A stretch of DNA of 64,000 bases from Paulownia fortunei (Eukaryota; Streptophyta; Magnoliopsida; Lamiales; Paulowniaceae): assembly GCA_019321725.1 (NCBI GenBank), contig CM033109.1:10509993-10573992 (forward strand). The letters run 5' to 3'. The notes beneath the pieces are model-generated. The model searched no databases. It had not been told where the DNA came from and saw nothing but the letters and a program-made list of their open reading frames with translations. Positions 1 through 64,000 of the stretch are shown here, piece after piece. Both the position numbers and the translations under genes were made by a program. Position 1 is the stretch's first letter. Every line of letters begins with the position of its first letter.

Positions 1-47
1 GAACTCCTAACTCTCTCTTGTGTTCATATCTGGTGTGAACACTCTTA

Positions 48-792
48 TGTTACAGAAATATATAAAATATACTGCAATAATTAAATTGCAAAATAGAAAT
101 AAAAGTAAGAACAATAAACTCATCAAAAAGGTTACGTTGAGTATCCGACTTCAAAGAACAAAATAGCAAACTGAGACCTGTGCAGACAAAGTTTCCTTAA
201 AACAGATTTGTCCCCTCATCGTAGATGCTTGAGGAACTTTAATTGTCTATCTTTCAGGATACAACGGTGAAACTAGTAGAAAACTTAGCACAAAGTATTT
301 ATTCTCCGGCGAACTGAGCTAATGTATCTGAACTATCTCACTAAAGGATTTAGGATTAAGAGGAACCAGAAGAGAAGACAGAATGTTGAATTGTATGTTG
401 TAGTTGTTGTCTCAAATGAAGAGGAAAAACTCTTCTTATATAGTGAAGTGTAGGGGAAATATTGAAAAAATTTATTCAATTCAAAGTGAACGTTATCAAA
501 TGTTACTTACAGTTACACATTTAATGTGAATGTTACGGACGGTTATACATTTAATATGATCGAATGTTACTAAATGTTACTAAACGTTTCTGAATATTAC
601 TTAACATTACCTACAGTTACACATTTAATATGAACGTTATTTACGATTACACACTTAATATGTCCGTTTCTATCTATTACACATTTAAAAGTGTTGTCAC
701 CCACGACGTGCGATTGAGCAACAATTTCTGATTCACCCAAGCACCATTTTTCTCATTCACATTTAAGCAATAAAAAATCTATTTTTCCAACA
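48..792 (-). repeat. 3' LTR of copia A
   Basis: It matches 18034-18794 along its whole length, including the shared stretch around GGATACAACGGTGAAACTAG. On the minus strand it starts TGTTGG at 792 and ends CA at 48. It is preceded by a purine-rich tract (CATGTGGGAGAT on minus, 793-804), a typical polypurine primer for plus-strand synthesis. A minus-strand TATATAAG at 435-442 is the likely U3 TATA box. The two LTRs differ at many sites, so the insertion is not recent. Confidence 0.9.
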
Positions 793-1369
793 ATCTCCCA
801 CATGAATGGAAATTGTAAAAATATGAAAGACTTGGTGATAAAGTTCCACGGTCATAGGATAGGTAGGTATTACCATTTGAACCTTCCCTTATGAAAGTAT
901 ATTTACTTTACTAGTTGACCAGTAGACGCAATGTCCTTGAACTATTTTGCCTTTTATGTAAACGATGATATACCGCACATAAGATTCTTCCTAACACAAC
1001 TCAGTTCTTATTGTTATGTTCGTTAGAGGCCATAAACATACACCTGGTTTTGTGAGAGTTTTTAAGAATTGAGCCTCATACAATTCTCTTTGAAGTGGCC
1101 TCACTTCATTCTCATATAGGTGATTCCTAATTAAGAGTAACCCACATTACTCCGCTCGGATTCCCGATGCATAAGAATCATTGAAAGTTTTTGCTTAACC
1201 TATTCCTAATAGGCATCGTTGTTTTTCATCCCAGGAATGGTCATAAGGGTAATAACCCCCATAGTGATCCAACTAAGTCTTTACAATTAGGTTGTCCCTT
1301 TGAACCTATATCTTGGGATCTCCAATCCAATATGTTGGGTTTCCATTGTAACAACTCATTCTTTCAAAG
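793..1369 (-). other. Untranslated 3' region of copia A
   Basis: The stretch lies between the end of pol and the 3' LTR. Short plus-strand open frames here have no family resemblance and run antisense to the element. Its position and the polypurine tract at its LTR edge indicate the 3' untranslated region. No gene is seen in it. Confidence 0.7.
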
Positions 1370-1903
1370 GTTTAAGTCCCATTCCTCTTGATGAGTTTAC
1401 AACTAACTCTCTACTTAACCCTTTGGTTAGTGGATCCGCCAGGTTATCCTTTAACTTTATGTTGTCAATAGAGATAATGAATTGAGAGTAGTTATCTTAT
1501 GGTATTGTGTCTACAATGTATATGTCTAGACTTACCATTATACATGTTGCTCTGTGCCCTTCCAATCGCAGATTGGCTATCATAATGTATGCAAATTGCT
1601 AGCACAAGCTTTAGTCATCTCGAAATATCCTCTAAGAATTGGCATAGTCATTCAGCCTCTTTACCATACTTGTGTAGGTCTATAATTAAGATTCCATAGT
1701 GGATCTGGCTATAACTGTCTGCTTAGAAGATTTCTATGAAATAGTTATACTTCCCAGTGTGAATACAAATCCACTTGTAGACTTTAAGTCTTTGATATCA
1801 GATATACAGTTGGCATCATTGTATCCTTCAATAACGACGGGATATCTAGTATAATGTAGCCCATAACCACGAGTGTATCTTAAGTACCTTAGTACTCTCA
1901 CTA
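1370..1903 (-). pseudogene. copia A RNase H domain (pol C-terminus), degraded
   Basis: Minus-strand translation gives the standard copia RNase H landmarks: a GYNDANC-like segment, then [13 protein letters not shown], then a KSSKQT segment, and near the end DPLTKGL followed by SSRGMGLKP, the usual last residues of copia polyproteins. Frameshifts and stops break the frame, notably a TAG in the ISWKS segment. RNase H removes the RNA strand during reverse transcription. It follows the RT directly and is not functional here. Confidence 0.8.
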
Positions 1904-2820
1904 TTATTTTCCAATAGTCAGCCCCTCCTTACTCATATATCTACTTATTTTACTAACTGCATGGGTTATCTTTGGTCTTGTACTACTCATCAAGTTCACC
2001 AAACTTTCAATGATTCTAGAGTACTCTACTTGAGAGACACTCTCTTTTCTATTTTTCGATAGATGTTGACTTAAATTTATTGGAGTTTTATCCAATGCAG
2101 AATCATTCTTGTTAAATCTCTAAAAAATATTGTCCACATAGTGAAACTGGCTCAAAACAAGTCCTTCTGATGTTCTATAGATTTTAGTCCTCAAAAATCA
2201 TGTCGAATCTTGAGTTTAATATATCTTTAGTGGATTTAATCATCTTATCATTACTACCAGTGATAAGCATGTCATCTACATAAAGACATAAAATGACAGC
2301 TATTTTTAGTGTCTTTAACATAAACACATTTGTCATATTCGTTGATGTTAAATCTATATTCCATCATGACACTATCAAATTTTACATGTCATTGTTTTGG
2401 TGCTTGTTTCAAGCCATATAATGACTTCACCAATTTACAAACCATATTTTCCTGCCCTGGAGTAGAAAACCCCTCAAGTTGTTCCATGTAAATTTCTTCT
2501 TCCAAATCTCCATTTAGAAAATAAATTTTCACATCCATTTGATGTATTTCTAGATTTTGCAAGGCGACAATTACAAGTATCATCCTAATGGAGGTTATTC
2601 TCGTTACCAGAGAATATGTGTCAAAATGATCAAGGCCTTCTCATTGTCTGTAACCTTTAATCACTAATCTAACCTTATACTTATCAATTGTTCCATCTGC
2701 TTTTATTTTCCTCTTGAAAATCTATTTGTATCCTAGTGGTTTGCTTCCCGGAGGGAGATCCACCAGTTTCTATGTATGGTTTTACATGATGGAATCTATT
2801 TCATAATTAATTGCCTATTT
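1904..2820 (-). pseudogene. copia A reverse transcriptase domain, degraded
   Basis: The minus strand encodes recognisable copia RT blocks: IHQMDVKIYFLNGDLEEEIYM (motif A region, with the aspartate kept), LVKSLYGLKQAPKQ, and the catalytic YVDDM at about 2266-2283. The LNGDLEEE and YGLKQ segments are diagnostic for copia. Stops and frameshifts separate the blocks, so no continuous product is possible. The enzyme copied element RNA into DNA in virus-like particles in the cytoplasm. Confidence 0.88.
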
Positions 2821-4266
2821 TCATTGAGGTCCTTCAGAAGAATTCACAGCTTCTTTAAATCTTTGCGGTTCACTTTCTAACATGTAGGTCAGAAAATCAG
2901 GACCAAAGGATTTTTTTGTCCTAGCTCTTTTACTATATCTAGGTTCTACCTCATCTTCCTTATTTTGTTCTTGTTCCATTATTTCATATGTCCGTTTAGA
3001 GAAACTTGCATCCTTTTTGAATCTGTATGGAAATACATGTTCAAAGAACGAGGCATTTCTTGACTCTATTATAATGTTCTTGTGGATATCTGAAATTTTA
3101 GACTCATGCAAAAGAAATCGATAAGCACTACTGTTACGTGCATATCCAATGAAATTGCAATCAATAGTTTTTGGACCTATTTCCACCTTCTTTAGTGTAG
3201 GTATAACCACTTTGGCAAGATACCTCCACACTCGTAAGTATTTGCAGAAAGGCTTCATTCTTTTCCACAAACTCATAGGGGCTTTTGTCCTCTTTCTTTT
3301 GAGGTACCTTATTTAAAAGGTAATTAACTGGTAACACAACTTCTCCCCATATATTTTGAGGTAACCCAAAACTTGATAACATTGTATTCATTCTATCAAT
3401 GTACGATTTTTTCGTTCTGCATTACCATTTTGTTGAGGTGAATAAGGTGTCGTTGTTTCGTGTGTGATTCTGTGTTGTGCATAGAATTCAACAAATAGTG
3501 ATTCATACTCACCTCATCTATCACTTCTTAGCACCTTAATTTTTATGTTGAGTTGATTCTCAACTCTATTTTTATAGAGAAAAAATTTCTCTATAACTTC
3601 GTTTTTACTTTTGAGAAGATAAACATAACAATATTTTGTGCTATTATCAACAAAAGTAATGAAATACTTATTGCCACCATGGGTTTGTATAACTTTTAAA
3701 TCACATATATCCATGTGAATTAAATCAAGTGGTTTAGTATTTCTTTCAATGGATTGGAAAGATGACCTTGTCAATTTTGCCTCAACACAAGTTTTACACT
3801 TATGTTTAGAATCAATGTGGAATGTAGGTATGCAATTTAAGTTAATTAATCTATGCAAAGTATCATAACTAACATGTCCTAGTCTATCATGTCACAAGTT
3901 GGAAGACTCAAGCAAGTAAGCGGAAGAGTTATTCATTTTATTCATCTTTGGTATGATAGTCATTACATTATGCTTAAACAACCCATCAGACACAACCCTT
4001 TTCTACAAATATTCCATTCTTAATCAAAATTTCTTTGTCTGACTCAAACACAATGCGAAAACCAAGCTTATTCAGAAGCAACCCAGACACCAAATTCTTC
4101 TAGATATCTGGTACATATAGTATATTATTAAGAGTCAGATCTTTTCCTGAAGTCATCTTCAGAACTACCTTCCCCTGACCTTTGATATCAGATGTAGCTA
4201 AATTTCCCATAAATAGCTTTTTCCTATTTTCTATTGCTTCAAAGCAACTAAATAACTCCTTATTGG
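2821..4266 (-). pseudogene. copia A protease tail, GAG-pre-integrase and integrase, degraded
   Basis: Reading minus from 4266, the frame continues directly from the protease half at 16912 and enters a GAG-pre-integrase zinc region (HKCKTCVEAK near 3800). The integrase catalytic triad is visible: D in LIHMDICDL, D in LRSDR, and E in PQQNGNAERKN. A 151-codon open piece (2821-3276) holds the integrase C-terminal part and the acidic linker to RT, ending in the ordinary copia junction. An in-frame stop follows LRSDR, and another breaks the frame near 3400. The enzyme is dead but the family assignment is firm. Confidence 0.88.
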
Positions 4267-4271
4267 AGAAC

Positions 4272-5932
4272 TGATAAGTTAGTTTTATACCAACAATTTA
4301 TATATCTTTTGATTAACATTTGGTTTCTTTTCAAGTATTTGTGTTACTTTTTATGCATTTAGTGTGAAATCTTGTAGGTAATGACAATAAGAGAAGAAAA
4401 TGGAAAGAAATAAAAAACTTGGTTGAAATGTTGAATAATTCTAGTTGTGGTGCTACTGATGGTAGTGTTTGTATTTCAGTCATAAATATCAGCCCAGATT
4501 TCATATCAATTTTATTCTTAATCCATTGAAAATTACAGAAATATATCTACAACTTCTATGTTTACCACAAAATCTAATTCTATCAATATCAATGCAAGAA
4601 ATAGAGTTTAAGAGTAAGCACTGGGTTGAAATTTTCTAAGATGATATATCTCGGTATTTCTAGAATAACTCTCTCTACAAAAGTCATATTTAGTTTATTT
4701 AAGTTCCAATGGAAAGCCAACATATAGATCTACAATTCATATGAAGATACCAAAAGCTATTTTGGCTTCTAAAGTGGTTAAAAATTAGTTGAATGAGGCT
4801 ATAACTATTGCAGAAACCAATTCTGGACAGCAAGTGCAGCGCCTAGGCGTTGCCTTCTAGTGCCTAGGTGTTGTACACACTGTGTTGGATAGACAAGACA
4901 GTGCCTAGGCACTGCTAATTAGTGTCTAGGTGCTATTGGGTAGACAAGTAAGGTCAAGATGGGCATTTTGCCCTCTTTAGGGCAATTTCCATCTATTTTG
5001 AGGGATTCCAAAAGCCTCCAAATCAGTTTTGATGAGGAGAATATGGAGGAGAAGCCAAGAAGCAAAGGAGAACAAGAAGACATGGAGAGAAAAAGGCCAT
5101 TCTTAGAGACAAGCCATTCTTGGAGACAATGAGAGCTTCAACCATTACTTCCACTTCACAAATTAATGAACAATTTCTATGTTCTTTCTTATGTATTTCT
5201 TGAAGTTATACTCATACATGAGGAACTAAACTTTTCTTTCTAGAGGATATTGTAACCTTATTTGAACCTATGTTTTGAATTCCAAATAATATTAGTTCAA
5301 GTTATTCATCTTGTTTGTGTTATTTTGTTTAATATTTCATTTTGATTAATTGGCCACTAATTGAGATTGTTTGACGTATGAGATTCGACACTCGAGAGAG
5401 GGAAGATTATACATGATCATAGGGATAACACAACCTAGGAATCATAGAGTTGAGAAGCTTATAAAATCTTTGAAGTTTTAAAGAAGAATTCATTGAACTT
5501 CTGTAGAGTTTTACTATTAAATTTTTATAGAGATATCGAAATTCATGTTAGAACTTATAGTCAATTCGGCACTCGAGAGAGAGAATTGATGAGCTTAGGA
5601 ATTCTTAACTTACATGTGTTGTTAATTTAAATTGGTATATTTTGGAAGGAAGAACATAGGTGATAATTAGGTGAGTCATTCCTCTATAATTTCTTGTTCA
5701 TAAAAGGTGTTTGTTGAATTACTTCTAAAAACTCCATTCTTGTTTATGCATTTTTATCTTACTTTACTTTGTTTACCAATCATCACTCGATTTTCTAGAT
5801 AAAATTAGGATTATTTGAACTACGGTACTTAATGCAAATTTTTATTACAATCCTTATGGATATGATACTCAACTCATCATTATATTAAAACTTGACACCG
5901 TGCACTTGCGGTTTAGATAATTTTTACGAATA
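4272..5932 (+). repeat. 5' LTR of the Athila-lineage element
   Basis: It is collinear with 15311-16913 throughout. Shared landmarks include GACGTATGAGATTCGACACT and CAATTCGGCACTCGAGAGAG. The 5' copy keeps four CCTAGG-centred short repeats (4839-4934) where the 3' copy has one. Retention of similarity along the length, with scattered substitutions, marks an old but complete insertion. Confidence 0.92.
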
Positions 5933-5938
5933 AGTTTT

Positions 5939-5956
5939 TGGCGCCGTTACTGGGGA
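5939..5956 (+). promoter_or_regulatory. Primer binding site for tRNA-Asp
   Basis: TGGCGCCGTTACTGGGGA, a few bases after the 5' LTR, is complementary to the 3' end of plant tRNA-Asp apart from two positions. It primes minus-strand DNA synthesis and is characteristic of the Athila/Tat branch. Confidence 0.88.
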
Positions 5957-6077
5957 TTGTTTTATCATAATTGCATTAATATTGTTATGACTTAATCTTG
6001 ATTTTAGTTTAAATTGTGTTTAGTTTCTTCCCATATTTTGATGTTGTTTTGCCTTACATTGGATTATATATATTTGT

Positions 6078-7783
6078 ATGCGTAAGACTAAGAGTCTTGA
6101 CTTGAGTTATTTTAATCCAGAAATTAAGCAGATTCTTCGAGCTATTAGAGCAGCGAAAAGAGTTGACAATCAAACCATGGCAAATAACATCAACAATACT
6201 AATGTGAACGTCAATCTTCCATGGCAACAACCACCACCACAACGAGCTATTCGGACTATTTTCAACCAACCATGAACCAAAACTACTTCGGGATAGCTCG
6301 ACAACTGATCAATGCCAATAATTTTGAACTTAAACCAGCTCTCATTAGCATGGTGCAACAAAATCAATTTTGAGGAAGTGCTGTGGAGGATCCAAATGCG
6401 CACTTAGCTATGCTTTTGGAGATTTGTGACACTATGAAAATGAATAGAGTACCCGATGATACCATTAGACTTTGCTTATTTCCATTCTCACTCTGAGACA
6501 AAGCTAGGCTATGGTTACAATCTTTTGCATCATGTAGCATACCGAGTTGAAATAACTTGACATAAAAATTCCTTGCTAAGTACTTTCCACCAAGCAAGAC
6601 ACTTCAACTCAAGAGTGAGATAACTCAATTCCGTCAACAAGATTTTGAGCCACTATATAAAGCTTGGGAGAGGTTTAAATATTTTCTAAGAAGGTGTCCT
6701 CAACATGATTATGAGGATTGGCAGCAGGTACAATACTTCTATAATGGTTTGAACGGGCAAACTCGAACCATAATAGATGCTGCCACATGTGGGACTTTGA
6801 TGTCTAAGACTGCAAATGAAGCCCATATTTTGCTGGAGGAGATGGCTACTAATAGCTATCAATGGCCTTTCGAGAGGACTTCCATAAAAAAGGTTTCCGG
6901 TGTTCTTGAGGTAGATTTACTTACATAATTAGCTGCATAAGTTTTTGCTCTTTCTAACCAAATTGCAGTTTGGACTTCTAATGGAGCTTATCAAGGAATG
7001 GACTCCATGGCATCCTCCAGCACTTCAATTATAGAAACCAAAGGTAATGAGTAGGTAAACTTTGTTAATAATCATAATTTTAATTTCAGGGGAAATCAAC
7101 TACCTACTCATTACCATCTGGGGCTTAGAAATCATGAGAATTTTTTCTATACCAATAATTGAAATATGCTTCAACCCTCACCGGGTTACAATAATCCACC
7201 ACATCCCAACCTTTAAGTAGGTGAGAAAAAGGTATCTTTGGAGGATTTGATTAGCACTTTCATTGGTAAGACAAGAGGCTAATTGAATAAAGATGAATCG
7301 AAGATAGAAAACATTAAGACTCAATTAGGGCATCTAGCTTCAAGTTTAGGAGTTCAAATAAAATCAATGGACGCTCAAATTGGACAACTTGCTACTTAAA
7401 TTAATGCTCAAAAACATAAAGGAAACTTTTCAAGTGATACAAAAATGAATCCAAGAGAGCATTGCAAAGCTATCCAACTTTGAAGTGGAACCAAAATCAA
7501 CGGGCTAGAAATGCAAAGTTCTAAAGTTGATGAGCCAATGGCAAGCACCTCAACTGAAAGTCCAATGGAGGAACAACCAAATGAAGAAAAAATGTAATCA
7601 AATGAACAAACTGGGGCTGAGAAGCTAAAATCTACTCCTAACTTTGAAACTTCTAAATTTAATGTTCCCATTCCTTTTCCACAAAGATTTCAAAAGAAAA
7701 AGATTGATTCACAATTTGCAAAATTTCTGAAAATCTTCAAGAAAATTCATATTAATATTCTTTTTGCAGATGCTCTTGAGCAA
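6078..7783 (+). pseudogene. Athila gag, degraded
   Basis: The frame opens with MRKTKSLDLSYFNPEI and runs into a Retrotrans_gag capsid region: EDPNAHLA, then LFPFSL, KFLAKYFPPSKT, WERFKYFLRRCPQHD and YFYNGLNGQTR, all standard Athila capsid landmarks. Stops break it at about 6265, 6372 and 6496, among others. No clear zinc knuckle is seen. The C-terminal part (7300-7780) reads as a polar linker with PIPFPQRF, the usual lead-in to the protease. The protein formed the particle shell. Confidence 0.85.
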
Positions 7784-8365
7784 ATGCCCAACTACGCTAA
7801 GTTCATGAAAGATGTGATGTCAAGAAAAAGGCGATTGGTGGAGTTTGAAATCATGAATCTCACAAAGAAGTGTAGTGCCATTTTACAGAAAAAACTTCCT
7901 CAAAAATTGAAGGATTCAGGGAGTTTTACTATTCCTTGTACCATGGGAGGATCTTTCTTTGATAAAGCATTATGTGATCTTGGAACAAGTATTAATTTGA
8001 TGCCACTTTCTGTTTTCAGGAAATTAGGAATTGGAGAAGTCAAACCCTCCACTATCACTTTGCAATTGGCGGATAGGTCTCTCACTTATTCAAGAGAAGT
8101 TGTTGAAGATGTATTTGTAAAAGTGGATAAATTCATATTTCTTGTAGATTTTGTGGTGTTAGATATGGAGAAAGACCAAGAAATTTCTTTAATTCTTGGT
8201 CGACCATTCCTTGCTACGGGGCATGCTTTGATTGATGTGCAACGTGGTGAATTAACTCTAAGAGTTAATGAGGATGAAGTGATGTTTAACATTTATTGTG
8301 CATTGAAGTTTCCAGAGGAACCACATACTTGTAATAGGATTGAAATTAGAAACTTGCTTGTATGA
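7784..8365 (+). CDS. Athila aspartic protease segment of the polyprotein
   Basis: An uninterrupted 193-codon frame. Residues 65-69 are DLGTS, the active-site form usual in this lineage, followed by INLMPLSVF, and ILGRPFLAT lies near residues 137-145 as the second conserved block. The protease cleaves the Gag-Pol precursor during particle maturation. The indicated start is only an internal ATG; the native protein is part of a longer polyprotein. It remains open although gag and RT on either side are broken. Expression is unlikely in such a defective element. Confidence 0.8.
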   Translation: MPNYAKFMKDVMSRKRRLVEFEIMNLTKKCSAILQKKLPQKLKDSGSFTIPCTMGGSFFDKALCDLGTSINLMPLSVFRKLGIGEVKPSTITLQLADRSLTYSREVVEDVFVKVDKFIFLVDFVVLDMEKDQEISLILGRPFLATGHALIDVQRGELTLRVNEDEVMFNIYCALKFPEEPHTCNRIEIRNLLV

Positions 8366-8700
8366 TCATTTCCTCAAACAAATTCCTATCGAACCTTTAG
8401 AGCGATGCATTGTTCATTCCATAATGCAAGGTAATGACCATGATATTGATAATGATGATTTAATGCATTACTTGCTCTTTCTTGAATCAGGAGAGGTGGA
8501 GTTGAAAAAGGATAAATGCAAGGAAGCAATAGGAGATGCCACAATCAAGGAACAAACAATATTATTGAATTTGAAAACACTTCCCGAGCATTTGCGATAT
8601 GAATTTCTAGGTGCTAACAGCACGTATCCGATAATTGTTTCTGCATCCCTATCTCCTTTAGAGGTTGAGAATTGCTTCGTATTTTAAGAAAGCATAAATC
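8366..8700 (+). pseudogene. Athila protease-RT linker
   Basis: A 115-codon open frame (8340-8687) starts in another frame inside the end of the protease, which shows a frameshift near 8340. It contains LKTLPEHLRYEFLG, the conserved segment just before RT in Athila-type polyproteins. It has no independent function. Confidence 0.7.
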
Positions 8701-9645
8701 TGCTATGGTTGGTCAATTTCTGATTTAAAAGGTATTAGTCCTTTAATTGTCATGTATAAAATCTTAATGGACAAATCTTACAAACTATCTATTGAATATC
8801 AACATATACTAAATCCTGTAATGAAAGAGGTTGTAAGAAATGAAGTCTTGAAATGGTTCAATGCTGGAATTATTTATGCAATTTCTGATAGTTCTTGGGT
8901 AAGTCCAGTTTATGTAGTTTAAAAAAAGGGTGGCATGACCATAATTCAAAATGATAATAATGAATTAATACCAACAAGGACGATCACAGGTTGGCGAGTG
9001 TGTATTGATTATAAAAAGCTCAACAATGCTACTTGTAAAGACTATTTTCCCTTCCCATTTATCGATCAAATGTTAGACCGACTTGTTATCAATATTCTTG
9101 TTTTCTCGATGGTTATTTAGGGTACAATCAAATTATCATAGCACCCGAAGATAAAGAGAAAACAACATTCATATGCCCATATGGTACTTTTGCTTTTCGA
9201 AGAATGTCATTCGGATTATGTAATGCCCTAGCCATATTTCAAAGATGAATGATGATAATTTTTTATGATATGGTGGAGAACATAATGAAAATTTTTATGG
9301 ATGATTTTTCAGTATTTAGCTCCTTATTTGATTTATGTCTATATAATCGTTCTCTTATTTTGCAGAGATGTGAGGAGACTAACCTTGATTTAAATTAGAA
9401 AAAATGTTATTTTATGGTAAAAGAAGGTATTGTTTTAGGTCACCGAGTGTCCTCCAAAGGACTTGAGAGCAAAAATTATTGCTATTTGAAAAACTTCCAC
9501 CACCAATCAATGTGAAAGCTATTCATAGTCTTTTGGGACATGCCTGGTTTTATAGAAGATTTATTAAAGATTTTTCAAAAATTGTAAAACTTTTGTGCAA
9601 CATTTTGGAAAAAGATAAGCCATTTGACTTTAAAAGGTTCTCATT
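8701..9645 (+). pseudogene. Athila reverse transcriptase, degraded and cut at RNase H
   Basis: Gypsy RT blocks are legible: VRNEVLKW, GWRVCIDYKKLNNAT, the FLDGY-like substrate-pocket region, CPYGTFAFRRM and FMDDFSVF (catalytic FMDD near 9297-9308). Stops occur at about 9117, 9247 and 9397, among others. Homology runs into FYRRFIKDFSKI, then stops near 9640, where a deletion joins it to late integrase sequence, removing RNase H and the integrase zinc and first catalytic regions. Confidence 0.85.
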
Positions 9646-10328
9646 TTTGTAATAAAATATTTAATAACCTTTTGGCTAAGTATGGTGTAAGACACACGAA
9701 AGCTCTTGGATATCATCCTCAATCAAATGGACAAGTCAAAATCTCAAATCTGGAAATGAAGCAAATCCTTAAGAAAATGGTAAGCATTAATCGAAAGGAT
9801 TGAGCACATAAACTTGATGATGCATTATGGGCATACCGCACAGCATATAAAACTCCTATAGGTATGTCTCTTTATCGATTAGTTTATGGAAAAACTTGTC
9901 ACCTCCCCATTGAACTAGAACATAGAGCATATTGGGCTGTGCAATAATTAAATTTTGATACAAAGGCAATAGGAGAAAAAAAGTTGTTGCAACTCAATGA
10001 AATAGAGGAATTTAGGCTTGATGCTTATGAAAATGTTAAAATCTATAAAGAAAAAACTAAACAATGGCATGACAAAATGATCTTAAGAAGGGAATTTAAA
10101 TCCGGACAACTTGTGTTGCTTTTTAATTCAAGATTAAAACTTTTTCCAAGAAAATTGAAATCTAGATGGTCCGGTTCCTTTATTGTCAACAAGACATTTT
10201 CATTTGGGGTGGTTGAGCTCAAAGGTAAGGATGACATACTATTTTGTGTCAATGGACAGAGGTTGAAACATTATTATGGCAATAAAATTTGGAAAATGTC
10301 TAATTTTCCACTTAGAGAAGCAATCTAG
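9646..10328 (+). pseudogene. Athila integrase C-terminal half
   Basis: It begins abruptly at FCNKIFNNLLAKYGVRH and continues through [29 protein letters not shown] and [17 protein letters not shown], then an open 114-codon frame (9984-10328) with FPRKLKSRWSGSFIV and VNGQRLKHY, the chromodomain-free C-terminal module of this lineage. The catalytic glutamate expected in the QVE position is lysine (QVK). The N-terminal zinc finger and first aspartate are absent because of the upstream deletion. Confidence 0.85.
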
Positions 10329-13300
10329 GTATTCAGTTTAGGTCTAGATAAAAACTTTAAATAAAGCGCTTCTTGGAAGGCAACCCAAGCTCTTTTTTTC
10401 TTGCTTTGTGATGTTGTTATTCTTGTGTTGTTTCATATCATGATGATTGCTCCTTGATATTTTACTCATTTTAGCAGGTTAAAGGCTAAACACTACCCAT
10501 TTTCAGAAAAGTCCCCTTGTTTTACAATTCTTTCAATCATTAAAGACAATGCTTATATTAAGTTTGGAGGGAGTTCAAGAGTTTAGGGTTATTGCTTGTT
10601 GCTTGAAAATTTTACTAATAAACTATGTGCATACTTGAAAAAAAAAATATTAGAATTTGTACGTTTGTTTACGTGTTTAAACATCAAAATTTGATTTTAG
10701 TTACTTTATGAGGTCTTGTGAATCTTTATGCACTAAGTAGTTTGTTGAGTTACATTTAATTGTTTAGAGATATTTTATAAGGTCTAATTATTTCCTAAAT
10801 GATCCCACCAATCTCTAGAACTTGTTTGATCACTAGTCGAAGTGAAATCCTAGGTGGCATAACATTAGGGAAATGATTTAGGTAATTTTTGGACTGTTTG
10901 AGCCTTTGAAACCAACCTATACTTGAATTATTCCTTAGTATCCCCTCTTGAGCCTATTGAAACAATTCTTTAGATAACCTATACACATTATCGAGATTTT
11001 TTAAAAAAAATCCATTATTCTACCCTTTTTCATCTCATTTACACAAATATTTTTGAATGAATTGTTGTATTCAAAAACAAAAAAAAAGAAGAAGAAGAAG
11101 AAGCACAAATAAAAAGAAGAAAAGATTGAAAAATGATGAAAAAGAAGAGATTATGAATCGAGGTGTATGATTTGAACTCTCTAAAATAAATAAACCCCCA
11201 TTACATACATAAAAAAAAATAAGTTTGGGGGTAATCTAAGATCAAAAAGAAGAAAAATGGGATGTTCGATAAAGAAAAATGAAGGGACTGATGAAGAAGT
11301 CGGTGCTTATTCAAAAAGGTTTTAGCATGATTGTGTAAAATGGGCAATTTTTAGCTACAATTTTCCATATTTTCCCACCATTACTATAATAACCAAGCCT
11401 CACACTACTCACTTGGCTAATATGATTCATGTACTACATGCTACTTATATGCTAATTTGCATTAACATCTACATCACATCTTTTATAGCATTCTTAATCA
11501 TTACTTGATATTAGTGGTTGAGATCCTACAACCTAATTAAGCGATTCTATATTTAGATAAGATAAACAATAGATTGATCAATATAATGGATATTCATAGG
11601 TTGTATGTTATAATTTTAGAAGTGTTAAAGGTGTCACTAGTAAGCTTATATGAGTCGATTCAATTTGATCGAGGTGTTTTAAATGTATACACCTATAGAT
11701 TAACATACTTGGGATATCGAACATGATATAATGTAATTTAAGTATCATAATACAAGGTTCATATGTGCATGTGATTTTATAAAATGAAAACTAGACGATC
11801 ATTTAAGAATCGAATGTCGATCAGTTTGGAGATCAAATGAACGGTTAAGAAATTAAGGCATAATGTATTATCCGATCATATGGAGATTAAAGTAGGTTGT
11901 ACATAGATAAAAAAATAATGAGAAACACTATATTAGGGCTGTATAAGGTGTGAAAAATATCATATTTGAACCACAACTTGATACCTCAACCTTGCCACCT
12001 CAAGCTTCCACCTCAACCTTTCTTCATTTCTACCCTTGAGCCACGACCAAAAACTATTTTCTGAGATATTTCACTTCCAAAACCTTCATATTGAATGTTA
12101 GAAATTGCTCTCAAGTAATTCCAAGTAAATAAAAAAAGTGAAGGAAGCAAAGGGAAGTAAGGAGGAGCAAGTTGAATAAAAAATATGTGCATAGGTGAGC
12201 TTTAATTCATGTTTTGATTTAAGTTCTTGAGTTGTTTGAGGATTTATGATTTTTAAAACTTCTATTATTGATTATAATCATGTTAGGATGTTATTTGTGG
12301 TCTTTTAGTTCACAAAAGAAGGATTTTTAGTTGCAAAATCACAATGAAAATTACTAGGGACAGAAACTGTATACTTGTTGATTTTGATATTTTATGCTTT
12401 ATATATGTATAATAACTTGATTAAAACCTGTGTATTTCACTATATATGTGTTTATATACGAGTCTAGGTGATGTATGTAAGTTTAGAGAGGTTATAAATT
12501 GTAATATAGTGTAATAATTAAAGAGGTGCTCAAAACTATCTTCTTTGAAATTCAGATTCTGTCCTATGTGAATGGTGCTGGTTTTACATCAATAAATCCA
12601 TTTGTTTTGGTAGTAATTTGACTTGGTTGTCTCTTTATATGTGTTATCTAAGTATGGTGAAAATTTGGGAGTGATTGAATGTACTTAAGGGTGCCAAAAC
12701 CATTAATGTCATGAAGTGTGCAAAACTGTACAGTAGGAAAACAATCTATTTCAGTGAGTTGTGAAGAGAGCTGAACTTGGGAAGTTACATCCATGAGTTT
12801 TAGCAATTATATGAAATGGTTACATTTATATACATGTTATATAAATGTGGTAAAAATTTGGGAGTGATTAGATATACTTAGGGATGTCAAAATTATCATG
12901 CAACTAAATTGGACAACAAGAAAATATGAAAATGTGAATCTATCCCATTTGATAACTTAGCATATTTCAACCTAGACATATTGTTATTGAGTGTTAACAA
13001 GTAGGTACATGATATTAGAGTTATAATACTTCAATTATATGATGTTTACATGTATCTAAGATGAGAAATTAAGGTATTGGAGGGGCTAGATTAGGTTCTA
13101 GTTTGTAAAACCTAGATAGCTTGGTGTTTAAGGTCTTAGTATGATATTTTATGCTTTCAACTTGTTAAATTGGGAATTGTACTTGATGTTGGGTAATATT
13201 ACAGGCTATTTTACATCTAAGATTGGAGGGAAACAATAAACAAATCTAGACTTCAGTGAGTTGTGAAGAGAGCTGAACTTGGGAAGCTATATCCATGAGT

Positions 13301-15310
13301 TTTAGCAATTATATGATATGGTTACATTTATATACATGTTATATAAATATGGTAAAAATTTGGGAGTGATTAGATATACTTAGGGATGTCAAAATTATCA
13401 TTCAACTAAATTGGATAACAAGAAAATATGAAAATATGAATCTGTCCCATTTGATAACTTAGCATATTTCAATCTAGACATGTTGTTATTGAGTGTTAAC
13501 AAGTAGGTACATGATATTACAGTTATAATACTTCAATTATATGATATTTACATGTATCTAAGATGAGAAATTAAGGTATTGGAGGGACTAGATTAGGTTC
13601 TAGTTTGTAAAACCTAGATAGCTTGGTGTTTAAGGTCTTAGTATGATATTTTATGCTTTCAACTTGTCAAATTGGGAATTGTGCTTGATGTTGGGTAATA
13701 TTACAGGCTATTTTACATCTAAGATTGGAGGAAAACAATAAACAAATCTAGACTAAGCCACCAACCAAATGAAAGATAAGTAAAGATCCATTTGCAACTA
13801 CAATGCAAGAACATAGTATGTCTTGAAGCATGTATACCTAATGTGTTAATGATATTAAATTTGATTGAGAGTCTTATGATTCTTGAAACATGTTGAGAGC
13901 AAGATGACTTGCATTTCATATTGAACATGTCTTTCATCAGCATTTACATGTGCATGCATGGTATATGAGTATAGTGGATGTTCTTGCATGTACGATATGA
14001 TTTGAGACATAGTTTTTAGAAAGAAAATATTTTGGTTAGCCACTACTAATGTACCGAGGCATGCGAGGCGTGCTTATATGATATTTTGGGGCACCATTAG
14101 TGTTACTTCTCAGAGGATCACAAGGGTTGATAAGGGGTGTGCCTCTGGTGGTCATGAGAAGGTGAACCACTTGACTGTGCCATTATTGACTCCGCCAGTG
14201 GGAAGACTTTTGGAGGATCACAGAGGAAGACAGGGAGTGGACCTCTGGTGATTTCAGGAGATGGCCCTTGGATTGAGTCAATTTATTTATGGCTATGTGA
14301 TTATTGAGGTTATTCAGAGCTCTATCCGGTGCATAGTAGGTAGGCCAAGGACCCAATAAATTAAGTGATTTTTATAAAAACTCTTTGATTTATGAGTACT
14401 TAATTTGATACATTTATAGCATCATATCTTAGAGTTGAGTTGCATGAGATTTTAAACCATACTCTTATTATGCATGATTTTTACTTATTGAGCGTTAGCT
14501 TATATAGTTCATGTATTGTAGGTGATCATGGTGAAACTTGAGATCTCTGGTTTACTAGCTGGCAATAGAGCTCCTATAGGCTTTCAAAGATTAATGTACT
14601 TGGATGCCGACCTGTTGGGCTATTTTGTGGGCTGTGTTTTTAATTTTACAGTTATTGTATTATATTAGTGACTTTATCCTGTATATCACTTTCAAAACTC
14701 GTTTGTGATAGTGAGTTTGGATTTGTGATAGTTTTGATAAACTTGGTTAATGTTTAATAACTACATATATATATACAGTATGACATAATATGAAAGCACT
14801 TTACTTTTATCAATGTTTTGTTGAACTGAGTAGAAAAAAAAAGTTATACACGTGCATATATGCACAAATTGTGTTGTATAGGTTGTTTATATATATATAT
14901 TATACATATTATTGGGAGGTTGTGACAATTACCCAAGCCTCACAATACAAGTTTTGAAAGTTCTTTTGATCTTTGATGTTATGATCTACCTACATTAGTA
15001 AAGACTAGTATGAAAAATAAGCCTATGGAGTTTGGTATGCACTTCAAAAGTGGATCAAATATGAATAATTGACTTTATAAACTTATCCGGATGATAAATG
15101 AAAATTGATAAACTACTACTTTCACACACACACAAGACCATGAAGTTAAGAGAAACCAATATGCATGTTAACATATAAACTTGGTATATTTTTTCTAATA
15201 TTTTGAGATGAGAGCTTAGAAGAATTTTTCTTGACTTTGGTAACCTGATTCATAAGGAGATTCTTTGTTTGATGCTTGAGGACAAGCAAATTTTCAAGTT
15301 TTGGGGTATT
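10329..15310 (+). other. Long non-coding tail of the Athila element, with internal duplications
   Basis: No convincing protein is encoded on either strand over 5 kb. Visible content: a GAA/AAG-rich tract (11085-11130), two TTTGGGGG-type purine tracts (11222-11232 and 15298-15309, the latter adjoining the 3' LTR and probably the polypurine primer), a 502-bp tandem duplication (12752-13754), TA-rich microsatellites (14763-14775 and 14888-14905), an (AC)n tract near 15123, and an 11-bp direct repeat (11394-11404 and 14934-14944) that may bound a nested insertion. The lineage often has an env-like ORF here; none is recognised. Confidence 0.6.
12752..13754 (+). repeat. 502-bp tandem duplication
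   Basis: The segment beginning CAGTGAGTTGTGAAGAGAGC at 12752 recurs at 13254 and both copies end near AAACAAATCTAGACT. They are nearly identical with scattered single-base differences. It is non-coding. The period is far shorter than the LTR length, so this is a local duplication, not LTR structure. Confidence 0.92.
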
Positions 15311-16913
15311 TGATAAGTTAGTTTTATACCAACAATTCATATACCTTTTGATTAATATTTGGTTTGTTTTCAAGTATTTGTGTTACTTTTTATGCATTTA
15401 GTGTGAAACTTTGTAGGTAATAACAATAAAACAAGAAAATGAAAAGAAATCAAACACTTAGTTGAAATGTTAAAGAATTCGAGTTGTGGCGCCACTGATG
15501 ACAGTTTTTGTATTTCAAACATAACTCTTAGCCAAAATTTCATATCAACTTTATTCTTAATCCATTGGAAATCCAAGAGATATATCTACAACTTTTATAT
15601 TTACCACAAAATCCAATTTTATCGATATTAATGTGAGAAATCGAGTTTAAGAGTCAGTACTGGGCTGAAATTTTCTAGAATGACACATCTTGGTATTTCC
15701 AGAATAACTCTCTCCATAGAAGACATATTTAGTTGAATCAAGTTCCAATGGAAAACACATTGAGCTACAATTCTTATGAAGACACCAAAGCTATTTTGAC
15801 CTCTAAAGTGGGTAAAAATCAGTCGAACGGGGCTACAAGCATTGCAGAAACTAATTTTGGACAGCAAGTGCACACTGTACACACTATTTTGGATAGACAA
15901 GGCAGCGCCTAGGTGCTAACGGGCAGACAAGTAAGGTCAAAATGGGCATTTTGCCCTTTTTAGGGCAATTCCCATCTATTTTGAGGGATTTCAAAAGCCT
16001 CCAAATCAGTTTTTGAGAAAGAGAATAGAGAGGAGAAGCCAAGAAGCAAATGAAAACAAGAAGACTTGGAGAGAAGAAGGCCATTCTTAGAGACAAGCCA
16101 TACTTGGAGACAAGGAGAGCTTCAACCATTACTTCTATTTCACAAATTGGTGAACAATTTCTATGTTCTTTTTTATGTATTTCTTGAAGTTATATTCATA
16201 CATGAGAAACTATTTTTTTCTTTCTAGAGGATGATGTAACTTTATTTGAACCTATATTTTGAATTCCAAATAATATTAGTTCAAGTTATTCATCTTGTTT
16301 GCATTATCTTGTTTAGTATTTCATCTTGATTAATTGGCCACTAATTGAGATTGTTTGACGTATGAGATTCGACACTCGAGAGAAGAAAGATTATACATGA
16401 TCATAGGGATAACACAACCTAGAAATCATAAAGTTAAGAAGCTTTTGAAAGTTTTGAAGTTTTGAAGAAGAATTCAATAAACTTTTATAGAGTTTTACTC
16501 TTAAATTTTTATAGAGATGTCGAAATTCATGTTAGAACTTATAGTCAATTCGGCACTCGAGAGAGAGAATTGATGAGCTTAGAAATTCTTAACTTACATG
16601 TGTTGTTAATTTGAATTGGTATATTTTGGAAGGAAGAACATAGGTGATAATTAGGTGAGTCATTTCTCTAGAATTTCTTACTCATAAGGTGTTTGTTGAA
16701 TTACTTCTAAAAACTCCATTCTTGTCATGCACTTTTATCTTCCTTTACTTTATTTACCAATCATCACTCGATTTTCTAGATAAAATTAGAATTATTTGAA
16801 CTACGGTACTTAATGTAATTTTTTATTATAATCTTTATGGATACAATACTCAACTCATCATTATATTAAAACTTGACATCGTACACTTGTAGTTTGCATA
16901 ATTTTCAAGAATT
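15311..16913 (+). repeat. 3' LTR of the Athila-lineage element
   Basis: It starts TGATAAGTTAG after a TTTTGGGG-containing tract and is collinear with the 5' LTR. It lost about 60 bp of the CCTAGG repeat region relative to the 5' copy (compare 15868-15920 with 4830-4945). The right edge abuts the duplication AGAAC and then the copia A protease codons. Confidence 0.92.
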
Positions 16914-17952
16914 AGAACACATGTCGGGTAGCACCAGTGTCAGTCCACAATTCCTTTGGGTATGAACCCACCAGATTCAACTCAGAGATCACTGTAAGGA
17001 GGTTCATTTTAGAAACCTCTTCTGAGATGTCCTTAACGATGTTTGCCTCTTTGTTCCTCTTTGGCTTTCTGCACTCTGAGGTCTTATGACCTACTATGTC
17101 ATAGTTGTAGCATTTTCTAGAAAACTTCTTCTTAGAAATACCCCCTTTTGGTCCCAACTTGGCCCCTTTGCTAAACAACCTAAACTTTTTCTTGTTGTTC
17201 ATCGAGCTTTGACCATGCTCAACAACTTTAGCTTTAGCCACCATTGGATTGAATAGTTTCTTCTTAAAACCTCTGTTGTCTTCTTCAATTTGAATTCTAA
17301 CAACAAGTTACTCAATGTTCATTTTCTTTTTCTTGTACTTTAAGTAATTCTTGAAATCTTTATGGGTCAGTGGCATCTTTCAATGATTGCTGCCACTTGG
17401 AATATTTCACTCAAGACCATCCCCTCGGCATGAATCTCATGCAAGATCACTTAAGAGTTCTTGTACTTGACTGATCATTATTTTAGAATCCACCATTTTA
17501 TAATCTAAGAAATGGCCAACAACAAACGTTTTAGCCCTCACATCCTCGGTCTTATATTTTTAGTCCAAAGACTCCCATAACTCCTTAGTTGTTTTCATTG
17601 AGCTATACACGTTATATAGTGAATCTGCCAAGCTATTCATGATATAATTTTGGCAAAGAAAATCTAAAAGTTTCCATGCATTAACAACACTAACAACTTG
17701 AATGTCTCTCTTACTTTCTTTGAGTTTGGGAGCATCCTCAGTCAAGAACCTCACAAGGTTTAATGTGGTAAGGTAGAAAAGTATCTTCTGCTGCCACCTT
17801 TTGAAATTCAAGCCATTGAATTTCACTGGTTTCTTCCCATGATTAACTGAAATAGTCATAGTCAGGCTAGCTACTTGAGTCAAAGCCTGAGGTACAATAG
17901 AACTTGGCACAACTTCAGTAGCCTCAACTCCATTAATTAGATCAGTATCCAT
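16914..17952 (-). pseudogene. copia A gag and protease start, degraded
   Basis: Minus strand. The likely start is the ATG of MDTDLINGVE at 17952. The first 130 codons show a copia capsid: KFNGLNFKRWQQKILFYL and SMKTTKELWESLD. After a broken stretch (17250-17560) a second open piece carries a basic region and a CCHC knuckle in which the second cysteine is now tyrosine (CYNYDIVGHKTSEC). It ends in the protease active site DTGA (16930-16941), where the Athila insertion cuts in. Gag packages element RNA; this copy could not form particles. Confidence 0.87.
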
Positions 17953-18033
17953 TTCTGAAACACATAAAAATTTTAATACTTTCAAACAGTTTAGTCACTA
18001 GAAAAACCTGTTTTATCGAATCTGTTTTAAGAT

Positions 18034-18794
18034 TATTATAGAGATATATAAAATATACTGCAATTATTAAATTGCAAAACAAAAGTAGAAGTAAGAATAA
18101 TAAACTGATTTAGAAAGTTTCTTTGAGCCTCTGACTTTAAAGAAAAAATAGCAAACTGAGGCTTGTGTAGACATAGTTTTCTTAAAATAAATTTGCCCCC
18201 TCACCACATATGCTTGAGGAACTTTGAGCGACTGTCTCTCAGGATACAACGGTGAAACTAGTAGCAAACTTAGCACAAAGCAGCTACTTTCTAGCGAATT
18301 GAGCAAATATGTCTGAACTATCTCACCAAAGGATTTAGGATTAAGAAAAAATAGAAGAGAATACAAAATGTTGAATTGTGTGTTGTTGTTGTTGTATGAG
18401 GAGGAAAAACTCTTCTTATATAGTGAAATGTAGGGGTAAAATGAAAAAATTTCATTCAATTCGAAGTGAATGTTACCAAACATTTCTGAACGTTGCCAAA
18501 CATTACTAATAGTAACATATTTAATGTAAATGTTATGGATCAGTTACACATTTATTATGATCGAACGTTACTAAACATTAATGAACATTTCTGAATGTTA
18601 TTGAACATTATCGATAGTTGCACATTTAATGTGAATGTTACTAATAGTTACACATTTAATATATCTGTTTCTATCCGTTACACATTCAAAAGTGTTAGTC
18701 ACCCATGATGTGCAATTGAGCAATAATTTCTCATTCACCCGTGCACTATTTTTCTCATTCACATTTGAGCAATAAAAAATCCATGTTTCCAACA
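18034..18794 (-). repeat. 5' LTR of copia A
   Basis: It matches 48-792. On minus it starts TGTTGG at 18794 and a TATATAAG lies at 18415-18422, a plausible promoter TATA box for the element transcript. The expected initiator-Met primer site next to 18034 is too degraded to recognise with confidence. The flanking TCTTA at 18795-18799 is the target duplication. Confidence 0.9.
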
Positions 18795-18799
18795 TCTTA

Positions 18800-21496
18800 T
18801 TCATCTATGTAAACATGCTTTAATCCTATTACCTCTAGAGAGTTGGATTTTGAATCTAATTTCTAATAGGTCTTGATCTCCGTCAAGCCCACATTTGATA
18901 GACCTGGGCTGCCTCATTAAGTAATTAAGTCTAATTTAATTAAATTAATTCATCCTATGAATTCATTAGATTAAATATTTCAACTGGGATTCCTAATCCA
19001 ACTAGGTTTAATTTATTTATTTCATTAATTAATTAATTTAATTCAATATTTGAATTAATTTAAGCCTCATTAATAAATCACATTAAATCCAACACTTGGA
19101 TTAATTCCTAGGAAAGAAATTAATTTGTTCAAGTTTGTAAGTGACCCCTTAGGTTCATCAAAAAAACTAATATTAAACTCACAACTTTTATGATTTAATT
19201 GAATAACTAATTATTTTAATTAGTTAATTAATTCTAAGCTCCTTATAAATCATGGGTAGCGTCTAGCAATACGCCATAAAAACTTAGATATAGATAAAAG
19301 AGGGAACGTTTCTAATTACAAATATCGTGCAAGTATGGTCTTTTGTCTTCTAATCTCCTGATTGAGACTAAGGCATATATTAACAATCAAAATTATATTA
19401 GCTCAATGTTTATGTATCCATTCTAAATAACTCGAATCAATGATGATATTAGAATTTTTTTTTCTTAATTTTCTTCTAACCATGGCCAAAAATTTCCAGA
19501 ATCAAGTATTGTGAAAAACATAGAACATTCTTGTAGACATCTAGATAGGTGATGTATCATTTGTTAGCTATTCAATAATGTCCGTACATGAAGATATTAC
19601 ACGTAAAAAAATCTCATTGTTTATAATAGTTCCTCAAAAGTTTAAGAACTAATTCATACACTATCATAACAAAAAAAAATTGATCACTCGATATTTTCAA
19701 ATGGGAATTTTTGGATTGGGTTAATATGTGTATTTATTCCCTAACAAGCACCTATATAAATACAATAATATCACAACACTGATGCCCGTGGAACAATGCA
19801 TCCTCCTTACGAACTACACAGTATGTGCAAGTCTTATTGGATTTATTGATGTCCCGTCTTAATGATTATCCACTTGAAATGTTTAAAAATCAAATCCTTA
19901 AAGGAATATTCTGAGATTGTCATCCTATGTGCAACCCTTGTAGCTATATATGAATTAGAGACTTAATCTAAATAATTTATGTACAAATAAAGATGAAAAA
20001 TTGTCATTTTATTGATATTAATTGAATATGAATATTTTTATAAGAGTACAAAGATGACCGATGTAATTGGCTTGTCGGGACACTAACAGGGGTGCATGTG
20101 GCTTGTGGTGCTGGCTTGTGGTGGATGGGTGGTGGGGGTGATTGGAAAAAGGAAGAAGAAGAAGAAGAAAGAAAAAGAAAAGAAAAATGGAGAAGAAAAA
20201 AATTATAGAAAGAGAAAATAAAAATTCAAAATCAAGGGAGAAGAAAGAAAAAAGTAAAAAAAAAAAGATATAGTTTAATTTTATTCTTAGAAATGGAGAA
20301 AAAATTTTATAATTGAAAATTTAACTTACTCGAAGAATTAAAAATAATAATAGAGCTAATATGTAGTTTTTTTGTTTTTTTACCAATGGAGAAAAGCTTT
20401 ATAGTTATCAAAATTATTTATAGGAATAGATTAAAAAATTGAAGATATAATATATAATTGCTTCCAATTTTTACAAATGAACAATAATTTTATAGTTAAA
20501 AATGTTAATTATTGAAGTAAATTTGAGAATAGATGTTGTAGTATATAGTTGTTCTCAATTTTTGTATTAATTGAGAATTTTTTTTATATTTAAAATAGAA
20601 CTTGTTGAAGCAAATTTAAAAATAGAAGACATAATATATTGTTATTTTCGATTTAAATAAGTGAATAAATATATCTAAATATAACTTTTGAATTATATTT
20701 AAAAATAAATAATTTAGTATATAATTATTTTTAATTTTTATAAGTTAATACTTTAATATTTAATATTATAATTGAAAACTAATTGAAAATAAAAAAAGGT
20801 TTTAGTAAACAAATGGGTCAAAAACTTTTGTAACTAAAACTAATATTTATCTAAAAGCAATTTTAGAGATCATGTAGATTTATTTTTAATTTAAAATATA
20901 GGTTTTTTTGTGAAATTTTCATATTATATTATATTTTTAATTCCTAATGCTATATATATATATATCAAGTGAAGGGGTATATTAGTCAATTTAGGCAAAA
21001 TATTATGTCAAAAGATGCCATCACACAATGAGCTTCATATTTTTTGCGTGTGTATGACCCCCTTCGTAAAGTGTTGACGAAATGAGGGATTTATTCAAAT
21101 TTTTAAATAAAATTTTAAACTATTTTTTAAAACAAGAGAGTTTTTTTGCATTTTCACAGAAATATAAAGAGGTTTTATACATTTTACCCAATATTTTATT
21201 CAGTCAAATGAATTGGGAAAGCTAGTTTGAATGCATCTTCAATTCCCATTCTTTGCTTTGCTGATGATTGTTTTCTTTTTCCAAAAGATAATGAGAATTC
21301 TGAGATGTATTTGAAAACATTTTGATGAATTTGCAAGGGCAGCAGGCCAAACTATATGTTGACAGAAATAAAAAAAATTTCTCTTCAAGAATACTTCTAC
21401 TGTATTTCAATAACTAAACACTCAGGACAAACTCAATTGTCCTTATGGAAAAAAGAATGAAAATGTTTTTGATAACCTTTCTCATATTCAAAAAAG
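18800..21496. other. Non-coding AT-rich repeat debris between two copia elements
   Basis: No protein is supported on either strand. 18800-19900 contains ATTAATTTAATT-rich sequence and a stretch around GGGTAGCGTCTAGCAATACG that looks like the untranslated 3' part of an older copia element into which copia A jumped; its continuation would be window bases 1-42. 20150-20275 is a purine tract of GAA/AAAG type. 20280-21000 is very AT-rich with a (TA)n run at 20950-20962. I recognise nothing in 21000-21496. Confidence 0.45.
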
Positions 21497-21501
21497 GATT
21501 A

Positions 21502-22590
21502 TGATAGAATTTGTTGTCATTGTTATTTAACAAGTTAACCAATTTATTAAATTCGTTATGTTTCAATTAATGTTATATTACAGAGTAGAATATGAAACGA
21601 AGTGCACATCAGAAAAATAAGAATTTACAATAATTTAATGAGGTTCATATATAAATATCCTATTTATTGAGGCCAGGCCCATAGAGAAAACAATTTAATA
21701 TTAGTAAAGGTTTTACTCAATATAATATTGAGTTACAAGACAAAAAGACTTCCTCCTGTTTTGATGTCGTTCTTGAATTGTTCTAATGGTGGACTTGTTT
21801 GAAATATCCCCTCAATTTTGGATCCACCTCATTGAACTCCCTTCTGTGTTGACCGTCATCAAATAATGGAATGTTCTCTCTCGAGAACTCACATCCTTTT
21901 CCCAAATGATGTTCAATATGATGTTCCAATTTCGTTTGGAACACACATGAATATCCAAGTAGCTTGAATTGTAGAACTTTGATCATTGATTGATGAGCAA
22001 TGGAGAAGAAATTTGCAACCCTCTTTTGCTTGATATTTTCTCTCAAAAACCGCTACTAAACTAATGAAAGATTGTGTATAAATACACAACTCTAATTAGG
22101 TAGATTCCTAATTTAATTACATAGAAAGTTTCCTAGTTTAAGTCAAAGACTTCCCTAACGCAATTTTTCTATGTTTTCAACTAAAAATATGGAATCCAAT
22201 ACAACTCAATTCCAACAATAACTCACAAGAATCGGATGTTCAATCTTTGGTAGGATATTTGTCTTGTATATGAAAACATCCATAAAGCTTGATTCTTGAA
22301 AAATCTTCTAATAGCAAGATCAAATCTTTCGTCCTATTAAACATGGATTTATTTGGAGATATCTTAAGGATTTATTTTTATAAATTCATCAAGCTTATTT
22401 TTAGTAAATCCATCCAATATGGTAAATAGAGTGTGATTCTTTCAAAGAAATAAATATTCAAGAGTTAGTCTTGTATTAAAACTCATATTAAAATCATAAA
22501 AAACTCAACTTACCTATATTTAGAGGAACCAATAAAAATCAATTTGTGTTTTACACAAATAATGCCAAGAAATAAGTCACGGACTTAACA
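21502..22590 (-). repeat. 3' LTR of copia B (longer copy)
   Basis: On minus it starts TGTTAAGTCC at 22590. It aligns to the 5' LTR at both ends but has about 570 bp (roughly 21655-22222) absent from that copy. This extra part includes TATTTATA on the minus strand at 22077-22084, the best TATA candidate. A GGAGGAGGAGAT polypurine tract (22591-22602) adjoins it on the internal side. Confidence 0.9.
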
Positions 22591-22602
22591 ATCTCCTCCT
22601 CC
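22591..22602 (-). promoter_or_regulatory. Polypurine tract of copia B
   Basis: GGAGGAGGAGAT on the minus strand, immediately before the 3' LTR. This is the RNase H-resistant primer for plus-strand DNA synthesis and a landmark of LTR retrotransposons. Confidence 0.85.
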
Positions 22603-22989
22603 AGAATTTTTATTAAAACCAAACTTGCTTGCTTTAATCTGTCAAAACATGTTCAAAATGTATGTTCCGACATAAAATTTAACATCAATTCCAAACCTAT
22701 ATAAAATTTGAGCACATAAATTTGAACATCAAATAGAACATGCTTAGCAAAACATGACCTGCACTGCACTACAAGTAAAATATTCCAATTTGCAAAAGCA
22801 GAAAATATTAACATCATTACAGGCCAAATAAAAATAATTAAAAATCAAAACATAACAAAACAAACAAAATCAAATTGTTTAAGTATCAACCACCAAAAAT
22901 GTACACAAAATGAACTTCCAAATGAACTCCATACTTTGCAAAGCAACTCCCCCTCAAACATTTACTCATCTCGGCTATGAAATAAAGTG

Positions 22990-24780
22990 TAAGCAGCAAT
23001 AGACTCCTACTTTTTTGGCAAAAATGGTTGAAGGGGAACCAGAAGAACTAGAAGATGTATTAGAGTCAGCCTCAAAACTTATAGCAGCAGGATCAGGAAC
23101 AACTGTAGACTACTTTCCCTTTATTTGAGCAAGTAAACTCAGAATCTCCTTCTCCTTGTCTAGGGACTACTTGATCTATTCACGATCCTCATGCAATTAT
23201 TTTTTAAGATAACTGTAATAGTCCATAGATTAAGTGGAAACATAAGCAATAAAGGGTGATGTTCCAACATGACTAGGAACATTAGTTGGGATAGCTGCAT
23301 CAAGATCATTTTCAAACGCCTTTAAAAAATTAACAATATTTTTTTTTTGAAATACTAAAAGCACGGTTGGGAGAAATCAGATTCTCTCTCATTTTCTTAT
23401 TAAACCCTTGAGAGATAAGAAGATTATAGATCAAAGATAGGAAATGTAGATTGCTATGTGTAGTCTGAACTTCTGCATGCTTCATAATTGTTTTGAGGAC
23501 ATGCCTCCTAAAATCAAATGGATGGACTATGCTTACACAATATAAAAAAGTGGCTTGATCCTTAACAATGACTGTGTGGTTTGTGGTAGGGCTCCAGTTT
23601 GTGGTGGCAACTTTCTGGAGGATGGCATACCTAAGAGTAAGTAAAGCAATAGAGACATTAGTATCCTTAATAGGCGAAGAGATAACTTTCTTCCCAATGA
23701 TGTTCTAACACAATAAATCTAGATCATTAGGGGGTTCAACATCACTAACATTAGGTGTAATAAAAAAATCATTGATCAAACTGGAGGCAAAGAAATAAAT
23801 CCTATTACGCATAAACATTTGTCCAAACTTAGTAGACTCAAATTTATCAAATGTGGTGTGTAAATTTATGTAAAATTCATGCACAATAGTAGGGATAAAA
23901 GGTTTGATGTTCATGATAGTCTTCATCAACCTACGTTCACTCAACAACTTGTCAAGCCCTCTTTCTTCAAACTTTTTTAGTTTAATTAACATCTCAAACA
24001 ACAACTCTCTCTTAGACACATATTTCCATATGCTCTTCTGCAAGATCAATATAGAATTTATGAAAGTAAGCAAAAATTATCTCTATAGGCTTATCACCCA
24101 TGGATGGTCTAAGAGCAGAGTCCCCAGAGTTAATATCAGACAAGTTGACAATTGATTTTCCAGCAATAGAATGCCCAAGCTCATAATCGAGATCTTAGTT
24201 GCTTCTGGCGTATCGTGTTCTATGTGGTGTTGGAACATTAATTCCAACATGACCTCAGAAGTACTTTCTTGTTGAACAGGAGCTTCAATAGACTCAAACA
24301 AAGTAGAAATTGGTACGATTAGCTTAGGAACAATAGAGTAGACTAGAAAGCAGTATGGCTGCCAAAATTTTACTCAGGTTCAAGCACTGGACCTTATTGA
24401 ATGTTCACCAAAGTTGCAACAGCATCAGTGGTGTCTGCCAATAACGTACTAGGGGTATGGAAGGAAGAATCATCGCAGGCTTTCGATAGATAAGACGATA
24501 GACTAACTAACTAGGTTCGTCTTCTCAATAAGAACTGTGGGAACCTATTCTGGGTTTTCTTCAATGGGTTGATCTTCATTTTAGGCAGACGACTCCAGTT
24601 CAAGAGGTGGATAAATGATGTCTAAAAGATCAAGTTCTAAATCTGGTTCCTCCATTAGAACTTGATCTGGTTTAGTACGCCCTTTCTTTTCAGCCTGCGC
24701 ACCATACTGTTCCCTTTCTCCTTTCACTTTTTCTTCTTCATTTAAGCAAGAGTCTCATTATGGGAATCAGACATCATAAA
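22990..24780 (-). pseudogene. copia B post-pol ORF, putative plant transposon protein domain
   Basis: Minus strand, between pol and the 3' LTR. The best part (24073 down to 22990) reads as about 360 codons with a few stops: an N-terminal KFEERGLDKLLSERRLMKT, then PFIPTIVHEFYINLHTTFDK, a segment with SALLTLRYAILQKV-like order near 23600, and HFLSLIYNLLISQGF. This pattern matches what I know as the putative plant transposon protein domain found downstream of pol in SIRE-type elements, in the slot sometimes called env-like. An upstream piece (24301-24780) is polar and acidic. No signal peptide or membrane segment is evident. Function unknown; the domain name is from memory. Confidence 0.6.
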
Positions 24781-25836
24781 ATCTGGAAGAAATTTTGCAT
24801 CAAAAACATAAGAAAACTTTAGTAGAAAAGTGTGGAAGATAAAGAATTTTTTTGATTGCTATAAAAACTAGCATTTCAAGATCTACCACTAAGGGTAAAA
24901 GGCCTATTTATACCCAAACCCTAATTATTCTCGCCCAACAGTCATGTGCTAATAAAATTCCCTCCAATCCATTATAATAATATTTGGTATTCATGCATCC
25001 ACTCACACATATTTTTTATTTGTTAGGAGTTTTTGAAAATTGTGATAATAGAAACATGTTTCAACATGATCTCGTATCTGATCTTTCATATTGTACAAGA
25101 AAATTAATGTTTAAAAGGAAAATAAAAATCCCTAAAATCATGCTTATAATGTTGGAATGCAAATCACACACGATATGAATCAAACAAATTCTGAACAAGT
25201 CATTTTGAGATTTCAAAAATCCCAATTCTAAAAAATCAATAAGGAAATTCAAGCTTAAATACGTTTTGCTATTGAACTCTAAAATAAATTAAGATAGATA
25301 GTCCATAAATTTCATGCCTATAAATAGCTCTTTTTCATTCAACTCCAAAATTAATGTTATGTTCAGTGTTCGCACATGATGTGAGAATATGGATTTAACC
25401 AGTTAATAGCTTTGACTCCAGCTCTAGAGTAGCTTTTTCTCATGGTAGATCATCCTTAGATATTTGTGATAGCTAGGCCCAGATTACTTATGATTAGTTT
25501 TCACTCCATAGAGTTAAGTAGTTTTTTCTATCAAAAGCCTCCTACTTCTCATGTTCAATGTAAAGTTCAAATTTAACATGAAACATATATGTCATATATT
25601 CTAGTTCAATATCAAAACAGAAAAGTTGTTATTTCTAAATTGAGATTCCGAAACTAAATTTTTGAAAATCTAATTATTTTTAGACTCACAATGCAATATG
25701 CCTAAAATAATTCCTAACAAGATGTATGAAATTAAAAAAAAACTTAACCTAAATTCTATCATGTCAACAAACTGTTGAAATATAAATTGATGATACTCTA
25801 TAGTTCATGATGTTCTAACATTAGACTGAACATATA

Positions 25837-26551
25837 TTACAGAACACAAACACCCGAGGACTTTCTCAATGCAATGAACCTTTGTGCATCAATATCCTTG
25901 CTAAATATGCCAGTTAGTTGGTTCTCAATTATAACATGTTCTATTATCTCAGTTCCACTTTCAATCAACTCTCTGATAAAATGATATCATATGTCAATGT
26001 GTTTTGTCCTAAAGTGTTGAACTGGATTTTTGAAAATATTTATCGCATTCATGTTATCACAAAATACATTCACAGACTCTTGCACAATTCCATAGCCTGC
26101 AAGCATTTGCTTCATCCATAGGAGTTGTGAACTATAATTTCCACAAGCAATATACTCAACCACATCAGTTGATAAAGGCATACAGTTTTGTTTCTTACTA
26201 AACCATGATATGAAATTATTACCAAGAAAGAAACAACCACCTGATGTGCTCTTAAGATCATCCACAACTCCTGTCCAATCTCCATCACTATAATATGCAA
26301 TTTTTGCATTAATATCTTTGAGTACCAAATACCATATCTGGTGTGCCATTAACATATCTAATAATCCATTTGATGGCTATTGAATGTGACTCTTTTGGAT
26401 TCAGTTGGTACCTACCACAGATACCAACACTAAAGTAAATATCAGGCCTTAAAGCAGTAAGATATAAAAGGTTGCCAATCATGTTTCTATAAAGTGATGT
26501 TTCAATTGATGTTCCAACATCATCTTTGGATATCCTGTCATTTGTGCTCAT
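25837..26551 (-). pseudogene. copia B RNase H domain and pol C-terminus
   Basis: Minus strand. SLYRNMIGNLLYLTALRPDI is the RT-RNase H connection. YYSDGDWTGVVDDLKSTSGG and LSTDVVEYIACGNYSSQLLW are classical copia RNase H blocks. The frame continues to IFSKDIDAQRFIALR and a stop at 25837-25839, the expected end of pol. In the second acidic block the usual TEAEY reads TDVVEY, so a catalytic acid may be lost. Frameshifts separate the pieces near 26310 and 25987. Confidence 0.85.
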
Positions 26552-27320
26552 AGGAGTTTTTGTATTTGGTGTTATCTAAGCTAAACTTCCTTACTAGGTT
26601 ACGTGCATATTTACTATAAAAAAAAAAGATGTCATCATCAAGTTGTTTGATTTGTAAACCTAGAAAGTAATTTAACTCACCAACCATACTCATCTCAAAC
26701 TCCCTAAACATTTGTTCAACTAACTCATCAATTTTATGCTTAGATGTTGACCTAAAAACTATGTCATCCATATAAATTTGTGCTCCTCTTTTTTATCAAC
26801 TCTTCATCTCTTTTAACCTTTATTGACTAAAAAGTTTGTTAATGTTCATACCAAGCTCTAAGAGTTTGTTTCAATCCATTAGATCCTCAAAACCCTTATG
26901 TTGTTCTACATAGGCCTCTTCATTCAAAAAACCATTCAAGAAGGCATTTTTAACATCCATTTGGTAAAGTTTGAAATTTACAAGCATGCAATGACCAAAA
27001 GTAACCTAACAGACTCTAACCTAGCTATAGGGGTAAAAGTTTCATCAAAATCAATTCCCTAAATTTATGTGTAATATTGTGCAACTAATCCAACTTTATT
27101 CCTTGTAATCCAACAAGGGATGGAACATCAAAATAAACATTGTGTTTTTCAATTTTCTCTATCTTTGCAGAACCCAATATTTTACCAACTTTCTTAGTAA
27201 AGCTGATAATCTCCTCCTCTTTGGAGAATTATGCAAAATTAGAAAAATCATCAATAAGCACATTAGATGATTCTATAACAATTTGAGTCCCCATGTTTAA
27301 CACATAATAGGCTCTATTAT
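26552..27320 (-). pseudogene. copia B reverse transcriptase, degraded
   Basis: Minus strand. The catalytic YMDDIVF is near 26757-26775, followed by MVGELNYFLGLQIKQ, a highly conserved copia segment. Upstream, stop-broken sequence still shows a VKNAFLNGFLNEE-like segment near 26950 and a GLKQTLRAW-like segment near 26850. Only 77 codons stay open around the catalytic motif. Confidence 0.85.
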
Positions 27321-28500
27321 TTGTGGAATATCCTAAAAAGACTCCCTCATCACTCTTCGCATCAAATTTTCCCAACTAATCATGATCATTAAGTACAAAG
27401 CATGCACAAAAAATGTGAAAATAGTTGAGATTTGATTTCTTACCTTTCCAAAGTTTATAAGGGTCTTACTAATACCATATCTCAAGTGAACTCTATTAGA
27501 GATGTAACAAGCTGTACTGGTGGCTTCAGACCACAACCTTTGAGCCAATTTCTTAGAATTGAACATGACTTATGTCATTTCTTGTAATGTCATATTCTTC
27601 CTTTCAACCACACCATTTTGTTGAGGTGTCTTGGGGGCTAAAAACTCATGAGTAGTTTCATGCTTATCATAATAATTAGTAAAATTAATGTTTTCAAATT
27701 CTTTCCCATGGTCATTTCTATTTCTAACAATATGACATATTTCACTATTTTTCTCATTGTTCACCTAGCACAGAGTTTCTTAAAGATATGAAAAGTATCA
27801 AATTCTCTCTCTGAAAGTCAACCTAAATGTATCTAGAGAATTCATCTACGCATACAAACATGTTCTTCTTACTTCCAAGGCTTTCAACCTGTATAAGACC
27901 TATTAGATCTATATGACAAGTTATGTGGTATACCAATATGTTGGAACATAGGATGGGATACCCATTTCTATTTATTAAATTGGCAAGGGCCACAAATACC
28001 ATCCTTTTTTCCTACTCAATTTTGGTACTTCCAAAACTGCATTTCCATTCACAAGTTTTGTCAAACTCTTAAAATTTAAGTGCCCAAGTTTCTGGTGCCA
28101 AATTTCAGTTTCATCTTATGTGATGTTCAAACATGAAATCTGATGTTATGTAGCATTTATCAGATGAACTTTTACCCATCAAAACCTATCAAAATACAAT
28201 TGTCTTTATCATCAAAAACTTGACACAAATATTTTATAAAATGAACAAACAAATTTTGATCTCGTAATTAACTATTACTAATCAAGTTTGCCTTAAGTCC
28301 TTCAATCAACAATATATTTTCAATCGGGTAAGCTTTTAACATCTAAAGTTCCTTTATTGAGAATCCATCCATGCACACCATCCCCAAAAGTCACGTAGCC
28401 TTTTCCAGTACATTAAAAGTTTAATAAATTGTTTTTATTTCTAGTCATATGCCTAGAACAACCACTATCAAATTACCAAGAATTACTAGTAGATGTTTTC
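27321..28500 (-). pseudogene. copia B integrase, degraded
   Basis: Minus strand. A DHGKEFENINF segment (second catalytic aspartate) and PQQNGVVERKN (catalytic glutamate) lie in one open piece (27570-27764), and AQRLWSEATSTACYISNRV follows in the next. The region 27780-28500 corresponds to the first catalytic aspartate and the pre-integrase zinc finger, too broken to give a frame. Family assignment is firm; activity is excluded. Confidence 0.85.
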
Positions 28501-28519
28501 AAGGACATGTATGCAACAT

Positions 28520-30240
28520 TGCACCTAAGATAAGATTTCCTAATCCAAATTATGCATGAAAAATTATTTTCAGATCAATCTTAATCTTTGGTGTATGTTT
28601 AGGCATAGATTTTGGTTCATGTTTAAACTTTCCAGAAAATGATGTTATAACATGCATTCCATTCCATAAGTTATTTTTCAATTTAAAACACTTAGAACGT
28701 ATATGACCAGAAATATGACAGTAATGGCAGATTGGCACGAACCTTTTTCTTACCAGAATTAAAGATAGAGGGTTTTGTATCAGTTCTTTTCACAAATTCA
28801 GTTTTTAATTTGGAATCCTTGTTTGTATATGAGTAATCACCAGTATAACCAAAACCTTGATTGTTTTCTCTAACTTGTCCAGTAAAAAGGATTTTATCAA
28901 ATTTGGTTTACCAATGTTCATTTTAGATAAAGAAGCTTTGGTCCTTCCCAACACAAAAAATATGTTATTGAGCATCTTGTCCTTCTCAGCAATCTAATAT
29001 TGCAGTGTTCCAACTCTTGTTGTCACTCCACCTTTTGACTGAAAGCTCAAAAACCTATCATTCCAATGACTTGGTCTTATAGACTTCAAGCCATTTTTGG
29101 TATATCTGGTTGTACACCTCCTTAATGTCCTCAACATTTAGTTTATCATTATCATTGTTGCAATCAGAATCATCATCTGTTTAAAATATTTTGAATAACT
29201 TTTTCCTTACCTTTTGATGCAGTGTCAGTAGTGACATAAAAAATATTCGATGTTCCAACTTGTGTTCCAACATGAATAGTAACATAGCATTTCCTAGAGG
29301 GGACAATTATGTCCTACTTTGGGAAAAAACATAAAGCCAGATGATTGCTCACAACTTTATCTTCTTCTTCTTAGGAATCCTCAAACTACGCATCACCCCA
29401 TGCAATGTTGAGTGATCTTCCCTTCTTTTGAGAGTGTTTACACATTTGAATTTTTTATGTCCAACCCTTCATACTCTCCACAATAAATACGCTTATCATT
29501 CATGTTATTAGAATAAACAAACGGATTATGAGCACTTTTATTTTTAGAAAAATTGGAACTTTTACCTGCTTTGGATTTTTAGTTCTTCTTATTCATATTT
29601 TTGGTAAGTAGAACTAGTGCATTAGTCATGTCAGGAACATAAGATGGAATATTATTATCTAATTGTTGGACTTCAGCTTGTAATATACTTCCTTTATCTT
29701 TCAGCCTTTTATTTTACTTGAGATTCATCTCAAAAGTCTGAAGTAAGCCCATCAAGTCATCTAGATGCATTTGAGTGACGTCATTGGCCTTATCAATGGC
29801 AGTAACTTTGTGAGCAAAACTTTTAGGCAAGGATCTCAATGTCTTTCTTACCAAGTTAGTGTCATAATATTTTTTTCCCAAGCCATGAGCCTCATTTGCA
29901 ATATCATAAAGTTTGGACCGAAGCAGTCCCTTCATAGGCTACTTGAAGTATGTTCACTAAAGATGGAGCTTAAGGCTTTGGAATTGTTATTTGCAAGTTC
30001 ATTTCAATAGTGGTCCATAAAGGTTCTGGAACGACTTTGTTTTTCCCATTCTCCATGACTAGGTGCTTCTATCCAGTAATAACAGTTGCCATGCCTTCTC
30101 ATCATGATATATGATGAAGACTCACATACTATCATTCCAATACGAATAATTAGACCCATCCAACAATGGTGGATGTGTAACCGAGCCTCGTTTTCTTAAA
30201 ATATTCAAATTTGCACTTAAAAGGATAAATAATTAGTCCA
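28520..30240 (-). pseudogene. copia B gag with CCHC zinc knuckle, degraded
   Basis: Minus strand. It starts near 30190 with PPLLDGSNYSYW, the usual plant copia Gag opening. A 73-codon piece (29714-29935) has KKYYDTNLVRKTLRSLPKSF and HLDDLMGLLQTFE, a UBN2-type capsid. A first knuckle near 29490 is degraded. A second is intact: CHYCHISGHIRSKC near 28690-28735 (C-x2-C-x4-H-x4-C). The long linker and paired knuckles are typical of SIRE-type elements. Confidence 0.83.
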
Positions 30241-30268
30241 AAATCTCACTAAATATATCTAGTGACCA

Positions 30269-30283
30269 ACTCTAGATACTACT
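30269..30283 (-). promoter_or_regulatory. Degraded initiator-Met tRNA primer binding site of copia B
   Basis: Minus-strand bases next to the 5' LTR read AGTAGTATCTAGAG, close to the TGGTATCAGAGC primer site used by most plant copia elements. Several mismatches are present. Position supports the call more than sequence does. Confidence 0.6.
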
Positions 30284-30766
30284 TGTTAGAATCTTCTGTT
30301 GATGTTATTTAACAGTTAACCAGTTTATCAAATTCGTTATGTTGCAATTAATGTTATAACACTAGTTACAACATGAAACCAAGTGCATAACATAAAAAAT
30401 AAAAATTGACACAATAATTTTAACGAGGTTTGGGTATAAATCACAAGAATCAAATGTTCAATCTTTGGTTCGAAATCTGCCTTGCCTATGGAAACTTTTA
30501 TAAAGCTTTATTCTTGAAAAAATTTCCAATAGAAAGATCAAGTCTTTCCTCTTGTTGGATATGGATTTATTTGGAGATATCTTGAGAATTTATTTTCATA
30601 AATTTCTTAAGCTTATCTTTAATAGATTCATCCATTATGGTTAGTCTTGGATTAAAACTCATTTTAAAACTATGAAAAACTCAACTTATCATATTTAGAG
30701 GAACTAATAAAAATCAACTTGTGTTTTACACAAAACAATGCCAAAAAATAATTCATGGACTTAATA
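30284..30766 (-). repeat. 5' LTR of copia B, internally deleted
   Basis: It aligns to the 3' LTR at 21502-21654 and 22223-22590, with a clean join at 30440/30441. The missing 570 bp includes the candidate TATA box, so this LTR probably could not start the element transcript even before the ORFs decayed. GATTA at 30767-30771 marks the outer edge. Confidence 0.9.
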
Positions 30767-30771
30767 GATTA

Positions 30772-31237
30772 ATACATAGTGATGTGGTATCACTTCAATT
30801 CTTCAAACTTCAAGTTGGATGTCAACTGCAACATGGATCATTGCCTGTGTCACAAATAATTGTTGGGGCGTCGGAAACCGAAGCAAGTAGGAATAAAGTA
30901 GAGAGCTAATTTTTGTAAAGAGCTGAATAAATTGTATACCTTAATATCATGGGAAAATAGGGTATTTATAGTTTTCTAATGAAGAATTGTCACGTGCACA
31001 TGGACCACTTATACTTAATAAGCCATAGGCTCAAGCCATCCTATCAGGCCTATTGGAGGCCTATGGGCCTTTTATTTTTTAGCCATGTCCCATCACTTGG
31101 TACAATAGATTTATCTCTTATGCTTGAAGATTAACTCTATTAATCACGTTGCTAATGCTATGCCCCTATAGCTTTTAATGTCTATTAAATTCCGTGTTCA
31201 AAATTGATCAAATAAATCATGATTAGGGTAAAATTTT
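30772..31237. other. Unassigned sequence next to copia B
   Basis: Target sequence into which copia B inserted. One 62-codon plus-strand frame (30721-30909) overlaps the LTR and has no family resemblance. The short motif AGGCCTATTGGAGGCCTATGG (near 31045) is a local direct repeat. No gene is supported. Confidence 0.4.
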
Positions 31238-32460
31238 ATGGAATTCAATAACTTCCACCAACAGAGTTGGGAATACAAAAAATTGTGCTTGGAAAAGCCC
31301 ATTGGAATTAGTAAACTACAAAAGTCACTATACCCCACATTAAGGATTCAATTTTTTGGAGTCTTTGCAATGGTTCTCAAAGAAATTTTAGGTAAGATAG
31401 ATGGATCTAGAATACGAAAATTTCCTTCTTTCTGTGCTTTGCTTGTTTCAAATTTAATTGATAAGAATTCTAAGACTTGGAATTTGTTTGAGGTCACTTC
31501 TTATGAACCAACCTTTTGTTATTAGTTGGATTAAAGTGATTCCCATTCCCATATTTTCTACTAAATACATAACACTATGGAGAGAAGAATATTTTACTCT
31601 GAAAAGTGCATATCACTTGTTGTTCTCATTATAAAAATTTATAAAAACTCTATTTTCTCTTGGAAAAAAATATGGAAATTGAAAATTAGACTTTCAATAA
31701 GGTTTTCTCTATGGTTATTTGCCCATCATAAGTTACCTATGACTAAACTACTTTTTGATTAAGAACAACTTCCTAAATTAACTTGTACCCTCACGTACCC
31801 TTGCAAAGAAAGTGAAGAAGTTATGCAACATGTTTTTAGTAATTGTGAAGTTTCTAAACTCCTTGTATACATATTGTGTGTAATTTGGAAATATAGAAAC
31901 AATGCAACTGTTAGTAATAAACCAATCAATCCAAATGAAATGTTATTCACCATTGATAAACTTTGTAATTGTTATGTTTATTAAAAGTCCTAAGTAAATA
32001 TGATTTTAATTGAGAACCCCCCTTACTCAAGCTTTAAACTTAATATTGATGGTTCAGCCTTGACTAAGAACCTGGTATGACCAAAATAAGTGGTATAGTT
32101 CGGTATGGATTTAGAAGTTTGTGAACCTCCCCCCCCCACCCCCCCACCCCCAAAAAAAAAAAAGAATAGTTATAGAACCAATTATGAAGTTGAATTATGG
32201 GCTTATACTGAAGGGCTTTTATTCGCAAAAAATCTAGATATTACAAATCTTGTTGTTAGGTTGATTCTATATTTTTGATATATTGTTTTGATAGAAAATA
32301 GTCCCCCCAATTATGTTGGCCAAGCTTCAAGCATCAAACCTTAGGGCATACAATAATTTTAATGTTTGGCCATTGTTTTTGCAAAATTAATCGGTCAAGG
32401 ATTTAGCTAAAAATATAACTAAGAGTGTCAGCTCCATTTGTAGCATATTTATTTTGATTA
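31238..32460 (+). pseudogene. L1-type LINE 3' end: zf-RVT and RNase H remnants
   Basis: Plus strand. 31238-31525 is weakly like the region after RT in plant LINEs. 31640-31870 matches the zf-RVT module: WKKIWKLKIRLS, FAHHKLPMTKLL, then C, C, EEVMQHVFSNCE. 32020-32260 resembles the LINE-type RNase H: FKLNIDGSA at the first catalytic aspartate and, in another frame, VELWAYTEGLLFAKN around the second acidic motif. A C/A homopolymer tract (32129-32163) interrupts the RNase H. No RT core remains. It is a 5'-truncated, decayed copy. Confidence 0.65.
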
Positions 32461-32820
32461 AATAAACTATCAAATATGGTGCCAATCAACCAAGAAATAA
32501 GTAGAAAAAAGCAAAAAAGCAAAAAAAATAGAAAAGAAAAAGGTGATGGCCAGCAAAGGCAAGGTCTAGCCTAATAGGATGCCACAGAATAAAAAGTTGT
32601 AGCACATAGGCACCTAGGGGCTGCATTGCACCTCGAAGACTATATAGGCTAGGCACTATTGAGGCGAGTTTTTAATGTGTTGGGGCCTTTTTTTGGGGAA
32701 ATCCTTATATAAATAGGATTGGTTGAGATATTTGAGAGAATTCTCTAGTAACTTTTAATCTCCTTTCATTATAATGAAATATGTAGTGACAAAATAAGAT
32801 GTAGTCACACATTGTGGCGG
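32461..32820. other. Unassigned sequence between LINE and gypsy copy 1
   Basis: An A-rich stretch (32490-32540) may be the LINE 3' tail. 32610-32665 has CACCTAGGGGCTGC-type sequence recalling the CCTAGG repeats in the Athila LTR at 4839-4934. A TATATAAATA at 32706-32715 on the plus strand is TATA-like but no transcript can be assigned. Confidence 0.35.
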
Positions 32821-33140
32821 GGCTGAACTCTGATCCGAATTTTAGTGATTCATTTTGTGCAACTATGTAGATGAATTTTCTGTTATCATCAAGACCTAAT
32901 TAGGTTGAGCTTCCAATAGACAAATTGTACCTCTATCTCTTGTTTTTCAAATGAAATAAGCTTCAAGTCCATAGGGCTTTTGATCATGAAGTTATGCTCA
33001 AATTACAAACACTGCACAAGTATGGAAACATACTTCCATTTATTCCCTAACACAAAATATTAATAAAATAATAATATTAAGAAGAATAAAGCAAGAAAGG
33101 TATAAAGGATTTGATACAAAAATATATCAAAATATGCCCC
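32821..33140 (-). repeat. Partial 3' LTR of gypsy copy 1
   Basis: Reverse complement matches the first 330 bp of the LTR at 48000: CATATTTTGATATATTTTT, ATCAAATCCTTTATA, AAAAGCCCTATGGAC and GGATCAGAGTTCAGCCC. Similarity stops at 32821. The first few LTR bases after the GGGG-rich polypurine tract differ from copy 3. Confidence 0.82.
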
Positions 33141-34825
33141 ACACTTAACCCTTGCTTGTCCTCGAGCAAGCCTAAAACAAACATAAACTAATCCTCTTTT
33201 GTAGGAAATCACAATTGCATTTAGCATATGCAACAAGCCTTTAAACCCCTAGGGGCCCATAGAGGACAAGTTATAGTCTCGTGAAGGTTTCCAACAGTGA
33301 TACCCACAAACACCTATAATAACTATCTTCCAACTTTTATTCTCATGAAGCAACAAAATAATATGAAAATAAAATCAAATAAGTGTTAGAGTTTAACTCT
33401 TAGTCATTCAAAAATCAATACATTTCCACAATAAGCATACTCAAGTGTGTGTGTGGACAGTTAATGTCAATAGTGATGAAACTATGCATGCTTCAAATAA
33501 GGAATTCTCATAAAACCTTACAAAAACTATCACCCAATCTCTAACAGAAAAGTTAAACATCATAGGCTCTTCCTTTGGTGCAAATCTCCATTACACTGAA
33601 CATAAAAGGTCTTTAACAAAGGTTGTAATGGGGACAAAGGGTGGTAATGTATCTAAGAAATAAAAGGATAAGATGCAACAAAAATTCTAAAAACTTCATG
33701 GAATTAGAGATATAGAATTTATTGACGAAGAATTCTCAAAGTCCACAAATTTCACACTAGAGTCTATTGTTATTGAATTGGACCCCTCTTATTCATCTTG
33801 CAACATGTTAATTTTAGTTGCAACTTATAGCACTTTGTAATTTTTTTTTCTTTCTATTTTTTTTTCTTATTATTTTTTTTCTTTTTTTTAAAGAAAAACT
33901 CCTCTACACTTATCTTCTATTCCAACCTGAATTTCTTTTGTAAGTTCAAGCTGTTAATTGAATGTCTCTTAAACTCCAATCATTTTTAGAACAAATGTTA
34001 GATAATAGTGTATTTAGACTAAGTAAAAAAATATGGTTACAAAAAAAAAATATTTATTGAAAGACTGAAAGTGGTTTACTAGGGGGGTGGTTTCTTGAAA
34101 CATCATATAGGGAACAAACTGATTTGGCAATGGTGCTAGAAAGCCTAATGCCTTAATCATTTTTCTAGTAGTGCACTATCAGTCGTTCGTCTCGACACAC
34201 CAAAAGTAAAAGTTCTAATACTCAACACCTACATGTTGAAAATTCAAGTGATAATTAGAGCAAGGGCATAAGAACTATCTATTTTGACATGATTGACTTC
34301 ATACTGAATAACATAACTGTTTATGCAAAACAAAATTTGAGTATAATTATCGCAAAAATATATTAACCAAATAACAATATCAAAGTCCAAAACAACACCC
34401 ATCATCAATCAAACCATATTATTCATGCTTAATTTTAATCATTGAAGTTGGAAGAAACTCTACGACTAAAAAAAAAATTGGTAATTCACAAACATGGCAT
34501 GTTATGCAAAAATTAAGGATGCGTCTCAAGAGTATTACAATTACCCTTTACTCAACTATCATTTTTCATGCTTTCAACGGACGCATCAACAAAACACGCT
34601 TGATTTTTTTATTTTATTTTATTTTTTAAAATACTAGAAAAACACACATTGAACACACAAATAATGATATCAACTATCTCTCCCCCCAACCTAATCGAGA
34701 CATTGTCTTCAATGTCAAAAATAGATAGAAAAATAGAGTTTGAAAGATATCACCTGAAATGTAGCTAATAAAGCTGAAACAAAAAAAAAATACATACTAT
34801 TAGATAAAATCATTAACAATAAGTA
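33141..34825 (-). other. Untranslated region between LOG and the 3' LTR, copy 1
   Basis: No coding capacity is supported on either strand. Next to the LTR, minus-strand GTTAAGTGTGGGG (33141-33153) is a plausible polypurine tract, and GGTTGGGGGGAGAG (34678-34692) is another purine run. T-rich tracts occur at 33840-33893 and A-rich ones at 34044. The first 80 bp after the LOG stop are shared with copy 3, showing that this tail is element sequence. Confidence 0.6.
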
Positions 34826-35518
34826 TCACAGACTGAGAGTCAAATTCAATTTGCATTTTTGACCATTGTTCCTGTTGGACCAATCCACATTGGCTAAGGT
34901 TGGATCAGGTTCTGGCATATATGCTAGAAGTTGATCAATCAGCTGGTTAGATATTGGAGCAGAAATAAAGATTCTTCTCGCAGATGGTGAAATAAAATTT
35001 TTTTTCACAGCATGATCTACAAAAGATAGCAAACTATTATAAAAACTATTAACATTAAGAACACCTATAGATTTTTGGTGAATGTTGAGTTGTGCCCAAG
35101 AGACAACTTGGAATAATTCCTCTAGTGTACCAAAACAACCAGGTAGAATGATAAATGCATCCGCATTGTTTAACATGTTAGGCATTCTATCCTGAATATG
35201 TGACACTTTTAGCTCATCTTCAATGGTCATACCTGTGATATTCTGCACTGTTAAAGATTTTGGGATAACTCCCAAAACTTTGATACTTCCTACATAAGCA
35301 GAAATAGCAACACTCCCCATTAACCCCAAACTGTCTCCCCCATATACTAAATGAATTTTTCTCACTATTAAAGTTCTACCAAGGTTATTAGCTGCCCCTA
35401 TAAACTCACCATTTTTTTCAAGATTGGATCCACAAAAAACACAAATGCAATTGAATTTGCGAGTTGAAGAAACTTCCATTTTTTTTAATTTTTTTTCTTT
35501 TGAAAATAAGTTGTGCAA
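34826..35518 (-). CDS. LOG-like: LOG-type cytokinin riboside 5'-monophosphate phosphoribohydrolase carried by a gypsy element
   Basis: A 230-codon uninterrupted minus-strand frame, near the usual LOG length (about 210-230). LOG enzymes release active cytokinin bases from their nucleotides. Landmarks: FCGSN (28-32), YGGDSLGLMG (59-68), VLGVIPKSL (81-89), DRMPNM (110-115, with the conserved Arg), ADAFIILPGCFGTLEE (119-134), SWAQLNIHQK (140-149), SPSARRIFISAP (178-189). The initiator is probably Met14 or nearby (35476-35479), matching the copy 3 start. Most LOG genes contain several introns; none is seen here. Two motif glycines are replaced, giving YGGDS for YGGGS and PGCFGT for PGGxGT; Arg111 and Glu134 remain. 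It lies downstream of pol in the same orientation, and its flanks are shared with copy 3. The fold assignment is strong; activity is doubtful because of the motif changes. Confidence 0.9.
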   Translation of the reverse strand: MHNLFSKEKKLKKMEVSSTRKFNCICVFCGSNLEKNGEFIGAANNLGRTLIVRKIHLVYGGDSLGLMGSVAISAYVGSIKVLGVIPKSLTVQNITGMTIEDELKVSHIQDRMPNMLNNADAFIILPGCFGTLEELFQVVSWAQLNIHQKSIGVLNVNSFYNSLLSFVDHAVKKNFISPSARRIFISAPISNQLIDQLLAYMPEPDPTLANVDWSNRNNGQKCKLNLTLSL

Positions 35519-35710
35519 AAATAAAGTGAGTACAGTGATATTTATTGAGGTGTGAATAGGGAATGCATTTATTGCATGTCTTTTTCTTTTGTCAAAAAGG
35601 TTGAAAATAAGGACACTTACAAAATTTAAAAATTACCTATTTACACATGAATGTACATGTAGTTGTGATTGTGACTCATATCTTCCTCTAGTTTTACATT
35701 CAGTAACGGC
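35519..35710 (-). promoter_or_regulatory. Conserved leader between ORF-A and LOG, copy 1
   Basis: About 190 bp, strongly conserved with 55647-55886 of copy 3. It includes minus-strand CAATAAATATC (35538-35548) roughly 65-75 bases before the LOG start, resembling a TATA element, followed by CACTTTATTTTTGCACAAC. Conservation may only reflect common descent. Whether it is an internal promoter, a splice acceptor region or an inert spacer cannot be told. Confidence 0.3.
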
Positions 35711-36310
35711 TTAAACGTGCTTCCCATCCAGTTTTCTTATAAACTGGCAAACAAGGTCTTTTAATGTCAGATTCCCAAGACTATAAAGCTCATATTCATT
35801 TCAAAAATGATCCCATAAATTAAGAATTGCACATTGTACCAATCCATATGAATGCGTCTCAAGAGTCAATATAATGTGATCTAAAAACTCCTTACTCTGT
35901 CCATTCATAATGAATTTAAGTTTATCTTCTTGATTTTTAGAAACCATTCCTAAAGAACGATATTTTTTGTTGCAATCCATCTAGCACAATTGTGACAAAC
36001 TTTTATTTTTTTCGCCCTTTATTTTTTTGAATATGTACTTTTACCAAAACCAGGCATGTATCTAGTAAGCAAATCTGAAAACTCATGTGAAAACTCACTT
36101 GCTCTTACATTTACTTTAATTATCCATTGTATGTCCCGGGATGCCTTGTGCATAAGGATCCTCAATCTTTCAATCCTGATTTTATAAATTTTCAAAATTG
36201 TATTTTTAGGAAGAAAAAGAAATCGCTTCTTGAGAGTTAAAAAAATATCACCTATTTTGAAAAGAACAAAAAAAGAGAATGAGAAAAGCATAGAAAAATT
36301 ATACAAAGAT
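35711..36310 (-). pseudogene. ORF-A of gypsy copy 1: basic, Cys-containing protein of unknown function
   Basis: Minus strand, between integrase and LOG. The first 95 codons (36306-36019) read with GDIFLTLKKRFLFLPKN, RIERLRILMHKASR and HEFSDLLTRYMPGFGKS. After a stop in the lysine-rich segment, another frame gives KVCHNCARW and, past a one-base slip, RSLGMVSKNQEDKLKFIM, LDHIILTLE and VCQFIRKLDGKHV, ending at a TAA at 35711-35713. The same order exists in copy 3. I do not recognise the family. The charged N-terminal half followed by CxxC pairs suggests nucleic-acid or zinc binding, which is inference only. The true start is unclear. Confidence 0.55.
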
Positions 36311-36375
36311 TTCAGTTGTTTGAAAAACTCACAAGTCCGACTTTTATAGCAACGGAGTACTAAGTATATACAACA

Positions 36376-37240
36376 CTAATCATAATAAGGGTTAGAAAGA
36401 AAAGGAATTTCTTCTTGTGAAAATTGATTTTCTAGAAATGGTTTAACTCTTTGTCCATTTACTTTGAATATGTTACCATTTCTAGGATTTTTAATGTCAA
36501 TCGCCCCATAAGGATATACTTTTTTTATAATAAAAGGACCACTCCACCTTGATCTCAATTATTCAGGAAACAAATGCAATCAAGAATTATAAAGAAAAAC
36601 CTTTTGACCAACCTCAAATATTTTTCTTGAAATTTTATTATCATGAAAATCTTTGACTTGCTTTATAAATTTTAGAATTCTCATATGCATCATTTCTCAG
36701 TTCTTGAAATTTATTGATTTGCAATTTGCGTAATTTTGAATCTTCATCAATGTTGAAGTTAAACATTTTGATTGTCCAATAAGCTTTATGTTCAAGTTTA
36801 ACAGGTAAATAACAAGGTTTTTTATAAACTATCCTATAAGGAGACATGTCTGATGATGTTTTGAAAGCAGTTCTATATGCCCAAAGTGTATCGGTAAGCC
36901 TAAGAGATCAATCTTTACGATTTGGGTTAATTATTTTCTCCAAATTTTGTTTTATCTCCCTATTTGCAAGTTCAACTCGTCTATTTGTCATGCTTCTGAA
37001 TGACAAAATTTGACAATATTACATATCTCATTGTCAAGCACACATCTTCGAAAGATTTGATCCGGACAATATTTGAAAAGGTATGCATCATCCCAATAAA
37101 AAATTTTAACCTCAGTCAAAAACTTCTTTTTGTCTTGAGAGTTTCAATGCGATGACATCTTTTCTGTCACAAGAAAATTAACAATGTCAGCAAACTAAAG
37201 TAAAATAGAAATATTAAATAGTTGTTCATCAAAGAAAGTG
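36376..37240 (-). pseudogene. Integrase of gypsy copy 1, core deleted
   Basis: Minus strand. The zinc-finger region is partly left (FRRCVLDNEICN, VKFCHSEA near 37000), then jumps directly to RVELANREIK. By comparison with copy 3 about 470 bp, with two of the three catalytic residues, are gone. The join lies in a short CAAATAGAC-like match (near 36985), suggesting microhomology. The C-terminal part is fair: [52 protein letters not shown] and [14 protein letters not shown]. Several stops are present. Confidence 0.87.
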
Positions 37241-37725
37241 TCATTAATATATGGGGTTTGAAATGAGTCATCACAAACAAGTCTCGACAAATGATTAGCC
37301 ACTACATTCTCTACTCTCTTTTTATCTCGAATAGTAATATTAAATTCCTAAAGTAAGAGAATCCACCTAATCAATCTTAGTTTAGTATCTTTTTTTGACA
37401 AAAGATATTTTAAAGTTGCATGATCACTGAAAACAACAATTGGTGAGCCAAGAAGATAAGATCGAAATTTGTCCAATGCAAAAACTACATCAAGTAATTC
37501 TTTTTCAGTTGTTGCATAATTCAATTGAGCACTATTTAAAATTTTACTTGCATAGTAAATAACATATGCTTTCTTATCTTTTCTTTGTCCCAAGACAGCT
37601 CCAACAGCATAATCACTAGCATCACATATTATTTCAAAAGATAAAGTCCAATCTAGAGGCTGCATGATTGGAGCACACGTAAGCATGCTTTTCAGCTTAA
37701 CAAAAGTATTTTCACAGTTTTCAGT
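37241..37725 (-). pseudogene. RNase H of gypsy copy 1
   Basis: Minus strand. A 112-codon open piece contains [20 protein letters not shown] (first catalytic Asp), [21 protein letters not shown] (the catalytic Glu region) and [16 protein letters not shown], the gypsy RNase H signature in order. A stop then precedes [10 protein letters not shown]. The active-site residues visible here are intact. Confidence 0.87.
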
Positions 37726-38865
37726 CTATTCAAAAATAGTGTTTTTTGTTATAAAATTACACAAAGGTTTAGATATTATACTAAAATCTTTGATAAATCT
37801 TCTATAAAAAACAGCATGTCCTAAAAATGATCTAACCTCCTTCACAGTCTTTGGTGTTGTTAAATTGGCAATTAACTCAATTTTAGATTTGTCAACCTCA
37901 ATACCTTCTGATGAAATAATGTGTCCAAGAACAATACTAGTTGTTACCATGAAGTGACATTTCTCCCAATTGAGCACAAGATTCTTTTCTTCACACCTGA
38001 TCAAAATCTTTTCTAAATTAGATAAGCAATCATCAAATGAATTACCAAAAATGGAAAAATCATCCATGAAGACTTCAAGAAAATATTCAACCATGTCACT
38101 AAAAATACTAAGCATGTATCGTTGGAATGTAGCTGGTGCATTACATAATCTAAAAGGTATCATTTGATATACAAAAGTACCAAAAGGACATGTAAAAGTT
38201 GTTTTCTCTTAATCTTCAAGTGCAATTACAATTTGATTATACCCAGAATATCTATCTAAAAAATAATAAAATTCGTATCCCATAACTCTTTCTAAAATTT
38301 GATCCATGAAAGGTAATGAAAAATGATTTTTTTTAGTAACTGAGTTAAGTTTCCTATAGTCGATGCACATTCGCCAACCAGTAACAGTCCTAGTTAGAAT
38401 TAATTCATTATTCTCATTCTTGACTATATTAACTCTAGATTTCTTAGGTACAACTTGAGTAGGACTTACCCATTCGCTATTAGAAATAGAATAAATGATT
38501 CTATTATCTAAGAGTTTAATGACTTCATTTCTCACTACTTCTTTCATATTAGGATATAGCATTCATTGCATTTCTCTAGAAGGTTTAGCATTTTCCTCTA
38601 GATAGATGTTATGTGTGCAAATGAAAGGATTAATACCTTTAATATCAGCAATGATCCATCCTAAAGCATTCTTATGCATTTTCAGAGTTTCGATCAACTT
38701 ACCTTCTTAAGATGCATCGAGTTTAGAAGAAATTATTACTGAAAAAGTCTCATTTTCACCCAAGAAAGAGTATTTCAAATTAACTGGCAAATATTTCAAA
38801 TCTACCACGAGAGCTTTAATACTTGATGGAATAGATTTTACTATTGAAGATGAAAGTTCTTCGAA
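37726..38865 (-). pseudogene. Reverse transcriptase and linker of gypsy copy 1
   Basis: Minus strand. The linker contains a VDLKYLPVNLKYSFLGENE-like segment (38740-38820). RT runs from MKEVVRNEVIKLLDNRIIYS through GWRMCIDYRKLNSVTKKNHF, FLDRYSGYNQI, FGTFVYQMIPFRLCNAPATF and VFMDDFSIFGN, with catalytic FMDD at 38059-38070, to GHAVFYRRFIKDFSII. There are two long open pieces (38562-38209 and 38163-37726) separated by a single stop after IALED. Confidence 0.9.
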
Positions 38866-40260
38866 CCCCTAATTTCCATGGTTTAAACTCTGAAATCTCT
38901 TACTTGCATTTAAAAGAATTTGATGAGGTATGTGCTACTTTTTTATGATCAAACCTATACAAATAAGATTATTAAGTTCAAATTATTTTCTTTTTATTTA
39001 AAAGATAAGGCAAAAACTTACCTTAATACTTTAAAATCTAGGTCAATTGGCACTTGGCAAGAAATGCAAGCTGAATTTTAGAAAAAATTCTTTCCAACTA
39101 ATAAAACTAATGTTTTGAAAAGACAAATCCAAAACTTCTCTCAAAATTCTAATGAAACTTTCTTTCAATATTAGGAATGATTTAAAAATTTGTTGAATTC
39201 ATGCCCACATCATGGTTTGAAAAATGATGCATAATTAGTTTATTTTATAAAGGTTTAACTCGTGAAACAAAATAATTTGTTGAAACAATGTGTAATAGTG
39301 AGTTTCTTGATAAAAAAACCTAATAAAGACCTAGAATATCTAGACCATTTGGTAGAAAACTCTCAATTATAGCATAGTGTTAATTCTTTCGAAGGTTCTA
39401 TTAGATCTAAACTTACTAATAGTAATAAAGAAAACTATTATCTTAGTCAAGAAAATGATCTAAATGCTAGGATTGTTAGTTTAATAAAAAAAGTTGAATC
39501 CATGGAACTTAAAAAAGTTAAGGAAATAAAATGTGCAAGAGAAAGAAGTTTGTAGTAATTGTAAACTTATGGGGCACTCCACCAATGAATGTATAAATAT
39601 TCCAGTATAAGCAAATTTCATGAACACATTCAAAGCTTTTTTATTCTCCATATTCTGAAACTTACAATCCATAATGGAGAAATCATCACAATTTTAGTTG
39701 GTGAGATGATAATCATGCTCAACCGCTACATTCACAAAAGCCACCAAACTTTTCTTCTTATCGAGCTCCACATACAAAATCCCTTGAGGTGACTTTGCAA
39801 GTATTTTTTCATGAACAAACAAACAATAATAATCAAAATTCACAAGCCATCAATGAGATCAAAATTACACTTTCAACACTAACTGTCTCTTTGCGCACTT
39901 AGGAAAAAGGTAAGCTTTCAGCTCAACCTCAACCTAATCCTTCCACTCAGTGTTATATTTCTTCTTCAGGTGAAAATTTAGCCAAGGAGGCTAATTTGGT
40001 CACTACTCTTTCAAGTGGAAAGGTTGTTGACAAGACTATTCATCCCAAGGAAAAAAATTCTTATCCACCTTCATGAATGAATAATGAAAATAATGTTGAC
40101 AATGAAAGTAAGTTTAATGAAGGTAAATGTGAAAATGATGAAAAAAAATATTCACCTCCAACACCTTTTCTTCAAAAATTGCAACCAACTTAGAAATTAA
40201 ACTCAAATTCTGAAATCTATGAACTTTTTCAACAATTCAAGATTAATATTCCATTGTTAG
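38866..40260 (+). pseudogene. gag of gypsy copy 2
   Basis: Broken plus-strand frames contain ISTWQEMQAEF (near 39045), KFFPTNKT, a degraded YEGLTRET region near 39250, and a zinc knuckle of the form C-x2-C-x4-H-x4-C near 39548-39590 in another frame. The region after the knuckle (39600-40200) parallels 50690-51300 of copy 3, including STLTVSLR and TLSSGKVVDKTIHPK. Many stops and shifts. Confidence 0.8.
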
Positions 40261-41290
40261 ATACAATCAAACAAGTTCCTTCTTATGCCAAATTTTTGAA
40301 AGATTTATGTACAATCAACAGAAAACATCTGGTATAAAAGAATGTATTTTTAACTAAAAGTGTTAGTTCAATCATTTAATAATTCACTCTACCCAAGTAC
40401 AAAGATCCAGGTTGTCCAACCATTTCATGTACTATAGGAAACACAAAAATAAAGCATGCTTTGCTTGATCTTGATGCTTGTGTAAATCTTCTACCTTTCT
40501 CATTTTATAAACAATTAGGTTTGACAGAACTTCAAACAACTTTTGTTGTACTCCAACTAGCTGGCCGTTCAATTAAAGTTTCAAAGGAGTAGTAGATGAT
40601 GAGTTGGTACAAATTGATAAGTTTTACTTTCTAGTGAATTTCATTATTTTGGACATACAGCCTATTGCACACACACATACATAGATTCCTATCATTTTGA
40701 GTCGTCCTTTTCTTACAACTTCAAATGCTTTGATCAATTACAGGAATGATATTTTGAAGTTGTTGTTTGGAAATATTAATTTGGAATTAAATGTGTTTAA
40801 TATTTGTAAGCAACCTGCAAAAGATATCAAAGCACATGAAGTGGATTCAATCGAGGAACTTGTTCATGAATATTTTACTACAGCTAATTCTTTAGATCCT
40901 TTGGAGACTTATTTTGAAAGTGAAAGTATTTATAAAAAGACACATTCTAATACTCTCTCTGAATTTTCACAAGTACAAGAAAAATATTTTTGGAAGCCAA
41001 GGTTTAGAAAAATCTCATCATCGACAGTATAATCTCTTCTATCATGTATTAAAGCTCCTGTAATTGATTAGAAATATTTGCCATTTGATTTGAAATACTC
41101 TTTTTTGGGTGAGAATGAGACTTTTTCAGTAATAATTTCTTTCAAACTTGATGCATCCCAAGAAGGTAAGTTGATCGAAACTCTGAAAATACATAAGAAT
41201 GCTTTAGGATAGACCATTGTTGACATTAAAGATATTAGTACTTTAATTTGCACACATAGCATATATCTAGAGGAAAATTCTAAACCTTCT
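40261..41290 (+). pseudogene. Protease and linker of gypsy copy 2
   Basis: DPGCPTISCTIGNTKI leads to LLDLDACVNLLPF, the active-site position where the usual DLGAS has become DLDAC, which would abolish catalysis. LSRPFLTTSNALINYRND is the second protease block, and a 111-codon open piece (40697-41032) covers it and the linker. An (AC)n insertion (40669-40681) near LFWTYS is absent from copy 3. Confidence 0.82.
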
Positions 41291-42620
41291 AGAGAGATGC
41301 AACGAATCCATTAAACTCTTAGATAATGGAATCATTTATCATATTTCTGATAGCAAAATGGATAAACCCTACTCAAGTTGTACCTAAGAAATATGGAGTT
41401 ACTGTAGTCAAGAATGAGAATGATTAATTAATTCCAACTAGAACTGTTAGTGATTGGTGAATTTGCATTGACTAAAGAAATCTCAATTCAATTACTAGAA
41501 AAGATCATTTTCCACTACCCTTCATGGATCAAATCTTAGAAAGATTTGCGGGACATGAATATTACTACTTCTCATATGGATATTTTGGGTATAATCAAAT
41601 TTCAATTGCACTTGAAGATCAAGAGAAAATAACTTTTACATGTTTTTTTTGGTACTTTTGTATATCAAATTATGTTTTTTCGATTATGTAATACACCAGC
41701 TACATTCCAATGATGCATGCTTAGTATTTTTAGTGACATGATTGAATGTTTTCTTGAGCTGATGATTTTTCTATTTTTGGTAATTCATTTGATAATTGTT
41801 TGTCTAATTTAGAAAATGTATTGATCAGGTATGAAGAAAATAACATTGCACTCAATTGGGAGAAATGTCATTTCATTGTAACAACTGGTATTGTTTTTGG
41901 ACATATTATTTTGTCAAAAGGTATTGATGTAGACAAATCTAAAATTAAATTAATTACCAATTTGTTAATACCAAAGTCTGTGGAAGAGGTAAGATTATTT
42001 TTAGGGCATGCAGGTGTTTACAAAAGATTTATCAAAGATTTTAGTATAATATCTAAACCTTTGAGTAATCTTCTAAAAAAAGACACTATATTTGAATGGA
42101 CTGAAAATTGTAAAAATACTTTTGTTAAACTTAAAAGCATGCTTATATCTGCTCTAATCATGCAGCCTCCAGATTGGACTTTACCTTTTGAAATAATGTG
42201 TAGTGCTAATGACTAAGCTGTTGGAGCTGTCTTAGGATAAAGAAAAGATAAAAAAATCATATATTATTTACTATGAAAGTAAAACTCTAAATAGTGCTCA
42301 ATTGAATTATTCAACAACTGAAAAATAATTCTTTACTATAGCTTTTGCATTAAACAAATTTAGATTTTATCTTCTTGACTCACTAGTTGTTGTTTTCAGT
42401 GATCATGCAGCTTTGAAATATCTTTTGTCAAAAAAAATGCCAAACCTAGATTGATTAGTTGGATTTTCTTATTCAAAGAATTCAACATTACGATTCGAGA
42501 TAAGAAAGGAGTTGAGAATGTGGTGGTTGATCATTTGTCGAGACTTGTTTATGATGACTCAATTCATATCAAACCTATTAATGACATTTTTCCTGATGAA
42601 CAACTATTTAATGTTTATAT
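41291..42620 (+). pseudogene. RT and RNase H of gypsy copy 2
   Basis: RT blocks are recognisable but badly broken (41330-41760). A short deletion near 41757 removes bases of the FMDD active site. A 138-codon open stretch (41800-42216) runs from the RT thumb through HAGVYKRFIKDFSIISKPLS to the start of RNase H (PFEIMCSAND). The rest of RNase H has frameshifts. Encoded enzymes are inactive. Confidence 0.83.
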
Positions 42621-43905
42621 TTTACCTTAGTTTGCTGACATTGTTGATTTTCTTGTGACAGGAAAGATGTTATCACATTGGAAATCCCAAGACAAAAAAA
42701 AGTTTTTAACTGAGGTGAAAAACTTTTATTGGGACGATCCATACCTATTCAAATATTATCCTAATCAAATATTTCGAAGATGCGTACCTGAAAATGAGAT
42801 AGGTAATATTATTAAATTTTGTCATTCAAAAACATGTGGTGGTTACTTTTTGGCAAAGAAAACTATTGCAAAGATCTTGTAATATAGATTTTATTGGCCA
42901 ACTCTTTTCAATGACACTTAAAAATTCTGCAAAAGTTGTGAAAATTGTCAAAAGTTAGGGTCGAAACATAATGCCCCTACATCCTATCCTAGTGATTGAA
43001 ATCTTTGATTGTTGGGATATTGACTTCATTGAACTATTTTCATTATCATTTGATTTTCTTTATAGATTAGTCCCATAGATTATATCTCAAAATGGATCGA
43101 GGCAATTCCTTGTCAAAATAATAATCACAAAATAGTGATAAAATTTTTGAAAGAAAATATTTTAAGTTGATTTAGAATTCCTCGATTCATTATCAGTGAT
43201 GGTGGAAAATATTTTTGTAACAAAGTTTTTGGTACTTTAATGAGAAAATATGAAATCATACATAAAGTTGCAACCCCTTATCACCCTCATACAAATGGAC
43301 AAGTTGAACTTCTAAATAGGGAGATAAAATAAATTTTGAAAAAGACAGTTAATCCAAATCGTAAAGATTGGTCTCATAGACTTATTGATACACTTTGGGC
43401 ATATGAAACTATTTTCAAAGCATCATTAGGTATGTCTCATTATAGGATAGTTTATAGTAAACCTTGTCATTTACCTATTGAACTTGAACATAAAACTTAT
43501 TGACCAATCAAAATGTTTAACTTCAACCTTGATGAAGCTTTAAATTTGCGCAAATTGCAAATCAATGAACTTCAAAAATTGAGAAATGATGCATATGAGA
43601 ATTCTAAAATTCATAAAGTAAGAATCAAAGATTTTCATAATAATAAAATTTCAAGAAAAATATTTGAGGTTGGTCAAAAGGTTTTGCTTTATAATTCTCG
43701 ATTGCATTTATTTTCTAGAAAATTGAGATCAAGGTAGAGTGGTCTTTTTATTGTAAAAAATGTATATCCTTATGGGGAGAATGATATTGAGAATCCTAGA
43801 AATGGTAACGTATTCAAAGTAAATGGAAAAAGACTCAAACCATTTCTAAAAAATCAATTTCCACAAGAGGAAATTCTTTTTCTTTCCAACCCTTGTTATG
43901 ATTAG
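42621..43905 (+). pseudogene. Integrase of gypsy copy 2
   Basis: The zinc region (RRCVPENEIGNIIKFCHSKT; FYWPTLF; KSCENCQKL), core (WDIDFIEL; ISDGGKYFCNKVFG; HPHTNGQVELLNREI with the glutamate kept) and C-terminal module (RKLRSR, VNGKRLKPFL) are all present in order between stops. It is the least deleted integrase of the three copies, yet not translatable. Confidence 0.85.
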
Positions 43906-43979
43906 TATGTGATACTTATTTTCTGTAACTTTATTTATTTTGTAGGCTTTCTTTCTATTTTTTGTCCCATGGATTGTGG

Positions 43980-45238
43980 CATAACTCAAAAGGAGGAGTA
44001 TCTCAATAAACTTCATCGACAGTGGCTCAAACTTTCCTCTATAAGTATCAACATAAGAAGCGGTGCTATAGTACGATTTCATGAATGTTGTTGGGTTAAC
44101 TCCAAAATAACGGCAAGTATGCATAGCATGCGAGCAACGAATTCCAAACTAACTCCAATTACCACATGAACACTCCATTGACCTCAGTTTCACGATGTGT
44201 GTAAAACTCCTGGATGATCCTGGTCGACGTGTTGTGACAGATGTAGATTGATCTGTGTAATGTGTACCATATGCTCTATGGATTGGTTCTACCAACTCTT
44301 GTACTTTTATAATATCTTATCAGGCCATGATTTATTATCCTCCATCATTTGATAACCCTTTGATAGCTGATCAAGAAAATGTTTGACAACATAATGGAAT
44401 GTATATGTACAATAACAGTTATTGGGAGCTATCGAGTACCTTTTAGCATTCCGTTAATGCATTCTGACATATTTGTTGTCATTATGCCACACCGCCATCC
44501 TCCATCGTGAAGAAAAGTCCATTGAGACTTATCTATATTCTCCAAGTATGCATGCGCATCCTTGTTAATACTATTGATTTGTTCTATGACCTTGTCAAAT
44601 TGTCTGATTGTCAATTGTGAATCAACTGTCCAACACAAATCCTTAATGCAATACTCTTGAACCGCTTGTTGAAGTTCAAGGACATGTGCCTTAAGTAAAA
44701 ATAATGCACTCTACTAGCTGGCGTGAAATCTGGTATGTGTTCAATAGCTCCAATTAAGCTACTATGACGATTAGAAGTAAGACACACACATTCAACCCCT
44801 CTGATAAGAAGCCTAGACAACATATGAAGAAACCATCTCCAAGATATAAATATTTCTTTATCAACAACTGCAAAAGCCACAGGCAGAATCTATTGCATCC
44901 ATTCCCACAGCGATCAACATCTTCTGTTTGTACTTTGTGTAAAGATAGATTCCCTCCATACTTATTACTTTGTGGCAAATTTGAAATATATCAATTCATG
45001 GCTTGAATGCTCAGAAAACATATTTCAATATCATATTTTCTAGTAGCTCAGTGCCGATTAGTACCACTCCACAATTGTGTCTGGATTCCATTTTTGTAGA
45101 CCTCCCAGATACTTAGACAACTTTTTTATTGAGTTCTCCCAAGTGCAATAACTATTTCCCCTTACGTGTTTCAAACTATGTCAGGCCTTATGATATAAAA
45201 TTTCATACTGATATTTATATTTCACATTTTGTTAGACA
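43980..45238 (-). pseudogene. MULE transposase, catalytic domain and SWIM zinc finger
   Basis: Minus strand. From 45230: YKYQYEILYHKA and KWNPDT (the region before the DDE core), then AFAVVDKEIFISWRWFLHML, a SNRHSSLIGAIEH segment carrying the conserved RH, HYFYLRHMSLNFNKRFK, TNMSECINGMLK, and a SWIM finger, CSCGNW then CSHAMHTC (near 44110-44175), followed by YFGVNPTTFMKSYYS. This order is standard for plant MuDR-type transposases. Stops and frameshifts are numerous, and the DGTYL-type first catalytic motif is not legible. Confidence 0.87.
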
Positions 45239-45254
45239 CACTACAACAAATACA

Positions 45255-45700
45255 GTTTTTAGCGATGAAATATTTCGTCGCTAGTCGCTAACCTGACAAA
45301 ATTCATCGCCAAGTTATACTTGCGATGAATATTTTTCGTCGCTAATGACATCGTTAAAAGAGTGTCGCACCAACACTTAGCGATGAAATTGGCCGTTTCG
45401 TCATAAAGTTAGCAACGATTTTTTGTTGCAGCTAAGATAATAATTTTCGTCGCTAACAATATTGTTAGCAATGAACTATTAGAAAATATTTCATCGTTAA
45501 ATAAAAAAATAATTTAACATTAGCGATGAATTAGATTCTTCATCGCTAAAATAAAAAAATATGGTGATGAAATTTGTAACATCTTCGTCGCAAAATTATT
45601 CAAAAAAAATAAAAAAAATACTTTGGCGGTGAATTTTTTATTTCGTCGCGAATATGATTACCTTTTAAAGATGAAAGATATTAATTTCATCGTTAATTTT
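45255..45700. repeat. CACTA subterminal repeat array, 45.2 kb side
   Basis: Some ten copies of a motif close to TTAGCGATGAAAT and its complement ATTTCGTCGCTAA occur in both orientations, often as pairs forming short hairpins (for example 45257-45284 and 45530-45552). Subterminal repeats of this type bind the TNPA protein in En/Spm elements and are needed for end recognition. Confidence 0.9.
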
Positions 45701-46019
45701 TAGTATTTTTTTAATATTTTATGTTATTTCAATCATTTTCATGTATTTTTGCAACCTATTTTTTCAACCTGTTATCCAACCCATAACAGTCACAACTCCA
45801 ATCACAATAATCACAACCACAACCATAACCATTAAACTTCCAACAACCATTAAAATTCAACAAATTAAACATATATACAATAAAATGTCTAATATACATA
45901 TTAAAAAAATTCAATAAAATACAATCTTATATACTTAAACTACACTATAACTGTGGAGATGGTGGTGGAGCTGAGGAGGATGGGGGCTGCTGGATGAGCA
46001 ATTGTAGTAAACCTGGAGC

Positions 46020-47700
46020 TATCCTCTAAAATGGCTAGATCATTGCATAATGGTCGATCTTCATCGCTTGTAATTTAGCCCTAATGCTATGCAACTCATT
46101 CTGTATGGACTCCAGCTGCTCCCTAAGTTGTGCATTGGTCGGTCTGGATGATGATGCATCAAAAGAAGTAGACCTGAGAAGTTTAGGCCCATTTCCAAGC
46201 CTATGTACCCTGAACATATACCGAGGACCTAATCAAATACTCTATCTGCAATCTGTATATCATCCAGATTATGAGCGTCATCTTCGGTATCTGTCTGAAT
46301 CTGAGTCTGTGTCTGTCGATACTCCTCTCGAAGTCACACCATCTCATCCTAAAATTAATAAATATGTTTAAAAACTTAAATATATAGTTCAAAATCTTTA
46401 AGAACCAAAATAACTAAATGTATTCAATACTTACATATGCACTCTCAGCTCTCTCTCATATCCAGCCTTTCGTAGAGCTATAGTGTGTTTCATTAAAGAT
46501 GGTGATCCGGTCATTTTTGGTAGATCCATCGACCTACAAATAACATTTCATTATATTAAAGTCAAATTAAATAATAATTTCATTGAAACTAAATAGTTTA
46601 CACTTACACCGCCATAACTATATTACAGAAAAGACTTTAAACCTCCATGATGATTGTATGGCAACTTAGCACGATTTGTGGAGTTGATTTCTGAACATTT
46701 CTGCAAAAAAAGAAGAAGTTAATTTATAATAAAAAAAGTTAATTAATACTAAATATAATATTTGATTAAGTTATATAACTATATGAGTTCTTCATATTTT
46801 CATCAAATTACTAAAATATTTAAGAGACTTAAATAAATCTAAGCAAAGAAATAAAAAATAGTAAATATGAATAAGATGGTGATAGTAGATAAGTGACCAA
46901 GTGTAATATATAGTACCTCATTTAGTTACCATTTTAGCTAAAATAAGGTCAAATACTATTACCTTAAATTCATCATATTCGAACAATCTGCACAAATACT
47001 CCCAATCCACCGAAGTCTCACATAAATCATTGGGCATTTGCTTTAATCGATCATCCCAAGATAGGCACGTAAGACTCTTATAATATTTGTGTATCTTCTG
47101 GTTGTGGTGGCAGTATCGAGCACTCATCAGTTTATCGGCCTCATTCCTAACCGACTCTATCATGTACCAAAGTTTACAATAAATATATCCTATAAAGAAA
47201 AACAAAATATTTTTCAACATTTAACGTATAAAATAGAACTTAAACCGATAAATACAATTTGAATACTTATACTAATTGATAATCAATCAAAAATAGGTTA
47301 TTTCTACTTTTCTGTAATCTTTCTCTAATCAGTCACTTGGAGCGGTGCAAACTTCTTCACGGCATCACCGAGCTCAGTCATAAAAGATTTCATATTTATC
47401 CCTATAGGATGACCATGACACTTGTGAAATGTGAGAGAGATCTTTCCCCTAGATTCTAATTGGCATCTGAGCCTATCTTCGTGTGTTGCTTATGTCTCTC
47501 TACATTTCTTTTGTGTAGGAGCTGCAAAACATTAACAAATCTATTGTTTAATATATTATTATATAACAAAAATAATAAAAAAGATTTATAAAGTGAAACA
47601 AACCATTAGATGTACACTCCATATGCATGTCTGTGGAAGCTGGATCAATAACGTGTTGATCCTTAATCCATTTAGGAGGCATATGTACAAAAGACAAATA
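46020..47700 (-). pseudogene. CACTA TNPA-like protein (plant transposase, Ptta/En/Spm family), degraded
   Basis: Minus strand. Exon-like pieces: 47320-47480 reads SRGKISLTFHKCHGHPIG then KSFMTELGDAVKKFAPLQ; 46918-47220 has KIHKYYKSL, RLKQMPNDLCETSVDWEYLC and a FEYDEFK segment; 46035-46217 ends with a likely coiled coil (NAQLREQLESIQNELHSIRA). This is the order seen in plant transposase-24-type proteins encoded beside TNP2. AT-rich gaps of about 100-500 bp between the pieces look like introns. Frameshifts remain, so a functional protein is unlikely. Confidence 0.65.
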
Positions 47701-47999
47701 TCTGGTTAGATACATAACAATTAATACAATTTTTATTTAAGCTATTTAAAAAACTTACAGTCTGGCTATAGTAAAAGGCGAATCAGATGGTATAGCAACT
47801 GCTAGCGAGTGACTGAAAAAAAGAAAATTCATTTATTAAACTTAATAAAAAGATATAAATACCAGACATTTAATGAGACCATGCAACAAACTTCATATAT
47901 CTAGCATTTTGTTTAAAATGATCAGCAGATTACAACAACTAAGGTAGTTACAACAACAACTAAGTAATATTCAAACTTAGTATAACTCTTCAACAATGA

Positions 48000-49589
48000 T
48001 GACAAGTGCATATTTTGACATATTTTTATATCAAATCCTTTATACTTTTCTTGCTTTATTCTTGTCAATATTATTGTTTTATTAATATTTTATGTTAGGG
48101 AATCAATGAAAGCATGTTTCAAGACTTGTGTAGTTTTTGTATTTTGAGCATAACTTCACGATCAAAAGCCCTATGGACCTGAAGCTTATTTCATTTGAAA
48201 GTCAAGAGATAGAAGTACAACTTTTTTTTTGAAAACTCAGCTTAATTCAGTCTTGATTATAGCATAAAATTTGTCCAAATGGTTGCACAAAATGAATCAC
48301 CAAAATTTGGATCAGAGTTCAGCCCATTATTAACTTATTTGACCAATTGGGTCATATCTCTTAAACCCAAATTTATTTTGGGTTGAAATTTAGATATGTT
48401 ATACAAAAGAGGTAATAAAAAAGTTTGTTGAAGATAGAATGGTAAAAAAATATGTCAAATGGAAAAACATAGGTTGCAAGTTGCTGCTACTGTTAAAGGA
48501 TAACTTTTGAATAACCATATCTCCTTCATCCGACCGCCAAATTTGACAAATGATATATGAAAATATATCAACTCGAAAGATCTACAATTTTGGTTCTTTA
48601 CACATCTTTGAAATCTGGTTGTATATGACCGAAAAATGTAATTCAATTCGGTAGGTGAGGACTTGGTGTAACAACTTACCAACTCTTGACAACTAGCATA
48701 CCACTTGATTAAACCCTCCATTATTTATTTGGCCTCTAGCTTACTCCAAGTACTATAAATAGGTCATGTATTAAATTTGTAAGAGAGGGGGGTAGATGGT
48801 TTTTTAAGGCTAAGTTTTCTAGTTTATATGTTTTCTAGTAATGTAAGTTTTCTAGTACTAATAGAAATACATTCTCTAGTTTCTCTTATATTTTTAGTCT
48901 TTGCTATGTTTATTATGTCTTTCTAAATTTCATTTTGTTGAGCAAAAAGAGTGAACCTCTTGATGGAGGAAGAGGAATGATTATAAGAGAAGAAAATATT
49001 TAAGTATGTTGTATTATTATTTTAAGTTTTGATCTAAACCTTGTTTGTTTTGTGATGATTCTTAATTTATGTATTTTCATTGGCACAACAAATACTTTGG
49101 CTCATTTAGCTTATTGTACAATTTTGCTCCACCGACTACTAATATGAAACCTTGATTTGTTGTTGACAAAGGTGTGCATAAATATTTGATCCCATAAATA
49201 AGTGTTGGCGTTAAGAGATAATTTACAATAATAAGACAATATCATGATTACCTTATTGCATGAGTTATTTGATAATATCTACCCATTGGAACCTTCATTA
49301 TGTATGAATTTCAATTATGGCAATTAACAGAGATAAAAGAATAAATAATTGTTTCTCTATCCAAAACTCAAAAGTGGATCCTTAATTCTCTATACTTTTA
49401 TTACTTTGGTTTTTCTTAGTTACACCATACATTAAATTTTTCATATATTTTGATTTACATAAACTCCATCTTTTTAGAAATATAAACTTGAATTCTCCAA
49501 ACAACTTCCTTGTGGATCGACCTTGGACTCACGAGAAATTTATTACTTAATATAACCTGCACTTGGTTTTCAACCTTAAAGTTGTAGCA
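48000..49589 (+). repeat. 5' LTR of gypsy copy 3
   Basis: 1590 bp, TG...CA ends. A TATAAATA box lies at 48754-48761, with transcription expected about 30 bp later. It is the reference for the partial LTRs at 32821-33140 and 56644-57200. Confidence 0.92.
48754..48761 (+). promoter_or_regulatory. LTR TATA box of gypsy copy 3
   Basis: TATAAATA in the middle of the LTR, the usual place for the U3/R boundary in long-LTR gypsy elements. The same part of the LTR is missing from the other two partial LTRs of the family. Confidence 0.55.
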
Positions 49590-49595
49590 AGTTTT

Positions 49596-49613
49596 TGGCG
49601 TCGTTACCAGGGA
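49596..49613 (+). promoter_or_regulatory. Primer binding site for tRNA-Asp, gypsy copy 3
   Basis: TGGCGTCGTTACCAGGGA, six bases after the LTR, matches the complement of the plant tRNA-Asp 3' end except at three positions. It is the same primer class as the element at 4272-16913. Confidence 0.88.
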
Positions 49614-49687
49614 AGGCAAGGTAAGTATTCAGGTTTGTTAATATTTTTTCTTTGTAAATATAGTTTGTTTATTTTCTTTATGGATAT

Positions 49688-51315
49688 ATGGTTACATGGT
49701 ATCGTAGTCATAATTCTCGGCGTTTAGTTAGAAATAATTCTAAAACTTTATTTGGAAATTTATTCGAATCATCTCCACATACTTCCACTATGGTTGAAAA
49801 TAAAAGTATCCAGGATGACAATGAGAATCAACAAGTGCATACTATGCGTTATTACTTGCAACCTCCTCGAAATTCTTCTCCTTCTTGTTTCATTTTTTCT
49901 CTCAATGCAAATAACTTTTGATTCAAGTCAAGTATGATCCCTTTACTTCCTAATTTCCATGGTTTATACTCTAAAAGCCCTTACTTACATTTGAAATAAT
50001 TTGAAGAAGTATGTGCCACTTTTGATGATCAAACTTGCACAAATGAGATCGTTAATCTCAGATTATTTCCTTTTTCTTTAAAAGATAAAATAAAAAATTG
50101 GCTTAATTTTTTAAAACCTAAGTCAATTAGCACTTGGCAAGAAATACAAGCTGAATTTTTTAAAAAATTCTTTCCAACTCATAAAACTAATGCTTTGAAA
50201 AGACAAATTCAAAATTTTTCTCAAAATTCTAATAAAACATTCTTTCAATGTTAGGAAGATTTAAAAAAATTTTGAATTCATACCCACATCATGGTTTTAA
50301 AAAATGGCACTTAATTAGTTTCTTTTATGAAGGTTTAACTCGTGAAACAAAATAATTTATTGAAATAATGTGTAAAGGTAAGTTTCTTGATAAAGAACTT
50401 GATGAAACCCTTGAATATTTAGATCATTTTGGTAGAAAACTTTCAATCATGGCATAGTGTTAATTCTTCCGAATGTTCTATTATATCTAATCTGGCTACT
50501 AGTAATAAAGAAAATATTACCTTAGCCAAGAAGATGACCTAAATGCTAGGCTTGCTAGTTTAACAAGAAAAGTTGAAGCCATGGAACTTAAAAAAGTAAA
50601 AAAAAATCAAATATGTACAAGAGAAGAAGTTTGTAGCAATTGTGAACTATTGGGGCACTCTACCAATGAATGTCCAAACATTCTAGTACAAGCAAATTTC
50701 ATGAACACATTCAAAAAAAATTTCCATTCTCCATATTCTAAAACTTACAATCCACAATGGAGAAATCATTCTAATTTCAGTTGGCGAGATGTTAAGCGTG
50801 CCCAGCCGTTGCATTCACAAAAACCACCAAACTTTCACTCTTATCCAGCTCCATATATAAAATCCCTTAAGGAGACTTTGCAAGCATTTATGCATGAACA
50901 AACAAAAATCAATAATCAGACTTCACAAGATATCAATGAGATCAAAAGCACACTTTCAACATTAACAGCTTCTTTGCGTATTCATGAAAAAGGTAAATTT
51001 CCTGCTCAATCTCAACCTAATCCTTCCACTCAGTGTCATGTTTTTTCTTTAGGTGAAAATTCAGTCAAGGAGGTTAATTCAGTCGCAACTCTTCGGAATG
51101 GAAAAGTTATTGATAAGACTATTCATCCTAAGGAGAAAGTTTTTAATCCACCTCTAGAAATGAAGAATAGAAATAGTCTTGACAATGAAGGTAAATTTAA
51201 AAAAGGTAAGTGTGAAAATCATGAAGAAAAAAAATATTTACCTCCAGCACCCTTTCCTCAAAGATTGCAAGCAACTCAAAAATTGAACTCAAATGCTGAA
51301 ATTTTTGAAATTTAA
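49688..51315 (+). pseudogene. gag of gypsy copy 3
   Basis: The frame opens at 49688 (MVTWYRSHNSRRLVRNN) and shifts after NANNF. The capsid region has FHGLYSKSPYLHLK, LRLFPFSLKDKIKNWL, STWQEIQAEFFKKFFPTHKT and FSQNSNKTFF. A long open piece (50581-51315, 244 codons) contains a complete knuckle, CSNCELLGHSTNEC (50632-50673), and a polar C-terminal tail. About 90 bp present in copy 2 (around 40230-40330) are deleted at 51315. Gag forms the particle and packages RNA. Confidence 0.87.
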
Positions 51316-52230
51316 AAAAAAAAGCATTTTTAACTAAAAGTGTTAGTTCAATCATTCAATAATTCATTCCACCTAAGTACAAAGATCCAGGTTGCCCAAC
51401 CATTTCATGTATCATAGGAAACACTATAATAGAGCGTGTTTTGCTTGATCTTGGTGCTAGTATAAATCTTCTACCTTTCTCAGTTTATGAACAGTTAGGT
51501 TTGGGAGAACTTAAAACAACTTTTGTTATACTCCAACTAATTGACCATTCGATTAAAGTTCTAAAGGAGTAGTAGAAGATGTGCTAGTACAAATTAATAA
51601 GTTTTACTTTCCAGTTGATTTCATTATTTTGGACACAAATTCCTATCATTTTGGGTCGTCCTTTTCTTGCAGCTTCAATGCTGTGATCAATTATAGGAAT
51701 GGTATTTTGAAGTTATCATTTGGAAATATGACTTTAGAACTAAATGTGTTTAATGTTTGTAAACAACCTGCAGAAAATGTCGAAGTACATGAAGTTGATT
51801 CAATTGAGGAACTTATTCATGAATATTTTACTACCACTAACTCTTCAGATTCTTTTGGAGATTTGTTTTAAAAGTGAAAGTATTTGTAAAAAGGCACACA
51901 CTAATACTATCTCTGAATTTTTGCAAGTACAAGAAAAATATTTTTGGAAGCCAAGGTTTAAAGAACTTTCATCATCAATAGTAAAATTTATTTTATCAAG
52001 TATTAAAGCTCCCATGGTTGATTTGAAATATTTTCCAGTTGATTTAAAATACTCTTTCTTGGGTGAAAATGAGACTTTTCCAGTAATAATTTTTCTAAAC
52101 TCAATGCATCTCAAGAAGGTAAGTTGATCGAAACTCTGAAAATGCGTAAGAATGCTTTAACATGGAGCATTGCTGATATTGAAGATATTAATCCTTTCAT
52201 TTGCACACATAACATCTATCTAGAGAAAAA
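51316..52230 (+). pseudogene. Protease and linker of gypsy copy 3
   Basis: The frame is broken but the active site LLDLGASINLLPF is intact (near 51445-51485), as is the IPIILGRPFLAAS block near 51645. A one-base slip in ASNAVI follows. The linker ends with DLKYFPVDLKYSFLGENETF, as in copies 1 and 2, then a NAKPFREIQ segment leading into RT. Confidence 0.84.
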
Positions 52231-53640
52231 TGCTAAACCTTTTAGAGAAATACAATGAAGGCTAAATCCTAATATGAAAGAAGTAGTGAGAAATAAAGTC
52301 ATTAAACTCTTAAATAATGGAATCATTTATCCTATTTCTGATAGAAAATGGGTAAGTCCTACTCGTACCTAAAAAATCTGGAGTTACTGTAGTCAAGAAT
52401 GAGAATGATGAATTAATTCCAACTAGTGCTGTTACTGGATAGCGAATGTGCATTGACTATAGAAAACTCAATTGAGTTACTAGAAAATATCATTTTCCAT
52501 TACCTTTCATGGATCAAATTTTAGAAAGAGTTGCGGGACATGAATTTTATTGCTTTTTAGATGAATATTCTGGGTCTAATCAAATTACAATTGCACTTGA
52601 AGATCAAGAAAAAATAACTTTTACATGTCATTTTGGTACTTTTGCATATCGAATGATGCCTTTTGGATTATGTAATGTACCAGCTATATTCCAACGATGC
52701 ATGCTTAGTATTTTTAGTGACATGGTTAAACATTTTCTTGAAGTCTTCATGGATGATTTTTCTATTTTTGGTAATTCATTTGGTGATTGCTTGTCTAATT
52801 TAAAAAAGATTTTGATCAGGTGTGAAGAAAAGAATCTTGTGCTCATTTGGGAGAAATGTTATTTCATGGTAACAACTTGTATTGTTCTTGGACACATTAT
52901 TTCATCAAAAGGTATTAAGGTTGACAAATCTAAAATTTAGTTAATTATCAAATTGCCAACACGAAAGACTGTGAAGGAGGTTAGATCATTTTTAGGATAT
53001 ATTGATTTTTATACAAAATTTATCAAAGATTTTAGTATAATATCTAAACCTTTATGTAATCTTTTAACAAAAGATACTATTTTTGAATGGACTGAAAATT
53101 ATGAAAATGCTTTTGTTAAGTTTAAAAGCATACTTACATCTGCTACAATCATGCAGCCTCCATGTTGGAATTTACTTTTTGAAATAATGTGTGATGCTAG
53201 TGATTATGTTGTTGGAGCTGTCTAGAAAAAGATAAGAAACCATATGTTATTTACTATGCAAGTAAAACTTTAAATAATGCTCAATTGGATTATACAACAA
53301 CTGAAAAAGAATTACTTGTTGTAGTTTTTGCATTAGATAAATTTCAGTCTTATCTTGTTGCCTCACTAGTTATTTTCAGTGATCATACAACTTTGAAATA
53401 TCTTTTTGTCAAAAAAAGATATCAAACCAAGACTGATTAAGTAGATTCTTTTACTCTAGGAATTTAATATTACGATTCGAGATAAGAAAGGAGTAGAGAA
53501 TGTGGTGGTTGATTATTTGTCGAGACTTGTTTGTGATGACTCGTTTCAAACCACACCTATTAATGACATTTTTTCTCATGAACAACTATTTAATATTTCT
53601 ATTTTACCTTGGTTTGCTGACATTGCTAATTTTCTTGTGA
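52231..53640 (+). pseudogene. RT and RNase H of gypsy copy 3
   Basis: The best open piece (52509-52940) carries FLDEYSGSNQITIAL, HFGTFAYRMMPFGLCNVPAIF and FMDDFSIFGNSFGD (FMDD at 52746-52757). The N-terminal fingers have two frameshifts near 52365 and a stop at 52441. RNase H keeps FEIMCDASDYVVGAV, then loses frame at 53225. The tether segment VENVVVDYLSRLVCDD (near 53500) is intact. Confidence 0.87.
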
Positions 53641-54895
53641 CAGGAAGGATGCCATCACATTGGAACTCTCAAGATAAAAAGAAGTTTTTGACTAAGGTTA
53701 AAAAATTTTATTGGTATGATCCATACCTATTCAAATACTGTTCGGATCAAATCTGTCGAAGATGTGTGCCTAATAATGAGATAGGTAATACTGTCAAATT
53801 TTGTCATTCAGAAGCATGTAGTGGTCATTTATCAGTAAAGAAAACTACTGTAAAAATCTTGTAATGTGGATTTTATTGGCCAACTCTTTTCAAAGACACT
53901 CTTTCTACAAAAGTTGTGAAAACTGTCAAAAGTTAGAGCCCCTTTCAAAGAGAAATATGATGTCCCTACACCCTATTCTAGTGATTGAAATCTTTGATTG
54001 TTGGGGTATTGATTTTATGGGGTCATTTCCATTATTATTTGATTTTCTTTACATATTGGTTGTCATAGATTACGTTTCAAAATAGATCGAGGCAATTCCT
54101 TATCGAAATAATGATCACAAAATAGTGATAAAATTTTTGAAAGAAAATATTTTAAATCGATTTACAATTCCTAGATCTATTATCAGTGATGGAGAAAAAT
54201 ATTTTTGTAACAAAGTTTTTGGAACTTTAATGAGGAAATATAGAATCATACATAAAATTGCAACTCCTTATCACCCTCAGACAAATAGACAAGTTAAACT
54301 TGCAAATAGGAAGATAAAATAAATTTTGAAAAAAATAGTTAACCCAAACCACAAAGATTGGTTTTTTAGATTTACCGATACACTTTGGGCATATAGAACT
54401 GCTTTCAAAATATTATTAGGCATGTCTCCTTATACGATAGTTTTTGAAAAATCTTGTCATTTATCTATTGAACTTGAACATAAAGCTTATTAGGCAATCC
54501 AAATATTTAACTTCAACCTTTATGAAACTTCAAAATTGTACAAATTGTAAATTAAAGAAATTCAAGAACTGAGAAATGATGTATATGAGAATTCTAAAAT
54601 TTATAAAGTAAGAATCAAAGATTTTCATGATAAAAAAATTTCAAGAAAAATATTTGAGGTTGGTCAAAAGGTTTTGTTATACAATTCTCGATTGCATTTG
54701 TTTCCTAGAAAATTGAGATCAAATTGGAGTGGTCCTTTTGTTGTAAAAAAAAGTATATCCTTATGGGGCGATTGACATTGAGTATCCTAGAAATTGTAAC
54801 ATATTCAAAGTTAATGGACAAAGAGTTAAACCATTTCTAGAAAATCAATTTTCACAAAAGAAAATTCTTTTTTTTTCTAACCCTTATTATCATTA
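53641..54895 (+). pseudogene. Integrase of gypsy copy 3
   Basis: Zinc region: FCHSEACSGH, then ENCQKL. Core: CWGIDFMGSF (first Asp), IISDGEKYFCNKVFG (second Asp) and HPQTNRQVKLANRKIK, where the catalytic Glu is replaced by Lys. C-terminal module: [15 protein letters not shown] and [14 protein letters not shown]. Stops at 53862, 54083 and 54320, and a one-base insertion near 54750, break the frame. Unlike copy 1 there is no large deletion. Confidence 0.87.
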
Positions 54896-54973
54896 GTGTT
54901 GTATATACTCATTTTCTCTAACTTTATTTGTTTCGAATATTTTTTTATTTTATTTTTTTCTTTTCCCGATTAA

Positions 54974-55646
54974 GTGGCGAATAACGGTACTCCATCGTTA
55001 TTAAAGTCGACTTATGAGTTTTCCAAACAACTGAAATCTTTATACAAATTTTCTTTGATTTTCTCATTCTCTTTTCTTATTCTTTTCAAAATGGGTGATA
55101 TTTTTCTAACTCTCAAGAAGCGATTTTCTTTTCTTCCTAAAAATGCAATTTTGAAAATTTATAAAATCAAGATTAAAAGATTGAGAATACTTATGCACAA
55201 AGGCATCTCGGAGAACATACAATGGATAATTGAAGCAAAGCTAAGAGCAGGTGAGTTTTCACATGAGTTTCCAGATTTACTTACTAGATATATGTCTGAT
55301 TTTGGTAAAAGCACATGTTCAAAAAAACAAAGGGCAAAAAAAAAAAGTTTGTCACAATTGTGTTAGATGGACTTGCAACACAAAGTGTCGCTCTTTAGGA
55401 ATGGTCTTTAAAAATTGAGAAAGTAAACTTAAATTCATTATGGATGGACTGAGTCAGGAGTCTTTAGATCACATTATATTGACTCTTAAGATGCATTCAT
55501 GTGGATTGGTACAACGTGTAATTCTTGATTTATGGGATCATTTTTTAAATAAATATGAGTTTTATAGTCTTGGGAATCTGACATTAAAAGACTTTGTTTG
55601 TCAGTTTATAAGAAAACTGGATGTGAAGCATATCCTCGACCCATAG
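54974..55646 (+). pseudogene. ORF-A of gypsy copy 3: basic, Cys-rich protein of unknown function
   Basis: It starts about 80 bp after the integrase stop. 54974-55366 is open from a GTG; the first ATG in the conserved part is MGDIF near 55090. It reads LKKRFSFLPKN, IKIKRLRILMHK, HEFPDLLTRYMSDFGKS. After a slip in a lysine run (55325-55350) the conserved frame continues with CHNCVRWTCNTKC (C-x2-C-x4-C-x3-C), RSLGMV and, from 55440, SQESLDHIILTLKMHS and LKDFVCQFIRKL. The same order is in copy 1. No family is recognised. The lysine run and four cysteines suggest nucleic-acid binding by inference only. Confidence 0.6.
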
Positions 55647-55886
55647 AAGGCGTTTAAGTCGTTACTAGGTATAAAATCAGAGGAAGATATGAGCCACAAT
55701 CGCAACTACATGTGTATTCACGTGTAAGTAGGTAATTTTTAAATTTTGTGTGTGTCCTTATTTTCAACCTTTTGACAAAAGAAAAAGACATGCAATAAAT
55801 GTATTCATGTTCATACCTCAATAAATATCATCGTACTCACTCTATTTTTGCACAACTTATTTTCTAAAATAAAAAAAATAAAAAAA
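55647..55886 (+). promoter_or_regulatory. Conserved leader between ORF-A and LOG, copy 3
   Basis: It aligns with 35519-35710 of copy 1, including GACAAAAGAAAAAGACATGC and CAATAAATATC (55819-55829), then TTTTTGCACAACTTATTTTC just before the LOG start. The TATA-like motif is suggestive of an internal promoter, but nothing demonstrates one. Confidence 0.3.
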
Positions 55887-56538
55887 ATGAAAGTTTCTTC
55901 AACTCATAAATTCAATTGCATTTGTATTTTTTGTGGATCCAACCTAGGAAAAAATGGTGAGTTTATAGGGGCAGCTAATAACTTTAGTAAAACTTTAGTA
56001 AAAAAAAATTCATTTAGTGTATAAGGGAGGCAGTTTGGGGTTAATGGGGAATGTTGTTATTCCTACTTATGTAGAAGATGTCAAAGTTCTGGGAGTTATC
56101 CCAAAATCTTTAACAGTACAGAATATCACAGGTATGACAATTGGAGATGAGCTAAAAGTATCACATATTCAGGACAGAATGCCTAACATATTAAACAATA
56201 TGGATGCATTCATCATTCTATCTAGCGGTTTTGCTACACTGGAGGAATTATTCCAAGTTGTCTCTTAGGCACAACTCAACATTCACCAAAAACCTATAAG
56301 TATTCTTAATATTAATGATTTTTATGATGGTTTGCTATCTTTTGTAGATCATGCTGTGAAAAAAAATTTTATTTCACCATATGGGAGAAGAATCCTCATT
56401 TATGCCCCAACAACTGACTAGTTGATTGATCAACTTCTAGCATATGTGTCAGAGCCTAATCCAGTCTTGGCCAATATGGATTGGTCCAACAGGAACAATG
56501 GTCGAAAACACAAATTGCACTTGACTCTCAGTTTGTGA
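55887..56538 (+). pseudogene. LOG-like: LOG-type cytokinin-activating gene in gypsy copy 3, broken
   Basis: Start ATG at 55887, stop TGA at 56536-56538, collinear with the copy 1 ORF and about four-fifths identical in protein by eye. One extra A in an A-run (56001-56008) shifts the frame. In-frame TAG codons at 56266-56268 (a Trp in copy 1) and 56419-56421 (a Gln in copy 1) are single transitions. FCGSN and the central stretch from VLGVIPKSL to DRMPN are unchanged. The first glycine motif reads YKGGS and the second SSGFAT, so the two copies have lost different motif residues. No introns. It is inside the AATGA-bounded element, same sense as pol, so it is cargo and not a neighbouring gene. Confidence 0.92.
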
Positions 56539-56643
56539 TACTTATTGTTAATGGTTTTATCTAATAGTATGTGTTTTTTTTTTGTTTCACCTTTATTTTT
56601 CTAGCCACACTTCAGGTGATATCTTTCAAACTCTACTTTCCTA

Positions 56644-57200
56644 TCTAAACCCTGCTTGTTTGTGGTGATTCTTGACTTATGTATCTTCAATGGCTAACAA
56701 ATACTTGGGTTCATTTAGCTTATTGTATGGTTTACCCCACCGACTGCTAATGTGAAACCTTAATTTGTTGTTGATAAAGGTGTACATAAATATTTGATCC
56801 CATAAATAAGTGTTGGTATTAAGAGATAAATTGCAATAGTAAGATAATATCATGATTACCCTATTGCATGAGTTATTTGATAATATCTTCTCATTGGGAC
56901 CTTCATTATGTATAGATTCCAATTATGGCAATTAACAGAGGTAAGAAGAATAAATAATTATTTTTCTATCCAAAACTCAAGAGTGGATCCATAATCCTTA
57001 GTACTTTTATTACTTTAGTTTTTCTTTAGTTACACCATACATTAAATTTTTCATATATTTTGAATCACATAAACTCCATCTCTTTAGAAATATAAACTTC
57101 AATTCTTCAAATAACTTCCCTGTAAATCAACCTTGAACTCATGAGAAATTTATTACTTACTATAACCTGCACCTGGTTTTGCAACCTTAAAGTTGTAGCA
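56644..57200 (+). repeat. Truncated 3' LTR of gypsy copy 3
   Basis: It matches 49028-49589 (the last 555-560 bp of the LTR) with many point differences. The left edge joins directly to untranslated element sequence about 100 bp after LOG (TCTACTTTCCTATC, also in copy 1 at 34725-34740), so 3' tail and LTR start were deleted after insertion. The outer end is intact and followed by AATGA. Confidence 0.9.
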
Positions 57201-57327
57201 AATGATATGTGAAATCATAATTGGGTTGAGAATATTTAATAACTAACATATTGTTCAATAGAGATAAATAAGTAAAAATACTTAACAAAATGAAGTAAAA
57301 TAAAAGTTAATAGTTGATACCATCAAA

Positions 57328-60300
57328 TTAGTCAGTATCATCATCAGATAGAAATATTTGCTCTTCTCCATTACTCTCTAATTGAGTGTCCTCGTATTCA
57401 TCATTAATGAAATTATGCATGTCCTCAGAGAACCTTGATTGTGTATCAAATAATTCTACATGTTGAGGCTGAATGTCTACTCTGCAAAGATTTGGAATTT
57501 CTAAATCATCACGAACCATTAAGCTTATCTCATCTGATAAAATTTCCTGATTAAGCTCATTGTTAGAACTGCTTTCAGGTTCAAGTTCCTCGCTATTATC
57601 ATCTTCCTTTTCGATCACTTCATATATTTATCGATATTGCACCTTTTGCACAACTTTCCAAGATCCTCTACGTTTTATATCATCCAAGTAATAAACTTGC
57701 CTAGCTTGAGTTGCCAAAATGAAGGGGTCATCCTTGTATCATATCTTAGATGTATCAATACATGTAAGACCAAACTCTTGCATGACTGATTTTTTTTAAG
57801 GTTACACTAAAACCAATCACAACAGAATAAGTATATCTTATATCCTGATGCATAAAACTATATTACAACATCCTTCAAAACTCCAAAAAAATCCAAATTT
57901 TCTCCATCATCGGATGATGGTACACTAACCCCACTATTTTGAGTAGTCCGATGACTATTACGAGAAATTATATGGTATCGAACACCATTAACAATACAAG
58001 CATCATATAGTCTAACTTCAGCATTAGGTCCCAATGCAAGAGAATATAGTTCATTTGTGGCCTCAGGATCTTTTAAAGTTCTTAGCCAAATCATTTTGTC
58101 CCTAAACCACTGTGGAAATTCCACCTCATGACATTGTAGAATGCAGTTTGAAGAAAATTTGGCCGAAAGAATTTGCAAATGTTCACTGCACAATATATAT
58201 ACAAGTATTACAACATATAATCAAAATTACAAGGAAAAAAAATAGAAACTGATTTAAAAACTTACTTTCTATATCAGTGAACTTCTTTGCAATTGTTGAG
58301 AACATACCAGTGTGCTTTCTTACGTAAAGTAGAAGGTAATTTATGATTTTGTTGGCTGCCCATCACTCTTATTTGTTGATTGAAAATACTTAAGGTTAAT
58401 GAAATAGATTGACTAACATCTTTGATTCGTTCCGATATAGTAAATCTTGTTTCAATTTGACCCATATATAAAGATGTGAAAGTTAACGCTTCATTCACAA
58501 TATATCACTCTATAATAGAGCCCTCTGGTCTTGCCTTATTGACATACTTCGTAAGTGTTCCCATATACCGTTCAAAATGATACATCCACCGTGATGAAAA
58601 TGATCTAGCTAATATGGCCTCGTACGGTAAATGAACTGCTACGTGAACCATAATGTCAAAAATGATGGAGAAAATATTCATTCCATCTTGCATAAAATGA
58701 ATACTATAACCTCCCCTATTTTATTCAAGTCAGCAACATGTAAAGTTCTTGCAATGAGTTTTTTGTAGAAGTCACATAACTCAACAATTGTATCACACAT
58801 ATCCTTAGGTAAAAACTTTCGTATGGCAACTCAAAGTAATCTTTACAAAAAAACATGACAATCACGCGTCTTTAACCCATATAACTTCCCATCATTCACA
58901 TTCACATTCCTTAAAATATTTGCTGCATAACCATCGGGGAACTTCATGGATTTTAGAAAATGACAAAATTCATGTCTTTCTTCCAAAGTAAAGGTATAAC
59001 CCGTATATGGCTTAGTGCTTCTATCCCCACTCTGCTTCAGGTGCAATTCACTCCTTATACCTATATCTTGTATGTCTAATCAAGTTTTGACTATATCCTT
59101 TAATTTTCTTTCTAAACTCAACAACGTACCGACCAGAGAATCATAAATATTTTTCTCAATGTGCTTGACATCCAAATTATATCTCAACTTCAAATCTGAC
59201 CAGTACTCTAACTAAAAGAAAATTGACTTCTTTACATAATTCATATCACCAAATGAACGTTTTCATTCTCTGGTCAATCTAGGATGTTTACTAAATGTCA
59301 CTTTAGGCAATGCATCTAACTTTATTAAAATCTCATGACCACTAAATGTTAGAGGTGGGCCTTCATTTTCAAACTTTCCATTAAAGCTTTTGTTTTTACG
59401 CCACGAGTACTTCAAATGTAAGAACCGACGGTGGCTAGTATAATAAATTTTATTGCGCAAACCTTGACTCGTTGTATCTTCAAGACATACAGGACATGCT
59501 GTATAACCCTTAGTACTCCATCCAAACACTGTCCCATATGTTGGAAGTCATGAATTGTCCACATCACAGCAGCATGTAATCAAAAGACTCTTTCAGTCGA
59601 TGGATCATATGTTTCCACCCCCTCATCCCATAACTCCTTCAATTCATTGATTAAGGGACGCAAGTATACATCTATCTATTTTCCAGGTGCCTTGGGCCCG
59701 AGAATTAAAAAAGACATAATTATATACGATGGTTTTGTCATTTTCCATGGGGGCAAATTATACGGCACAAGTAAAATTGGCCATATACTGTACGCATTTG
59801 ACATGTTTCCAAATAAATTAAAACCATCAATTGCTAACCCCAAATGAACATTTCTAGGATCATCTGCAAAAATTTCATGTAATTTGTCAAACTCCTTCCA
59901 CTATTCAGAATCAACTGGGTATCTTAATATCCCATCTATGTTAACCCTTTTTTCCTTATGCAATCTTATATCTTTCACCGTATGTTTCGACAAAAATATT
60001 CTCTTGAATCTTGGCGTCAATGGAAAATATCGAAGCACTTTTTGAGGAATTTTCTTCTTGTTAGCCTCATTAATCTAATAGCAAGGTTCCTTACACACCG
60101 GACATGTATCCTTGCTCTCGTGGTCATTCCAAAATAAAATGCAATTATTTTTACAAGCATGTATAGATTCATATCCCAACTCTAACTCTTTTAGCATTTA
60201 TTTAGCTTCGTAATGTGATCTAGGAATTGCATTCAGTTTTAGAAATACTTCTCGCAATAATTGAAGCAATGTATCAAATGACTTATTGCTCCAACCATTC

Positions 60301-60824
60301 AACACCTTCACATGCATTAATTTAACTAAGAAGCTAAATGCAGAAAAATTAGTACAACCTGAATATAACTCTCGTTGTGCTTTTTCAAACATTAACATAT
60401 GACTTTCTCCTAACTCCCCTGCAAGCATGTTCTCGTTGTTATCCCCCCATCGAACCCACTACTTCCAACAACTTCAGCATCCCTTAAATTATTTAATATG
60501 TCAAAAAAGTATCATCTTCTTCATCGTTACTGGCATGTTCAACTTCATTAATGGATCTATATCAGCAATTAGTGTAGTAACTTCTCTATGAAAAGTCCAC
60601 ATTTTGTATAATCTACAAATCCCCCATCTATAAAGGTGTACTCGAATGTAATCAAAATTAAATTGATACAAATTCCTACATCTTCGACAAGGATAATGAA
60701 TCTTCGATAACCCAAATGTTGTCATATAATTCTTGGCTACATCCAAAAATTGATTTAACCATTTATGTACTCTGAAGCTACTCAATTTTGATTCATTATC
60801 TAATTTCGATCCATAATTATACAA
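57328..60824 (-). pseudogene. CACTA TNPD/TNP2 transposase, degraded
   Basis: Minus strand. From the N terminus: transposase-associated domain (LSSFRVHKWLNQFLDVAK, PCRRCRN, HLYRWGICRLYKMW; 60824-60560), then TNP2 (LAGELGESHMLMFEKAQREL; CPVCKEPCY; LRYFPLTPRFKRIF; VHLGLAIDGFNLFGNMSN; WPILLVPYNLPPWKM; GPKAPGK; FGWSTKGYTACPVC; 60430-59260), a linker with KSMKFPDGYAANILR (58900), a DUF4218-type region (FDIMVHVAVHLPYEA and RWMYHFERYMGTL; 58693-58505), a DUF4216-type region (IVNGVRYHIISRNSHRTTQN; 58000) and an acidic C terminus (57328-57618). This is the full plant TNP2 architecture. Its catalytic core cuts the element ends. About eight stops or shifts and short intron-like gaps make it inactive. Confidence 0.92.
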
Positions 60825-62035
60825 CCTGTTAATGATAGTAATTAGACAATTAACTTAAACCATTTATGTTCATTAATAGCATGCATTGCTCCCACTTCTC
60901 CTTCCACTCTTTGGTAAGGGCTCTATCCCATTCAAGAACGTGCACTTATTTGTGATTTTATAAGTATAACCACTTTATTTCATGCACATAAAAATTTCGA
61001 TAGTATCTCCCCATAGTTCTCCAAGTACACATATTATAGTGTATCCAAAGAACAAAGGGATATACGAACCAAAATAGTTAAACATGTACACAAGACAAAT
61101 AGCATACTAATAGAACCACAGTTAAGGACACTTTCTCAAATTGTCCAAACCGGACAATTCAAAATTTAACATCAAATTTTAAAATCATTCAAGATTTTAA
61201 AATTTTTTGATGCTAAATTCCAAATGGGGTCTAAGATTTGTGAATGCATGTGCAAAAATAAAAAATATACTATAAATAACTATATATTTAAAATGATATA
61301 AGATTATAGGTGCAAATAAATCCAACAAAGGAGTCTTACTACCCGTGGCAGCTTCAAATTAAAAGTGTCTTACTACCTTAATATTTATATATGTTGTAAT
61401 GAAAAAAGGTACATATTGCTTAATCATTGCATGAAGAACTATAGCAATTGCAACAAAATTAGCAGCAATATATATAAGCATGCAAAGATAATAAATTAAC
61501 TTTGAACTGATATTGAAATAACAATCTCCTCATCTTCTATACCATTGTAGTTTCCCTAAACTGAAAACCAATATTTTTCTTTAAATGTGAAAGATTTTAG
61601 CCATTTAATTGAAGTCATCATCAACTCCAGTAGAATTAGTTTTAAATTCATCCTCAAGCAATGGTTATAGTTTAAAATTTATGATGCACTAGCATAGATA
61701 TTTTTCATTACAGTATAAAATGGCTCCAATTGAAAACACAAACAACTTAAGCATTTTTGACAAATTTTACTTCAATGCAATTAAGGATTTTAATTTTCAA
61801 ATAATCATAGCTTGAACACTTCAATTAAATAGCACCCGAATTTTAATTTTTAGTTGGACTACGAAAAATTGCTGTTTTTTTTCTAATAAATATTAATATT
61901 ATAAGTTTTTATTGTAATTTTGAAATAAATCAAGATGCTTATCCTTTGAAGCACTCAAAAAAAAGCAAATAAATAATTAGCAGAAAAATAAATAAATAAT
62001 AAAATTTATTATTATACCAGACGATGGAAGCAAGG
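60825..62035 (-). other. Non-coding region upstream of TNPD within the CACTA element
   Basis: No coding sequence is supported. It is AT-rich and lies between the GC-rich minisatellite and the TNPD start, where an untranslated leader or first intron of the element transcript is expected. Confidence 0.5.
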
Positions 62036-62370
62036 AAGGTGGCGTACCAGACGTCGTCTACTCACAGTGGTGCAGTGGCTGTGGAAGAGGATAGATGTGG
62101 CGGAGTAGGAGTTGTGGCTGCGGAGTGATGATGGCTATGGAGTGTCGGTGGCACCATAGGAAGGTGATGTACCAAGCCACTACTGCGCGGGCAATGGTAG
62201 TGGCGGTGGCAGTGGAAGAGCATAAAGGCGGCGGAGCAGGGGTCAAGGAGTTGTGGCTATGGGAACGACAGTGGCAACCGACGAAAGTGTTGTACCAGGT
62301 AGCTGCTGCGCGGGGTGGTGGCTGTGGCAATGGAAGATCATGGAGGCGGTGGCGCACGAGAGAGAAGAGA
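62036..62370. repeat. GC-rich minisatellite in the CACTA 5' region
   Basis: Three imperfect units of about 125 bp begin at GTACCAGACG (62046), GTACCAAGCC (62169) and GTACCAGGTA (62296). They are rich in GGTGGC, GTGGCGG and CpG, in sharp contrast with the AT-rich surroundings. The frames open on both strands here (62058-62438 minus and 62095-62379 plus) come from the repeat composition and are not supported as proteins. In En/Spm the end next to the transcription start also has a GC-rich block that is a methylation target. Confidence 0.7.
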
Positions 62371-62429
62371 GAAAGATGAGGGTTTTCAATCAGGGAAGAA
62401 AGAAAAAAGGAAAAAGATAAAATCCGAAA

Positions 62430-63065
62430 TGTTAGCAATGAATCAAAGGCACGTCGTCCCTAACATGTATGTTAGCGATGAATCTTTCATAAGTCGTTGC
62501 TAATATATTTGTTAAAAATAAAAATTAAATAACACTTAGTGACGACGTGCAAAACGTCATCGCTAACGTTGACACTTAGTTACGACAACTTCAAAAAGTC
62601 ATCGCTAAGACAAGAAAAATTCAAAAAAATAAAAATTAAATCACTCTTAGCAACATTAATAGGAATGGCATCGCTAAGTTTCAAAAAACTTAGCGACAGA
62701 ATGTAAAACTCTTCGCAAAATGCTACAAAAACTAAAAAAAATTATTTTTTTTTAACTTTAGCAATAAAACTTACTATCGTCATCGCTAAAATAGAAAAAC
62801 AAATATAAATTTATATGTTTTTTAAAGTTAGCAACGATACTTTCACAAAATCGCCACTAACATACAATTTTAGCGATGATATCTAAAAAATTTCATCGCA
62901 AACATTTGTGAAAAATAGAATAAATATAAATTTAAAGTTAGCGATGAAATGCTTCATGTTGTTGCTAACACGTTGATCATACTTAGTGATGGTTTTTGAC
63001 CAATTCATCGCTAATAGTTATCTTAGTGACAAAAATCAGTTGTCGTCACTATATTTCATCGCTAT
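62430..63065. repeat. CACTA subterminal repeat array, 63.0 kb side
   Basis: About a dozen TTAGCGATGA / TCATCGCTAA-type motifs in both orientations, the same motif as at 45255-45700, spaced 20-70 bp and often paired as short palindromes. Together with the CACTATAGGAAA end this is the other recognition end of the transposon. Confidence 0.9.
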
Positions 63066-63088
63066 TTCATCTTTTTCCTATAGTGACA

Positions 63089-63964
63089 TACTTAATCTCA
63101 TAGGTCAGGTCACACTAAACTATGCCTATTAGTAACCAACGATCATGTTTTTGCACAAGTTGTGATGATCTGCCGATACTGAATTCATAAGATAAGTATG
63201 AGGACCTCATAATTTGGTGATTTTTCATAAATCGAGCTTCGCTTTTAATGATGTTCGAAGCCCCCAACTACACCACGTAGTTGATGTACTATGTTTGTAC
63301 TCTACTTTTGACAGTTTTGGTGTACTCTCAACCACCCGATACTCACATATCATAACCCATAGGGAGTAATCTTTGACTGAAGTTTGTAATTTTTTCTCAT
63401 CTTTGAATACCATACCCTTTTCAAGCTCTCTTTTACAGAAGTCATAAAATTTCCCCCTATTTGAAATATCAGTAGCGTCCACAAGTATTTTTGGGTATGT
63501 TTGTGAAGAACGGCATGTAGAATAAAAGACATATTCATTTGTCGTAGAGGGCATTGAGATATACACTGGCACTTAATGTTGGGACGAGGTACCTCATCAT
63601 GTTGCTCATACATCTCCTACAGGTGATCAACATTAACCCCATCATCATCATCATCATCATCAATTTTATCGGGTTCGGAATCAACATGTTCTTCAGCACC
63701 AAAACTATCGACAAATGGCTTAGGCAATTTATTAGTATATGCATTATACGACTTTGCATTAGTACCATCACATTCAACATTCCAATGTGAAACTTCAAAA
63801 TGCTCTTGATCGGAGCTTGAAGCACCTGTATTAAGGTCATTGATGCCAACATTTGTCATCCCTTGCATGATTATAGGCATGTCAAACACAGTATTATCTT
63901 TTAAAAATGATGCATATTGGTAATGCTCATTGATTGTCGGTATTTCAGGCACAATATTATGCAC
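63089..63964 (-). pseudogene. MULE transposase N-terminal region (MuDR-type DNA-binding domain), partial
   Basis: Minus strand. 63964-63617 is an open, polar N-terminal stretch ending in seven consecutive aspartates (63637-63660, from an ATC/GAT triplet run). After a frameshift, 63572-63225 gives ILVDATDISNRGKFYDFC, ELEKGMVFKDEKKLQTSV and TTWCSWGLRTSLK, the pattern of the MuDR family DNA-binding region (PF03108-type). It then runs to LMNSVSADHHNLCKNMIVG, a WIV-H-C-DH-type motif, and stops at the CACTA insertion. The transposase continues at 45238. The 5' end is outside the window. Confidence 0.8.
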
Positions 63965-64000
63965 TCTTTGCTCTGTCTCAACATAAATATCTACAAATTG

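What the first reader, a model, noticed from the sequence alone, without database searches (positions are those of the whole stretch)
54974..56538. An Athila-lineage LTR retrotransposon family carries a cytokinin-activating LOG-type gene as cargo
In copy 3 the LOG sequence (55887-56538) lies between pol and the 3' LTR, in the sense orientation, inside an element whose limits are proven by AATGA duplications. Copy 1 (34826-35518, minus) has the same order: integrase, ORF-A, leader, LOG, 3' tail. Flanking non-coding sequence is shared on both sides, so the gene was captured before the copies spread. The slot is where Athila elements often hold an env-like ORF. Gene capture by plant LTR retrotransposons is known (maize Bs1 is the classic case), but I know of no described family with LOG as a fixed accessory ORF. 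A mobile gene for local cytokinin release could matter to the host if any copy is active.
Basis: partly seen in the sequence, partly recalled or inferred. Interest (0 to 1): 0.92.

Follow-up and report, generated by a model that had tools for sequence, protein, structure and literature searches.

The report
Retrotransposon-borne, rewired LOG enzyme lineage
A family of plant jumping genes carries a gene for a LOG enzyme, a kind known for releasing the hormone cytokinin, which was likely captured once long ago; most of the related proteins examined lack residues thought to hold the hormone's side chain and end in a tail predicted to work in the nucleus, so it may do something other than make cytokinin.

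Summary
An Athila-type LTR element (48000-57200, AATGA on both sides) has a LOG gene between pol and the 3' LTR. A second, truncated copy has the same order and an open 217-codon LOG frame (34826-35479). Homology stops inside the element, so this is not a segmental duplication. Both window copies look old and decaying; the LOG of copy 3 is broken.

The window LOG groups with 149 listed database proteins, apart from 151 host LOGs. Named members are from Lamiales, Malvales, Malpighiales and Sapindales. One Xanthoceras gene model joins such LOGs to Athila-like gag/protease sequence. LOG domains in Citrus and Populus retrotransposons were already reported, so LOG as cargo is not new.

I found no report of the changes in the enzyme. 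Catalytic Arg and Glu are kept (140 and 143 of 149), but Lys100 and Glu125 of the inferred prenyl pocket are lost in 128 and 130 of 149 and kept in 151 of 151 hosts. A C-terminal LxLxL (EAR-like) is present in 111 of 149 and 0 of 151. "Cytokinin-activating" is therefore doubtful; I predict a nuclear nucleotide hydrolase with a changed substrate. The source genome could not be searched.

The parts
47995..47999 (.). Target-site duplication AATGA, left
   Evidence: Sequence
48000..49589 (+). 5' LTR of copy 3 (TGACAAGTG...GTAGCA)
   Evidence: its last part, 49032-49589, is repeated at the 3' end
49596..49613 (+). Primer-binding-site-like TGGCGTCGTTACCAGGGA; tRNA-Asp assignment recalled, not computed
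   Evidence: a similar site follows the 5' LTR of the other Athila-like element (5932-5956)
50000..50254 (+). gag fragment (Retrotrans_gag)
   Evidence: Pfam PF03732 E=7.7e-12
50509..51315 (+). gag C-terminal part and linker to protease
   Evidence: Open frame; 52.5% match over 40 residues of its end to P0013 of Xanthoceras
52476..52940 (+). Reverse transcriptase fragment
   Evidence: Pfam PF00078 E=5.4e-18
52941..53225 (+). RNase H-like domain start
   Evidence: Pfam PF17919 E=6.8e-9
53460..54480 (+). Integrase region, broken by stops
   Evidence: Only a weak PF17921 match (E=0.11); otherwise read and homology between copies
54974..55366 (+). ORF-A of copy 3, unknown, with a hydrophobic stretch
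   Evidence: no Pfam match
55887..56538 (+). LOG gene of copy 3, broken (frameshift and in-frame stops)
56643..57200 (+). 3' LTR remnant of copy 3 (about the last third)
   Evidence: 88.8% to 49032-49590
57201..57205 (.). Target-site duplication AATGA, right
   Evidence: Sequence
34826..35479 (-). LOG ORF of copy 1, 217 codons open; C-terminus CKLNLTLSL; catalytic Arg and Glu kept, PGG changed to PGC
36019..36375 (-). ORF-A of copy 1
   Evidence: no Pfam match
37348..37725 (-). RNase H domain of copy 1
   Evidence: Pfam PF17917 E=3.5e-33
37726..38208 (-). Reverse transcriptase of copy 1
   Evidence: Pfam PF00078 E=6.2e-14
34679..34695 (-). First polypurine-like tract, just after the LOG tail
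   Evidence: Sequence
33137..33150 (-). Second polypurine-like tract at the LTR border
   Evidence: Sequence
32820..33143 (-). Truncated 3' LTR of copy 1 (start approximate)
   Evidence: 32820-33137 is 87.4% to 48008-48325
38868..43963 (+). Copy 2: gag-pol only, truncated before the LOG slot (uninformative on LOG)
4272..16913 (+). Separate Athila-like element with LTR pair (likely AGAAC duplication) and no LOG found: control

Best explanation
An Athila-type LTR retrotransposon family carries, between pol and the 3' LTR, a LOG-family gene with an uninterrupted frame that likely was captured once from a LOG7-type host gene and whose product is predicted to be a nuclear nucleotide hydrolase with a changed substrate instead of a normal cytokinin activator. 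Shown: the cargo position; a grouping with 149 listed database proteins apart from 151 host LOGs; conserved catalytic Arg/Glu and phosphate loop; loss of Lys100 and Glu125 of the inferred prenyl pocket in most of these; and a C-terminal LxLxL tail not seen in the host LOGs. Inferred: capture as a spliced mRNA by template switching during reverse transcription; expression from the LTR promoter; import into the nucleus by the basic stretch; binding of TOPLESS-type corepressors by the LxLxL tail; benefit to the element by altering host transcription or nucleotide signals in cells where it replicates. The two window copies look like decayed relics of this lineage and are likely inactive.
For: Position, LTR pair and TSD. 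Cargo in two copies with unrelated flanks. One group: 40 of 40 cargo-type rows on one side of a branch, 97/97, in 100% of 200 bootstrap trees (the program notes that its bootstrap had not fully settled); 39 of 39 in an earlier 70-row tree; 149 versus 151 rows in a tree of the 300 listed proteins (cargo support 0.953). Window nests with Paulownia (100/99), next to Rehmannia and Orobanche. Xanthoceras gene model P0013 joins LOG, Athila-like gag/protease linker and LOG. Many copies: 46 of the 120 clusters listed are Reevesia loci with 18 different chromosome-like prefixes; one Orobanche hederae cluster holds 244 sequences. Length 216 or 217 aa in 106 of 129 cargo rows without the Sapindaceae type. 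R99 140/149, E122 143/149, G116 144/149, T119 145/149 in cargo, all 151/151 in hosts; K100 kept 21/149, E125 19/149, both lost in 128, and 151/151 kept in hosts (residue roles from PMC4979012). LxLxL in the last 14 residues 111/149 versus 0/151, shuffles mean 7.3, maximum 16 of 149; a basic pattern near the end 131/149 versus 3/151; LxLxL is one consensus of the EAR motif (PMC9956375, passages). Host rows with a LOG number in the list of proteins nearest to the Sapindaceae cargo are LOG7 or LOG7-like. Fold: AlphaFold mean pLDDT 84.4; best PDB matches AtLOG8 and AtLOG3.
Against: Most of the 149 proteins were seen without DNA context; they are called cargo by grouping and copy number, and 120 of them are by construction the best hits of the window LOG. 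The tree does not place the group inside LOG7; it falls beside the host LOGs with a single distant bacterial root, and the host side has no support of its own (0.104). 21 of 149 keep Lys100 (20 Sapindaceae-type rows and P0254) and 19 of these keep Glu125, so part of the lineage may still activate cytokinin. No assay of substrate, nuclear entry or TOPLESS binding exists; the tail is unstructured in the model (pLDDT mostly under 50). In CgLOG, alanine at AMP-binding residues almost abolishes activity, so loss of Lys100 could also mean a dead or weak enzyme. NCBIfam's cytokinin-LOG model scores the window LOG far below its cut-off (91.8 of 300) but also a host LOG7 (135), so it does not decide. 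Between the two window copies there is no clear sign of selection (dN/dS 0.79; differences 35/22/18 at codon positions 1/2/3).
Confidence: 0.5

Rival explanations
1. The cargo is an ordinary cytokinin-activating LOG: the element makes active cytokinin in the cells where it is expressed and so favours dividing or meristem cells.
For: LOG fold; catalytic residues kept; the 5 Xanthoceras rows keep all five pocket residues.
Against: In the window LOG Met96, His97, Lys100 and Glu125 are replaced by Ile, Gln, Met and Gln; K100 is lost in 128 and E125 in 130 of 149 cargo rows and in none of 151 host rows.
Confidence: 0.2
2. The LOG is a passenger: captured by chance, carried along by hitch-hiking, without function for element or host.
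For: Both window copies seem to drift nearly neutrally; a simulation of substitutions alone leaves the frame open in about 26% of runs at 6% change, so the open ORF of copy 1 is not proof of selection.
Against: Near-constant length (106 of 129 at 216-217 aa), catalytic residues at 94-96%, and one tail design in rows named from Lamiales, Malvales and Malpighiales.
Confidence: 0.18
3. The 149 proteins are mainly a host LOG subfamily that expanded by itself; the window element picked up one of its members.
For: Most members were seen without DNA context.
Against: 46 listed Reevesia loci with 18 chromosome-like prefixes and a 244-member cluster in Orobanche; Athila-like linker inside P0013; published LTR-retrotransposon consensus sequences with the domain in Citrus and Populus.
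Confidence: 0.06
4. LOG was captured several times by different elements.
For: Sapindaceae-type rows lack the LxLxL end and branch first.
Against: All 40 cargo rows fall on one side of a branch in 100% of 200 bootstrap trees; P0254 links the two types, with pocket kept and tail present.
Confidence: 0.06

Closest known systems
LTR-retrotransposon consensus sequences with a YgdH (LOG) domain in Citrus sinensis, C. clementina and Populus trichocarpa (PMC9289625; section 12 read)
   Same: LOG-family domain inside LTR retrotransposons (Gypsy type in that survey); Populus rows fall in the same group as the window LOG.
   Different: The parts read give no tail, pocket, single-origin or lineage analysis; no Lamiales or Malvales members are named for this domain there.
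Phalaenopsis Gypsy elements with an AlkB-type RNA demethylase ORF (PMC9289625; abstract and passages)
   Same: Captured enzyme kept as an accessory ORF with conserved active-site residues.
   Different: Other enzyme, found only in two Phalaenopsis species of that survey, large (25 kb) Ogre-like element; its activity was assayed.
Plant LONELY GUY enzymes, LOG7 group and AtLOG3/AtLOG8
   Same: Fold, catalytic Arg/Glu, PGGxGTxxE loop.
   Different: Prenyl-pocket Lys/Glu lost in most cargo rows; new basic plus LxLxL tail; multicopy and mobile.
Env-like 3' additional ORFs of Athila elements (PMC7264820, PMC11728184; passages)
   Same: Same slot, sense strand, between pol and 3' LTR.
   Different: No LOG domain is mentioned in the passages seen; here ORF-A precedes LOG and may be their counterpart (untested).
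EAR-motif repressors such as AtZP1, LDLELRL (PMC9956375, passages)
   Same: LxLxL motif, most often C-terminal in that survey.
   Different: Those surveyed are transcriptional repressors; here the motif ends a LOG-fold enzyme.

Membership tests
LONELY GUY (LOG) family | Lysine_decarbox/LOG domain with PGGxGTxxE | tested here: met
   PF03641 E=1.2e-32, TIGR00730 above cut-off; G116 kept in 144 of 149 related rows, but PGC in the window copy.
LONELY GUY (LOG) family | Catalytic Arg99 and Glu122 (CgLOG numbering) | tested here: met
   Present in the window LOG; 140/149 and 143/149 in related rows.
Cytokinin-activating LOG (narrow sense) | Prenyl-site residues Met96, His97, Lys100, Glu125, Trp129 | tested here: not met
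   Window LOG keeps only Trp129; the site itself is inferred from structures by its authors.
Cytokinin-activating LOG (narrow sense) | Hydrolysis of cytokinin riboside 5'-monophosphates | not testable with these tools
   Needs an enzyme assay.
LTR retrotransposon | LTR pair, 5-bp TSD, gag, RT, RNase H | tested here: met
Athila lineage | Branch with Athila in RT/RH/INT trees | not tested
   No reference Athila sequences at hand; the label rests on recalled PBS and polypurine features and on the 3' ORF slot.
Athila lineage | No additional RNase H (aRH), which marks Tat (PMC6317226, passages) | tested here: inconclusive
   Only the RT-linked RNase H was found in the pieces scanned; the frames are broken.
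EAR-motif protein | LxLxL motif | tested here: met
   LNLTLSL at the C-terminus of copy 1; 111 of 149 related rows.
EAR-motif protein | TOPLESS binding and repression | not testable with these tools
   Needs binding and reporter assays.

The most novel reading that the evidence does not exclude
A plant retrotransposon lineage took a cytokinin-activating enzyme once, before the split of several eudicot orders, and over that time turned it into a nuclear, corepressor-binding nucleotide hydrolase that no longer sees cytokinin: an enzyme of the element's own, acting on host transcription or on a nucleotide signal, passed on in dozens to hundreds of copies per genome.
Probability: 0.3. Interest if true: 0.88.

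Novelty: new variant of a known kind. Interest (0 to 1): 0.68.

Why it matters
Accessory genes of plant LTR retrotransposons most often lack known domains, and their function is an open question. Here the fold, the catalytic residues and the host relatives are known, the pocket change is specific, and the tail matches a known corepressor-binding motif, so function can be tested directly with a purified protein and a short peptide. It would also correct gene annotation: some proteins labelled cytokinin riboside 5'-monophosphate phosphoribohydrolase or LOGL10 (for example in Populus and Rehmannia) fall in this group and would be mobile-element proteins, which could inflate LOG gene-family counts.

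Tried and rejected
Segmental duplication of one LOG locus: rejected, homology stays within the element. LOG as a general Athila trait: not supported, another Athila-like element in the same window (4272-16913) gave no LOG hit by tblastn with the 120 proteins at E<=1e-3; 366 hits in all, outside the two LOG genes only two, both by the linker of P0013. Copy 2 as a LOG-less member: not usable, truncated before the slot. Open frame of copy 1 as proof of selection: rejected by simulation (substitutions only, with fewer transitions than observed, no indels). Viral contigs as a source of related elements: two scans, no relatives. Own-genome copy count: unanswered. Donor by tree: unresolved; only similarity points to LOG7. 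The residue counts (115 rows without 5 Xanthoceras rows) were replaced, which add 29 rows, among them P0254, an exception with both pocket residues and tail. Row choices: the 70- and 74-row trees are hand-picked subsets of the listed proteins plus the window and one bacterial row; one search uses all 300. The listed proteins are the best 120 of each search (578, 7997 and 7999 matches), so weaker relatives were not examined. The query has the tail, which may favour tailed hits; the query lacks LxLxL and still brought 14 tailed new rows.

Full report
What is there. The window is plant-like DNA (31.5% G+C; a plant snoRNA match; plant LOG and retroelement relatives). Copy 3 is an LTR element from 48000 to 57200, with AATGA directly on both sides, a primer-binding-site-like sequence after the 5' LTR, fragments of gag, reverse transcriptase and RNase H, an unknown ORF-A and then LOG (55887-56538). 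Its 3' LTR is a remnant of 558 bp of a 1590-bp LTR. Copy 1, on the minus strand, is truncated in pol at 38867 and has ORF-A and a LOG frame of 217 codons (34826-35479), two polypurine-like tracts and a short LTR piece. The two copies match from pol through LOG and its tail; the flanks tested are unrelated.

State of the window copies. Copy 3 LOG is broken by a frameshift and stops. The LTRs of copy 3 differ by K=0.107, the LOGs of copies 1 and 3 by 0.129, with 66 transitions and 9 transversions. dN/dS between the LOGs is 0.79 and the differences are 35/22/18 at codon positions 1/2/3 (one pair, no confidence interval), so the copies seem to have drifted with little constraint. The 13% protein difference between the window LOG and Paulownia proteins is close to what a neutral simulation gives at 6% substitutions (12.9%). 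The source is therefore likely Paulownia or a near relative (inference). The open frame of copy 1 is not evidence of selection on that copy: substitutions alone leave it open in 26% of simulations at that level.

Relatives. Three protein searches listed 300 different proteins: the window LOG as query, a profile of AtLOG3 and AtLOG8, and Xanthoceras P0068; each lists only its best 120. In a tree of 74 rows all 40 cargo-type rows lie on one side of a branch (97/97; 100% of 200 bootstrap trees; bootstrap not fully settled), with the window LOG beside Paulownia (100/99) and then Rehmannia and Orobanche. A FastTree of all 300 plus the window and one bacterial row splits them into 149 cargo-type and 151 host-type (cargo support 0.953, host support 0.104, so the host side is not a supported clade). 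All 120 hits are on the cargo side, with 29. Orders from the taxonomy tool: Lamiales, Malvales, Sapindales (four species); Populus as Malpighiales, and the places of Orobanche, Diplodiscus and Acer, are recalled.

Why these are mobile. 46 of the 120 clusters listed are Reevesia loci, with 18 chromosome-like prefixes in their names, and one cluster of Orobanche hederae holds 244 sequences. Xanthoceras gene model P0013 reads LOG, then a stretch 50-52.5% identical over 40-44 residues to the gag/protease linker of the window elements, then LOG again. PMC9289625 reports the YgdH domain, as found in LONELY GUY proteins, in LTR-retrotransposon consensus sequences of two Citrus species and of P. trichocarpa (section 12). 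For the other proteins mobility is inferred from the grouping.

How the enzyme changed. Residue roles are from the CgLOG structure paper (PMC4979012, section 6 and passages): Arg99 and Glu122 are proposed catalytic; Met96, His97, Lys100, Glu125 and Trp129 are an inferred prenyl-group site. In the 149 cargo rows Arg99 is kept in 140, Glu122 in 143, Gly116 in 144, Thr119 in 145, Trp129 in 143, Met96 in 117 and His97 in 85. Lys100 is kept in only 21 and Glu125 in 19; both are lost in 128. All 151 host rows keep all of these. Lys100 becomes Met, Ile or Leu (127 of 128), and Glu125 Gln or His (123 of 130), so the change is directed and not scattered. In the window LOG Met96, His97, Lys100 and Glu125 are Ile, Gln, Met and Gln, and Gly116 is Cys.

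The tail. 111 of 149 cargo proteins, and 0 of 151 hosts, have LxLxL in the last 14 residues, usually after a basic stretch, as in KKRKLDLTLRL; a basic pattern near the end is in 131 of 149 and 3 of 151. Shuffling the last 18 residues gives 7.3 of 149 on average and at most 16 in 500 trials. LxLxL is one of the two consensus forms of the EAR repression motif, most often C-terminal (PMC9956375, passages). Twenty Sapindaceae-type rows (Xanthoceras, Acer and four unnamed) keep Lys100, many with a basic end without LxLxL (KKRRLA, KRRRLD). P0254 has the pocket and the LxLxL tail, a possible intermediate: basic end, then LxLxL, then pocket loss. That order is an inference. The Orobanche rows have lost the exact LxLxL (DAFLSL).

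Mechanism. Shown: position, grouping, residues, tail, predicted fold (AlphaFold mean pLDDT 84.4, residues 203-217 mostly under 50; best PDB matches AtLOG8 and AtLOG3). Inferred: capture of a spliced LOG7-type mRNA (plant LOG genes having introns is recalled; host rows with a LOG number near P0068 are LOG7 or LOG7-like, but the tree does not place the group inside LOG7), transcription from the LTR, nuclear entry, TOPLESS contact, changed substrate. My estimates: captured mobile LOG lineage of one origin 0.9; changed or lost cytokinin activity in the window's branch 0.65; nuclear/corepressor role 0.4; all together about 0.3.

Known or new. Athila elements often have extra 3' ORFs (PMC7264820, PMC11728184; passages), and LOG domains in LTR elements were reported (PMC9289625; Steinbauerova 2011 cited there, not seen). 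Passages of a plant LOG family paper (PMC11593424) held no mention of a tail like this one. In ten searches of the held library, whose listings I read, I saw no paper on the tail, the pocket loss or the single origin; most subscription papers are not held. Hence: new variant of a known kind.

Limits. The source genome could not be searched. DNA of relatives was not available, so there is no dN/dS among young copies. The Athila label was not tested on a reference tree.

Noticed in passing
4272-16913: Separate Athila-like element with LTR pair (4272-5934, 15311-16915 by BLAST), likely AGAAC duplication, similar primer-binding site, ~5 kb between pol and 3' LTR and no LOG found.
   Followed up: partly
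6605-6711 (minus): Rfam snoR71 match (51.5 bits) lies antisense inside a gag-like frame (6566-6928) of the LOG-less Athila-like element.
   Followed up: no
12739-13754: Direct tandem duplication of about 500 bp, 96% identical, inside the LOG-less element between pol and 3' LTR.
   Followed up: no
38867/38868: Copies 1 and 2 abut head to head, one cut in pol and one in gag, which suggests a rearrangement or deletion between two inserted elements.
   Followed up: no
54974-55643 and 35718-36375: ORF-A has a hydrophobic stretch, and a second coding-like piece follows it before LOG; neither has a Pfam match above cut-off. They may be remains of the usual Athila 3' ORF.
   Followed up: partly
44429-44889 (minus): ORFs that look like a Mutator-type transposase (recalled resemblance) just downstream of the truncated copy 2.
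   Followed up: no
34679-34695 and 33137-33150 (minus): Copy 1 has two polypurine-like tracts about 1.5 kb apart, one right after LOG and one at the LTR border.
   Followed up: no
database proteins P0013, P0014, P0051: Xanthoceras gene models with two LOG copies or parts in one protein, P0013 with an Athila-like linker between them: likely annotation of mobile elements as host genes.
   Followed up: partly
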